The notes below the pieces were generated by a model that was given only the letters and a program-made list of their open reading frames with translations, had not been told where the DNA came from and searched no databases. Of a DNA stretch of 64,000 bases, positions 1 through 64,000 are shown piece after piece. Each line of letters begins with the position of its first letter. Position 1 is the first letter of the stretch. Made by a program: the position numbers and the translations under genes. Origin of the DNA: Panopea generosa (lineage: Eukaryota > Mollusca > Bivalvia > Adapedonta > Hiatellidae); contig CM055900.1 in NCBI GenBank assembly GCA_029582155.1, positions 40,345,236 to 40,409,235 of the forward strand, given 5' to 3'.

Positions 1-2250
1 TCCTGAAGCGTGATATCTGTCGGTAAAGGACTAGTCTCCTAAAGCGACTAAATATTAGTTTGTGAGTGTAAATACACCTTTGTTACTGTTCTTGTATAAA
101 TGATGGTTTGTTTAACCCCTGATGTGTGATATCTGTCGGTAAAAGACTAGTTTTCTAAAGCGACTATGTACTAGCCTGTGAGGGTAGATGCCCTTTTTTA
201 TGGTTCTTGTATATAAGTTTGTTTGCTTAGCTCCTGAAGCGTGATATCTGTCGGTAAAGGACTAGTCTCCTAAAGCGACTATGTACAAGCCTGTGCTCGC
301 CGATGCCCTTTTTTACGGTTCTTGTTTATATGTTTGTTTGTTTAGCTCCTGAAGCGTGATATCTGTCAGTAAAGGACTAGTCTCCTAAAGCGACTATGTA
401 CTAGCCTGTGGGGGTTGATGCCTTTTTTAAGGTTCTTGTATATATGTTTGTTTGTTAAGCCCCTGAAGTTTGATATCTGTCGGTAAAGGACAAGAACCTT
501 AAAGCGACTAGGCTCTAGCCTGTTGGCGCCGATACCCTTTTTTACTGCTCTTTTAAATCGGCTAGGTACTAGCCTGTGAGTGCAGATACCCTTTATTGTA
601 TATATGTTTGTCTGTTAAGCTCCTGAAGCGTGATATTTGTCGGTAAACGACTAGTCTCCTCATGCAAATACGTACTTGCCTGTGAGCGCTGAAACCCTTT
701 TGTTACTGTTCTTGTATATATGTTTGTGTAGCTCCTGGAGCGTGATATCTGCCGGTAAAGGACTAGTGTACAAGCATGTGAGCGTAGATACCATTTTGTT
801 ACTGTTCTTTTACATATGTTTGTTTGTTTAGCCCCTGAAGCGTGATATCTGTAAGTGAAGGACGAGTCTCCTAAAGCGACTAGGTACTAGCCTGTGAGCG
901 TAGATACCATTTTGTTACTGTTCTTGTACATATGTTTGTTTGTTTAGCCCCTGAAGCGTGATATCTGTCGGTGAAGGACTAGTCTCCTAAAGCAACTAGG
1001 TACTAGCCTTTGAACGTAAGTACCATTTTATAACTGTTCTTGTATATATGTTTGTTTGTTCAGCTCCTGAAGCGTGATATCTGTCGGTAAAAGACTAGTC
1101 TCCTAAAGCTCCAAGGTACTAGCATGTGAGCGTAGATATCATTGTGTTACTGTTCTTGTATACATGTTTGTTTGTTTCGAGCTCCTGAAGCGCGATATCT
1201 TTCGGTAAAGGACTGGTCTCCTAAAGCGACTAGGTACTTGTCTGTGAGCGTAGATAACATTTTGGAACTGTTCTTGTATATATGTGTGTTTGTTTAGCTC
1301 CTAAAGCGTGATATCTGTCGGTAAATGACTAGTCTCCTTAAGCGACTAAGTACTAGCCTGTGAGCGTAGATACATTTTGTTACTGTCCTTGTGTATGTGT
1401 TTATTTGTTTATCCCCTGTAGCGTGATATCTGTCGGTAAAGTACTAGTCTCCTAAAGCAACTAGGTATAAGGCTGTGAGCGTAGTCGATTTTGTTCCTGT
1501 TCTTGTATATATGTTTGTTTGTTTAGCGCCTAAAGTGTGATATATGTCGGTAAAGGACTTGTCTCTTAAAACGACTAGGTACTAGCCTGTGAGCGTAGAT
1601 ACCCTTGTGTTTCTGTTCTTGTATATATGCTTTTTTATTTAGCTCCTGGAGCGTAATATCAGTCAGTAAAGGATTAGTCTCTTAAAGCAACTAGGCCCTA
1701 GCCTGTATGCTCCGATACTTTTTGTTTGTTCTTGTATATGTGTTTGTTTGTTTAGCGCCTAAAGCGTGATATCTGTCGGTAAAGGACAAGTATCTTAAAG
1801 CGACTAGGCCCTAGCCTGTGTGCTCCGATATTTGCCTGTGAGCGCCGAAACCCTTTTGTTACTGTTCTTGAATATATGTTTGTTTGTGTAGCTCCTGAAG
1901 CATGATATCTGTCGGTAAAGGACTAGAGTCTTAAAGCGACTAGGTACAAGCATGTGAGCGTAGATACCATTTTTTACTGTTCTTGAATATATGTTTGTTT
2001 GTTTAGCTGCTGAAGCGTGATATCTGTCGGTAAATGACTAGTCTCCTAAAGCGACTAGGTACTAGCCTGTATGCGTAGATACCCCTGTGTTACTGTTCTT
2101 GTATATATGTGTGTTTGTTTGTTTAGCGCCTAAAGCGTGATATCTGTCGGTAAAGGACAAATATCTTAAAACGACTAGGCCCTAGCGCCGATACCCATTT
2201 TTTGCCTGTTTATGTATATAATTTTTATGTCTGTGTTTAACGCCTGAAGC
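1..2250. repeat. 115-bp tandem array (about 19 copies), open at the left edge
   Basis: A degenerate tandem repeat fills the left end. The motif GATATCTGTCGGTAAA recurs about every 112-118 bases (near 13, 129, 243, 358, 632, 960, 1076, 1311, 1769, 2023, 2139). Each unit continues with CTAGTCTCCTAAAGCGAC, then a CTAGCCTGTGAG stretch, then TTGTATATATGTTTGTTTG. A few units are shortened or fused (around 540-720 and 1800-1860). The window starts inside the array, so its true length is unknown. No coding signal is seen. Confidence 0.95.
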
Positions 2251-2640
2251 TTAAATATTCGAATGCTAAAACTGTTAAAAAGAACATAAAAACAAAAAGA
2301 CGAAAAACAAACTAAAAATTTCAAACAAAATAACGTAAAGAAAAAAAGACATTCCAAATTTGAATGCCGCTGACCATGTGATGGCCGTTGAGAAACAAAT
2401 GAATTCGTCCAGAGTGTGCAGCACATAAGAGGTTTGAACTATCTTTAATGTGCAGCAGACAACGGGAAAAACGCTGGATTTACCCAGGACAAACATGGGT
2501 CATGGTGAGTACGCCTCCATGTTGGTGTGGTCGGGGTGTCATTGATCACTACATTACTTTATTTCTAAATGGACATAAGTACAGGTGATAAAAGGAAACA
2601 GAATGCTGTTTAATAGTTAACTACTTCTTTTTCTAATATT
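2251..2640. other. Gene-poor AT-rich stretch after the array
   Basis: No gene recognised. The one curiosity is ATGGGTCATG followed directly by a good donor, GTGAGT (about 2494-2509). This could be the end of a short first exon, but its phase (10 nt from the ATG) fits neither the secreted-protein exon nor the first visible SLC9A8 exon, so I do not call it. Confidence 0.4.
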
Positions 2641-2649
2641 TGTAGGTGT

Positions 2650-3270
2650 TTACTCAACTAAATATACATTATATTGAAATCAAAACATTACAGTTTAAGT
2701 TATTTTTGTCCGACCTTGCGCAATGACGATTCATTGGTCGCAACAAAGATAAAAAATGGAATTGATTTACAGGTTACATATAACATTAATTCAATATCAT
2801 TTTATCTCCAATAAATATCTATATTTTATAAAGATTCACTGTTGGGAGCTCTAATAAATAGAATTAAAACTTTACAATTGATGTTTTATTTTTAATTTAC
2901 GTCATTGCCCAATGAGGAATCATTGTGCGCAATGATGATAAAAAAATAAATTAATTTAACGATTACATATTAAATTCATTTAAAAACAATGTATAACCGG
3001 AAAATACTTATTTCGTTAATTGTATAGTTTAATCAAATACATGAATTTAAACATTGTAAGTTATTAAACTTTTCACACCTCTTTATCCAATGGCGCAAAG
3101 ACGATGAAAAATTAAATTCATCTAAATACATTTTACACTCATTTAAAAACAATTTTATCTCTTGGTAATTACTTATTTAATTTATATTTATGGTTACTAA
3201 TATAAATGAATTTAAGATATTACATTTTAAGTTACTTGGTTATTTTATCCCCAGTGCGCCCATTGCACAC
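2650..3270. repeat. Degenerate tandem repeat, roughly 170-190 bp unit
   Basis: Three to four old copies share an order of motifs: AATGACGATTCATTGG or a relative (near 2721, 2910, 3089), then a GATAAAAAA tract, then a run of attacatattaaattcattt type, then TTATCTCC/TTATCTCTTGG. Copies are diverged and AT-rich, so boundaries are approximate. Confidence 0.5.
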
Positions 3271-4408
3271 ATCGCACCAAAAAATCTCAATCTAACCACC
3301 TCGACCTTTATGTGTATTATACGGAGGATACGGAATTACCCGATGTTTCACGTTTGCAAAAAAAAAATTTAATATTGCTTATTTTAGTCATACCCATCTC
3401 CCTTTTCTTTCTAAATGAAACGTTTTAATATTTGATATTGTAGCAGGAATGACTTTGTAGTTAATTATAAAAATAGAGTTCTGCAATCTTTATATACTCA
3501 TTATTAACAAGTATGCAATTTTTCCAGTATTCCTACACTTTGATATATGTTACTACCTTAAGGTTATTCATTACCTTAAATACTATTTATAGATATATTC
3601 TTCTATTGTCACTTGTGCTAGCATAACCTGTCCACTTGACATCTTGGACATTAATAGGTCAAATAAAGAAATTACTATAACCAATTAATTATTGTTCTTA
3701 TAACATACAGGTTTCAGTGTTCTATTTCTGTTTCATTATAAAATGTTTAAGTGTATAATATTATTAATTATTATTTATAAAAGTGTGTTTCTTAAAAGTA
3801 CAATAAAGATGTCAAACAGCTACAATGAATAAGTTTAACTATTTTTTCTCAAGTAAATTTCATGTTGCATGCTTTTTCTGTGGTACTTTGTCTTGGTTGG
3901 CTAAATAAGCCAAAACAAATGTGTATTCTGCACTTAATTTCGCAGACGCTAAAGGTAACTTACTTCTTACTTGTCACCAAGCTAAGTATCTCTCTTTCTG
4001 ATCTTTCTCTTTTTAAATTCAAAATAGTAGCAACATATACTCATTGAAATACATTTAGTTATTCCACTAAAAAGAAATAAATATTTCATATTCCCCTACT
4101 TTTCGTTAGTAACTTCCTTTATTTCGTAAGGACGAAAATGGGGAAAAGGTCAGAGAATGTAACAATATCGAAATTAACCATTTATATCTCAGTGAAATCG
4201 TACTTGTATGTAAATAAAGTTGATTTTATTCTAGATGTGTGTGTATCTTTCCCGTCTTTGCTTGTCATCCATATATGTGTGTTCAGTTGTAACACATTTA
4301 ATACCTAATCAAAACTTACAAATTCTATACTTATTTTGTTGTATATCTGTTAACTAGAAACAGACTATAGACTGACCACTATATAGAATCATGAACCTGA
4401 AGGTGATG
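3271..4408. other. AT-rich intergenic DNA, nothing recognised
   Basis: Long AT-rich sequence with only short open frames, no splice-bounded coding segment, and no clear repeat structure on inspection. Confidence 0.5.
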
Positions 4409-4420
4409 CACACTTGTAAA

Positions 4421-4732
4421 TGTTGTTGTATAGTGTTTAGCGTCGCTTTCAACAATTTTTCAGTCATATCGCGACGGTGTCTACTTGAGACAGTTTTCTG
4501 AGCGCTGTCACACTGGAGTATCATGTCGCAGACACGTGGTATGATACCCCACCCAGTCACATTATACTGACACCGGACCGACCAGACCTAGAACTGTCCT
4601 CTAAATGCTGAGCGCCAAGCGAGGAAACTTCTAGTACCATTTTAAGGTCTTTGGTATGACCTGGCCGGGGATCGAACCCACGACCTTCTGCATGCGAGGC
4701 GGACGCTCTACCACTAGACCACGCTGCGGTTC
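4421..4732 (-). mobile_element. tRNA-derived SINE (about 312 bp) with 12-bp target-site duplication
   Basis: Read on the minus strand, the element starts near 4732 with a tRNA-like head: A-box-like TGGTCTAGTGG, then B box GGTTCGATCC. The anticodon-position triplet is CGC (Ala-like). A SINE body follows and ends in a GAAAGCGACGCTAAACAC motif and a short ACAACAACA tail at 4421. A perfect 12-bp direct repeat, CACACTTGTAAA, flanks it at 4409-4420 and 4733-4744, so it is a complete retroposed copy. The body looks like the tRNA-headed SINEs common in molluscs, but I cannot assign a named family. Confidence 0.88.
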
Positions 4733-4744
4733 CACACTTGTAAA

Positions 4745-5200
4745 ATAAACCTTGATAGCTTAGATTCACATTTGTGTTCTAGTTATAAATAGTCATTTGA
4801 CTTATACAAGTTATTCTAATATAACAACAAGTTAGAAAAAACACAACATGTGTTTTCTGATATAACACATTTAATAGCTTAATTTAAAATTACAAAGTCT
4901 GTATTTATTTTATTACATTCGTAAAATTTATGTGCATTCACATGATTTGTTATAGTATATTTGTGTCTTTGTCCGTCTTTGCGTATCTTTGCCCTTCTTT
5001 GGGTTTTTTGTCCATCTTTCGTGCCTTTGCAATATTTAGCAAGCGTTTAAAATTTCAGATCACGTAAACAATGTCACTTCCGGTTTTAAATAAGAGTATG
5101 TCAGAAATTGATAAAATGCAGTGAAATCGTTAAGTTCCCTTTATTTCAAGTTCAATGCTGGATAGTTTGTATAATAAAACACTCCACTACACTGACAGCA
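4745..5200 (+). promoter_or_regulatory. Likely promoter and 5' UTR region of the secreted-protein gene
   Basis: AT-rich sequence immediately upstream of the ATG at 5201. A TTTTAAATAAG motif near 5083 is TATA-like and would place a start site about 90 bases before the ATG. A short run of related CTTTG-containing pieces lies around 4960-5030. This is inference from position only. A 5' UTR intron cannot be excluded, because ACTGACAG just before the ATG could also act as a weak acceptor. Confidence 0.3.
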
Positions 5201-5361
5201 ATGAAAAACCACGCATTTCATGTATGTATTGCGTTCATTTTGGCATTGACTGCAACCTTAGCCACAGCAGATGCTGAGGCTGCTGACAAAAAGGTGACCA
5301 AAGAAAAAGCAACAAACATTGAAGAGGTCATTGGACGTATTTTATTGAATAAGACAGACAG
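5201..5361 (+). CDS. Secreted small protein, exon 1 (signal peptide)
   Basis: Starts at ATG 5201. It encodes MKNHAFHVCIAFILALTATL followed by ATADAEAADKK: a basic n-region, a hydrophobic core and an ATA/TADA-type cleavage region near residue 23, so a signal peptide is clear by eye. After cleavage come a charged segment (KKVTKEK) and IEEVIGRILLNKTD. The exon ends AAG ACA GAC AG before a GTATGA donor at 5362, leaving two bases of a codon. The exon at 6352 supplies the third base (AGA, Arg), so the junction is in phase. A longer upstream frame (from 5108) would destroy the N-terminal signal peptide, so I prefer 5201. The family is not recognised. Confidence 0.75.
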
Positions 5362-6351
5362 GTATGATTACTTATATTTGAGTGTTTTATTCGTTTGACC
5401 ATTGCTAATATTCAAATTAATATGAGAAAAATGCTGGAACCTCTGTTGGACTGGTCCATACTGCAGTAGAGAAGGAAAAGCAACTGATTTACAGTCTTGT
5501 CCCGAAGAATCTCCATCAGAAAATTTCCACCCCACACTTTTCATACATTTGTTGCACATTTTTCTTCACTTTCGTAATTGAAGACAGCATTGTCCATCAT
5601 GCTTGGTTCGTTTTTTTTACCCTCACTACATCTGAGAGAATGTTACTGCCCTTTTTTTATCTATTATATATAATGAAAAGAATTGAAAATTGTTGCATTA
5701 TATATTATAATAAATGATTAAATAAAGATACAAATCAATTAAAAATGGAGAAAAAAACATAAATATTAGTGTTTCCCCTAAAGCGGCATGGCGGGGCAGC
5801 CCCGCAGTGCTCTTTTTTAAAAAAAATGATAGACAACTCTGTGAAGAATAAATGAAACCTCCCTCCCAGCTGTGTTCATAAGGTAATTTTCTATATATAC
5901 ACTCGATAAACACATGGTTCCTGCTTTTAGTGCATTTTAGTGCATTATCCTATTCTTTAACATGGAACCATTAGAATGGTTCTCATTTCAAGCTATCCAA
6001 TTATAAAAAACTATGAAACCAGCTGTACACACACACACGCGCATGCACCATGTGCGATTGTTTTGATAAGCAACTGAAGGTGCTGACAATGTTTTTTCAC
6101 AAGATTTAAAAAGGTGTCGGTATTACCGTTCAATTGATTCATTAACTTCACAATCACGTGAAGTCTATGTAGTATGTATGCAATCAATTGGAACGAAACA
6201 GTTAATAAAGTGTGTCCCAACCATTTTTCTGATCAAGACAACTAGAAATAGATCGCAGTGTATAGTAAGGGCTTTATGCAAGTAAACAAAACAATGAAAT
6301 TGTAAGGGTTTTTCTCAGCATCTTATTTCAACAAAGCTAGAATTAAATCAG
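5362..6351 (+). other. Intron of the secreted-protein gene
   Basis: Donor GTATGA at 5362, acceptor AAATCAG ending at 6351. The intron is AT-rich, with a short (AC)n-like tract near 6026 and no other structure recognised. Confidence 0.65.
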
Positions 6352-6574
6352 AGCAGAGCAGCCGAGGCCCCGACGAACCATTCTAGATGCCATGAATGGT
6401 TTAGACACGATCATCGGCTTCCTCCACCAGCAAGGCATTGGACCAGAGACAGACTTGGTGATCTCCCACATCAGCGACGCCAGTGCAATTTTCAGCCGCT
6501 ACTACCTACGCAGAGTGGATTTGAAGCAGACGGCCATCGACGACTTTTTGGTAGGCAGAAACGACTCGGACTAG
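6352..6574 (+). CDS. Secreted small protein, exon 2 (C-terminal part)
   Basis: Begins after AATTAAATCAG and continues the frame of exon 1: R-AEQPRPRRTILDAMNGLDT, then IIGFLHQQGIGPETDLVISH, then an ISDASAIFSRYYLRR segment, ending GRNDSD and TAG at 6572-6574. GC content is far higher than in the flanks (about 55% by eye), as expected for real coding sequence. The predicted precursor is 127 residues with no cysteine after the signal peptide. The segment around PRPRR could be a basic cleavage site. Leucine/isoleucine spacing in the second half suggests helices. I do not recognise the family; it may be a lineage-restricted secreted protein. Confidence 0.75.
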
Positions 6575-6762
6575 CCTTACAGACTGTATCTTTCTGTGAT
6601 GCTTATGTAATTTTGTGCAGTGTATATGTGTGTCATTCTAATGTACGTGTAAATCGCACGCATTGTATGACGTATACCGGAAGTGCTCCGTGTAAGTTTT
6701 TATGTTTGTACATGTTTGTAGTGCTTTTGTTATATTGATTTTTAAATGACATGCAGGGATTC

Positions 6763-6768
6763 AATAAA
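6763..6768 (+). promoter_or_regulatory. Polyadenylation signal AATAAA of the secreted-protein gene
   Basis: AATAAA about 190 bases after the stop codon at 6574, in otherwise non-coding sequence. Its presence supports a complete two-exon gene ending here rather than a 5' part of the downstream transporter. Confidence 0.6.
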
Positions 6769-6924
6769 TAATTAACACAATTTAATTTGTTTTATTTCAA
6801 CTTACCTTTACTAGAAAAAGTATAACAGGTAGATCTACAGTCATATACATGTTGCGATCTCTTTACCAATCGAACTTTACCATTACCATTGAGTGATCCA
6901 GACATGCACATACATGTACAAATG

Positions 6925-7000
6925 TATATCGAAGTCCCGGTATATCGAACTTTTCATGACGGTCCCGTGAACTTCGATATATGGAAGTTATACTGTATAT
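6925..7000. repeat. Short hairpin element with ATATCGAAGT arms
   Basis: ATATCGAAGT (6926-6935) is mirrored exactly by ACTTCGATAT (6971-6980). A second ATATCGAAC and a flanking GTATA/TATAC pair extend the partial symmetry. It looks like the core of a small palindromic MITE. Confidence 0.55.
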
Positions 7001-7482
7001 GTTTTACACATTTGTTACAAGCAAGTTATACCATTAAGAAAGAAAAATAAAATAAAATGTCATTATTGTAAGAAAATAATTGGTATATTAGAAACCTGTA
7101 ATTCACATGAAATATTGATAAAAACAATTAAAGTAAAATATTATAGACTGATCATGCACTTAAGTTCAACAATATGAACAAAAACAATGATTAATAATTT
7201 AGGTAAGCATGTGCAATTATAAAGACAGTTCACTCAATTAGTAGGCACACGCCAACATGAAATACTCGTGATCAAATAACACATTCAGTAAGCTTTGACA
7301 GGTCTAACACAAGCCCAAAATGGTTTTAAATAGATTTTGTGTGTGTGTGTTTATATTACTACAACAACTATATTACTGTAATATTATGATGACCAAGATG
7401 TCTCTTTAGCTCACATCTTATTTTTTTTTTTGTATGTAAATATCCTAATAAAAGTATATGTCTTATAGTAGTGGACCCCCAC

Positions 7483-7592
7483 AGGCACTGGTCACAATCT
7501 CTTCTTTAGTGTATATGGTTATAATACCGGTAGTATCACATATAGATACTATATGGCAATATATGCTAAAAAGAGATTATGACCAGTGCCTG
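7483..7592. mobile_element. Palindromic MITE-like hairpin
   Basis: The left arm starts CAGGCACTGGTCACAATCTC (7483) and the right arm ends GAGATTATGACCAGTGCCTG (7592). They are imperfect inverted repeats of about 34 bases around an AT-rich loop of about 40 bases. No open frame is present, so it is a non-autonomous foldback element. The family is unknown. Confidence 0.7.
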
Positions 7593-7867
7593 TATTTAAC
7601 CCCAAATAGTAATAATCCAATACTATCACACACTAATTACAAACAAATACCATCATGATTATTTGACTGTGACAACTATGCATAGTGTGTCACACTGAAA
7701 CACTATTAAGTTTATGCATTAATCTATATGTGTTACAAAACCTCTCAATTTGGTATGAAATTGTAGTGGTATGACACCTCTGAAATTCCTAGCACATTTG
7801 TTTATGATTCTGAAAATTATTTTTTTAATGTGAATAATGTTTATAAAATTATTCTTTGTTTGGTTTA

Positions 7868-8055
7868 AACTTATTTATTTTACTTCGATTGCGAAACAAG
7901 TTTTTACAACTTACACAAATCATGCTTGAAATCTTCCTGGTTAGAACCAGTACTAAGCATATGTGGCAAAATATCTTGCTGAAGGACACCACATATAGCC
8001 GTGGCTGATTATCGAACCCACGGCCCTCTGATCATGGGTTTGGTGCTCTAAAGTT
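7868..8055 (-). mobile_element. Decayed tRNA-headed SINE-like element
   Basis: On the minus strand the segment near 8010-8030 reads CCGTGGGTTCGATAATCAGC, resembling a tRNA B box. It is preceded by CATGATCAGAGGGC and followed by a body containing ACTGGTTCTAACCAGGAAG. The same arrangement (B-box-like head, then ACTGGTTCTACCCAGGAAGC) occurs at 39826-39985. No TSD was recognised. Confidence 0.55.
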
Positions 8056-8202
8056 TAATTTAATATGTATTAAAATTCATTATTTTTGCATCTTTTAACA
8101 AATATTCTTTTGACAATATGGGGTCAGTGAGTATATAATTAGTCATGATAAATTGGTGGGGGAATGCCTAAGCCAATTTTAAAAATTTGAAAAATCCTGA
8201 TA

Positions 8203-8384
8203 TACAGTCAAACCTGTGTAAGTGGTCACCTCTATTAAGCAGCCACTTGTCTTAAGCAACAATATTTTCTATTTACCATTTCTATGCTTTCAGAGTAAGT
8301 TAACCTGTATTAAGCAACAATCTGTTTTACAAGGCCACTTTTGCTCATCCCCTTGACTGGCTGCTTAAGACAGGTTTGACTGTA
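8203..8384. mobile_element. TIR element with 15-bp TACAGTCAAACCTGT ends
   Basis: TACAGTCAAACCTGT at 8203 is mirrored by ACAGGTTTGACTGTA ending at 8384. The interior repeats TTAAGCAGCCACTTG/TTAAGCAAC motifs in both orientations, giving a largely self-complementary 182-bp element. Related copies lie at 23867-24782 (split by an insertion) and 46676-46855. It is non-coding and MITE-like. Confidence 0.82.
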
Positions 8385-8675
8385 CTTCCTTTAAGGTTCC
8401 ATAATTGTATTAATGAATCAGTGTATTGATTACAGATGTATTCCACTCACTTTTTTGATAAAAACAAATCAATGATACACTATCAGATTTGACAGAGAGG
8501 GGCCACATCTGCTGAGTTTTCCTGAATAGTAGCAAAGGTAGCTATTTCAGTGACTATACTAAAGGACATATACATGTTGGACCCCCTTGGAATTGATGAA
8601 ACTGACATTGGACCCTTGCCCCCATGTACCATCATGAACATATATGTTGCTGTAAAACAACTCATTCTTATCCAG

Positions 8676-8827
8676 TGATAATGGAACTAATACCAGTAAA
8701 ACAGTACCAACAGCATCGACAGAAGTGACATCTAGTGAGAAGGCGCCAGAAGATTTGCCTAATATTGGCGAAGCAGAGAAAGAACACAAGAATAGTCTCA
8801 CTATATTTTTTATTCTTATAGTTATTG
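8676..8827 (+). CDS. SLC9A8: SLC9A8 visible exon 1: luminal N-terminus and start of TM1
   Basis: Acceptor CTTATCCAG ends at 8675; donor GTAAGT at 8828. The exon begins with the third base of a codon and encodes a polar, Ser/Thr/Glu-rich segment (starting DNGTNTSKT, with possible N-glycosylation at NGT and NTS). It ends in the hydrophobic run [11 protein letters not shown] that opens the first membrane helix. Human NHE8 has the same transition (SSGMTIFFSLLVLAIC). It requires an upstream exon ending in phase 2. Confidence 0.85.
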
Positions 8828-11800
8828 GTAAGTTTATTTGTTATCCGTAGGTTGTAACAAATGTCAATTATATTGATAGCAACTTATCCATATATTCGAT
8901 AGTGCCCTTTTTTTGTGCCTTTCCTACTAAATCAGTAGTAAATCAAGAGGTGTTATTTTTTTTGCAACATTGACCTTTGCAGTATTAAAATTATTAATGA
9001 ATATTATTAGTATTAATATTTTCTTCTTTTTTTTTTTAAAACTGCAGAAAAAACAGAAAGTATGCTACCCATTAATAATTATAGTGTTATAATGGGGATT
9101 AAATTTATTAATTGGCATATTTAATAGTTTGAAGGGTTTAAATGGCTCTTTTAGTAAATTTTAAGCTCCATTTTGTTTTAAACATGAGAATGCTTTTTGG
9201 GGGGATGTAAGCCTATGAAAGTAAAGTAAAATGGGTGATAGTGTAGTGGTTAGAGTGTTGGCTGCTTGTGCCAGAAGTTGCAGGTTTGATCCCCAGTGAG
9301 CTCTACCTGATACCTCTCAAAAACAACACTCGGTACTGGTCCTACCGAGGAAGTGAACCCCAGAGTGGTTTATATAAACTTTTCAAAAGCTTTCTTTGCA
9401 TTTGAGTTAAACTAAATTAGTTTAAAATCCCAAAATATCTGCTCTATAATTGTTTACTGGGGGAAGGAAGGACAGCAGAATATACCCTTTCAATTCTAAC
9501 ATCTTTCTTGGTAATCAATTTTTAGCTCAAATGGCTAAAGGCCAGAAGTGCTTATGCGATGGCGCGTTGTCTGTCGTCTGTTAGCAGCACTTTCTCTGAA
9601 ACCACTGGGCCAATTAAACTGAAACTTCACATGATTGTTTCTTTTGCTTAGGAGACTATACAGAAGTTTTTTTTTTTTTCGATCTGAAATTCAAGATGGC
9701 CGCCATTACTAAAAATAGTCCAAAACTTAAAAAATCTTCTTCTCATGATGGCCCAACGGATTTTCAAAATGTTTATGTAGTAATGATGACCAACTATAGT
9801 TTTGTTAGATTTGTTCAAATGGTGTCCCTAGGGTTAAAAATGACCCCGCCCCGAGGGTTCAATTAGGGGACACATGTCATTATAATATTATTTATTTTTT
9901 TTAAAATGGAAATGATTTTGCCTATATGTTCACAGAAGCACTGTTAGTGAAGGAGGTTCAGATTTGTAAAAATGACTAGGTTCCACTGTCTTAAGGGGTC
10001 AGGAGGGGCCCCAAAAGGGTAAAAATTGGGAATTACTAAATTCGTTTTCTTAAGAACCGGTATGTCAGATTTGTTCATATTTGGCATAAATTATCCCTAT
10101 GTGTAGGGGTTTGATTGCAGATAAGAATTTAGGGGCTAAAATTTATAGGGGTCCTGTAAGGGGACTTAGAATTTTACATAGGGATACTATGGGAAAACAG
10201 AAAATTCTCTTTTTCTTTCATCTGTTCTTAAACCACTAGGCCAATTAGACTGAAACTTCACATAGGTGTTTCTATTGCATAGGAGACTATACAGAAGATT
10301 TTTTTTTTTTTCGATCTGAAATTCAAGATGGCCGTCATTACTAAAAATAGTCCAAAACTTAAAAAGTCTTCTTCTCATGAACGGCCCAACAGATTTTCAA
10401 AATGTTTATATAGTAATGATGACCAACTATAGTTCTGTTAGATTTGTTCAAATGGTGGCCCTAGGGTAAAAAATGACCCTGCCCCGAGAGTTCAATAAGG
10501 GGACACATGTCAATGTAATATTTTTTTTTTTTTTTTTTAAATGGAAATAATTTTGCCTATAACTTCACTAAAGCGTTGTTAGGTAAAGATGGTTAAGATT
10601 TGTAAAATCGACTGGGTTCCTATGTTTTAAGGGGTCAGGAGGGGCCCCAAAAGGGTACAAATTGGGAATTAGTAAAATTGTTTTTTGTTAAGAACCGGTA
10701 TGTCAGATTTGTACATATTTGATATAAATTATCCCTAAGTGTAGGGGTTTGATTGTAGATAAGAATTTAGGGGTTAGGATATATAGGGGCCCTGTAAGGG
10801 GACTTAGAATTTTACTTAGGGATACTATGGGAAAACAGAAAATTCTCTTTTTCTTTCATCTGTTCTTAAACCACTAGGCCAATTAGACTGAAACTTCACT
10901 TGGGTGTTTCTATCGCATAGGAGACTATACAGAAGATTTTTTTTTTTCGATCTGAAATTCAAGATGGTCGTCATTACTAAAAATAGTCCAAAACTTAAAA
11001 AGTCTTCTTCTCATGAACGGCCCAACAGATTTTCAAAATGTTTATATAGTAATGATGACCAACTATAGTTCTGTTAGATTTGATCAAATGGTGGCCCTAG
11101 GGTAAAAAATGACCCTGCCCCGAGAGTTCAATAAGGGGACACATGTCAATATAATATTCTTTTTTTTTTTTTAAATGGAAATAATTTTGCGTATAACTTC
11201 ACTAAAGCATTGTTAGGTAAAGATGGTTAAGATTTGTAAAATCGACTGGGTTCCTATGTCTTAAGGGGTCAGGAGGGGCCCCAAAAGGGTACAAATTGGG
11301 AATTAGTAAAATTGTTTTTTGTTAAGAACCGGTATGTCAGATTTGTACATATTTGATATAAATTATCCCTAAGTGCAGGGGTTTGATTGCAGATAAGAAT
11401 TTAGGGGTTAGGATATATAGGGGTCCTGTAAGGGGACTTCGAATTTTACATAGGGATACAATGGGAAAACAGAAAATTCTCTTTTTTTTTTCATTTATTC
11501 TGAAACCACTAGGCCAATTAAACTGAAACTTCACATGGATGTTTCTATTGCATAGGAGACTATACAAAAGATTTTTTTTTCTATCTAAAATTCAAGATGG
11601 CCACCATTACTAAAAATAGTCCAAAAATTAAAAAGTCTTCTTCTCATGAACAGTCCAACAGATTTTCAAAATGTTTACGTAGTAATAATGACCAGCTATA
11701 GTTTTGTTAGATTTGTTCAAATGGTGTCCCAAGAGTTAAAAATGACCCCGCCCCGATGTTTCTATTGCATAGTAGAATTTCAAAAAGTGCTTTGGCCACT

Positions 11801-14800
11801 TTGAGTCAGAAGAGCGTCCTCAGGCCCTCTTGGGCCTCTTGTTGGTATTACCGGTATTGTAGTTGATGTACTATTTACATATTTTCTATTTTAGCAACTT
11901 GTATATTGATGACACATCTGTTAATACAAACCAAGTTCCACTATCTGCCGGAGAGCATTGCTGTGGTTCTAGTAGGTGAGTCACTCGCTATAAATCACAT
12001 TCTTCATCAATAAAGTAAAAAGTTGTAAGACACATGAACAGCATTGAATGGTACATGTATTTCAAACTTTATATTTCTTGTATGGGGTTTAACATCGCTT
12101 TCAAAGCTTTTAATACTATTTTTTAAGTATTTGGTGATAAGATTGGGATTGTTCCCACTGATCTCTGCATATGATGCAGACTCTACCCCTGCTGCACTCT
12201 CAAACTCTATAGTAAACTGGTTTTAGTAAAACAGTGTCCTTCTTTAGAAAGATCTTGACTGGTTTTAGTTTACCAAAATTCCCATACTAGACTCTAAAAT
12301 GTTTGTTTTTGGACCATTCCATTATTATTTAGAAGGGGTGTTTATAAGAATTTACTGACCGAGGACCAAACAATGCAGACATTATCAGACCATGATTTTT
12401 TACATATTTTTATGTAAAGAAAATATTTTACAAGAATCGTTGTATTTAAACTTAATGTTTTGTGTTAGCAACATGTTATTTAAACCACTACATCATTAAA
12501 GCAATATTACGCATGTGCATATTGTGACAGAGGGAGCTCAGCTGGTCTCCTGGAGTATCTCAATGTGTCTGTTTAGGGGAAGATGCGGAATATTTATATA
12601 GCTACTAACTACATTTTTATAATTTACAGCTTTCGAAGAATTTCAAATCATTTACAAGAATATGAGTTATAGTTATACCGGTACTGGTAACTTATCAGTA
12701 TAATTATAGTGTTGCACAGTTAATGACATTGTCTTTTCTTCAAAATCTGAATTCTGTCAATGTTATCCTCCATCATCACCACATCATTTTTCCTCAATGA
12801 TTTACTCATCAATTCTAGTGTTTATTTACCTTCTGTCCTGTTTACCATCAGTCATTGATTTTTGTCATTTGTAAATGTTTATTGTTTTCATAAAGTTGTG
12901 CGACATCCTCGGATGCTCAGTAACATATGTTGGGTGTTATGTTGCTCAGTAACATATGTTGGGTGTTATGTTACAGTAGATTTCAGAGTCATTAGGACAA
13001 AAAGAAAAATAGTTATGTTTCTGGTGGCCCAACTGACCATAATTTTTTCACCGCCGACCGTAATTTTTAGCCAAAGGCCAGAAGGGCTTATGCGATGGTG
13101 CGTTGTCCGTCGTCTGACATCTGTCGTCTGTTGTCCGTAAGCAGCATTTTCTTTGAAACCACTAGGCCAATTAACCTCAAACTTCACATGCATGTTTCTA
13201 TTGCATAGGAGACTATACAGAAGATTTTTTTTTTTATCTGAAATTCAAGATGGCCACATTACTAAAAATAGTATAAAACTTAAGAAATCTTCCACTCATG
13301 AACCACCTAACAGATTTTGAAAATATTTATGTAGTAATGATAATCTACTATAGTTTTGTTAGATTTGTTCAAATGGTGTCCCCAAGGGTTCAATTAGGGG
13401 ACACATGTCATTATGATAAACATTGATATATTTTTTTAAATGCACTGATTTTGCCTATATTTTCACAGAAGCTTTGTTTGGTCAAGGAGGTTCAGATTTG
13501 TAAAAAATTACCGGGTTCCAACGTCTTAAGGCGTCAGGAGGGGCCACAAAAGGGTAAAAATTGGGAATTACAAAAGTTGTTTTCTTCAGAACCGGTAAGC
13601 CAGATGTGTTCATATTTGGCATAAATTATCCCAATGTGTATGGGTTTGGTTGCAGATAAGAATTAAGGAGTTAATATTTATAAAGGCCCTGTAAGGGGAC
13701 TTAGAATTTTACATAGGGATACTTTGGGAAAACAGAAAATTCTCATTTTTTCATCTGTTAAGGCAAAGTTATTATTTAATATGAGTTCTGAAGTATCATC
13801 TAGTCATAGGAAATAAGATTTTTTTCAATAAGGAGAATTGACTTTCCATGAGGGGCTATGGTGGGTATAAAAAGGGTTAAAACAAACAAAATTTCAAAAA
13901 TCTTCTTCTCAACAACCACTCAGTCAAATTTTTTCATATTTGATTTAGATTATCCCAATGAATACATTTTAAAGTGTATACAAATCAAGTGTCTTGTACT
14001 TATAGGGGCCCTGTAAGGGGGCTTTGAGTTTTATTTAGGAATACTATTGGAAAATGGAAATTTCTCCTTTTTGTCATTCATTTATGACTCTTTTTTATTC
14101 AGTTTGAGTTTTGAAGCATCTTCTAGTCATAACAAATAAGATTATGTTCGATACGAAGGATTAACTTTCTAAAAGGTGCAGGGTGGGGTCACAAAATGGT
14201 TAAAATTGAACATTGTCATAAGTCTTATTCTCAACAACCAGTCAGTCAAATTTGTTCATATTTGATATAAATTATCCCTATGATTAAGAATTCTAAGTTT
14301 GTACAAATCAAGGGGCACTGGGATGTATTAGACCCTGTAAGAGGTCTTTGAGTTTTACATAGGAGTACTATAGGAAAATGGAAAATTCTCATTTTTTCTT
14401 CCATTTGTGTAAATATGTTGTTTAATTTTAGATCTAAAGCATTGTCTAGTAAAAATAAATTTGATTTTGTTCAATAAAGAGGATTGAATTTCCATAAGGG
14501 GCAAGGGAATAGGTGGGGCAATAAGGTTATAATTGGGAATTTTCACAAAGCTTCCTCTCAATAACCTTTCAGTCAAACTAGTTCATATTTGATATAAATC
14601 CTTACATCAGCAAGGATTGAAGATTCGGCATATCAAGAGGCTGGGATATATTGGGGCCCTGTAATGTGACTTTTACTTTTACATAGGAATATTATAGGGA
14701 AAACTTATTATTTTCATTTTCGCATCCATGTGTATAAAAAAATTCTTTTTAAAATTTAAAGCATTTCTGCTTATATCAAATCCCTAAGAGTGGGTGATTG

Positions 14801-17800
14801 AAGTTCTGACAAATCAAGGGGCTGGGTTATATAAGGGTTCTGTATGGGGACTATTTTTGTTTTACAGATGAATGGTATGAAAATTTCAAGTATTTCCTTT
14901 TCATTGCTATTAAGTTTTTGTTCAGTATAGGTGTGGTGGGGATATTTACCCATAAGATGTTAGGAAGACCCCCAAAGAGGGTAATTATTGTGAAATTTCA
15001 AAAAGTGCTCTGGCCACTATGAGTCAGTAGAGCATCCTCGGGCCCTCTTGTTTGATGACTTCTTAAAAAAAATGTGTTTTTTTCATCCAACATGGTCCTA
15101 AGGGAACATGGCATTATTCTTTGCATTAATTTTTTGCTGACAACATCACAGTTATTTAAACATTAATAGTACCGTATATATGACTATGTACATGTAGATG
15201 TTTCTTTACTGAGATTTGTTGTTAAAATTAGATTTATTATTTTGTAAATACAAAAGAAATGAGAAAGGGAACATTTAAGATTCATTTGAGACTAATTTCA
15301 TTTAAAGGGAAAAATGTGCTATAAATGTCTTAAAAAATAAAAAATTTGTAAAATGAATAAAAAGCAAGTCATTATTGTAAATTGACATAACCTGAATCTT
15401 TTTGGTATATCAAATCCTTCAAAACGTGACAAAATCAATGTTTCAATAGAAGTTGAAACGAAATCCCCATTCTAAAATTAGACGGCACTTAAAAACTACT
15501 TGACCACCTTCACATCATCATTTGGACTCTTTTTTAAAATAAATAAATTTTACAATGTGTAAATCAATATGACGGAATCGAAATGAAAACACGTGACTCA
15601 TTTAATATGTTATAATTTACAATTTTAAGCGGGAAATCTGGGAAATGTTAGCATAGCCCAAGTTAAAGATCTTGATATACTCCCTTTATATGATAGTTTC
15701 TAGTCATTGTAAGAGATCTGTTTTTTATGTGGACTATTCGTAGAAATTGGCGGCTATTGTACTCGCCTTGGGGTCGGCATTGGTTTTTAAGGTTAAAGTT
15801 TTTTATCAGGTAACATAATTATATAAGATACATATTGTCTTTGTGTTTCGGTTCGGTGACTTTTCACAGAGTTATGGCCCTTTTATTCTGTCTTATCAAA
15901 CTCTTGTCCGCACTATTTCTGTACAATCCTATGTTGGATTTTTATGAAACATGCTAAGATGCATCATTACCAAATGCAGATGCCCATATTGTCTATGGGA
16001 TTGGTTCGATGTTTTTTCACGAAGTTATGGCCCTTATATTGAGTCTGTGACCAAATTATTGTCCGCTATTTCTCTACAACCCAATGTTTGAATTTTGTGA
16101 AACTTGCTAGGATGCATCATTACCAAGTGCAGATGGGCATATTGTCTTTGTGTTCCGGTTTGATGATTTTTCACGGCGTTATGGCCCTTTGAATATGTCT
16201 GTGACCAAATTCTTGTCCGCGCTATTTCTCTACAACCCCATGGTGGAATTTTATAAAACTTGCTTGGATGCATCATTAAGTTTGAAAGACAAATGTAACA
16301 AATAACAAATGCTGATTTAAATAATATTACGGCAATACAAGCCATCCATTCACTTTGTTGTTTTCAAAAAATCATAACTGTTGACAACGAAAATAAAAAG
16401 TGTTGGTGAATTATTTTGCTATTTCCTTTTTAACAGACAAGCAATAATTATAGCTTAATTTTACCAAACCAGAGATTTAATTGTCTTCCATTTGGTACTT
16501 ATTTCCTAAAAAGCTGTTGTTTTAAAACAGCATCGAAATATTCAAGCGTGCTGTCCCTCCTCTTGTTTATGTTATAGCTTTACTTTCACTGCTAAACGTA
16601 ATGTAGTTACCTTTTGTATAAAAAATGTATTCTTGTATTGTATGATAAAACTTGTATAATTTTATGCTCAAATTGTCAATAAAAGCTGTGATATGTTATA
16701 TTTATATAAAACCATATCATGTTTATTTAAAAAACTATATTTATATAAAACTGCATGTACAAAAGAGATGTATATTTTCCAGGTGCATTGATTGGATTGA
16801 TACTTAAGATCTTCAAGTTTGGTAACTGGAGTGTAAGTGCAGAAATTTTAACTTTTTTTTTGCGAAAAGCTTTACTGAGCAATTTGGTGTCTACATGTCT
16901 TCTTTTCTTTTTTTCTTAAAGGGTTGATCACAATGTTCCATAGGTTGTATTTGTGTTGTTTGTTATCATTAGTCCAATATGGACACTGTTACTAAAAATA
17001 GACTGGTAAATGTTAAAACAGCATCTCCCCAGAAAGCCTTTATCAAAGTACACTTCATTTGCATGATCCTTGTGTCAACTTCCCTCAATTCTGTTTTTTT
17101 AACCCCCTATTATTAGGGTGACATATAGAAATCGCAGTGTCCATACATCCTTCCTTCCAATATTTCGTGTTTGGACTGTTACTTTGTCATGCATAGATGG
17201 ATTTTATAAATACTTGCCACAACTTAATACCCTGACTCTGACATTCAAGGTCAAGGTCACACTTTAACTTTGTTTGACAACACTTTCAATCTGTTTGAGA
17301 TTTCGTGTCCGGTCTGTAACTTTGTTACATTGTGTATCTAGTCTGAAACATCAGTCCATTTCTCTTGATAATCATGGATACATTGCTACCTATTACAATA
17401 GTATTGCCATCGTTGAATTTTACAGTTTTGTGATAAGGGATTATTGGACATAAAATGTATACTTATAGCTTGTTTGAATACATACTAACATCAATGATTG
17501 ATAATCTAGCTATTGATGTATAATACTATGGATATTTTAGCCATTGTCTCCCTGGAAACATAATCAGTGATAATTTATAAAGCCCTGTAGATGTACTTAC
17601 AAGATTATAATATATAATTATGCTGTCTTCCATTGCAGAAAGAAGAAGCATTTCCACCAACAATATTTTTTATTGTTCTTCTCCCTCCAATCATCTTCGA
17701 GTCTGGATACAATTTACACAAGGTAGGTTACATTTTACCCTCCAGTCATCTTCGAGTCTGTCTACAATTTACACAAGGTACGTTAGTATACAATTTACAC

Positions 17801-20800
17801 AAGGTACGTTACATTTTACCCTTCATTCATCTTCGAGTCTGGATACAATTTGCACAAGGTACGTTATGTTTTACCCTCCAATCATCTTCGAGTCTGGATA
17901 CACTTTGCACAAGGTATGTAACATTTTACCCTCCATTAATCTTCAAATCTTGATACAATTTACACAAGTTATGTTACATTTTACCCTCCAATCACCTTCA
18001 AGTCTGGGTACAATTTACACAAGGTACATAACATTTTACCCGCCATTCAACTTTGAGCCTGGATACAATTTACAAAAGGTATGTTACGTTTTATCCTCCA
18101 TTCGTTTTCGAGTCTGTATACAATTTACACAAGATACGTTACGTTTTACCCTCCATTCATTGAGTCTGGATACAACTTGCACAAGGTACGTTACGTTTTA
18201 CTCTCCAATCATCTTCGAGGCTTGATACAATTTGCACAAGGTATGTTATGTTTTACCCTCCAATCATCTTCAAGTCTGGATACACTTTGCACAAGGTATG
18301 TTATGTTTAACCCTCCATTAATCTTCAAGTCTTGATACAATTTACACAAGGTACATTATGTTTTACCCTCCATTAATCTTCAAGTCTGGGTACAATTTAC
18401 ACAAGGTATGTGACATTTTACCCTCCATTCAACTTCGAACCTGGATACAATTTACACAAGGTACGTAACGTTTTACCCTCCAATCATCTTCGAGTCTTGG
18501 TACAATTTACACATGTTACATAACGTTTTATACTCCAATCATCTTTTGAGTTTGGATACAATTTACACAAGGTACGTTACATTTAACCCTCCAATCATCT
18601 TCGAGTCTGGATACAATTTACACAAGGTATGTTACATTTTACCCTCCAATCATCTTCGAGTCTGGGTACAATTTACACAAGGTACGTTATGTTTTACCCT
18701 CCAATCAGCTTTGAGTGTGGATAGAATTTAAACAAGGTGTGTTACGTTTTACCCTCCAATCATCTTCAAGTCTGGGTACAATTTACACAAGGTACGTAAT
18801 GTTTTACCCTCCAATCAACTTTGAGTCTGGATAGAATTTAAACAAGGTACTTTACGTTTTACCCTCCAATCATCTTCGAGTCTGGGTACAATTTACACAA
18901 GGGACGTTATGTTTAACTCTCCAATCAACTTTGAGTCTGGATATAATTTAAACAAGGTACGTTACGTTTTACCCTCCAATCATCTTCGAGTCTGGGTACA
19001 GTTTACACAAGGGACGTAATGTTTTACCCTCCAATCAACTTTGAGTCTGGATAGAATTTAAACAAGATATGGTACGTTTTACCCTCCAATTATTTTCGAG
19101 TCTGGGTACAATTTACACAAGGTACGTTACGTTTAACTCTCCAAACAACTTTGAGTCTGGATAGAATTTAAACAAGATATGGTACGTTTTACCCTCCAAT
19201 TATCTTCGAGTCTGGGTACAATTTACACAAGGTACGTTACGTTTTACCCTCCAATCATCTTCGAGTCTTGATACAACTTAAACAAGGTATGTTACAATCT
19301 TTTTTTTTAAGAAAATTTTGGATGAAAGTCTAGTTATTAATTAATAATGGCCTACTGAAGTGTAATATGTCCTACACACATACTTAATTGAACTAAATAT
19401 TGTCAAAGTCTAGCTGGGTCAGTGGTTTTTCACGGAATTTCCATGGAAATCGGAAGGTCAATTACAGTAATGATATTTCTCGCATATCTGTTATTTTACA
19501 GGTGAGGCATATTTTGTATCTCATTCAAGAGATAAGTTATATGATTTGACATCTTAAAGTTATCATGATATGAAGATGATGATAAACTAAATTAAAATAA
19601 TTGTTCCGTATGTTGTTGTATGGCTTAGTTTCAGCCAAAACAGTTATATATTGGGATAGAATTTTCTATTCAAACCTCAAATCACTGATAGAGTTATGAA
19701 ATCTTAAATTCTGTATAAAATTGTTATAAGCTGATAATGGTTTATGAAATCTAAGATTGCAGGAGTGATGACTCTCGGATCCAATTTTGACACATCGACT
19801 GATTCATATTTATACATAGTATGATATGAAAATCAACATTTCAAACTTATTTGCCAGCAATGGACTCCGACGATGGTGGTTTGAAAATTGTTTTTAAATA
19901 TTTGCAGGGCAACTTTTTCCAAAACATTGGTACGATATTGGTGTTTGCGATCATTGGTACAGCTATATCTGCAATGGTGGTCGGTGGAGGAATATATCTC
20001 TTAGGACAGGTACAATATTCTCATTGGTTGTTTGTGGTTTAGAGGAACATATTGGTACCACAGCTATTGTATTATGTATAAGCTCTGGGAAATAGGCATG
20101 ATTTACATGAAGCTGGGAACTACGTGGTTTGTGATCTAGAGGAACCACTTTAATGCGGCCAGCGGCCAGTCTATTTCATCCCAAACAATGCCCGTAAGCG
20201 GTCAGCAGCCACATAAGTAGCGGCCGACTCTTAGCAGTTAGTGGTCACACCTTTTGGCTGGCCGCCTTTCCGATCATATTGTATAATCCAGCTTCTGCTT
20301 CTGTTATGAAAACACACCACTTTACCCAGACATATATACGGTCTAATAAGCAAATAGAATGTTATCTAGGCTGGGTACATGACTGTTGCTTAAAGCGTGT
20401 GTTTTTACGGTTGTTTTATTTAGATTATGTCGGGTGTAAACACATTGGAAGCAAATTTCATTGAGGTGTTTATGCACAGTTATCGAACTGGGTAAGATCA
20501 AAAAGAAAATTACAATTGGTCTTGTTTAAATTATAATTGAATTAAATTTTATCGGCTATGAAAGCGGGTGCAAATGCAATGGAAAAACGTTATTTTTTCA
20601 TATCATAAATTAATGCGATTGACTCGATGCATATTATACACAATATCTGCTGTGAAAAGAAAGTGTTGAATTTGGATGAATTAAACGTCCGAATTTTTCG
20701 GAAAATGTGTCTATAAAATACAGAATCATAATTTGCCCTAACGTAACCGCAAGATGTATTATGTATAAGCTCTGGGAAATAGGCATGTTTTACATGTAGC

Positions 20801-23800
20801 TGGGAACCAGGTGGTTTGTGATCTTGAGGAACATGTTGGTACCACAGCTATTGTATTATGTATAAGCTCTGGGAAATAGGCATGTTTTACATGTAGCTGG
20901 GAATCAGGTGGTTTGTGATCTAAAGGAACATATAGGTACCACAGCTATTGTATTATGTATAAGCTCTGTGAAATGGGTATGTTTTACATGTAGCTGGGAA
21001 CTAAGTGGTTTATGATCTAGAGGAACATGTTGGTACCACAGCTAACGTATGTATAAGCTCTGGGAAATGTTCTACATGTAGTTGGAACCAGGTGATTTGG
21101 TGATGCCATGTCATTAGCTCATTGTTCAAGTGTACAATACCCATGTCCACAAAGTAAACTAAGAGTGGCCTATGATTTGCCCCTATTATATCATTTGATC
21201 TGGGTTTATATTGTTTTGTATTCATTCAGTAAATTCTTATTATTGGCATTACTCCCTTTACATAATAATGGAATGGTCCAAAAGTAAACGGGTAGAGCCT
21301 ACTAAAGTAGTACAGCAAGTTATGGTTAAACAATAGAGTAGAAGGTTTTTATTTTTCGATTTATATGTTGTTATGTCAGTTGGGAACCATGGAGAGCATG
21401 AAATTGTTTTTATGTCCCCCCAAAATTTTTGGGGTGGCATATAGTAATTGCAATGTCCGTCTGTCTATCCGTCCGTCCATCCTTCTGTCAGATATTTCAT
21501 GTCTGGCCTGTAACTTTGTCATGCATAGGTGGATATTATCAATACTTGCTACAAAAGTTCATTATGACATGTTACGCATAAGACTCACACCTGTACCTCA
21601 AAGGTCAAGGTTACACACTGAGTTTGTTTGACAACACTTTGAGCCTTTGTGAGATTTTGTTTCAGGTCTGTAACTTTGCATAGATGGATTTTATAAATAC
21701 TTGCTTCAAATGGTCAACAAAGCATGATGATGTGTCACATGTAACACACAGACTCCCTGTTCAAAGGTCAAGGTCACAATTTAACTTTGTTTGATGATAC
21801 TTTCAGTCTGTTTGAGATTTCGTATCCGGTCTGTAACTTTGTCACCTATGGATAAATTTCAAAAACATTTGGCTCAATTCATCAGCATGACATGACGACA
21901 TGTCACATGTAAGCCACACCCGTATTTCAAAGGTCAAGTTCACACTTTGAGTTTGTTTGACAACACTTTGAGTCTGTGTAAGATTTTTCTGTCCGGCCTG
22001 TAACTTTGTCATGCATAGATGGATTTTATAAATATTTAGTACAAATGATCAACATAGCATGACGATGTGTTGCGTGTAACACCCAGACTCCTGCTTTGAA
22101 GGTCAAGGTCACACATTGAGTTTGTTTGAGATTTCATACATAAATAAAAAAGCACAAATTATTTTGAATTTCAAATTCGCCAAAATGTGACCAAGAATAT
22201 ATTTTAATAAGATGTGGTGAAACTGAAAGAACTCCCCATTCTAAAAATAGATATCACATATATACTGCTTGATGACCTTCACCTCATCATTCGAACTCTT
22301 TCTAAGATGAACTCAATGCAACAATGTGTAACGGAAATGATGGATTAAATTTAAATCAAAATGAAATCGTGTTATTTATTTAATTTTTCACAAAAACAAT
22401 GCTATTTTAGTCTAACCTAGGTGCATAAAGTTGCATACTTGTATATTGGCATGTTTTGGCATGTTTTAATAGTTTAAATATAATATTCTTTGGCAATAAG
22501 GGCCCACTGAGTATATATATATATCATACATTGTGAATGCACATCTGAAAAGATTGCAAAAATTGGAAATTTCATTGTTGTGATTTTAATTATCTCCCTT
22601 TATATATTTATATCATATAAGTATTTTGCCAGTTCTAATAAAAATTGAAAGTTCTGATGTACATCCATTAAATGTAACTATGTTATTTAAGAAACAACTT
22701 TTGAAATAAAATGGAATAAAAGAGCTGGAGGTAAAAGGAGGAAGATAGAGCAAGAATAGATAACTTTCTTGTAAATCAAAGTGGAACTACATAGTTATTG
22801 TGAAGGCTAAATTATTACTGAAATGTTTTAATAACATTTTACTTAATATGAAAAGTTCCCAAATATATCTGATGTGATCACTATTCAGGAGCTCTGCTCA
22901 TGACCAGCAGCAAATTTCTACCTTAACAAAAAATATTTAAATCCCTGAAGTTTTATTTTGCCCCAAAACCCTTTAAACTTTCATTCAATACATAAAAATG
23001 TCAAGGTCACATTATCTGGTAAAGGAGACATGATATGTAGTCTGATGCTGACTACAGTAGGTTAGAGGCCAATGGTAAGTTCCGTAGAGATGAGGTCAGC
23101 ATGCAGTCAGCAGAACCTTAGGGTTTAAGTAAAAATTAAGTATAATACTAAGATTACTTTAATTAACCCTCTACTTCATATAGAAGCCTTTGGACACCTC
23201 TAATATAGACACCTTTGGACACCTCTAATATAGACGCCTTTGGACACCTCTAGTATAGACGCCTTTGGACACCTCTAATATAGACGCCTTTGGACACCTC
23301 TAATATAGACGCCTTTGGACACCTCTAGTATAGACGCCTTTGGACACCTCTAATATAGACGCCTTTGGACACCTCTAGTATAGACGCCTTTTGAATTATT
23401 GGATGAATTATGTTTATATTAACTGACATAGTGGAAAACAGTGCAGGAAGTGTTCAGAATGCTGGTACTGTTTTCAAAGGCTTTCTGTGATTGGTGCGGG
23501 AAAATGCGTAACTATGGAGTAAAGGGTTAAACAAAGAAAAATGGCAATATGTTGCATGTTGTTTTCTCCATATTTTCAGGCGGATGTGGCCTATAAGTTT
23601 TCAGTGGTGGAGAGTTTTGCGTTTGGTTCGCTGATATCCGCGGTAGATCCTGTTGCTACACTTGCCATATTTCACTCCATTGATGTGGATGAGGTCCTGT
23701 ACATGCTGGTGTTTGGGGAGAGTATCCTCAATGATGCTGTCGCCATCACTCTCACAATGTAAATAACAGTAAATAGTTGTCATTTTAAAACTCACTTTGG

Positions 23801-26800
23801 GCTTCACTACAACCTTTAAAACTTGACATAACTTTGACAAATCTTTAGCAGCCAATAATAATACAGCACAGTCAAAACTGTGCAAGCTGGCACCTCTATT
23901 GAACAACCACTTGTATTAAGCAGCCACATTTTCTTTTTCTCATTTCTTGAAAGGCCACTCTTTTTTTTTTGTTCTTGATATTTTTTCAATCATTTTGTAT
24001 GTACATATTAAATTATACAGAAGGTAACATACTTAAACATTGTCATTATGTAATATATAAGCTGCTCATGAGAAATATGATTCACATAGCAGTAATGTTT
24101 TAAGTTTAACTAAATTGTATTATCATATGTGTTGTATATAATATATTATAAGCTTTCTTATAGTTATGTTACTTATAACTGAAAGAATACATAGCACTAC
24201 ATTCCACCTTGCCTTTAACATATTTAAACATTGTCATTATGCTCATGAGAAATATATTGTTAGATTTTTCCAAGGGTTACATAATTTTTATATATTGAAA
24301 AAATTCAATATTTCTGTAACTTCTTACTTTTTCAATAAAAACTGAAATAACTGGGAGACATTTTTTTCAATTTGCAAGAATAAATGTACTTTTTATAACT
24401 AAGCAACCCAATATAAAGTAAACAGTCAATACACGATGAGCACTTCGTACCCAAGAGACTTTTCTCTTGTTTTATATTGTCTGAAATATTACATTCATAC
24501 TTTAATTGGCCCATTCATGTTTCCATTGGATTTCGACTTCTTTTGAAGAGTGTGTGTTTACCAAAAAAGTATTACCATACATATATTTGCATTTCGAAAA
24601 AATATCTCTCCTTTTTATTTTGTCTGAGTAAAGCCCCCTACTGTTCAAACTTCCAAAATTTTCATACAAATCAATTGGATGTGTTGGCAAAGAGCAGACA
24701 AATATAACAATTCATTAGAATAGCCATGCAGAAGTACTTTCCTTCTTCCCTTGACTGACTGCTTAAAATAGATTTTACTGTATATATATTTAAGTTCATT
24801 ATAATAATAAGAAGCATTGATTAATTGAGATAACCTGTCTTGTCATTTGTTGTTTTACTGTGTTCTGATATTTCTTACTGCACCAAAATTTGGTATAAAA
24901 GTGTACAACATTTGTCATTAATTTACAACACATCTGTGTACATTTCACATTGTTGAACAGCAGTGGCATACTGTTTTGATATTAATGAATTTGAAATTAG
25001 ATTTTGAATTTGTTATTTAATTGGTAAATGTAAAAAAAAAATGTAATAAATAAATGCAATTCTGTGTTCGTGCATGTATTGTATGTATGGAATTTTGATC
25101 ATTTTGAAAATGATTGCTGTCAACTAAGAGGTCGAGTCCAAGTAGGATTTGAGTTGTGGAAATTATTTCTGTGGGTTCAGGTTGCACATCTACCCAGAGA
25201 TACTTACCAGTAATGAGTTTGTTTGATATTGATGCTTGTTAGCAGTTCATTGAGATCATACCCAACTGTAAAACTGTGCCATATTAGATTATAAGATCAT
25301 TTTACAGTGTTCTGTACAATATGGAAATATATTGTATGAGTATGTATTGTGGTTAAAACTGTATTGGACGAGACACCGTAGGTGTTGGGTCTATGGCATT
25401 GAGTTCAATGTGATTTTCACCACAATACATATTATGAGTAAAATGATCTTTTTATTCTATATCTCAATCTGAAAAAAAAATTATCAAAAGAGTAAAGAAA
25501 GATCAAGATCCTTTTAAATAAGTAAACCATGATCTCAAGCTGAAGAAGGATTTTTTTTTTATTTAATTGCCATCTTGAGTTATCGTTGAATACTGAAGTT
25601 GTTTTCCTTTTTTCTTTTTAATTGCCATCTGGAATTATAGTTGAATACCTAAGTTCTTTTCCTTTTTTTTTTAATTGCCATCTTGAATTATCGTTGAATA
25701 CTTGAGTTCTTTTCCTTTTTTTTTTAATTACCATCTTGAATTATCGTTGAATACTTGTCTGAGTTCTTTTCCTTTTTTTTTAATTGCCATCTTGAATTAT
25801 CGTTGAATACTTAAGTTCTTTTCCTTTTTTTTTTTAATTTCCATCTTGAATTTTGAAGTGTACAATATGAAAGTTATTCGATCCAATAAACTTCTACATA
25901 TTGTATGGTCATGTGGTAACATCTGGAGTAGGTGATTGTCTATACACTTACAGGTGTAACATAATAGGTAATAATTATATACATGTGATATGTTTTATGT
26001 TAATATATGATCTGAATGGATTAGAATTTATAAACCTTTATTTTAAATATGATATATGTAAATGTAGCTTTATGACACAAGCATTCTTTGTCTATTTCAG
26101 GACAGTGTTGGAGTTTGAGCAGCCAGGTATGGCTGACGTGACGGGTTCCACTGCCTTCTTTAAAGCTGTGCTCAGGTTTCTTGTCATGTTTTTTGGTTCC
26201 AGTATTATAGGCATGATCTCAGGGCTAGTCAGTGCACTTGTATCCTTAATGTAACATAGACGTGTGTTTAACCCTTTACTCCATAGATATGCGTTTTCCC
26301 GCACCAATCACAGAAGGCCTTTGAAAACAGTGCAGGAAGAGTTCAGATTGCTAGTAACGAGCAATCTGATCACTTCCTGCACTGTTTTCCACTCTGTCAG
26401 TTGATATAAACATAATTCACCCAATAATTCAAAAGCCTTCTATATTAAAGGGTGTCCAAAGGCGTCTATATTGGAGGTATCCAAAGGCGTTTATATTAGA
26501 GGTGTCCAAAGGCATTTATATTAGAGGTGTCCAAAGGCGTCTATATTAGAGGTGTCCAAAGGCGTCTATATTAGAGGTGTTCAAAGGTGTCTTTATTAGG
26601 TGTCCAAAGGCGTCTATATTAGAGGTGTCCAAAGGCGTCGATATTAGAGGTGTCCAAAGGCGTCTATATTAGAGGTGATCAAAGGCGTCTATATAAAAGG
26701 TGTCCAAAGGCATCTGTATTAGAGGTGTCCAAAGGCGTCTATATTAGAGGTGTCCAAAGGCGTCTATATGAAGTAAAGGGTTAAAACATTTGATTAATTC

Positions 26801-29800
26801 ATGGTTAATAGTACCTTGATTAAGTAATGCTGTTCTAATTGCGTCTATTGATTATCAGTTATAATTGTCATGTTTGATTGTGGTCATTCTAGGGATGACT
26901 TTAATTTTTTAAACTTTCATGAGTTATGAACTTTGAAGTAAAGCATGTAAAGTAAGTGAAGTGAGATTTCTATTATGAATTTTATTACACCTCTTGCAAA
27001 CAAATTTTGATGGGGGCTGTATGGGAGTGACTGTGTCGGTTGGTCCGTCTGCCAGTCAGTCTGTCTGTCTGTAAATTGCTTAGTGAACTATTTCTACAGT
27101 TGTCACCTTTAGTGATAGATTGCTGACTATCAATCCAAGGGTTGTGAGTTTGAATACTTGCCTGACAACAGTCTCAGTGATGATTGATTTACAAATATGG
27201 AATCAAATGATTATCTGTTTATGATGTGTCCCACAAAAAATGGTCAGAGTCACCACAGTAATTGCCCATGTTCCATTATGTTTTGATTTCTGAATAATAC
27301 CTTGTGTTTTACTTCATCAAATGTAAAATATTGGTATCCAAAGGATAAGGCAAAGCTTCTCAACTTTGTATTTGTATTATTTCCTCTCATTTGGGAAACT
27401 GTAGATGACTTATACAAGTTTAGTAGGGCATTAAATTTCAAACTTATTTCTGATATGGGTATTATTTTACAAATGATGTTGCTTTTGTAATCTACTGGTA
27501 TATTAAAATCTCATACTGGTAATAAGGAGCCTTCTTTATTATGTGCCGTGCCCAATTAGCTCAGTTGGTTAGGCATCTGACATCAATCCAGGGGTCGTGA
27601 GTTGGAATCCACACCTGGCAACAATCTCAGTGATGATTGATATACTACATTACGTCTCATTACCATTCGTCTCTCACCACTGATATAAGTGGGAAAGTTA
27701 TCAGTTACTTTCGGAGATGGGGTGTGCTCGAGTACTGGTTAACCTTCCAGGATCCCAGGAAACAGTGGAACAGTGGTTAGGTTAATTGATCTTCTGTTAG
27801 CCCTCGATGGCATAAAATTATGATAAATATTCAATCATTCAATCAACTGAGATAACAGGTCAAAGTCATAAACCAATGAAAAGAAAGCATGCACAATCAG
27901 AGATTTAGATAAATGAGTGTTATTTGAATGATACGTTGATATGTTGGTACTTGCAGAGATGGGATGTGCTGAGTACTGGTTAACCTTTCAGGATCCCAGG
28001 ATACAGTGGTTAGGTTAACTGATCATCTGTTAGCCCTCGATGGCATAAAAATGATGCTAAATATTCAATTAATCAATCAGTGATAGGTCGAGTTTAATTA
28101 ATGTTTAATGTTCCCTTTCTCAATTGCCTCAACTGTAAAACATGTAAATATGTTTTGGACCCTATTCAATAGTTATATTGGTAAACAAAAAACATAAATT
28201 GCATAAAAACAACATCTATCCAATATTTATCCCAAGGCTATAAATTCCTAGCTTTTTTTTTTACAAAATACATTGTACTTTGTCTGTCATCTGTAACACA
28301 AAATAGCTACTTTTACTACAAATAGACAAAACATTGGAACATTTTTCAAATGGCATTCTGAAACAGCCTTACCCTAGTCTATTGTTCATTGTGCCAGAAC
28401 GATGTAAAAAATTGTGATTTGTAATTTTTGTTGATTTGCAGGATAGATGCCACATAAGCTATAAATAAGTAACATTGGATTGATAAATAATGATAATTTA
28501 TAAAATTTTTATCAGTGTTTCAATAAATGTTCAAACCAGATAACCCTGTTTTTGGACGATACCTTTGTAGTTTTATATTCATAAAATTTGGTATACTTTG
28601 ACAATGTAACCATGGCAACAGTTCCTTAACATGACTTTAGATGTTAAAATTTGTTGACCTTCGTAAAACACCTTCCCTGGAGATCGGCATGATGCTTGTG
28701 TTCTCGTATCTACCATATGGTCTTGCGGAAGGATTGCATTTGTCAGGTAAATATTAGATACTATATTGCCAGTTATGCTTGTAATCCTCCAATTATAGGC
28801 TGCTCTGTGGTCATGTGGTCTAAGGCACTATCTCAAGATCACTTGCCACTAATTTCTTAGTTTCATGTCCTCTCACTCTAAAATAGTTTGCCAGTTACTT
28901 GCGGAAATACGGCGGTTCTAAATAGATTCATTCTGAGGTCTACCGCAACCAGCAAAACTGGATATGACATATATAACCTGAAATGTGTTGAAAATGGTGT
29001 TTAGCCATATTCAAAAATAAAATCCAATAATCATTTAAAATAGCTAATAGGTTTTTCCATGATTGAGTAGGCTACTGCGCCTTTTCATTATCACTATCCT
29101 TTCACTGAGCAGTACTGTATTTGTGTATGTACATTACAGGTATCATGGCCATTTTGATGAGTGGTATTGTAATGTCCCATTACACCCACAACAATCTATC
29201 ACCCGTCACCCAGATCACCGTACAACATACATTCAGAACCATAGCCTTTATAGCAGGTATGTTAACTAGCCATCTGTGTGTGTGCTGACTTCAGACATTT
29301 ATAAATAACAAAATTTAAGAATAAATAAAAATAGTTTTTATTGTACTGCAGTATTGCATAACTGAGTTCTTTGAACTGCATGCAGACAATTTTGTCTTTG
29401 TTGTTGGAATTGTGCCATAAATCATTTCCAGGTTACATTAATGGTAATTATTTTGATCTGTAGCTATCTTCATCAGAAGTCTCCAGTTACTCCCTGATTC
29501 AAATACTGTTAAATATCACATTTGTTTCAACAAAAATCCTGTATCAAACTTATTTACATTTAGTTCTGTTTTCCAGTATCAGAATACTTTTATAACATTT
29601 GATTTCGAAGTGTTCATGTGGTCAGATCGAGGCTGTCTCAACATTGTTTACCTACCTCTCAGTGCTGAGGTTGTAGGTTTGAGCCCAGGATCTAGGTTGT
29701 AGGTTAGAATCAGGCACAAATCAAGCACTTTGAGTTCATGTGAGAAAGTTACCTGAGGAAGAATTAAGCTTCTCCTAATATTCAAGCAATAGTATATACT

Positions 29801-32800
29801 TCCTCCATCAATAAACATTGACTCTACATTCAAGTACGACCTGTAAAGTGTTGAAAATGTACTAAACCCCTTTCATTAATTGAATAATTATATTTTTCCT
29901 GTATCAAACTTTATCCCGTTTATATATGTGACATAACAGTAACAACCATATTCTTAAGCTGATATATAACTCTTTTTCAGAAACATGCATGTTTGCCTAC
30001 CTAGGACTGGCAATATTTAGTTTTAAACTGGTGGTTAAACCAGCATTAATTATATGGGCCATAGTAAGTCAACCTTGTGCAATGTGAGCCTGTTGCTGCA
30101 TGAAACTGTTAAACTTTTGCGTTTAAATTGATTCTCTTGTACCTACTTGACTAAACTTCTTACTAAGATTCATGTATTTGTTTACCCAGGTGTACCTTTT
30201 CCAAGGGTTGTATAGTATTTTCTGAGGATGATTGAACACATGGAATAAGCAGCTTTAATGTCCTAGGATTACAGAGACTGATTGTTAAAGCCTTGGAAAT
30301 TACTCCGTTGATATTTTTGAAACCATGGACATTGAAAAAATTCATAAAAAATCAAACTAAGATTATCTGAGGTCTACAATTGGATTTTTTCAAGGTTTTT
30401 ATTCAGATGTCCTTTAAACTACGGAGAATGTCCGAATACTCTGAGATTTACTAGAATTTCTGAGATTTTAATACCCACCTTGTATAAATATCCATGTGGA
30501 TTTTTCCAAACCTCAGACTTTCCAAGGTTTTAAAGTACCAAAACCATGGAAAATGTACATTCGGGTAATGCGATAAATTAGATATTGATAACATAATAAG
30601 AAATTTAGGTAGAAAATGGTATTCACGTGAACTGCATTTTATTCTGAAGTTAAATTTTACAGGGATTTGGACTTTGTAGGTGTGAAATGTGCAGTTAGGT
30701 GTGCAATTCAATTGTAAGCAATACTTTACACCTTTATTTTGAGAAAATGGTTAATTTTTTTTAAATTAAATAAAATCTGATCTTTCCATTTAACGGTTAA
30801 ATGGAAACAATTTCATATGACTTTTAACATAAAGACTTTTATTGAACTCAATGTCTGACCTGGAATTTTGGCTGAAGCATATAATAAATGCTTTAAAACC
30901 AATATCATGTTATGTTTATTTATATCACTTTTACTTCAATAAATTTGCATTGGACATCTCAATATTTTATAAAACATGCAAAATGATCTTATAATTACTA
31001 AAAACATGTATAATTAAAAAATTCTTGTCTCTTGGAACTGATGTTATGATTGCAATAAAAATGATATTAATCAGTGTTGTACAGGTCGGAGTGACTTGGC
31101 AAATCATTTTGAACACCAGAGTTCAGATATGGTGTATTGAATCAATAGTAAATATGCACAGACATAAAATACTGACAGTTTAGTTAGAAGTTTGCACATA
31201 TTTGATGATTTTGTGTGATAGGGATATAGATGTAGATGTTTTAGCTTCAGATAAATGGTCTGTCAGTCTCCCGTGTTCTACTAATGTTTTATACCTTGTC
31301 ATAATCGCATGTACCTGTTAGGTATAGTTTAAAGTCAGTAGCCAGTAACTTACAGTTGTTTTAGTAATTTAGTTAGACAAAAGTTTTGGTTATATATCCC
31401 AAATGTAAGGGGTTGGTGTATGGGAGATTATTTCAGTTTGCAAACACTTGTGCATTGGAGATTATTTCAGTTTGCAAACACCTGTATAAAGCCATGCAAA
31501 ATAATTATAAGTTCTGATATTTGTGAAATGGGGCAGAAATTATTTAAAAAGACTAGTAAGAAATATGAAACTTCTATTGTTTATCTACAAGACGTAGTGT
31601 AAGAAGTACATATATGTAAATATTTCTCTTGCTTTTCCGTAAGTGTGAAAATGTTCCTATTGTTTACATGCACGTGTGTGTTGTCGTTCATTCAGCCCGA
31701 CTTGCTGCAAAGTGGTTACATGTTGTCCTGTGCTAGTTTGATAGTAAATAAAATAACAATGTTTTACTCTACTACCATCGCTTCTGCTATTGCCATTGCT
31801 ATTTTTCTGTAGATTCTCGAGATTTGTTTCATATAACAAATATATTCGTATAATATGCAAATATTTGGGTGTGTTGTTTTAGTTTAGCCTTGTTACTTTT
31901 ACTTTGACTGTTAAACAGTTTCTTATCATTTACACTGATCTCACTTTAAGTCTTCTTACTAGATTAAAATTGAGAATAAAGATCCTAGGTCAAGGACAAA
32001 ACACATGGTATTCACGGGTGATCAAACCCACATCCAACTGATCTGAAGTCTGATATTATATACTCTTACTTGCTTGTATAGATTGCCTTTCAGTCCTTTA
32101 AACAACTTGTTATATTGAGAATTTACGGGACATTCTGAACTATCTATCATGCAGTTAATATTTCTTGTTTATAATGAATGCTCTGTCTTACCATTAAACT
32201 TTTCTCCACAGATCACCAAAAATAGAAATACACACACAACATATTGAACATGTATTTACATATCTCTAATAAACTAATACTTGTATTATGCATTCTAGAC
32301 TGGCAATGTGGTGCAACATTTATTTGCCTGCAACTTGTATTTTAACCCATGATGTTTGTTTGATTTTGTTTGCTTGTAAATGGGGATTTATATCAACTCA
32401 ATCCAGGCTGCACTAATCTCAATCATTATGCATTACCATTTGCATATTTGATAAATGAAAGGGACCAATAGCTTTTTTATGACATCTTGCTGGTCTTTCT
32501 GGCCTTCTGTCTCCAAAAACATCCTGCAGTGTGCTGTCACTTAACCCTTTACTCCATAAAGACACCTTTGGACACCTCTAATATTGAAAGCATTAATTAA
32601 CCACATATCAGCAATGGGTGAATTATGTTTATATTAACTGACAGAGTGGAAAACAGTGCAGGAAGTGTTCAGATTGCTCGTTACGAGCTCTTCCTGCACT
32701 GTTTTCAAAGGCCTTCTGTGATTGGTGCGGTAAAACGCGTATCTATGGAGTAAAGGGTTAAGTAGAAGTGTTTGCCTGTGCTGTCTTTTGTACCTTATTT

Positions 32801-35800
32801 AAAAGTAACATTTTCTGGTCCCCAGATTTAATAACAGCTTTAAATAGGAATATTTCTTATTCCCTGTGTCGAATATTATATAATTATATATGATAGTTTT
32901 GTAATGACATGTAAATGAAATTTTTAACATAGTTCAATGTTCATAAAAAAGACAGCTTACCTTCCAAATGTTGCCGTTGCCCATAGATGCCTGGTTTGTC
33001 GTATATAAATCCTGATTTTGTTCAGTTTAGTTACATGTTGTATTAATTTATTGACACAATTGTTCAAAGTTTTGTTATGGTATAACAATATTGCTGTAAT
33101 GTCAGTCCACAGGTGTGTATATGTACAAGTTTGTAATGGCCCAATAAGCTGTTGTATAGACCATTTGACTGTTTGGTTGATTTTGGGAGCTATATAATTA
33201 TATCATTGGTGGAGTCCAGGTTATACAGCTGCTTGAACTTGGTGGAGTTCAAAGTCCAGGTTATACAGCTGCTTGAACTTGGTGGAGTTCAAAGTCAAGG
33301 TTATACAGCTGCTTGAACTTAGTGGATATTAGCCATAATGAAACCGTTTTGTTATTTCACAAAAATGGCCAGTATTTGTACATGTAATCTACAGTGATTG
33401 GATAGTTTTTGGTTCCGTCTCGATTTATTGTACTTAATTCAATTTGATAACTGTTCTCTACTAAACAAATGCAACTTTGAAGACTGGTACAAGATCAATA
33501 TTTGTTTCTATTTCCAGTTTTTAATGGGTCAGTGAATATATATATATATATACAGAGTGTATGTTTTGTATAGAACAGTACATCCTTGAATGTATTTCTG
33601 GAAAGAATTGTGGACAAAGAACTGTAAATACCTCCACTATAATAATTATAGAGAGTTGATTCATATTTGACCAGTCCTTTGTTGTAGTATGAACTAAAAT
33701 ATTTGCTTGATGCATTATGCCATGTTATTTATTTTGCTGTAGCTTATTAAAGAACTTAGCAAGCCAACCAGTAATATATTCATGCATTTCTGTAATAAAA
33801 TCAGAGATATATGGGAACATTTCCATCCACTTTTCTTTTCATTCATATAGTTATATGTTGTATTTATGATTGCAGAAACTTGCGTGTTTGCATACATTGG
33901 CATGGCCTTTTTTAGTTTCAAATTTATATTCAAGCCTGCATTTGTAATTTGGAGCATAGTAAGTGAAACATTGTATATTGATGGTGGTCTGCCACCCAGT
34001 GTATAAATTGTAGTTTTTATGCCCCCACCCCAAAAGCATCCCTCCGTCCGTCCGTCCTTCCGTCCATCCATCCATCCATCCAGTATTTCGTGTCTGGCCT
34101 GTAACTTTGTCATGGATTTTATAAGCACTTGCTACAAATGATCAACTTAACATGACAACATGTCGCACATAATACCCATACCTGCACCTCAAAGGTCAAG
34201 GTCACACTTTGAGTGTGTGTGAGATTTCTTGTTTGGTCTGAAACTTTGTCACCTATGGATACGTTTCAAAACACTTGGCTCAATTCATCAGTATGACATG
34301 ACAACATGTTGTGCATTACATTTGGTTCAGTTGATCAACATGACATGGTGAAGTGTTATGTGTTACACCCAGCCTCAAAGGTCAAGGTCACACTTTAAAA
34401 TTTTTTGTCTGGTCTGTAACTTTTTCTTATATGGAAGAATTAACTTGGTTCGGTTGATCTACATGACATGTCACACGTAAGACCCAGACCCGTATCTCAA
34501 AGGTCAAGGACACACTTTGAGTTTGTCTGACAACGCTTTGACTCTTGTTTGAGATTTAAATTCAGTCTATAACTTTGTCATACATGGATGGATTTCAAAA
34601 TCACTTAGTTCAATTGATCAATATCACATGATGGCATGTCACATGTAAGACCGAGAACCTTACCTCAAAGGTCAAGGTCACACTTTCAGTTTGTTTGATA
34701 TTTCATGTTTGGTCTGTAACATTGAGAAATTTTAAAATGTATTGACACAAGTGATCAACATGTCATGATGATGTGCGACCTGCATACCCAGACCTTTACA
34801 TCAGATGTCAATTTTAATAAAATCCCATAAAACTTCACCTTGCACTTCTAATTGATGACAGATTGTTGTGTGTTCGGTTTCAGGCATTTTCAATTATGTA
34901 TTAAAAACCAAATCCAGGTTAACTAAGAAATATTAAATTATTATAAAAAATTATATTAAAAAAAATAAGAAGTTGGATTAAAGTCTGAATATTTTTCAGA
35001 GGTTATATAAAAAGGAGAGTGGTTAAGATTAAGCTGTTTTGCACTGGTGATGGTTTTAACACATACAGCATATGCAAGCTAATTTCATTTCAAAGTATTT
35101 AAATATTAACAATTTAAGATACATTTTCTGGTCTTTGTTTTACATATATTAGGGAAAATCTACTTTTTAAAGCATCTTGATTTTCACATTTATCTGTTGA
35201 ATATTTGCTTTAAACAATGAAATATATAATTATCAGTCATTCTTTTATAAGCAGTCAAAAACAGTATTCAATTTGTTCATTAGTTATTTTGTACTTGAAA
35301 TATATTCTGATACAAAACGTGTTTTATTTCAGGCGTTGATATTAATTGGGCGAGCTGTGAATATTTTCCCGTTGTCTTTCATCTCTAATTACTTTCGTGA
35401 GCACAAAATCACAAAAAAACAGCAGTTCGTCATGTGGTTCAGTGGCAAGTCTGTTTTTAATTACCTTGACCTTTGATTTATATAACTTGTAACCTTGAAC
35501 ACTGAATGCTAAATTTGTCAGTTCTATGACCTTTAAACGGACACACTGCAATTTTTATAGATTGTTACATAGCCTGTATATATTTGTTTATCATGTCAAT
35601 GCATTCATTTCTGTTGATAAACTACCTGCCTGATAAACATAGGTTTATCACACATGTAAGTTTATCAGGCACATGGTGTCATTTTGTATAAATATACATT
35701 TTGACCTGGACGAAACTACTTTTAACCTAACTTAAAATGAATAAAAAATGAACTAGAAATATTGACATGATAAATAGAATACCATGTAAGTGTCTAATAT

Positions 35801-38800
35801 TATCAACTTTATCAGGTTCGTCACGAAAATAAAAAAAAGACTTGTCAGAGCCTCGTCCTGGTTTTTTTTCTAAGCCTCACCTGATAAAGTTGATAATATC
35901 AGACACTGACATCGTGTTCTTTATATATCTGCATGCTGCAAGTATGAAACAGAATACCCCATGGGGTATGTGTGCAGAACAATAATTTCATTCCTTTTTA
36001 TCTCGCTGGGACAAAGTCCAAGGAGAGCTATTGCCATGACGGCGGTGGCGGCGGCGTCATCAACGTTGGCGTCTGTAGACACCCAGGTTAAACTTTTGCG
36101 TTTAAGTTTAAGATATATATGCAACCACTCATTGGATGTGAATGAAACTTTGCATGTGTGTTCACTATCATCAATGGAACACACACAGACAAGAACCATA
36201 ACTCTGGATTGCATTTTTGCACATTTATGGCGCTTTTTGAACTTAGACACCCAGAGGTGAGCTTTGTTGTCTTCTGACAACTCTTGTCTGTAAAGGGGAA
36301 TAACTAATAATTAAATGGTTAAACGGCATCATATAACTTCATGGTCAAATATGACAAATATTGTAACAAATGGTATATTTCAATCAGCTTTTATAGATAT
36401 ATTACAAAAATTCATAAAGAAATATTTTAATGTATTTTTAGTAATTTTTTGTAACATTTTCAAAGCTAGTATAGCTTCATTAAAATATTAATACTTTTTG
36501 AAATATGAATTTCTAGATAATTATATTTGGAGATGATGGTTTCATCTGGTTATGTGTTATGTTTAATTTTTTGAGTAAAACTGACTTTCAACATTGCTGT
36601 GATACTTTTTGTAATGGACATATTGATTGACTGGTGTTAGTATTACAATCATTTTTTATGATCTATAGTCAGAATATTATTTTGATGTTTTTGAAAACAG
36701 ACAATACTCTAATTTAAGACGCTGCAAGCATGCATTTGGTAAACTGGAATGACTTTAAATGTCAATAAAACTGGGAATCTGAAAAAAAAAGAGTTGTATA
36801 TTACATAGTAATAGCTATAACATTTGCCCTGAGAATAGAAAGTTTTGATTTTGTTTCAGGTCTGCGTGGAGCCATTGCGTTTGCTCTGAGTTTACATCTA
36901 GAGTTTAACACTGCGGAGAAGCGTTATGTGATAGTCACTACAACTCTCATCATTGTTTTGTTCACCATATTATTCCTCGGGGGGTCCACCATGCCCATGA
37001 TGAAAGTAAGTCTTAACCAAAAACAGTAAGAAAAATGTCAGATTTTGTTGTGAAACTATTATTAAAAAAGTCAGTTTTATCAAACTAAGTGTATATAGTA
37101 GAGATTCATTGGTAAGTGTGTCTATAGAAGGTTCGTTGGTAAGTGTGTATAGTGAAGGACAGTTGGTAAGTGTGTATAGTGGGGGTCTGTTGGTAAGTGT
37201 GTATAGTGGAGGTCCGGTGGTAAGTGTGTATATTGAAGGTTCATTGGTAAGTGTGTATAGTGAAGGACCGGTGGTAAGTTTAAAGTGGAGGTCTGGTGGT
37301 AAGTGTGTATAGTGGTGATCCAGTGGTAAGTGTGTATAGTGAAAGTCTGGTGGTAAGTGTGTATAGTGGATGTCCGGTGGTAAATGTGTACTGAAGGTTC
37401 ATTGTTTAGTGTGTATAATGGAGGTCCAATGGTAAATGTGTATAGTGGAGGTCTGGTGGTAAGTGTGTTTAGTGAAGGTTCATTGGAAGGTGTGTATAGT
37501 GGAGGTCTGGTGGTAAGTGTATAGTGATGGTTCATTTGTAAGTGTTTATAGTGAAGGACTGGTGGTAAGTGTGTATAGTGGAGGTCTGGTGGTAAGTGTG
37601 TATAGTGGAGGTTCATTGGAAGGTGTGTATAGTGGAGGTCTGGTGGTAAGTGTGTTTAGTGAAGGTTCATTGGAAGGTGTGTATAGTGGAGGTCCAGTGG
37701 TAAGTGTGTATAGTGAATGCTCATTGGTAAGTGTGTAGAGTGAAGGACTGGTGGTAAGTGTGTATAGTGGATGTCTGGTGGTAAGTGTGTATAGTGGAGG
37801 TTCAGCGGTAAGTGTATAGTGAAGGTTCATTGGTAAGTGTGTATAGTGAAAGGCCCATTGTAAATGTGTATAGTGGAGGTCTGATGGTAAGTGTGTATAG
37901 TGGTAATTCATTGGTAAGTGTGTATAGTGGAAGTTTTGTGGTAATTGTGTAAAGTAGAGGTTCATAGGTAAGTGTGTATAGTGGTAAGTTGTAAGGTCTG
38001 GTGGTAAGTGTGTTAAGTGGAAATTCATTGGTATGTGTATAGTGGAGGTTTGTTGGTAAGTGTATATAGTAGATGTTCATTGGTAAGTGTGTATAGTGGT
38101 GATCCCATGGTAAGTGTGTATAGTGGAGGTCTGGTGGTAAGTGTGTATAGTGAAGGTTCATTGGTAAGTATGTATAGTGGAGGTCCAGTAGTAAGTGTGT
38201 ATAGTGAAGGTTCATTGGTAGGTGTGTATAGTGAAGGTTCAATGGTAAGTGTGTATAGTTGAGGTCCGGTGGTAAGTGTATATAGGGAAGGTTCACTGGT
38301 AAGTGTGTATAGTGAAGGTTCATTGGTAAGTGTGTATAGTGGAGATCTGGTGACAAGTGTGTATAGTGGAGGTCTGGTGACAAGTGTGTATAGTGGAGGT
38401 CCGGTGGTAAGTGTGTATAGTGAAAGTTTGGTGTTAAGTGTATATAGTGGAGGTCCACCAGAGCCTCATTAAACTGTTAGTCTGTACTTTTGAAGAGTTC
38501 TTATACATGTATTGTATACTATGTAATGAATAAGATATGCAAAATATGTCAAAATATGACATGTCATAACAGGGTAATATTAACTAAACAAACAAGATAT
38601 AATAATGTTGTGTTCTGATATAAACAGCTTCTTCTTTTATCCAGTTACTCAATGCAGAGAAAAAGAAAAAGAAGAAGAAAAAATCTGAGAGAGAAATATC
38701 ACTCAGTAAAACAAAAGAAATGGTATAAAACCCTTCAATACTGTCCTTGTAATGCATGTACTACCATGATATAGTATTTAATCAATCATATACTGATTCT

Positions 38801-41800
38801 TGGTTTGATGGTTATATTATAAAAATCAACTAGTACTAAGTAGCACCTGGTATTGCCTATCAATTCATTTAAACTTTTTAAATAAATTTTAAATAAAACA
38901 ATAACTAAGATATTGAATTTACATCAGCCAGTATGGTCACCAAAGGTGACTTTTCATATGTGTTGAAAAACAAAAAAAGGTTTTTGTGAAAATGTCTCCT
39001 TTGTTGTCCAACACTTAAAATGTATAAAAAATTAACTTGGTAATTTTAGCTCTTTTATTTCATATCAATATATTAATAATCTTCCCAATACACCACCTGG
39101 TTTGTCAGAATTGTGATTTGAGCACAAATCAGATTGTTATAAGTAGAGGGAATATAGATCCTTTAGGGCAGTTTGTACTACATTCATTCATTTATAAAAA
39201 CTCTTTTACAGAAACTGTTCAAAGACTATAAATACTAGTAGTTTATTTCAGATATACATTTTCATTTGATTTTTAAAAGTAAAACATATATGTTTAGTTC
39301 TAAAAATTCTTAAGATTTGTATTTAATTTTATAGGTGCTTATTAATGAAAATAAAATGGTTTTGTGAAAACTTTGATATGCCCTACCAGTCAATGAAACT
39401 GTTGTATTTTTACAGGGCGATACGGTTGACTCAGAACATCTGTCTGAGATTACAGAAAGTGAAAATGAAGTCAGTTTTGCCAAGCCAACACTTAAAGGTT
39501 TTGTAAAAATAGACGCGAGATACTTGAAACCATTTCTAACAAGAAGATTTACTCAGCAGGTTTGTAACATTTAATCTGTTTAACAATAACACGAGGTTTT
39601 AAAATATTTTTGTAACTTTGAAGATTACTGTTACAAAACAATTATCAACAGAAATTGTTTATTCATTAATAAGTATGCAATTTAAATCAGATAACAAATA
39701 TTTCAGTTAATTATAAAAAACAAATACTTTATTCCGCAATGTAGGAACTCTGAAGTTAGCCATTTTTTACAATTCAAGGGCCATTAACTTTGATAAGATT
39801 TAGTTTATACTAATTTTTCTTAGCTTGATTGCAATGAAAGCTCAGAGCTTATATGAACTGCTGCTTCCTGGGTAGAACCAGTACTGAGTGTTGTTTTATG
39901 AGGCATTGGGTCAAGCTGAGGATCGAACCCGCAACCTCTGGCGTGAGCGGCCAATACTATATCTGTTATACTACAGCCTCTGCTTGAATTTATCAGATTT
40001 GGCAAGTAACTGTCTGAGATATTATGGTAATGTACTTATTAGTTTGTTTGGTGATAATTAATTAATGAAAACCTCAAAGATCTTCGACTAACACAAACAT
40101 TTTTCATTCTCACTCAAACTTACAGCATAATTACTAGATACCATTAGCTTTTGGGTAATTCTTTTTGAGCAGGCCTGATACTTGAGTTTTTGAAAATCTC
40201 ATATTCTCCTTTACCACTGGTGAGCAATTTTGGGCAATACTGAACCCTTTGTTTACTAATTTGATTACCGTAATACAGAAATAGAATAAGTACATGTACA
40301 TATTTTTATGAATGCAACGAATATGTTGTGAATAAGGTATTTATATTGTTAAGTAGAATCATCTGCTAATGTTTACATATATAAGAATTACATGGTTAGT
40401 AGCTTAGAATCTCAGCTGTATTTTGGTAAGTGAAAGAAATATTATAATTTATTTCTTTATGTCACAAGCCAAAAATACAGTTGATATTCTAAGCTACTCA
40501 CCATGCAATTTATTTATCATGAAATACTATTTGTTTCCACCACTTTTCATTTAAAAGGTGAAAATAAATTTATATTTTGTCATTGCATTTCCTCTTTAAC
40601 AAAATATGGAAGTTAGTGGATGAAGTTTGATATATGTATTTAATGTTTTTAGTGTAATATATATTTTTTACCAAATGATTTCAATCTCAAACTCTAAATC
40701 TATAAAGAGATGAGGAGGAAAAGTGTTTCCGGCTTCTAGCATAAAACAGCTTGGAAAATATTATGCTAGTAGCAGGCAGCTGTATTATGTTAATAAAATT
40801 TAAAAGTTGCATGATAAATTTGCATACATGAAAAACGTTTGATTTTTTATGACATATGTATTGTATTTCTCTGAAGAGCAAAAACAATTGAGTGATAACT
40901 CTAACTTGAATTATATTTGTAACATTTAAGCATTTGGAATACATATTGTAGCAAGATAATTTATTCACATATATTGTAATAGGTCTACCCGGGGGAAAAT
41001 GTGATGTGTATAATTTGCAATAAATGGTTTTGCAGTTGAGATAAGAAATAAGATTTGATTAAACAAGCTTTGATTATTTATCTTGGTGGAATTGTTTCAC
41101 TACCAGGATGTGATTACACAAGCTTTGATTATTTATCTTGGTGGAATTGTTTCACTTCCAGGATGTGATTACACAAGCTTTGATTATTTATCTTGGTGGA
41201 ATTGTTTCACTTCCAGGATGTGATTAAACAAGCTTTGATTATTTATCTTGGTGGAATTGTTTCACTTCCAGGATGTGATTACACAAGCTTTGATTATCTA
41301 TCTTGGTGGAATTGTTTCACTTCCAGGATGTGATTAAACAAGCTTTGATTATTTATCTTGGTGGAATTGTTTCACTTCCAGGATGTGATTACATAAGCTT
41401 TGATTATTTATCTTGGTGGAATTGTTTCACTTCCAGGATGCGATTAAACAAGCTTTGATTATTTATCTTGGTGGAATTGTTTCACTTCCTGGATGTTATT
41501 AAACAAGCTTTGACTATTTATCTAGGTGGAATTGTTTCACTTCCAGGATGTGATTAAACAAGCTTTGACTATTTATCTTGGTGGAATTGTTTCACTTCCA
41601 GGATGCGATTAAACAAGCTTTGACTATTTATCTTGATGGAATTGTTTCACTTCCATGATGTGATTGTTTATCTTGATGTAAATGTTTCACTTCCAGGATG
41701 TGATTAAACAAGCTTTGACTATTTATCTTGGTGGAATAGTTTCACCTCCAGGATGTGAATATTTATCTTGGTGGAATTGTTTCACTTCCAGGATGTGATT

Positions 41801-42957
41801 AAACAAGCTTTGACTATTTATCTTGGTGGAATAGTTTCACTTCCAGAATGTGATTATTAACTTGATGTAATTGTTTCACTTCCAGGATGTGATTATTTAT
41901 CTAGGTGGAATTGTTTCACTTCCAGAATGTGATTATTTATCTTGATGTAATTGTTTCACTTCCTGGATGTTATTAAACAAGCTTTGACTATTTATCTTGG
42001 TGGAATTGTTTCACTTCCAGGATGTGATTAAACAAGCTTTGACTATTTATCTTGGTGGAATTGTTTCACTTCCAGGATGCGATTAAACAAGCTTTGACTA
42101 TTTATCTTGATGGAATTGTTTCACTTCCATGATGTGATTGTTTATCTTGATGTAAATGTTTCACTTCCAGGATGTGATTAAACAAGCTTTGACTATTTAT
42201 CTTGGTGGAATAGTTTCACCTCCAGGATGTGAATATTTATCTTGGTGGAATTGTTTCACTTCCAGGATGTGATTAAACAAGCTTTGACTATTTATCTTGG
42301 TGGAATTGTTTCACTTCCAGGATGTGATTAAACAAGCTTTGACTATTTATCTTGGTGGAATTGTTTCACTTCCAGGATGTGATTAAACAAGCTTTGACTA
42401 TTTATCTTGGTGGAATAGTTTCACTTCCAGAATGTGATTATTAACTTGATGTAATTGTTTCACTTCCAGGATGTGATTATTTATCTAGGTGGAATTGTTT
42501 CACTTCCAGAATGTGATTATTTATCTTGATGTAATTGTTTCACTTCCATGATGTGATTATTTATCTTGGTGGAATTGTTTCACTTCCAGAATGTGATTAT
42601 TTATCTTGATGTAATTGTTTCACTTCCAGGATGTGATTATTTATCTTGGTGGAATTGTTTCACTTCCAGAATGTGATTATTTATCTTGATGTAATTGTTT
42701 CACTTCCAGGATGTGATTATTTATCTTGGTGGAGTTGTTTCACTTCCAGAATGTGATTATTTATCTTGATGTAATTGTTTCACTTCCAGGATGTTCGAGA
42801 TGCCAAGACACAGATGGCGCACCTAACTAAGAAGTGGTACGATGACGTACGTGCGGCACCATCAGAGTCTGAGGATGAAGAGATGGAGGAGGAGACGTTA
42901 TTCATCAGCTCACGATCAACTGAAAATCATTCCCAGAACGAGCCATTGTTACATTAG
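8676..42957 (+). CDS. SLC9A8: Na+/H+ exchanger NHE8 (SLC9A8 orthologue), whole gene, first exon not found
   Basis: An integral membrane cation/proton exchanger of the CPA1/NHE family. Known NHE8 proteins act in Golgi, endosomal and apical membranes, exchanging luminal or external Na+ (or K+) for H+. The joined coding sequence is 8676-8827, 11895-11975, 16783-16832, 17639-17722, 19908-20009, 23580-23758, 26101-26239, 28641-28746, 29140-29256, one of 29981-30063 or 33876-33958, 35333-35444, 36860-37005, 38645-38722, 39416-39559, 42790-42957. Every junction is in phase and the total is 579 residues plus one split codon. Diagnostic motifs in order: [11 protein letters not shown] (about 65-78), [19 protein letters not shown] (about 104-122), [23 protein letters not shown] (about 205-211), [24 protein letters not shown] (about 402-413), [11 protein letters not shown]. 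These match NHE8 rather than NHE1-5 or NHE6/7/9. The N-terminal start exon is missing: an in-frame stop lies at 8653 and no Met precedes the first TM. Confidence 0.95.
9236..9420 (+). mobile_element. tRNA-headed SINE-like element in intron
   Basis: GTGTAGTGGTTAGAGTGTTG resembles an A box with the following D-arm. About 35 bases later, GCAGGTTTGATCCCCAGTG resembles a B box. A body follows with ACTGGTCCTACCGAGGAAG (compare the ACTGGTTCTA motif of the elements at 7868 and 39826), trailing into TTGAGTTAAACTAAAT. No TSD was identified. It is probably an old SINE rather than a tRNA gene, because stems do not pair well. Confidence 0.6.
9528..11845 (+). mobile_element. Composite interspersed element with about 635-bp internal tandem units
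   Basis: Begins TTTTTAGCTCAAATGGCTAA (9521) with GCTTATGCGATGGCGCGTTG. It then has four starts of the block CCACTRGGCCAATTARACTG near 9603, 10232, 10873 and 11503, about 632-641 apart. Each block carries ATTCAAGATGG, poly-T, TGACCCYGCCCCGAG, AAGGGGTCAGGAGGGGCCCC and GTAAGGGGACTT. The end is GGCCACTTTGAGTCAGAAGA then CCTCAGGCCCTCTTGGGCCTCTTGTT. The same start and end bracket the element at 13065, and the end alone occurs at 54668. No transposase was found, so the class is unknown. Confidence 0.8.
11895..11975 (+). CDS. SLC9A8: SLC9A8 visible exon 2: TM1 end and start of TM2
   Basis: Acceptor TATTTTAG, donor GTGAGT at 11976. Encodes the split Ala, then [20 protein letters not shown] and IAVVLV. 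This aligns with human CIILVHLLIRYRLHFLPESVAVVSLG: the end of the first helix, a short basic/aromatic linker, and the LPES motif opening the second helix. It ends on the first base of a Gly codon completed by the next exon. Confidence 0.9.
11982..13060. other. Intron sequence, mostly unremarkable
   Basis: No exon or clear mobile element. A short direct duplication, CAGTAACATATGTTGGGTGT, occurs at about 12918 and 12947. The rest is AT-rich single-copy-looking DNA. Confidence 0.5.
13065..15055 (+). mobile_element. Second copy of the composite element, more diverged
   Basis: Opens with TTTTTAGCCAAAGGCCAGAA and GCTTATGCGATGGTGCGTTG, as at 9528. It has one recognisable 640-bp-type block (CCACTAGGCCAATTAACCTC near 13160). 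Several shorter subunits follow, each marked by CCCTGTAAGGGGACTT-like sequence near 13687, 14010, 14333, 14655 and 14837, with AACAACCAGTCAGTCAAA-like lines. It ends in GTGCTCTGGCCACTATGAGT and GGGCCCTCTTG. Internal array structure differs between copies, suggesting expansion and contraction after insertion. Confidence 0.78.
15056..15829. other. AT-rich intron DNA, nothing recognised
   Basis: No coding segment, RNA gene or clear repeat seen. Confidence 0.4.
15830..16300. repeat. Three diverged units of about 154 bp
   Basis: GTTATGGCCC recurs near 15871, 16024 and 16179. Each occurrence is followed by a TCTTGTCCGC... type segment, CTACAACCC, a TGAAACWTGC run and GATGCATCATTA, with CATATTGTCT between. 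It looks like an old interspersed repeat with internal tandem structure. Confidence 0.65.
16783..16832 (+). CDS. SLC9A8: SLC9A8 visible exon 3: short exon, TM2 end
   Basis: A 50-nt exon. Acceptor ATTTTCCAG, donor GTAAGT at 16833. Encodes the completed Gly, then [16 protein letters not shown], matching human GILMGAVIKIIEFKKLANWK. It ends in phase 0. Confidence 0.88.
17100..17360 (+). mobile_element. Fragment of a ~165-bp-unit interspersed repeat
   Basis: Contains CCCCCTATTATTAGGGTGAC, then GTCATGCATAGATGGATTTT and GGTCAAGGTCACACTTTAAC. The same series appears at 21415-22140 and 34018-34830. It is a truncated copy with no coding capacity. Confidence 0.65.
17639..17722 (+). CDS. SLC9A8: SLC9A8 visible exon 4: conserved amiloride-site/TM motif
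   Basis: Acceptor CCATTGCAG, donor GTAGGT at 17723, phase 0 on both sides. Encodes KEEAFPPT then [19 protein letters not shown], the most conserved NHE segment; in other NHEs this FF-LPPI region affects amiloride sensitivity. The last 40 nt of this exon together with the donor site are the seed of the downstream minisatellite. The array copy at 18587-18626 is identical to 17683-17722. Confidence 0.95.
17683..19290 (+). repeat. Donor-junction minisatellite: exon end + 5' splice site, about 29 copies of ~54 bp
   Basis: Each unit reads CCCTCCAATCATCTTCGAG, then TCTGGATACAATTTACACAA, then G|GTACGT or G|GTATGT, then TACRTTTTA. The first unit overlaps the real exon; the rest lie in the intron. Most copies keep AAG|GTACGT or AAG|GTATGT, so the intron holds more than 20 near-perfect decoy donors; a few have GGGACGT and have lost the GT. 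From about 18690 the units alternate between an ATCATCTTCGAG...TTTACACAAG type and an ATCAACTTTGAG...TTTAAACAAG type, giving a higher-order dimer of about 109 bp. One shortened unit lies at 17785-17803. Confidence 0.95.
19291..19907. other. Intron remainder, nothing recognised
   Basis: AT-rich sequence between the minisatellite and the next exon. It ends in a normal TTTTTAAATATTTGCAG acceptor. Confidence 0.5.
19908..20009 (+). CDS. SLC9A8: SLC9A8 visible exon 5: TM segment with GTAISA...GGGIYLLG
   Basis: Acceptor TATTTGCAG, donor GTACAA at 20010, phase 0. Encodes [20 protein letters not shown] then [14 protein letters not shown], nearly superimposable on human [34 protein letters not shown]. 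It forms one transmembrane helix with Gly-rich packing. Confidence 0.93.
20030..21100 (+). repeat. Tandem repeat of about 93 bp, first copy separated by a ~600-bp insertion
   Basis: Units carry GGAACATRTTGGTACCACAG, TATTATGTATAAGCTCTGGG, ACATGTAGCTGGGAAC and GTGGTTTGTGATCT. Copy 1 spans 20030-20150, then 20152-20755 is unrelated sequence, then copies follow at about 20757, 20828, 20922 and 21022. Copy 1 starts about 20 bases after the exon 5 donor. The intervening block begins AATGCGGCCAGCGGCCAG and has no coding potential that I recognise. Confidence 0.8.
21415..22140 (+). mobile_element. Interspersed repeat with ~165-bp internal units
   Basis: Starts ATGTCCCCCCAAAATTTTTG, GTGGCATATAGTAATTGCAA, then a GTCTGTCTATCCGTCCGTCC simple tract. 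GGTCAAGGTCACAC-like motifs follow near 21603, 21770, 21931 and 22101, each preceded by a TGACATGTCACATGTAA-type line and followed by GTTTGTTTGA. The copy at 34018 has the same organisation. No open frame is present. Confidence 0.75.
22141..23166. other. Intron DNA, nothing recognised
   Basis: AT-rich with a short (TA)n tract near 22512. No supportable feature. Confidence 0.4.
23167..23526 (+). mobile_element. TTAA-flanked MITE (piggyBac-like), copy 1, with 25-bp internal minisatellite
   Basis: Bounded by TTAA at 23163-23166 and 23527-23530. Ends are CCCTCTACTTCATA and TATGGAGTAAAGGG. Just inside the left end are eight full 25-bp units of GCCTTTGGACACCTCTAATA plus TAGAC (23186-23390). A unique core with AACAGTGCAGGAAGTGTTCA follows. 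TTAA duplication with CCC...GGG termini is the signature of piggyBac-group elements. No transposase is present. Confidence 0.85.
23580..23758 (+). CDS. SLC9A8: SLC9A8 visible exon 6: ion-binding core
   Basis: Acceptor CCATATTTTCAG, donor GTAAAT at 23759. Encodes [59 protein letters not shown]. It holds the AVDP motif and the FGESILND motif. The Asn-Asp pair is the expected cation/proton-binding site of electroneutral NHEs. The exon ends after two bases of a Met codon (AT|G). Confidence 0.95.
23867..24782. mobile_element. TIR element (same family as 8203-8384) split by ~780-bp insertion
   Basis: The left half, CACAGTCAAAACTGTG...CACCTCTATTGAAC and ...AAGGCCACT, ends near 23957. The right half, CCCTTGACTGACTGCTTAAA then TTTTACTGTA, resumes near 24740. 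In the intact copy at 8203 these halves are separated by only about ten bases. The inserted block is AT-rich and has an internal duplication (TTAAACATTGTCATTATG near 24030 and 24223). No coding sequence is seen. Confidence 0.7.
24783..25330. other. Intron DNA, nothing recognised
   Basis: AT-rich with no supportable exon or repeat. Confidence 0.4.
25334..25443. repeat. Inverted-repeat (hairpin) element
   Basis: ATGAGTATGTATTGTGGTTA near 25336 is mirrored by CACCACAATACATATTATGA near 25418, giving arms of about 24 bases with a loop of about 55 bases. Likely a small foldback element. Confidence 0.6.
25550..25855 (+). repeat. ~56-bp tandem repeat, about 5-6 copies
   Basis: Units are poly-T, TTAATTGCCATCTTGAATTA, TCGTTGAATACTTGAGTTCT and TTTCC, recurring near 25560, 25618, 25670, 25727, 25783 and 25838. 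It sits about 250 bases before the exon at 26101. Confidence 0.85.
26101..26239 (+). CDS. SLC9A8: SLC9A8 visible exon 7: loop and following TM helix; U12 donor at its end
   Basis: Acceptor TCTATTTCAG. Encodes the completed Met, [40 protein letters not shown] and GLVSAL, matching human NTAEGLTRKNMSDVSGWQTFLQALDYFLKMFFGSAALG and what follows. It ends CTT in phase 0. The donor that follows is GTATCCTT, the minor-spliceosome consensus rather than GTRAGT. A closer-to-consensus GTAACA 14 bases on is out of phase. Confidence 0.92.
26272..26780 (-). mobile_element. TTAA-flanked MITE, copy 2, inverted, with 14 minisatellite units
   Basis: TTAA at 26268-26271 and 26781-26784; ends CCCTTTACTCCATAGATATG and ...GAAGTAAAGGG. 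Relative to copy 1 it is reversed: the hairpin core (GTGCAGGAAGAGTTCAGATT and its complement) comes first, then about 14 units of AGGTGTCCAAAGGCGTCTAT plus ATTAG. It begins only 32 bases after the U12 donor. Confidence 0.88.
27100..28085 (+). mobile_element. Cluster of decayed tRNA-headed SINE-like elements
   Basis: At 27548, CCCAATTAGCTCAGTTGGTT resembles a tRNA D-arm with A box, with B-box-like GTGAGTTGGAATCCACACC at 27597. A related piece lies near 27118-27190 (AAGGGTTGTGAGTTTGAATA, CAGTGATGATTGAT). The body, GTACTGGTTAACCTTYCAGG, CAGTGGTTAGGTTAAYTGAT and GTTAGCCCTCGATGGCATAA, occurs twice, at about 27735 and 27972. These are probably SINE relics with a duplicated 3' part. Confidence 0.6.
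28086..28640. other. U12 intron remainder
   Basis: AT-rich; nothing beyond the branch site and acceptor described for the U12 intron. Confidence 0.4.
28641..28746 (+). CDS. SLC9A8: SLC9A8 visible exon 8
   Basis: Follows the U12 acceptor ACTTTAG. Encodes [20 protein letters not shown] and [15 protein letters not shown], then the first base of Gly; donor GTAAAT at 28747. Matches human [35 protein letters not shown]. The LRKTPSLE motif is NHE8-specific in my recollection of the family and is a strong orthology marker. Confidence 0.94.
28795..29030 (+). mobile_element. SINE-like relic
   Basis: CTGTGGTCATGTGGTCTAAG resembles a tRNA A-box region. The tail GTGTTGAAAATGGTGTTTAG resembles the tail of the element at 29605-29880 (AAGTGTTGAAAATGTACTAA). 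Boundaries uncertain; no TSD found. Confidence 0.45.
29140..29256 (+). CDS. SLC9A8: SLC9A8 visible exon 9
   Basis: Acceptor ACATTACAG, donor GTATGT at 29257. Encodes the completed Gly, [38 protein letters not shown], then the first base of Glu. It aligns with human [40 protein letters not shown]. Its last G starts the Glu codon that is completed by either of the two alternative exons that follow. Confidence 0.95.
29605..29880 (+). mobile_element. SINE-like relic
   Basis: A degenerate head contains GAGGTTGTAGGTTTGAGCCC (B-box-like). A body and tail CTGTAAAGTGTTGAAAATGT follow, then ACTAAACCCC. No TSD recognised. Confidence 0.45.
29981..30063 (+). CDS. SLC9A8: SLC9A8 alternative exon 10a (mutually exclusive with 33876-33958)
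   Basis: 83 nt, acceptor TCTTTTTCAG, donor GTAAGT at 30064. With the preceding G it encodes [20 protein letters not shown] then PALIIWAI, one membrane helix and its exit. Human has ETCVFAFLGLSIFSFPHKFEISFVIWCI at this position. The exon has the same length and phase as 33876-33958 and shares 18 of 28 residues with it. Because 83 is not a multiple of 3, skipping both or including both breaks the frame. The conserved ETC-F Glu corresponds to the SETLIF glutamate of other NHEs. Confidence 0.9.
30064..32540. other. Spacer between alternative exons, first part
   Basis: AT-rich. A short direct duplication, GGAGATTATTTCAGTTTGCA, occurs at about 31421 and 31456. A possible decayed tRNA-like piece on the minus strand lies near 31985-32060. 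No exon was recognised. Confidence 0.45.
32545..32757 (+). mobile_element. TTAA-flanked MITE, copy 3, short form
   Basis: TTAA at 32541-32544 and 32758-32761; ends CCCTTTACTCCATA and TATGGAGTAAAGGG, perfect 14-bp inverted repeats. Only one 25-bp minisatellite unit. The hairpin core GAAAACAGTGCAGGAAGTGT/...TTCCTGCACTGTTTTC is intact. Lies between the two alternative exons. Confidence 0.88.
33205..33330 (+). repeat. 40-bp tandem repeat, three copies
   Basis: GGTTATACAGCTGCTTGAAC with TTGGTGGAGTTCAAAGTCCA recurs at about 33219, 33259 and 33299. Located about 550 bases before alternative exon 10b. Confidence 0.85.
33331..33875. other. Spacer before alternative exon 10b
   Basis: Contains a (TA)n tract at about 33536-33553. 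Otherwise featureless, ending in TTTATGATTGCAG. Confidence 0.4.
33876..33958 (+). CDS. SLC9A8: SLC9A8 alternative exon 10b (mutually exclusive with 29981-30063)
   Basis: 83 nt, acceptor ATGATTGCAG, donor GTAAGT at 33959. With the preceding G it encodes [20 protein letters not shown] then PAFVIWSI. Differences from exon 10a are conservative and hydrophobic (M/V, L/I, L/M, I/F, L/F, V/I, V/F, L/F, I/V, A/S), so both should form a working helix with different packing. If 10a and 10b were both included, 10b would be read in another frame and reach TAA within itself. If neither were used, the next exon would be shifted and soon stop. Confidence 0.9.
34018..34830 (+). mobile_element. Interspersed repeat with ~165-bp internal units (third copy)
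   Basis: Opens TTATGCCCCCACCCCAAAAG, a (TCCG/TCCA)n tract, then ATTTCGTGTCTGGCCTGTAA. GGTCAAGG-CACACTT motifs follow near 34194, 34380, 34502 and 34669. Same family as 17100 and 21415. Confidence 0.72.
34831..35332. other. Intron DNA, nothing recognised
   Basis: AT-rich, ending in GTTTTATTTCAG before the next exon. Confidence 0.4.
35333..35444 (+). CDS. SLC9A8: SLC9A8 visible exon 11, followed by a GC donor
   Basis: Acceptor TTTATTTCAG. Encodes [37 protein letters not shown], then the first base of Gly. Human: [38 protein letters not shown]. The only phase-compatible end is AGTG|GCAAGT, a GC-AG intron with otherwise ideal donor bases. Confidence 0.93.
35760..35925. mobile_element. Hairpin MITE-like element in the GC-AG intron
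   Basis: The left arm contains AGTGTCTAATATTATCAACT and TTATCAGG. The right arm contains CCTGATAAAGTTGATAATAT and CAGACACT. Weaker symmetry extends outward (AATACCATG / CATCGTGTTC). The stem is about 33 bases. Additional TTTATCAGGC pieces lie just upstream (35625-35675). Confidence 0.72.
35985..36300 (+). repeat. Interspersed repeat fragment with GC-rich head
   Basis: AAGGAGAGCTATTGCCATGA, a (CGG)-rich run, CATCAACGTTGGCGTCTG, then TTAAACTTTTGCGTTTAAG and a less conserved tail. Much more GC-rich than the surrounding intron. I believe this type of block is dispersed in bivalve genomes, but that rests on memory. Confidence 0.5.
36860..37005 (+). CDS. SLC9A8: SLC9A8 visible exon 12: [12 protein letters not shown] helix and last TM
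   Basis: Donor GTAAGT at 37006. Encodes the completed Gly, [40 protein letters not shown] and GSTMPMMK. Matches human GLRGAIPYALSLHLDLEPMEKRQLIGTTTIVIVLFTILLLGGSTMPLIRL. The Arg in LRGAI is conserved in the family core. It ends at the start of the cytosolic tail, phase 0. Confidence 0.95.
37095..38460 (+). repeat. 27-bp minisatellite carrying a perfect 5' splice-site core, about 50 copies
   Basis: Unit: GGTAAGTGTGTATAGTGGAG plus GTCTGGT or GTTCATT. Nearly every unit contains GGTAAGT, an ideal U1-complementary donor core. The array starts about 90 bases after the authentic donor (AAA|GTAAGT at 37006). Two main end variants (GTCTGGT and GTTCATT) alternate irregularly. Because 27 is divisible by 3, long spurious open frames appear on both strands with 9-residue periodicity. 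Confidence 0.95.
38645..38722 (+). CDS. SLC9A8: SLC9A8 visible exon 13: polylysine cytosolic segment
   Basis: Acceptor TTTTATCCAG, donor GTATAA at 38723. Encodes [17 protein letters not shown] then ISLSKTKEM. The eight-lysine run replaces a shorter basic stretch (HRRNKKD) in human; SLSKTKEM corresponds to NLSKTEKM. Phase 0 on both sides (78 nt), so a skipped form would stay in frame. Confidence 0.88.
38723..39415. other. Intron, nothing recognised
   Basis: AT-rich, ending in GTATTTTTACAG. Confidence 0.45.
39416..39559 (+). CDS. SLC9A8: SLC9A8 visible exon 14: cytosolic tail
   Basis: Donor GTTTGT at 39560. Encodes [40 protein letters not shown] and LTRRFTQQ. Human: GNTVESEHLSELTEEEYEAHYIRRQDLKGFVWLDAKYLNPFFTRRLTQE. 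144 nt, phase 0. Confidence 0.94.
39826..39985 (-). mobile_element. tRNA-headed SINE-like element, minus strand
   Basis: On the minus strand: GAGGCTGTAGTATAACAGAT as a degenerate A-box region, GCGGGTTCGATCCTCAGC as a good B box, then ACTGGTTCTACCCAGGAAGC. Resembles the elements at 7868 and 9236. No clear TSD. Confidence 0.62.
39986..40386. other. Intron DNA, nothing recognised
   Basis: No supportable feature. Confidence 0.4.
40387..40512. mobile_element. Palindromic MITE-like hairpin
   Basis: The left arm TTACATGGTTAGTAGCTTAG through CAGCTGTATTTTGG is mirrored by CCAAAAATACAGTTGATATT through CTAAGCTACTCACCATGCAA. Arms are about 38 bases with few mismatches and a loop of about 45 bases. Confidence 0.75.
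40513..41035. other. Intron DNA before the acceptor array
   Basis: AT-rich; nothing recognised. Confidence 0.4.
41040..42794 (+). repeat. Acceptor-junction minisatellite: 3' splice site + exon start, about 36 copies (55 or 40 bp units)
   Basis: Full units: GATTAAACAAGCTTTGATTA, TTTATCTTGGTGGAATTGTT, TCACTTCCAG|GATGT. Short units lack AAACAAGCTTTGATTA and are about 40 bp. The final copy is the authentic acceptor: TTGTTTCACTTCCAG|GATGT, followed by TCGAGATGCC of the last exon. The intron therefore presents some 35 decoy acceptors with the same polypyrimidine tract and the same first five exon bases. Long-unit blocks at about 41470-41880 and 41950-42460 are near duplicates (about 480-590 bp apart), indicating higher-order duplication. 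Towards the exon, short units with TCTTGATGTAATTG and TCTTGGTGGAATTG alternate. Confidence 0.95.
42790..42957 (+). CDS. SLC9A8: SLC9A8 last coding exon: cytosolic C-terminus and stop
   Basis: Acceptor TTTCACTTCCAG. Encodes [40 protein letters not shown], then [15 protein letters not shown] and TAG at 42955-42957. Human ends with DLHHGRIQMKTLTNKWYEEVRQGPSGSEDDEQELL, so KWY(D/E)(D/E)VR and the acidic Ser-rich cluster are conserved. The mollusc-type tail is longer and ends in an acidic dileucine-like NEPLLH, which could act in sorting (inference). Confidence 0.95.
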   Translation, partial: DVRDAKTQMAHLTKKWYDDVRAAPSESEDEEMEEETLFISSRSTENHSQNEPLLH

Positions 42958-44475
42958 TGATTATTTGCTCCTGAATGTAGTCCTGTTACAGCGCTTTCAG
43001 CCAGTTTATGTTTACTGGAATATTACAATGCAAGACAACATGTGAAACATGATCATTACCGTAAAAGGAAGAAAGCTTCAGCAGTCATCATCTTTAAATT
43101 AAAATTCTGTGTAGCCAGTAGGTTTGGTGTCACACCGAAGTTCACAGACTTATCCCTCAATAAGGGTTTCTTGATAAAGGTCATGGTCAGCTGAGGGAGG
43201 TCGATATTTTTCTGCTCAGTCTATGCTCCTGTTTTACTGCCTTCGTCAACATGTCACAGAGAGTGGAGACTTGGGGTGAAAGACGATTTGTGTTAATCAA
43301 CAGTGACCTTTATCTCTGTTCTATGTGGATGCGTTGATGCACCTGTACTATCATTTACCTGATAATACTGTTTATTAGATAGGAGAAACATTTTGTCATA
43401 CCATTTATTGAAATATGTGTGCAACCAGTTATTTTTTGGATCTGATTTTAGTGGTTTTGAAAGCATTACTTAGTCACTGATATGCTTTGTTTTGTTGAAT
43501 GCACTACAGAGTAACTGAGATAATGTGGCTTTGTTGAATGCACTACAGAGTCACTGAGATAATGTGGCTTTGTTGAATGCATTACAGAGTCACTGAGATA
43601 ATGTGGCTTTGTTGAATGTGTTGTAGAGTCACTGAGATAATGTGGCTTTGTTGAATGTGTTACAGTCACTGAGATAATATTGCTTTGTTGAATGCATTAC
43701 AGAGTCACTGAAATAATGTGACTTTGTTGAATGCATTACAGAGTCACTGAGATAATGTGGCTTTGTTGAATGTGTTGTAGAGTCACTGAGATAATATTGC
43801 TTTGTTGAATGCATTACAGAGTCACTGAAATGATGTGACTTTGTTGAATGCATTACAGAGTCACTGAGATAATGTGGCTTTGTTGAATGTGTTGTAGAGT
43901 CACTGAGATAATGTGGCTTTGTTGAATGCGTTACAGAGTCACTGAGATAATATTGCTTTGTTGAATGCATTACAGAGTCACTGAGATAATGTGGCTTTGT
44001 TGAATGTGTTACAGAGTCACTGAGATAATGTGGCTTTGTTGAATGCATTACAGAGTCACTGAAATGATGTGACTTTGTTGAATGCATTACAGAGTCACTG
44101 AGATAATGTGGCTTTGTTGAATGTGTTACAGAGTCACTGAGATAATGTGGCTTTGTTGAATGCGTTACAGAGTCACTGAGATAATATTGCTTTGTTGAAT
44201 GCATTACAGTCACTGAGATAATGTGACTTTGTTGAACGGGTTACAGAGTCACTGAGATAATGTGGCTTTGTTAAATGTGTTACAGAGTCACTGAAATGAT
44301 GTGACTTTGTTGAATGCATTACAGAGTCACTGAGATAGTGTGGCTTTGTTGAATGTGTTGTAGAGTCACTGAGATAATGTGGGTTTGTTAAATGTGTAGA
44401 GTCTCCTAGAAGCTTTAGTTTTATTAAAAGACATTTTAAAGACACTCAAATGTTGAGGCCTTTAACAAAAATAAA
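42958..44475 (+). other. Probable 3' UTR of SLC9A8
   Basis: Follows the stop codon with no further splice-bounded coding sequence. Candidate AATAAA signals lie at 44470-44475 and 44886-44891; which is used cannot be told from sequence. If either is used, the 39-bp minisatellite at 43480-44400 is part of the mRNA. Confidence 0.45.
43480..44400 (+). repeat. 39-bp minisatellite just after the stop codon, about 24 copies
   Basis: Unit: GAGTCACTGAGATAATGTGG plus CTTTGTTGAATGCATTACA. Variants alternate GCATTACA, GTGTTACA, GTGTTGTA, and ATAATGTGG, ATAATATTG, ATGATGTGA, with blocks repeated in order (higher-order structure near 43680-44210). 39 is a multiple of 3, which explains long spurious minus-strand frames. 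Confidence 0.95.
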
Positions 44476-46514
44476 AACATCCAAGTCACCAATTTTCTCT
44501 AGACACAGTAGTATACTTTTAATTGAGGGTCTTGAGTTTACGTTAAATACTGCCATTACTCTGTTTCAGTGTATGCTGTCGGAATAGACACATGTCTGTC
44601 ATACACACACAATATGCATTATACATTTTGTTACTAGAACACAGCAGTAAAACTGCACTGACATCCACAGATTCATGTATTATTTTGTTGTCATCTAACT
44701 CTCATAAGAACACAATTCTTCAGAAGATCATTGCTTTACTGATATAAACATACAGGAAAATGGAGGATTTCTGTCACTTTGTAGTTCTCTTTTTTTCACC
44801 ATTGTAAACTACCCATTTTGATAAGCATTGCTTTTTTCTAACTCAGATTTTATACAAATTAAAATTAGGTTGCTTTTTTTATATAAATAAAATTTTAAAC
44901 TATATTATACATTTGTTAATCGTTAAAATTTCAAGTCTTAATATTTTTTTTGTGCACAACTACATGCATATGAATGGCATTTTATTGAAGCATTGATTGG
45001 GACGCATTAAAAGAATTATTTTTTTTAGCAATACAAGAGTACACTGATATCATTTTAATTTTTGGATTAACTTCGTACAGTGATAGGGCATATACTGCTA
45101 CCACAGTCTGTCCATTCATCCGTTTATTCATTGGTCACAATATGTTTTTTGCTCTTGCAATAACTTTAAGTTTCCCAAAAATATTCTTTTGAAATTTGGA
45201 CATTGATTACTAACAGGGAAGAAAGCTTGCTTTTGTTGTTGAGCTAAATCGGTCATGGTGACTGTTACTAAAAATACAACAATGGTTTACGCTTATTAAC
45301 TTGAGTTTCCTTATAGATTTTTGAATGAAATTCTATGGATTGATTTATTATGTTAAAAATAAAATGGTCTGTTTGTCCATCTGGACATGGTTTCTGTGCA
45401 ATAACTGAAGTATTCTTATATTTATATGATAAAATCTTGAGGACTATTTTCTTACATGAAATGGAGGCTTGTTATTGCTCTTGAACCTAATTGGGTGAAG
45501 GTCAAAGTCACTGTTACTAAAAATAGAAAAATGCTTTCCATTGTATAACATTACTTTCCTTAAACATAATTTGTTTTCATTTTGTGTATTGGTTCTTTAT
45601 GAAAGAAAAGCTTGGTAGAGGTTTTTAGCCAGCCGAGCCTATGACACTGTTACTTTAAATAGAAAAATGGTCTGTGTGTCTCTTGAAATGGTTACTTAAT
45701 AACAAAAGTTTTCTTTAAAACATTTTGATGAACTTTTGAGAATTGAAATCTTGGTATTGTTCTTTATTTGGAAGACTTTGTATTGTTCTTGATCTCACTG
45801 GGTGAAGATCAACATTACTATACAAAATCGTTTCCACTAAATGGCATGTGTTGTGTTTAACATAGTTGGGTGAAATTATTTGTTGGTTAAGAATCAAAAG
45901 AAAATGTTTAAACATACTTCTCTATTCAGAGTCTAAACAAAGAATGGGGACATCCATGTTCCATGGACACATTTCCAGCTTCAAAAAGCTTCATATAAGA
46001 AACTTCCTTAAATATTACATATAAGCAACTTCACTCTGACCTGGAGGAAATGCAATGTTTTGACTGTTTCTGATTGTATCACTCCTTGTAACTTAATACA
46101 ATTAAACTAGATTTGATTATTAAATTTCATATTTGCATCATGTATATATATATATAATTTTTAGAAATAAGAGTTTGAATATTTTTTGCAAGGTTCATAG
46201 GTACTAGAATTGTTTTATAAAACAACTTTAAAATTATTATTTACATACATAAAAATATTTTTTAAGAAAAGAAATCCTGTGCATATATTGTTTTGTTTAC
46301 AGTATATGTATATGAAGTTTAATTGTTTAAACTTTACTAGTGTTTGGAAATGACAAAAAGTCTTTCTAGCAAAATATTTGAAGAAGTACTTATATTATAT
46401 AACTGTCAATGTTAATGCAAGTATGACTTGTCTTATAAAACTAGCTCTTATAACTGGCTCAGGACAATTTTATGTTCTAGTCATCTTTAATTAACACTCG
46501 ATGTTTTGTGAGAA
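44476..46514. other. AT-rich flank with decayed interspersed repeat
   Basis: From about 45100 to 45870, motifs CTGTTACTAAAAATA-AAAAATGGT recur near 45263, 45511 and 45645, with TTGTTCTT-AACTGGGTGAAG-like lines, suggesting an old repeat with about 150-250 bp units. No coding sequence. A (TA)n tract lies near 46143. Confidence 0.45.
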
Positions 46515-46640
46515 TACGGCACATGTTGATCTTATGACACATGTTGACCTGTATGACACGTGTTGATCTTTGTGACACATGTTGATCTTTATAACACATG
46601 TTGACCTGTATGACACATGTTGACCTTTATGACACATGAA
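46515..46640 (+). repeat. 18-19-bp repeat, about 6-7 copies
   Basis: GACACATGTTGACCTTTAT and close variants recur across the segment. Short array, no further structure. Confidence 0.85.
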
Positions 46641-46675
46641 CTTTGACAGAAGGCAGCACCTTGATAATCTCAACA

Positions 46676-46855
46676 TACGGGGAAACCTGTCTTAAGCAGC
46701 CAATCAAGGGAAGGAGCAAAAGTGGCCTTTTAAGACAGGTTGTTGCTTAATACGTTAATTTGTTCTGAACGCAATCAAAAAGGAAAAAGCAAATGTGTCT
46801 GCTTAAGACAAGTGGCTGCTTAATAGAGGTGACCGCTTACACAGGTTTGACTGTA
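46676..46855. mobile_element. TIR element, same family as 8203-8384
   Basis: The right end ACAGGTTTGACTGTA matches the 8203 element exactly; the left end TACGGGGAAACCTGT has diverged. The interior contains CTTAAGCAGCCAATCAAGGG and TGCTTAAGACAAGTGGCTGC. Intact length about 180 bp. Its orientation is reversed relative to the 8203 copy. Confidence 0.8.
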
Positions 46856-47372
46856 GTAACTAATGTTTTACAAGTTGATCATGATAATAAAAATTATTCC
46901 TATCTGTTTTTTACCTACTCATTATGTCTAAATTAGCAGAATTGCATTATGTAATTTGAATACTGTATTACAATGTTTGTTCAACAGAGAAAAATGTATT
47001 TTGAATGTTTGATGTTTTAATGCGTTTACTTAGTTTCTTTATTGTTCTGTAATTATTTGAAATTGTGTTCATTGTGATAACATACACTTATATAACTTCA
47101 GCTGAATGTACCCTTCACCTGTACATATGAATTGCTACTATGAAAAATATTTGGTCTAACTGTGGCTGGATTAAGGAGAATGCAACTTGAATTTGGATGA
47201 AACTCTTTCGAACCTACAGTTACAAAGGTTTAAGGTTAATTCCACATTTTCATTTGTTTATGTTGTATTTTTCAATCTGCATGCTAATTTGTTAATATTA
47301 TTCTTTGTTCATGGAGAGTGAGTCTGGAATCTTCCTTCCTGTTGGCATCATATAACATTTTTTATTTATTAA
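46856..47372. other. AT-rich DNA, nothing recognised
   Basis: No supportable feature. Confidence 0.4.
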
Positions 47373-47588
47373 CTCTTTACTCCATATGCATTTTAACTGA
47401 ACTCTTCAAACGTCACACATAGTCAATTTCCATGAATAGATACATTTTACCTATTTATTCTGATAGAAAAGAAAATGGTGCAGAACCTGTTCTGATTGCT
47501 TGTTATGAGCAATTAGAACTGGTTCTACACTGTTTTCAAAAGCCTTCCATATTAGAGATGTTAAAAGGTTTCAATATGAAGTAAAGGG
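47373..47588 (-). mobile_element. TTAA-flanked MITE, copy 4, diverged
   Basis: TTAA at 47369-47372 and 47589-47592; ends CTCTTTACTCCATA and TATGAAGTAAAGGG. The core hairpin is recognisable but changed (CAGAACCTGTTCTGATTGCT ... AATTAGAACTGGTTCTACAC). It has one 25-bp-like unit (ATATTAGAGATGTTAAAAGG). It looks older, or of another subfamily. Confidence 0.8.
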
Positions 47589-47592
47589 TTAA

Positions 47593-48039
47593 GTAATAAG
47601 TATATCTGTAAACTTGTGTTCATGGTTGCCTAAGAGATAATATTTTAAGTCTTGTTTTTATTGTTGTTTCTTTATTTTGTATCTAACATTAAACACAGCC
47701 ATCTAAGGTTGATGATTGGATAATCTGTAACTAGGGTTATGTCTCTTGTTTCATATTTAAGAAAAATTAAATTATGTTTAAAATATTTGGTAAAGCAGTA
47801 CAACTGACTTGATTTTATATGTATAAACTGTGAACCTCAGATCATTAGGTCTGTATTTATGTATATATTGTTTTCCTTCATTTTAAATTTCACTGTCCTG
47901 TAGTTTAATAGCAAAATTTTTCTCTAACTTGGGGGAATATTTTAAGTGATAAACATGTACTAATAACTTTGGACAACTCAACAAAGTGTTTATATGTGCT
48001 AGGTTATATATCTGAAATATCTGTTTATATTCACGTATG
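47593..48039. other. AT-rich DNA, nothing recognised
   Basis: No supportable feature. Confidence 0.4.
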
Positions 48040-48300
48040 GCAAAACAAGCAATGGGTATAACATATGGCAAAACAAGCAATGGGTATAACTTATGGCAAA
48101 ACAAACAATGGGTATAACTTATGGCAAAACAAGCAATGGGTATAACTTATGGTAAAACAATCAATGGGTATAACTTATGGCAAAAACAAGCAATGTGTAT
48201 AACTTATGGCAAAACAAGCAATGGGTATAACTTATGGCAAAACAAGCAATGGGTATAACTTGTGGCAAAACAAGCAATGTGTATAACTTATGGTAAAAAA
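48040..48300 (+). repeat. 28-bp tandem repeat, about 10 copies
   Basis: GGCAAAACAAGCAATGGGTA plus TAACTTAT, with single-base variants. A 19-bp repeat, CAGGTTATCAGTAGAGCTT, in three copies follows at about 48385-48445. Confidence 0.9.
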
Positions 48301-48445
48301 CACAAAGACTGAAGCAATTGTTTTAAATTGATTTGCGGCAACAGATGCAAGAGTTAAATCTGAGTCATCAATTTACAATAAAAGACAGGTTATCAGTAGA
48401 GCTTCAGGTTATCAGTAGAGCTTCAGGTTATCAGTAGAGCTTCAA

Positions 48446-49492
48446 TGCTGTAATCTTTAATCTACTTGTATTCTTATTAGAGTGATATGACATTCCATTT
48501 ATTTCCCTGTACGTTATTTAGCTAAATGCTCCATTTGATACATATCTGTCTTTTATTTGGTTAGTTTTATCATGTGATCTCTTTTACTTACCTTGTATAG
48601 TTCTGGGTAGGTGCCTATTTCTGCAGAGGGGTAGGAATCCTCCATACATGTATATGTTTAATCTCCCCAGATAGGTAGTATAGTTCTTGTGTTTACAAAT
48701 TACATTAACTTAAATGTGTGTATGATTTGTATATATAATTGTAATTTGTTTTATGGAAATATTGTATTTATAGATTTGTATTTAATTTGTATCTCTGTAC
48801 TTAATTAATAGGAATATATTTAATTTATAGGAATGTACTTAATTTATCACAGTGAATGTTGCTGTTGTTGTAAAACTTCTTCTACAGTCCACTTCTTATA
48901 TTGCCTGCCTATCTCCTTCTACAGTTTGTTGATATCTTATTGAAACTAATGTATAAGCAGCAGCATGCAGTGGACATTGACAGTGTTTTGATCGAATAAT
49001 TTTACAAGGAGTAACATTGGTTTCAGATTTGACACTTTTTTTACTGGAGTAGGGGTGGGGGGAGGTGGGGGAGCTGAATTCTATTAATTTTCTTGTTTTG
49101 TTTGTATCTTAAACACTCGTGCTGAAAAAATTTGAAGAATTGCAAGCTTGGCATTCCTAACCAGAATATATAATCTTCATCTCCATTATAAGTTTATCTT
49201 GTTTCTTGATTTCTTATTGATTTAAGCTACCTGAAGACTGATAAAAATGGTGCTCATTTAAAAGTGTGTGATGTTTATGGTTGTACAGATAGAAGGTTGT
49301 AGAGATCATAATGCTGTCCATCATTAATTTTATAAGTGATAAATTCCATTCAAGTTGAAATTCATGTAGTCCATTATCTCATTTTTAGTTTAGTTTTAAC
49401 ATATCTCATAGTAAGAATGTCACAAACAAATTAAGAATGGTCCAAATAATCTGCTAGTTTGCCAAGTAATGGTTGAGTGACCTTGACATTAC
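48446..49492. other. AT-rich DNA, nothing recognised
   Basis: Contains a short G-rich tract near 49052 (GGGGTGGGGGGAGGTGGGGG). No coding sequence. Confidence 0.45.
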
Positions 49493-49496
49493 TTAA

Positions 49497-49729
49497 CCCT
49501 TTACTTCATATAGATGCCTTTTGACACCTCTAATATAGAAGGCTTTGGACACCTAATATTGAAGGCTTTTGAATTATTGGGTGAATTATGTTTATATAAA
49601 CTGACAGAGTGGAAAACAGTGCAGGAAGTGTTCAGATTGCTCGTTATGAGCAATCTGAACTCTTCCTGCACTGTTTTCAAAGGCCTTCTGTGATTTGTGC
49701 GGGAAAACGCGTATCTATGGAGTAAAGGG
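49497..49729 (+). mobile_element. TTAA-flanked MITE, copy 5
   Basis: TTAA at 49493-49496 and 49730-49733; ends CCCTTTACTTCATA and TATGGAGTAAAGGG. About two 25-bp units, then a near-perfect hairpin core: GGAAAACAGTGCAGGAAGTG, TTCAGATTGCTCGTTA and its complement GAGCAATCTGAACTCTTCCT, GCACTGTTTTC. Confidence 0.88.
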
Positions 49730-49733
49730 TTAA

Positions 49734-50494
49734 CTAACAAGGTCATGATGAAACTCATAATTTTATGAATTGAGTTTGATTAGCTTAAAATGGTTATCAA
49801 CTGATGTCATTCTTAATCAAGAAGACACCCTTATTTTATTTTATTTTTGTTTATTACTCGACTGAAATGAATTGATTTGAATTATCAACTTTACTCATCC
49901 ATAACAAAAAGAAAAAAGCATATCAGAATAAAGAGTGCACTCGCAATAACAAGTTATATCTTACTGCATGTAGCATATACTGTGTGTAACATTTCTGAGT
50001 GCATTTCTCGTTTCTGCAGTCACTTTATCTATTTTTTGTGCTTTTCGAGCATGTTTATTGTTCAAATTCCGGCGTTCGTTTATGGTTCAGCTCTGTTCCG
50101 TCCATGCTTCAATTATGGTTTGTTTATGCTCTGAGTTTACTTTGTTTGCAATTGGGGTACTTGAACAGTTTATTGTCTGTATATTTTGTAAAAAAATGCA
50201 TATATTTGTTAATAAAAAAAAAACAATACAGACAACAAAAATTCAAATTGTAGCTAGATGTACTAATCACTTCATTCAGGTCTGTAATGTCATAATTGAT
50301 AATGATTTCATTATTTCATTATGATGTCATCCTATCAGAGTTCCATTGGTCTACTTCCTCTTTTATGAAGAAAATAATTCATTTTATCAGAAGTTTGGAT
50401 TGAATGCTTAATCTATTTTGTCACTTTTTGATACCTGTAATTTACACAGTGTGAACCCTTGTTTGATTGCATTCCATTTCCTTTTCTTTCATCT
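49734..50494. other. AT-rich DNA, nothing recognised
   Basis: Open frames near 49877-50324 are short, overlap in several frames and show no family likeness, so no gene is called. Confidence 0.45.
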
Positions 50495-50775
50495 TCTATA
50501 ATGACCGAGGCCCCAATTGGAAACCATATATGACTGCATTTCATAACATTCCATCAAACATTTAGAATGCATGATTATCTTTGATGAAGGTAACCATATC
50601 AACCAATAATTGGTTGCATTTCGTAATTTTCCATTCATCATTTGGAATGCATGATCTTCTTTGATGAAGGAAACAATATCAAACAATAATTGTGTAATGA
50701 CGAATTTCATCTTATTTGCTTTCCAATTATCTTCTGTGATGAAGGGGCTCACATTGGGATCCATGTTTGATTGCA
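50495..50775. repeat. Degenerate ~83-bp repeat, three copies
   Basis: GCATTTCATAACATTCCATC, AGAATGCATGATTATCTTTG and ATGAAGGTAACCATATCAA-like lines recur near 50536, 50618 and 50704. Older than the arrays that follow. Confidence 0.55.
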
Positions 50776-53700
50776 TGTCATAACTGCACCTCCTGGTTAG
50801 ACTGCACTATAGACTAAGGAGTCCATCTTATTGGTGCCGTCTATCATAACTGCACCTCCTGGTAAGACTGCACTATAGACTAAGGAGTCCATCTTATTGG
50901 TGCCGTCTATCATAACTGCACCTCCAGGTTAGACTGCACTATAGACTAAGGAGTCCACCTTATTGGTGCCATCCTGTCATACATGTAACTGCACCTCCTG
51001 TTTAGACTGCACTATAGACTAAGGAGTCCATCTTATTGGTGCCGTCGTGTCATAACTCCACCTCCTGGTTAGACTGCACTATAGACTAAGGAGTCCATCT
51101 TATCGGTGCCGTCTATCACAACTGCACCTCCTGGTTAGACTGCACTATAGACTAAGGAGTCCACCTTATTGGTGCCATCCTGTCGTACATGAAACTGCAC
51201 ATCCTGGTTAGACTTCACTATAGACTAAGAAATCTTCCTTATTGATGGTGTCGTGTCATAACTGCACCTCCTGGTTAGACTGCACTATAGACTAAGGAGT
51301 CCATCTTATTGGTGCCTCCTATCATAACTGCACCTCCTGGTTAGACTGCACTATAGACTAACAAGTCCATCTTATTGGTGCCGTCTATCATAACTGCACC
51401 TCCTAGTTAGACTTCACTATAGACTAAAGAGTCCACCTTATTGGTGCCATCCTGTCATACATGTAACTGCACCTCCTGGTTAGACTTCACTATAGACTAA
51501 AGAGTCCACCTTATTGGTGCAATCCTGTCATAAATGTATGTAACTGCACCTCCTAGTTAGACTTCACTATAGACTAAAGAGTCCACCTTATTGGTGCCAT
51601 CCTGTCATACATGTAACTGCACCTCCTAGTTAGACTTCACTATAGACTAAAGAGTCCACCTTATTGGTGCCATCCTGTCATACATGTATGTAACTGCACC
51701 TCCTATTTAGATTTCACTATAGACTAAAGAGTCCACCTTATTGGTGCCATCCTGTCATACATGTAACTGCACCTCCTAGTTAGACTTCACTATAGACTAA
51801 AGAGTCCACCTTATTGGTGCCATCCTGTCATACATGTAACTGCACCTCCTGGTTAGACTTCACTATAGACTAAAGAGTCCACCTTATTGGTGCAATCCTG
51901 TCATACATGTATGTAACTGCACCTCCTAGTTAGACTTCACTATAGACTAAAGAGTCCACCTTATTGGTGCCATCCTGTCATACATGTAACTGCACCTCCT
52001 AGTTAGACTTCACTATAGACTAAAGAGTCCACCTTATTGGTGCCATCCTGTCATACATGTAACTGCACCTCCTAGTTAGACTTCACTATAGACTAAAGAG
52101 TCCACCTTATTGGTGCCATCCTGTCATACATGTAACTGCACCTCCTGGTTAGACTGCACTATAGACTATGGAGTCCATCTTGTTGGTGCTATCTATCATA
52201 ATTGCACCTCCTAGTTAGACTTCACTATAGACTAAAGAGTCCACCTTATTGGTGCCATCCTGTCATACATGTAACTGCACCTCCTAGTTAGACTTCACTA
52301 TAGACTAAAGAGTCCACCTTATTGGTGCCATCCTGTCATACATGTAACTGCACCTCCTGGTTAGACTGCACTATAGACTAAGGAGTCCATCTTATTGGTG
52401 CCATCTATCATAACTGCACCTCCTAGTTAGACTTCACTATAGACTAAAGAGTCCACCTTATTGGTGCCATCCTGTTATACATGTAACTGCACCTCCTGGT
52501 TAGACTGCACTATAGACTAAAGAGTCCACCTTATTGGTGCCATCCTGTCATACATGTAACTGCACCTCCTGGTTAGACTGCACTATAGACTAAGAAATCT
52601 TCCTTATTGATGGTGTCGTGTCATAACTGCACCTTCTGGTTAGACTGCACTATAGACTAAGGAGTCCATCTTATTGGTGCCTTTGTGTCATAACTGTACC
52701 TCCTGGTTAGACTGCACTATAGACTAAGGAGTCTACCTTATTGTTGCTGTCTTGTCATAATTGCACCTCCTGGTTAGACTGCACTTTAGACTAAGGAGTC
52801 CACCTTATTGTATCCGTCATGTCATAACTGCACCACATGGTAAGACTGCACTATAGACTACGGAGTCCTCTTTATTGGTGCTGTCATGTCATAACTGCAC
52901 CTCCAGGCTAGACTGCACTATAGACTCAGGAGTCTCCTTATTGATGGTGTTGTGTCATTACTGCACCACCTTGGAAGACTGCACTATAAACTACGGAGTC
53001 CTCTTTATTGGTGCTGTCATGTCATAACTGCACCTCCAGGCTAGACTGCACTATAGACTCAGGAGTCTCCTTATTGATGGTGTTGTGTCATTACTGCACC
53101 TCCTGGGAAGACTGCACTATAGATTAAGGAATCCTAATTATTGGTGCTGTTGTGTCATAACTGCACCTCCTGGTTAGACTGCTATATAGACTAAGGAGTC
53201 TCTTTATCATTGCCATCTTGTCATAACTGCACCACCAGGTTAGACTGCACTAAACACTAAGGAGTCTCTTTATTGATGCCGTCATGTCATAACTGCACCT
53301 CCAGATTAGACTGCACTAAAGGCTAAGGAGTCTCTTTATCATTGCCATCTTGTCATAACTGCACCTCAAGGTTAGACTGCACTATAGACAAAGGAGTCTC
53401 TTTATTGATGCCGTCATGTCATAACTGTACCTCCAGATTAGACTTCACTATAGACTAAGGAGTCTTTTTATCATTGCCATCTTGTCATAACTGCACCACC
53501 AGGTTAGACTGCACTATAGACTAAGGAGTCTCTTTATCATTGCCATCTTGTCATAACTGCACCACCAGGTTAGACTGCACTAAACACTAAGGAGTCTCTT
53601 TATCGTTGCCGTCTTGTCATAACTGCACCCCTAGGTTAGACTGTACTATAAACTAAGGAGTCCTCCTTATTGGTGTGGTTGTATCATAACTGCATATCCA

Positions 53701-54672
53701 GGTTAGACTGAACTATAGACTAAGGAGTCTCTTTACTGTTGCCTACATGTCATAACTACACTACCTGGTTAGACTGCACTATAGACTTAGGAATCCTCGT
53801 TATTGGTGCTGTCATGTCAAAACTGCACCACCTGGTTAGACTGCACTATAGACTAATAAGTCCATCTTATTGATGCCATTGTGTCATAACTGCACCTCCT
53901 GGTTAGACTGCACTATAGACTAAGGAGTCCATCTTATTGATGCCGTTATGTCATAATTGCAACTCCTGGTAAGACTACACTTTAGATTAAGGAGTGTCTT
54001 TATTGATGCCATCATGTCGTAACTGCACCTCCTGGTTAGACTGCACTATAGACTAAGGAGTCCATCTTATTGATGCCATTGTGTCATAAAAGCACCACCT
54101 GGTTAGACTGCACTATAGACTAAGGAAACTTCGTTATTGATGGCGTCATGTCATAAATGCACCTCCTGGTTAGACTGCACCAATGACTAAAGAGTCCACC
54201 TTATTGATGGCGTCATGTCATAACTGCACCTCTTGGTTAGACTGCACCAAAGACTTAGGAGTCAACCTTATTGATGGGGTCATGTTATAACTGTACCTCC
54301 TGGTTAGACTGCACCAAAGACTAAGGAGTCCACCTTATTGATGGCGTCATGTCATAACTGCACCTCCTGGTTAGACTGCACCAAAGACTAAGAAGTCCAC
54401 GTTATTGGTACTATCATGTCATAACTGTACCTCCTGGTTAGATTGCACTATAGACTAAGGAGTCCATCTTATTGGTGCCGTCATGTCATAACAGTACCTC
54501 CTGGTTAGACTTCACTATAGACTAAGGAGTCTCTTTATTTATGCCATAGTTCATAACTGCACCTCCAGGTTAGACTGCACTATAGACTAAGGAATCTTCT
54601 TTATTGGTGCCGTCGTGTCATAATTGCACCTCCTGGTTAGACTGCACCAAAGACTAAGGAGTCCACCTTATT
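50776..54672 (+). repeat. 66-bp tandem array, about 59 copies
   Basis: Unit: CATAACTGCACCTCCTGGTT, AGACTGCACTATAGACTAAG, GAGTCCATCTTATTGGTGCC and a variable GTCTAT/ATCCTGTCATACATGTAA link. From about 51390 to 52480 most units are the TTCACTATAGACTAAAGAGT type and highly uniform, while the outer thirds (especially 52800-54670) are more diverged. That is the usual pattern of recent amplification in the middle. The right edge breaks mid-unit into the composite-element fragment at 54668. Confidence 0.95.
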
Positions 54673-54816
54673 TTTGTTCAGTATGGGTGTTGGGGGTATT
54701 GATCCATAAGTTGTTAAGACAATCCCCCAAAGAGGGTAAATATTGTGAAATTTCAGAAACTTCTATGGCCACTATGAGTCAGTAGAGTGTCCTCAGGCCC
54801 TCTTAGGCCTCTTGTT
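54668..54816 (+). mobile_element. 3' end of the composite element (as at 9528 and 13065)
   Basis: TTTTTGTTCAGTATGGGTGT, CCCCCAAAGAGGGTAAATAT, GGCCACTATGAGTCAGTAGA, CCTCAGGCCCTCTTAGGCCT and CTTGTT match the terminal 150 bases of the 13065 copy. The 5' portion is absent; the 66-bp array abuts it directly. Confidence 0.82.
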
Positions 54817-55344
54817 AAATTACAAATTTATTAACTTGTCCCATCAAATATTTATAATATAGATATCTGCACAGTTTAAGAGGCAGAGAAAAAAAGGCAA
54901 CAATCCAGTAAGGCCTATGTCAGTACTTACCATATATGTATTGTTTGTATTATGTTTTATTTAATTGTTTTATTTTATTTTACTGCTCACTGTTGTTTAT
55001 TTTGTTGTATGATGTGCAACCTTTTCATGTGATAATTATTGGGAATCAAACAAAAAAATAAATAATTAAAGGTATAATTGGTGTTGTTTTGTTGTCATTG
55101 TACAAGTGACGGTCACTGCAAATACAATCCAAACATCTTTGTTAGTTTGATTTTGTACATGAAGAGTTGGCCTGAAATCTTCCTTACTTTTGGCATCATA
55201 ATTCTTATAATCAATATTTATTGGTACATCGTAAAATGCCAATTATGAACTTCTATCCAAGAACTAACCAAACCTTCAAATGCAAAACACAAAAATGGAG
55301 TAAATCTGGTTTTCAGTTATCTGTCTATTTGTAGCCTGTATCAT
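54817..55344. other. AT-rich spacer between arrays
   Basis: About 530 bases with no feature recognised. Confidence 0.45.
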
Positions 55345-58300
55345 GTCCATCAATTATATTCACTGCAAGCCCCAGGACTGCCTGCAACCTGTATCATGCC
55401 CATCAATATATTCACGGGGAGCTCCAGGACTGCCTGCAACCTGTATTATGCCCATCAATATATTAATCCAGAGCCACAGGACTGCCTTCAACTAGTATCC
55501 TGCCCATCAGTATATATTCATGGGGAGCCTCAGGAATGCCTGCAACCTGTATCATGGCCATCAATATATTCACTTGGAGCCCCAGGACTGCCTGCAACCT
55601 GAATCATGTCCATCAATATATTCACTAGGAGCACCAGGATTGCCTGCAACCTGTATCGTGGCCATCAATATATTCACTTGGAGCCCAAGGACTGACTGCA
55701 ACCTGTATCGTGCCCATCAATATATTCACTTGGAGCCCAAGGACTGACTGCAACCAGTATCATGCCCATCAATATATTCACTTGGAGCCCAAGGACTGAC
55801 TGCAACCTGTATCATGGCCATCAATATATTCACTGGGAGCCCTAGGACTGCCTGCAACCTGTGTCATGTCCATCAATATATTCACTGGGAGCCCTAGGAC
55901 TGCCTGCAACCTGTGTCATGTCCATCAATATATTCACTGGGAGCCAAGGACTGTCTGCAACCTATATCATACCCAACAATATATTCACTGGGAGCCTCAG
56001 GAATGCCTGCAACCTGTATCATGGCCATCAATATATTCACTTGGAGCCCCAGGACTGCCTGCAACCTGAATCATGTCCATCAATATATTCACTAGGAGCA
56101 CCAGGATTGCCTGCAACCTGTATCGTGGCCATCAATATATTCACTTGGAGCCCAAGGACTGACTGCAGCCTGTATCGTGCCATCAATATATTCACTTGGA
56201 GCCCAAGGACTGACTGCAACCAGTATCATGCCCATCAATATATTCACTTGGAGCCCAAGGACTGACTGCAACCTGTATCGTAGCCATCAATATATTCACT
56301 GGGAGCCCTAGGACTGCCTGCAACCTGTGTCATGTCCATCAATATATTCACTGGGAGCCAAGGACTGTCTGCAACCTATATCATACCCAACAATATATTC
56401 ACTGGGAGCCCCAGGACTGCCTTCAACCAGTATCATGCCCATCAATATATACACTGGGAGCCCCAGGACACCTTCAACCTGTATCATGGCCATCAATATA
56501 TTCACGGGGAGCCCCAGGACAGCCTGCAACCTATATCATGCCCATCAATATATACACTGGGAGCCCCAGGACGCCTTCAACCAGTATCATGCCCATCAAT
56601 ATAATTCACTGGGAGCCCAAGGACTGCCTTCAACCAGTATCATGCCCATCAATATATTCAATGGGAGCCCCAGAACTGCCTGCAACCTGTATCATGGCCA
56701 TCAATATATTCACAGGGAGCCCCAGAACTGCCTACAATCTGTATCGAGCCATCAATATATTCACTGGGAGCCCAAGGACTGCCTGCAACCTGTATCGTGC
56801 CCATCAATATATTCACTGTGAGCTCCAGGACCACCTGCAACATGTATCAATGCCATCAATATATTCAATTGGAGCCCCAGGACTGCCTGCAACCTATATC
56901 ATGCCCATCAATATATTCACTGGGAGCACCAGGACACCTGCCATCTGAATTATGCCCATCAATATATATTCACTGGGAGCACCAGGAATGCCTGCAGCCT
57001 GTATCATGCCCATTAATATATTTACTAGGACCCCAGAACGCCTGCAATCTGAATTATGACCAACAATATATTCAATGGGAGCCCCAGGACTGCCTGCAAC
57101 CTGTATCAATGTCATCAACATATTCACTGGGAGCCCCAGGACCCCTTCAACCAGTATCATGCCCATCAATATAATTCACTGGGAGCCCCAGGACTGCCTT
57201 CAACCAGTATCATGCCCATCAATATATTCAATGGGAGCCCCAGAACTGCCTGCAACCTGTATCATGGCCATCAATATATTCACAGGGAGCCCCAGAACTG
57301 CCTACAATCTGTATCGTGCCATCAATATATTCACTGGGAGCCCAAGGACTGCCTGCAACCTGTATCGTGCCCATCAATATATTCACTGTGAGCTCCAGGA
57401 CCACCTGCAACATGTATCAATGCCATCAATATATTCAATTGGAGCCCCAGGACTGCCTGCAACCTATATCATGCCCATCAATATATTCACTGGGAGCACC
57501 AGGACACATGCCATCTGAATTATGCCAATCAATTTATATTCACTGGGAGCACCAGGAATGCCTGCAACCTGTATCAATGTCATCAACATATTCACTGGGA
57601 GCCCCAGGGCTGCCTGCAACCTGTATTATGCCCATCAATATATTCATTGTGAGCCCCAGGACACCTGCAATCAGAATTATGGCATTCAACATATTCACTG
57701 GGAGCCCAGGGCTGCCTGCAACCTGTATCATGCCCATCAATATATTCACTGGGAGCCCCAGGAAGCCTGCAATCTGAATTATAGCCATCAATTATTCAAT
57801 GGGAGCCCCAGGACTGCCTGCAATCAGTATATACACTGGGAGCCCCAGGACGCCTGCAACCAGTATCATGCCCATCAATATATTCACGGGGAGCACCAGG
57901 ACTGCCTGCAACCTATATCATGGCCATCAATATAATTCACTGGGAGCCCCAGAACTGCCTTCAACCAGTAACATGCCCATCAATATATTCAATGGGAGCC
58001 CCAGGACTGCCTGCAACCTGTATCATGGCCATCAATATATTCACTGGGAGCCCCAGAAGTGCCTACAATCTGTATCGTGCCATCAATATATTCACCGGGA
58101 GCCTCATGACTCTGCAACCTGTATCGTGCCCATCAATATATTCACTGTGAGCTCCAGGACCACCTGCAACATGTATCAATGCCATCAATATATTCAATTG
58201 GAGCCCCAGGACTGCCTGCAACCTGTTTCAATGTCATCAACATATTCACTTGGAGCCCAAGGACAGCCGGCAACCAGTATCATGCCCATCAATATATTCA

Positions 58301-61300
58301 CTTGGAGCCCAAGGACTGACTGCAACCTGTATCGTGGCCATCAATATATTCACTGGGAGCCCTAGGACTGCCTGCAACCTGTGTCATGTCCATCAATATA
58401 TTCACTGGGAGCCAAGGACTGTCTGCAACCTATATCATACCCAACAATATATTCACCAGGAGTCCCAGGACTGCCTTCAACCAGTATCATGCCCTTCAAT
58501 ATATTCACTAGGAGCACTAGGACTGCCTGCAACCTATATCATACCCAACAATATATTCACTGGGAGCCCTAGGACTGCCTTCAACCAGTATCATGCCCTT
58601 CAATATATTCACTGGGAGCACCAGGACTGCCTGCAACCTATATCATGCCCATCAATATAATTCACTGAGAGCCCCAGGACTGCCTTCAACCAGTATCATG
58701 CCCATCAATATATTCAATGGGAGCCCCAGAACTGCCTGCAACCTGTATCATGGCCATCAATATATTCACAGGGAGCCCCAGAACTGCCTACAATCTGTAT
58801 CGTGCCATCAATATATTCACCGGGAGCCCAAGGATTATGGCCATCAATTATTCAATTGGAGCCCCAGGACAGCCGGCAACCAGTATCATGCCCATCAATA
58901 TATTCACTGGGAGCCCCAGGAAGCCTGCAATCTGAATTATGGCCATCAATTATTCAATGGGAGCCCCAGGACAGCCGGCAACCAGTATCATGCCCATCAA
59001 TATATTCACTTGGAGCCCAAGAACTGACTGCAACTTGTATCGTGGCCATCAATATATTCACTGGGAGCCCTAGGACTGCCTGCAACCTGTGTCATGTCCA
59101 TCAATATATTCACTGGGAGCCAAGGACTGTCTGCAACCTATATCATGCCCATCAATATATTCACTTGGAGCCCCAGGACTGCCTGCAACCTGTATCATGG
59201 CCATCAATATATTCACTGGGAGCCCCAGAACTGCCTACAATCTGTATCGTGCCATCAATATATTCACCGGGAGCCTCATGACTCTGCAACCTGTATCGTG
59301 CCCATCAATATATTCACTGTGAGCTCCAGGACCACCTGCAACATGTATCAATGCCATCAATATATTCAATTCGAGCCCCAGGACTGCCTGCAACCTGTAT
59401 CAATGTCATCAACATATTCACTTGGATCCCCAGGGCTGCCTGCAACCTGTATCATGGCCATCAATATATTCACTAGGAGCCCCAGGGCTACCTGCAATCT
59501 ATATCATGCCCTTCAATATATTCATTGTGAGCTCCAGGGCCACCTGCAACATGTATCAATGCCATCAATATATTCAATGGGAGCGCAAGGACTGCCTGCA
59601 ACCTGTATCAATGTCATCAACATATTCACTGGGAGCCCCAGTGCTGCCTGCAACCTGTATCATGGCCATCAACATATTCACTTGGAGCCCCAGGACAGCC
59701 GGCAACCAGTATCATGCCCATCAATATATTCACTTGGAGCCCAAGGACTGACTGCAACCTGTTTCGTGGCCATCAATATATTCGCTGGGAGCTCTAGGAC
59801 TGCCTGCAACCTGTGTCATGTCCATCAATATATTCACTGGGAGCCAAGGACTGTCTGCAACCAGTATCATATCCAACAATATATTCACTGGGAGCCCCAC
59901 GAAGGCTGCAATCTGAATAATGGCCATCAATTATTCAATGGGAGCCCCAGGACAGCCGGCAACCAGTATCATGCCCATCAATATATTCACTGAGAGCCCC
60001 AGGAAGCCTGCAATCTGAATTATGGCCATCAATTATTCAATGGGAGCCTCAGGACAGCCGGCAACCAGTATCATGCCCATCAATATATTCACTTGGAGCC
60101 CAAGGACTGACTGCAACCTGTATCGTGGCCATCAATATATTCACTGGGAGCCCTAGGACTGCCTGCAACCTGTGTCATGTCCATCAATATATTCACTGGG
60201 AGCCAAGGACTGTCTGCAACCTATATAATGCCCATCAATATATTCACTTGGAGCCCCAGGACTGCCTGCAACCTGTATCATGGCCATCAATATATTCACT
60301 TGGAGCCCCAGAACTGCCTACAATCTGTATCGTGCCATCAATATATTCACCGGGAGCCTCATGACTGTCTGCAACCTGTATCGTGCCCATCAATATATTC
60401 ACTCTGAGCTCCAGGACCACCTGCAACATGTATCAATGCCATCAATATATTCAATTCGAGCCCCAGGACTGCCTGCAACCTGTATCAATGTCATCAACAT
60501 ATTCACTTGGATCCCCAGGGCTGCCTGCAACCTGTATCATGCCCATCAATATATTCACTAGGAGCCCCAGGGCTACCTGCAATCTATATCATGCCCTTCA
60601 ATATATTCATTGTGAGCTCCAGGGCCACCTGCAACATGTATCAATGCCATCAATATATTCAATGGGAGCGCAAGGACTGCCTGCAACCTGTATCAATGTC
60701 ATCAACATATTCACTGGGAGCCCCAGTGCTGCCTGCAACCTGTATCATGGCCATCAACATATTCACTTGGAGCCCCAGGACAGCCGGCAACCAGTATCAT
60801 GCCCATCAATATATTCACTTGGAGCCCAAGGACTGACTGCAATCTGAATTATGGCCATCAATTATTCAATGGGAGCCTCAGGACAGCCGGCAACCAGTAT
60901 CATGCCCATCAATATATTCACTTGGAGCCCAAGGACTGACTGCAACCTGTATCGTGGCCATCAATATATTCACTGGGAGCCCTAGGACTGCCTGCAACCT
61001 GTGTCATGTCCATCAATATATTCACTGGGAGCCAAGGACTGTCTGCAACCTATATCATGCCCATCAATATATTCACTTGGAGCCCCAGGACTGCCTGCAA
61101 CCTGTATCATGGCCATCAATATATTCACTGGGAGCCCCAGAACTGCCTACAATCTGTATCGTGCCATCAATATATTCACCGGGAGCCTCATGACTGTCTG
61201 CAGCCTATATCGTGCCCATCAATATATTCACTGTGAGCTCCAGGACCACCTGCAACATGTATCAATGCCATCAATATATTCAATTGGAGCCCCAGGACTG

Positions 61301-63205
61301 CCTGCAACCTGTTTCAATGTCATCAACATATTCACTTGGATCCCCAGGACAGCCGGCATCCAGTATCATGCCCATCAATATATTCACTGGGAACCCCAAG
61401 ACTGTCTGCAACCTGTATCATGCCCATTAATATATTCACTGCGAGCTCAAGGACCACCTGCAACATGTATCAATGCCATCAATATATTCAATTGGAGCCC
61501 AAGGACTGCCTGCAACCTGTATCATGCCATCAATATATTCACTTGGAGCCCCAGGGCTACCTGCAATCTGTATCATGCCCTTCAATATATTCATTGTGAG
61601 CTCCAGGGCCACCTGCAACATGTATCAATGCCATCAATATATTCAATGGGAGCGCAAGGACTGCCTGCAACCTGTATCAATGTCATCAACATATTCACTG
61701 GGAGCCCCAGTGCTGCCTGCAACCTGTATCATGGCCATCAACATATTCACTGGGAGCCCCTGGACACCTGCAATCTGAATTATGGCATTTAACATATTCA
61801 CTGGGAGCCCCAGGGCTGCCTGCAACCTGTATCATGCCCATAAATATATTCACTGGGAGTCCCTGGAAGCATGCAATCTGAATTATGGCCATCAATTATT
61901 CAATGGGAGTCCCAGGACTGCCTGCAACATGAATCAATGCCATCAACATATTCACCGGGAGCACCTGGGATGATTGCAACCAGTATCATGCCCATCAACA
62001 TATTCAATGGGAGCCCCAGGACTGCCTGCAAATTGTATTAATGCCATCAACATATTCACTTGGATCCCCAGGTCAGCCAGCAACCAGTATCATGCCCATC
62101 AACATATTCAATGGGAGCCCCAGGACTACCTGCAAATTGTATCAATGCTATCAACATATTCACTGGGAGCCCTATAACTGTCTGCAACCAGTATCATGCC
62201 CATCAGTATATTAACTGGGAAACCCAGGACTGTCTGCAACCTGTATCGTGCCCATCAATATATTCACTGGGAGCCCCAGGGCTGCCTGCAACCTGTATCA
62301 TGCCCATCAATATATTCATTGGGAGCCCCAGGACTGCCTGAAGCCTGTATCGTGCCCATTAATATAATCACTGAGAGCCAAAGGACTGCCTGAAGAGTGT
62401 ATCATGGTCATCAATATATTCACTGTGTGCCAAGGACTGCCTGCAACTTCTATCATGCCCATCAATATATTCACCGGGAGCGAAAGACTGCCTTCAACCT
62501 GTATCATGCCCATCTATATATTCACTGGGAGCCCCAGGACTGCCTGCAACCTGTATCATGACCATCAATATACTCACTGTGAGCCCCAGGACTGTCTGAA
62601 ACGTGTATCATGCCCATCAATATATTCACTGGGACCCAAGGTCTGCCTGCATCCTGTATCATGGCCATCAATATATTAATTGGGAGCCCCAGGACTGCCT
62701 GCAACCTGTATCATGACCATCAATTCATTCCCTGAGAGCCCCAGGTCTGCCTGCAACCTGTATCGTGCCCATCAATATATTCACTGGTAGCCCCAGGACA
62801 GCCTGCAACCTGTATCATACCCATCAATGTATTCCCTGGGAGCCCCAGTTCTGCCTGCAACCTGTATCATGCCCATCAATATAATCACTGGCAGCCCCAG
62901 GAATGCCTGCAACTTGTATCATGCCCATCAATATATTCACTGGCAGCCCCAGGAATGCCTAAATCCTGTATCATGCCCATCAATATATTCCCTGGGAGCC
63001 CCCCAGGACTGCCTGCAACCTGTATCTTGGCCATCAATTTAATCCCTTTGAGCCCCAGGTCTGTCTGCAACCTGTATCATGCCCATCAATATGTTCACTG
63101 GCAGCCCCAGAACTGCCTGTAACATGTATCATGCCCATCAATATATTCCCTTGGAGCCCCAGCTCTGCCTGCAACCTGTACCATCGCCTTCAGTATATTT
63201 ACTCA
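55345..63205 (+). repeat. 52-bp tandem array, about 150 copies, with higher-order repeats
   Basis: Unit: CTGCCTGCAACCTGTATCAT, GCCCATCAATATATTCACTG, GGAGCCCCAGGA. Variants include GGCCATC, GTCATCAACATATTC, CCATCAATTATTCAATGGG and AGCCAAGGACTGTCTGCAAC. Large blocks recur: about 56658-56945 at +570, 59422-59751 at +1085, and 60125-60364 at +829. The array is therefore built by segmental as well as single-unit duplication. Because 52 is not divisible by 3 and the unit is poor in stops, all frames show long spurious open frames on both strands. Confidence 0.96.
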
Positions 63206-63279
63206 GCTCCCAAGACTGCATGTAATCAGCTGGAATATTATGTATGATGTTTTTTTCTGTTTGTTTTTAATTGAGTTTC
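63206..63279. other. Short spacer between two arrays
   Basis: About 70 bases, including a T-rich stretch; no feature. Confidence 0.5.
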
Positions 63280-64000
63280 ACACATTGAGTACATGGCTGT
63301 GCCATTTAAAGATAGTAGCATTCAATAAGACTTACTGGTTATATATTGATGGAGTGGCCAAACACAGCTGTGCCATTAGAAGATAGTAGAGGTTGGTCAG
63401 ACTTGCTGGTTATGTAGTGATGGAGTGGCCAAACACAGCTGTGCCATTAAAAGAAAGTATAGGTTGGTCAAACTTGCTGGTTATATATTGATGGAGTGGC
63501 CAAACACTGCTGTGCCATTAAAAGATAGTAGAAGTTGGTCAGACTTGCTGGTTATGTATTGATGGAGTGGCCAAACATGGCTGTTCCATTAAAAGATAGT
63601 AGAGGTGTGTCAGACTTTCTGGTTATGTATTGATGGAGTGGCCAAACACGGCTGTGCCATTAAAAGATAGTAGAGGTTGGTCAAACTAGCTGGTTATGTA
63701 TTGATGGAGTGGCCAAACACACCTGTTCCATTAAAATATAGTAGAGGTTGGTCAGACATGCTGGTGATGTATTGATGGAGTGGCCAAACACAGCTGTTCC
63801 ATTAAAAGATAGTAGAGGTTGTTCAGACTTGCTGGTTATGTATTGATGGAGTGGCCAAACACAGCTGTTCCATTAAAAGATAGTAGAGGTTGGTCAGACT
63901 TGCTGGTGATGTATTGATGGAGTGGCCAAACACGGCTGTTCCATTAAAAGATAGTAGAGGTTGGTCAGACTTCCTGGTTATGTATTGATGGAGTGGCCAA
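63280..64000 (+). repeat. 70-bp tandem array, about 10 copies, open at the right edge
   Basis: Unit: GTTGGTCAGACTTGCTGGTT, ATGTATTGATGGAGTGGCCA, AACACAGCTGTGCCATTAAA, AGATAGTAGA. Highly regular to the end of the window, so the array continues beyond. Confidence 0.95.

Follow-up and report, generated by a model that had tools for sequence, protein, structure and literature searches.

The last intron of a sodium/hydrogen exchanger-like gene ends in a tandem array in which its own 3′ splice site recurs 36 times, and, judged by reading frame and homology, the last of these copies, with the exon starting at 42790, is the authentic acceptor. A second array in the same gene repeats a 5′ splice site 30 times. 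We consider it likely that both arrays are neutral minisatellites born at splice junctions, of the kind known from amphioxus as 'mirages', and that they are tolerated because the copy nearest the exon is the one spliced. The window is the whole 64,000-nucleotide stretch of DNA that was analysed; positions count from its first base, and a slash marks an exon–intron boundary.

A putative SLC9A8-like host gene

The exons that matter most for the arrays are the following.

17639..17722, forward strand: exon upstream of the donor array, junction AAG/GTAGGT, with its last approximately 38 nt and the donor repeated (by eye)
19908..20009, forward strand: exon after the donor array, in frame with the predicted authentic first donor
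36860..37005, forward strand: exon upstream of a 27-bp array, peptide ending ...GGSTMPMMK
39416..39559, forward strand: penultimate exon, donor CAG/GTTTGT, intron phase 0
42790..42957, forward strand: last coding exon, protein ending ...EPLLH, then a stop

A model covering 17639 to 42957 splices twelve exons at the first repeat of the donor array and at the final repeat of the acceptor array, and yields a single open frame of 485 codons followed by a stop. The exons were placed by tblastn with an approximate human NHE8 sequence as query, to which the window exons align up to and including the C-terminus; a short exon around human residues 98–115 (approximate numbering) was not found in the window. 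This single frame and the aligned C-terminus uphold the gene model and the terminal acceptor of the original prediction. A real last exon elsewhere was considered and rejected, as frame and C-terminus both fit an exon start at 42790.

The joined exons match PF00999 (Na_H_Exchanger, the criterion for SLC9) at an E-value of 2.6e-62 and TIGR00840, a profile labelled sodium/hydrogen exchanger 3, at 1.5e-110, over its cut-off. One exon alone gave PDB matches that include chains of NHE1, NHE9, NHE6 and NHE3; of three exons searched singly, one gave a sub-threshold Pfam match, and the penultimate and last exons matched nothing. The gene thus appears to be an SLC9A8 (NHE8)-like sodium/hydrogen exchanger, with the NHE8 subfamily taken from the alignment to that approximate query.

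Exons 29981–30063 and 33876–33958 resemble each other and have the same length and phase. The frame holds with either one, so mutually exclusive use is probable for this pair, which belongs to the membrane domain of the transporter. The open frame allows three different ends for the exon that begins at 26101; 26239 was preferred, as it fits the length of the alignment to the approximate NHE8 protein. The intron following exon 35333–35444 appears to begin with GC (GTTCAGTG/GCAAGT, 35444–35445), as in a GC–AG intron.

Anatomy of the acceptor array

41052..42789, forward strand: acceptor array, end of the last intron plus the first five exon bases, 36 copies, the final copy predicted to be authentic

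Tandem Repeats Finder resolves the array into an upstream part with a 55-bp unit and a downstream part with a 40/80-bp unit, at scores of up to 1787 that rule out a chance repeat. Counted with at most one mismatch and with copy number as assembled, the core GTTTCACTTCCAG/GATGT occurs 36 times, with starts from 41094 to 42777 and spacings of 55, 40 or 39 bp, matching the predicted amplification of about 36-fold with some 35 decoys ahead of the authentic site. The copied segment of the 40-bp units comprises about 35 intron bases and the first five exon bases. After GATGT the exon continues TCGAGA, and 29 of the 35 decoys continue GATTAA, GATTAT or GATTAC. Higher-order units of 80 bp and 474 bp are also apparent, and a 401-bp stretch of the array is present again 474 bp downstream with 396 of 401 positions identical. 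When the array was used as a query against this assembly, in a search that passes over very frequent words, it matched only at its own place, so that a single haplotype is represented.

Every unit had been described as identical to the authentic acceptor, a claim that is true of part of the array. The exact 20-mer TTGTTTCACTTCCAG/GATGT is found in 16 of the 36 copies (15 of the 35 decoys and the authentic site), and identity to the authentic acceptor over 45 nt, from −40 to +5, extends to two of the 35 decoys, those at −80 and −160. The AG is retained in 31 of 36 copies (30 decoys and the authentic site) and lost in five decoys, two of which now read TG and three AT. With these numbers, the description of the array as dozens of equal sites does not hold.

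Consequences of decoy use and choice of the acceptor

Use of any of the 35 decoy acceptors leads to a stop after 4–43 codons, and none rejoins the normal C-terminus. This extends to all copies the phase calls made earlier for the nearest three, which are correct: out of phase at −40 and −80, in phase but with a stop at −120. Because any decoy acceptor merely lengthens the last exon, the stop lies in the last exon, so that by the established rule nonsense-mediated decay (NMD) triggered by exon junctions is not expected.

Comparison of the authentic acceptor with the −80 decoy bears on how the two could be told apart. Upstream of the junction there are no mismatches in the nearest 55 nt and four (at 56, 161, 223 and 241) in the nearest 265 nt. 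With two decoys identical over 45 nt and one nearly so over 265 nt, upstream signals cannot decide, and selection would have to rest on exon sequence downstream, on exon definition or on position, in agreement with the earlier proposal that downstream information or position governs it. Downstream, purine-rich 6-mers number nine in 165 nt of the last exon versus none in the 1,730-nt array, and the GC content is 0.48 in the first 60 nt of the last exon versus a mean of 0.33 in the 60 nt following 34 of the 35 decoys. The purine-rich last exon is therefore a plausible enhancer-like cue for the authentic acceptor.

If decoys were used appreciably, the gene would produce C-terminally truncated exchangers with new tails of 4–43 amino acids that escape NMD, and the array would be a noisy or regulated source of isoforms. 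The intact AG of 30 decoys, the two 45-nt matches and the geometry of the intron, in which copies closer to the donor are transcribed earlier, would be in keeping with such use. We nevertheless think it unlikely, as the C-terminus is kept by none of the 35, the enhancer-like 6-mers are absent from the array, and amphioxus mirages reportedly leave regular splicing undisturbed in the available text of the two studies concerned (PMC3087553, PMC3902484).

A donor array and other repeats in the window

17723..19295, forward strand: donor array, exon end plus 5′ splice site, 30 copies (counted up to 19287), mostly 55 bp, first copy predicted to be authentic
37086..38457, forward strand: 27-bp intron array, 38 GTAAGT, 33 of them in the form GGTAAGTG, starting about 80 bp past the predicted authentic donor at 37006

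In its sequence the donor array is the mirror image of the acceptor array, with the exon-adjacent first copy as the predicted authentic site. The original prediction mentioned neither this array nor similar ones elsewhere in the genome, nor the amphioxus precedent. By eye, its unit consists of about 38 exon nt and about 17 intron nt. The GT is kept in 23 of 30 copies, mostly as AAG/GTACGT or GTATGT, and lost in seven. Reading frame does not exclude the use of one decoy donor: the site at +81, one of the 29 extra donors and with its GT kept, is in frame and open and would insert 27 amino acids. Use of the extra donors at +55 and +136 shifts the frame, yet no stop appears before the next exon ends, and the remaining 26 reach a stop by codon 123.

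The GTAAGT copies of the 27-bp array resemble donors and may be regarded as look-alikes of them; inspection by eye did not show this array to descend from the donor of its own exon (37006).

Further repeats lie elsewhere in the window. A 39-bp array of 24 copies at 43457–44394, shortly past the stop codon and thus probably within or immediately past the 3′ UTR, has a consensus unit with an acceptor-like ATTACAG/AG. Very long minisatellites occupy 50776–54672, 55335–63203, 63296–64000 and 1–2179, with units of 67, 52/156, 71 and 115 bp, respectively. Similar units of 23–25 bp (ATATAGACGCCTTTGGACACCTCTA and its reverse complement) occur at 23178–23391, 26432–26769 and 49508–49572, as if they belonged to a dispersed minisatellite unit.

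Arrays at other exon ends of the genome

We surveyed 99 exon loci of the same genome from five Pfam families chosen for convenience (PF00069, 30 of 136 matches; PF00999, 12 of 12; PF00664, 30 of 57; PF00176, 20 of 57; PF00122, 7 of 12); the set includes an exon of the window gene itself (L039). Donor arrays with the coding copy first were found at seven exon ends, and an acceptor array at one.

L044: donor array, 31-bp period, 31–33 copies, GT in 33/33
L050: donor array, 80 bp, 19 copies, reaching the locus end, GT in 19/19 (plus one stray site)
L051: donor array, 46 bp, 16 copies, GT in 16/16
L059: donor array, 42 bp, 4 copies, GT in 4/4
L070: donor array, about 48 bp, interrupted, 21 copies by loose match and 5 by the 20-mer rule, GT in 18/21 (read from the list)
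L087: donor array, 51 bp, 4 copies, GT in 4/4
L104: donor array, 29 bp, 16 copies, reaching the locus end, GT in 15/16
L090: acceptor array at the exon start, 98 bp, 4–5 copies

L070 lies in the same cluster as L050, which it overlaps, and was detected only in a second, looser pass; the two together hold 33 sites, at least one of them stray. With loci clustered at 20 kb, six donor clusters and one acceptor cluster are found among 73, and the 30 kinase clusters in that total have none.

The background was estimated at 192,261 positions in the flanks of these loci, each over 150 bp away from the match, for arrays of three or more copies. An array has its first copy at 1.23% of these positions and its last at 1.33%, corresponding to 1.2 donor and 1.3 acceptor arrays expected per 99 loci. 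The single acceptor array is as expected, and the seven donor arrays are about 6-fold above expectation (binomial P = 2.4e-4), in a test made after the array matches were known, with borderline rows judged by eye and with loci that are not all independent (overlapping flanks enter twice) and with many match ends that do not coincide with an exon end. The difference between seven donors and one acceptor is not significant (two-sided binomial P = 0.07; 0.11 for eight versus two when the window is included).

Several rows were flagged by eye and left uncounted: L029, with three purine-rich copies 10–17 bp apart; L034, L066, L076, L093 and L103, which have AT-rich or irregular repeats or lie off the exon edge; and L007, with an array about 90 bp past the match end. 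L075 was likewise uncounted for its matched exon, the copies being 75–84 bp away. Counting every flagged row would increase donor and acceptor totals alike. Within L075, an ABC transporter locus, the stretch at about 560–900 (gene-oriented) is likely to be a donor array of the preceding exon (..SMSFKAILRQ/GTGAGT), also uncounted because it lies outside the matched exon.

A general sense-strand bias of donor motifs in intron arrays was considered and rejected, as no bias is left apart from mirages. Arrays with the motif at 8/9 consensus number 12 sense versus 3 antisense of 80. Removal of the mirage loci known at that point leaves 7 versus 2 of 73 at 8/9, and 12 versus 14 at 7/9; once overlap duplicates and the L070 mirage are also taken out, two sense (L023 and L075) and three antisense (L007, L051 and L076) arrays remain, as read from the rows.

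Proposed origin and tolerance of the arrays

Both window arrays conform to the structural definition of mirages. Their units span an exon–intron boundary of a real gene (five exon nt are included in the acceptor array and about 38 in the donor array, and both junctions give the open frame), and splice signals are present in many units, with AG in 31 of 36 acceptor copies and GT in 23 of 30 donor copies. In both, the exon-proximal copy is the one that the 12-exon open frame needs and hence the predicted authentic one, and arrays at other exon ends of the genome likewise have the coding copy next to the exon.

For the acceptor array, a segment of about 40 bp across the last intron–exon junction (about 35 nt of intron and 5 nt of exon) would have been duplicated in tandem, and the array would then have expanded and been partly homogenised by unequal exchange or slippage, with the 474-bp and 80-bp higher-order units as possible traces of later steps. 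It would be tolerated if splicing takes the copy adjoining the exon body, and the authentic acceptor might be picked through purine-rich exon sequence, through exon definition with the terminal exon, or by position. The arrays themselves are probably without function.

Two observations sit less easily with neutrality. Most decoys are intact, 30 of 35 with AG, and the apparent over-representation of donor arrays (7 of 99 loci against 1.2 expected) is not predicted by neutral birth anywhere in introns. A tentative extension, which we rate as possible but would not favour, is that minisatellites here arise preferentially at 5′ splice sites (7 of 99 loci, about 7%), with 3′ sites at the background rate and the 36-copy acceptor array a rare survivor; the cause might be mutation linked to U1 or nascent RNA that seeds repeats, or the retention of donor arrays that aid splicing or elongation.

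Selection could also act on the arrays as such, with extra U1 or U2AF sites promoting transcription or curbing premature polyadenylation in long introns, in the manner of a telescripting-like role of U1 sites, and with the true site set by exon definition. Such selection would fit the roughly 6-fold donor excess in the 99-locus sample and the GT kept in most copies of the surveyed donor arrays; against it, the sample is small and convenience-chosen, acceptor arrays show no excess (1 versus 1.3 expected), and GT is lost in 7 of 30 copies of the window donor array, so that we hold it to be improbable. Finally, that the copy number or the whole array was produced by assembly, as a draft amphioxus mirage was aberrantly assembled according to the available text of PMC3087553, is highly improbable for an assembly of 1.47 Gb in 39 contigs, with units that differ in a structured manner (80- and 474-bp higher-order units) and with unrelated arrays of like design at other exon ends.

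For the donor array, where the predicted authentic copy also comes first in the transcript, a kinetic rule and an exon-definition rule lead to the same site; for the acceptor array the two rules conflict, and the last intron therefore tells more as a test. Work on splice-site choice commonly relies on minigenes that carry a handful of rival sites. The introns described here contain dozens of rivals by nature, and the window gene could separate first-come (kinetic) from exon-proximal (exon-definition) rules, with the donor array as the reverse situation.

Comparison with known systems

A human interferon-induced transcript, from a gene that we take to be IFI6 (6-16), reportedly contains a minisatellite with multiple splice donor sites, going by the title of a 1995 report by Turri, which is cited elsewhere for interference with splicing. 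As far as that title goes, the human minisatellite supplies donors, whereas the window finding is a repeated acceptor.

Internal tandem repeats at exon–intron boundaries in human segmental duplications alter splicing; in the available text they average 30-bp units in four copies and are tied to novel introns or alternative transcripts of recent paralogues (PMC2812944), whereas the window has long arrays beside the junctions of a conserved gene. An abalone TSSK1-like gene has a 27-bp intron minisatellite, for which the text seen does not state that it spans a junction (PMC6905558). The Caenorhabditis elegans repeat CeRep25B, near alternative exons in the part of PMC4039745 available, was considered as a parallel and set aside as a different thing. 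None of the literature matches listed concerned a junction-spanning array in a mollusc.

The closest counterparts are the amphioxus mirages, tandem repeats that span exon–intron boundaries in Adh3, globins, TnC and PGBD5 and occur at both 5′ and 3′ boundaries, reportedly without interfering with regular splicing (PMC3087553, PMC3902484). As described in the available text, they share with the window arrays the junction-spanning tandem repeats, the many copies with AG or GT and the two boundary types. They differ in size: BflGb6 has 3–6 units of 150–160 bp, BflGb9 a duplicate of 157 bp, PGBD5 2–7 units of 60 or 108 bp, and Adh3 units of 10–72 bp. The window arrays, described here from the sequence, have 36 and 30 units of about 40–55 bp, with both types in one gene, in a genome that looks spiralian rather than cephalochordate; splicing has been examined in amphioxus. 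Length differences between haplotypes or somatic cells are a further trait by which mirages are recognised. A candidate miR-1992 20-mer occurs once in this genome, and its reversed control is absent; MIR-1992 is described as specific to Spiralia (PMC6468455), which speaks against a lancelet. A COX1 search gave no match, and a bivalve mollusc would be a guess from repeat types. Arrays of this kind were already known, and what is new is their occurrence in a spiralian-looking genome, the 30–36 copies, the co-occurrence of donor and acceptor arrays within one gene and what appears to be an excess of donors. Should that excess extend to the whole genome, splice sites would be connected with the origin of tandem repeats and also with the intron gain by junction duplication that has been proposed for mirages in the available text of PMC3087553.
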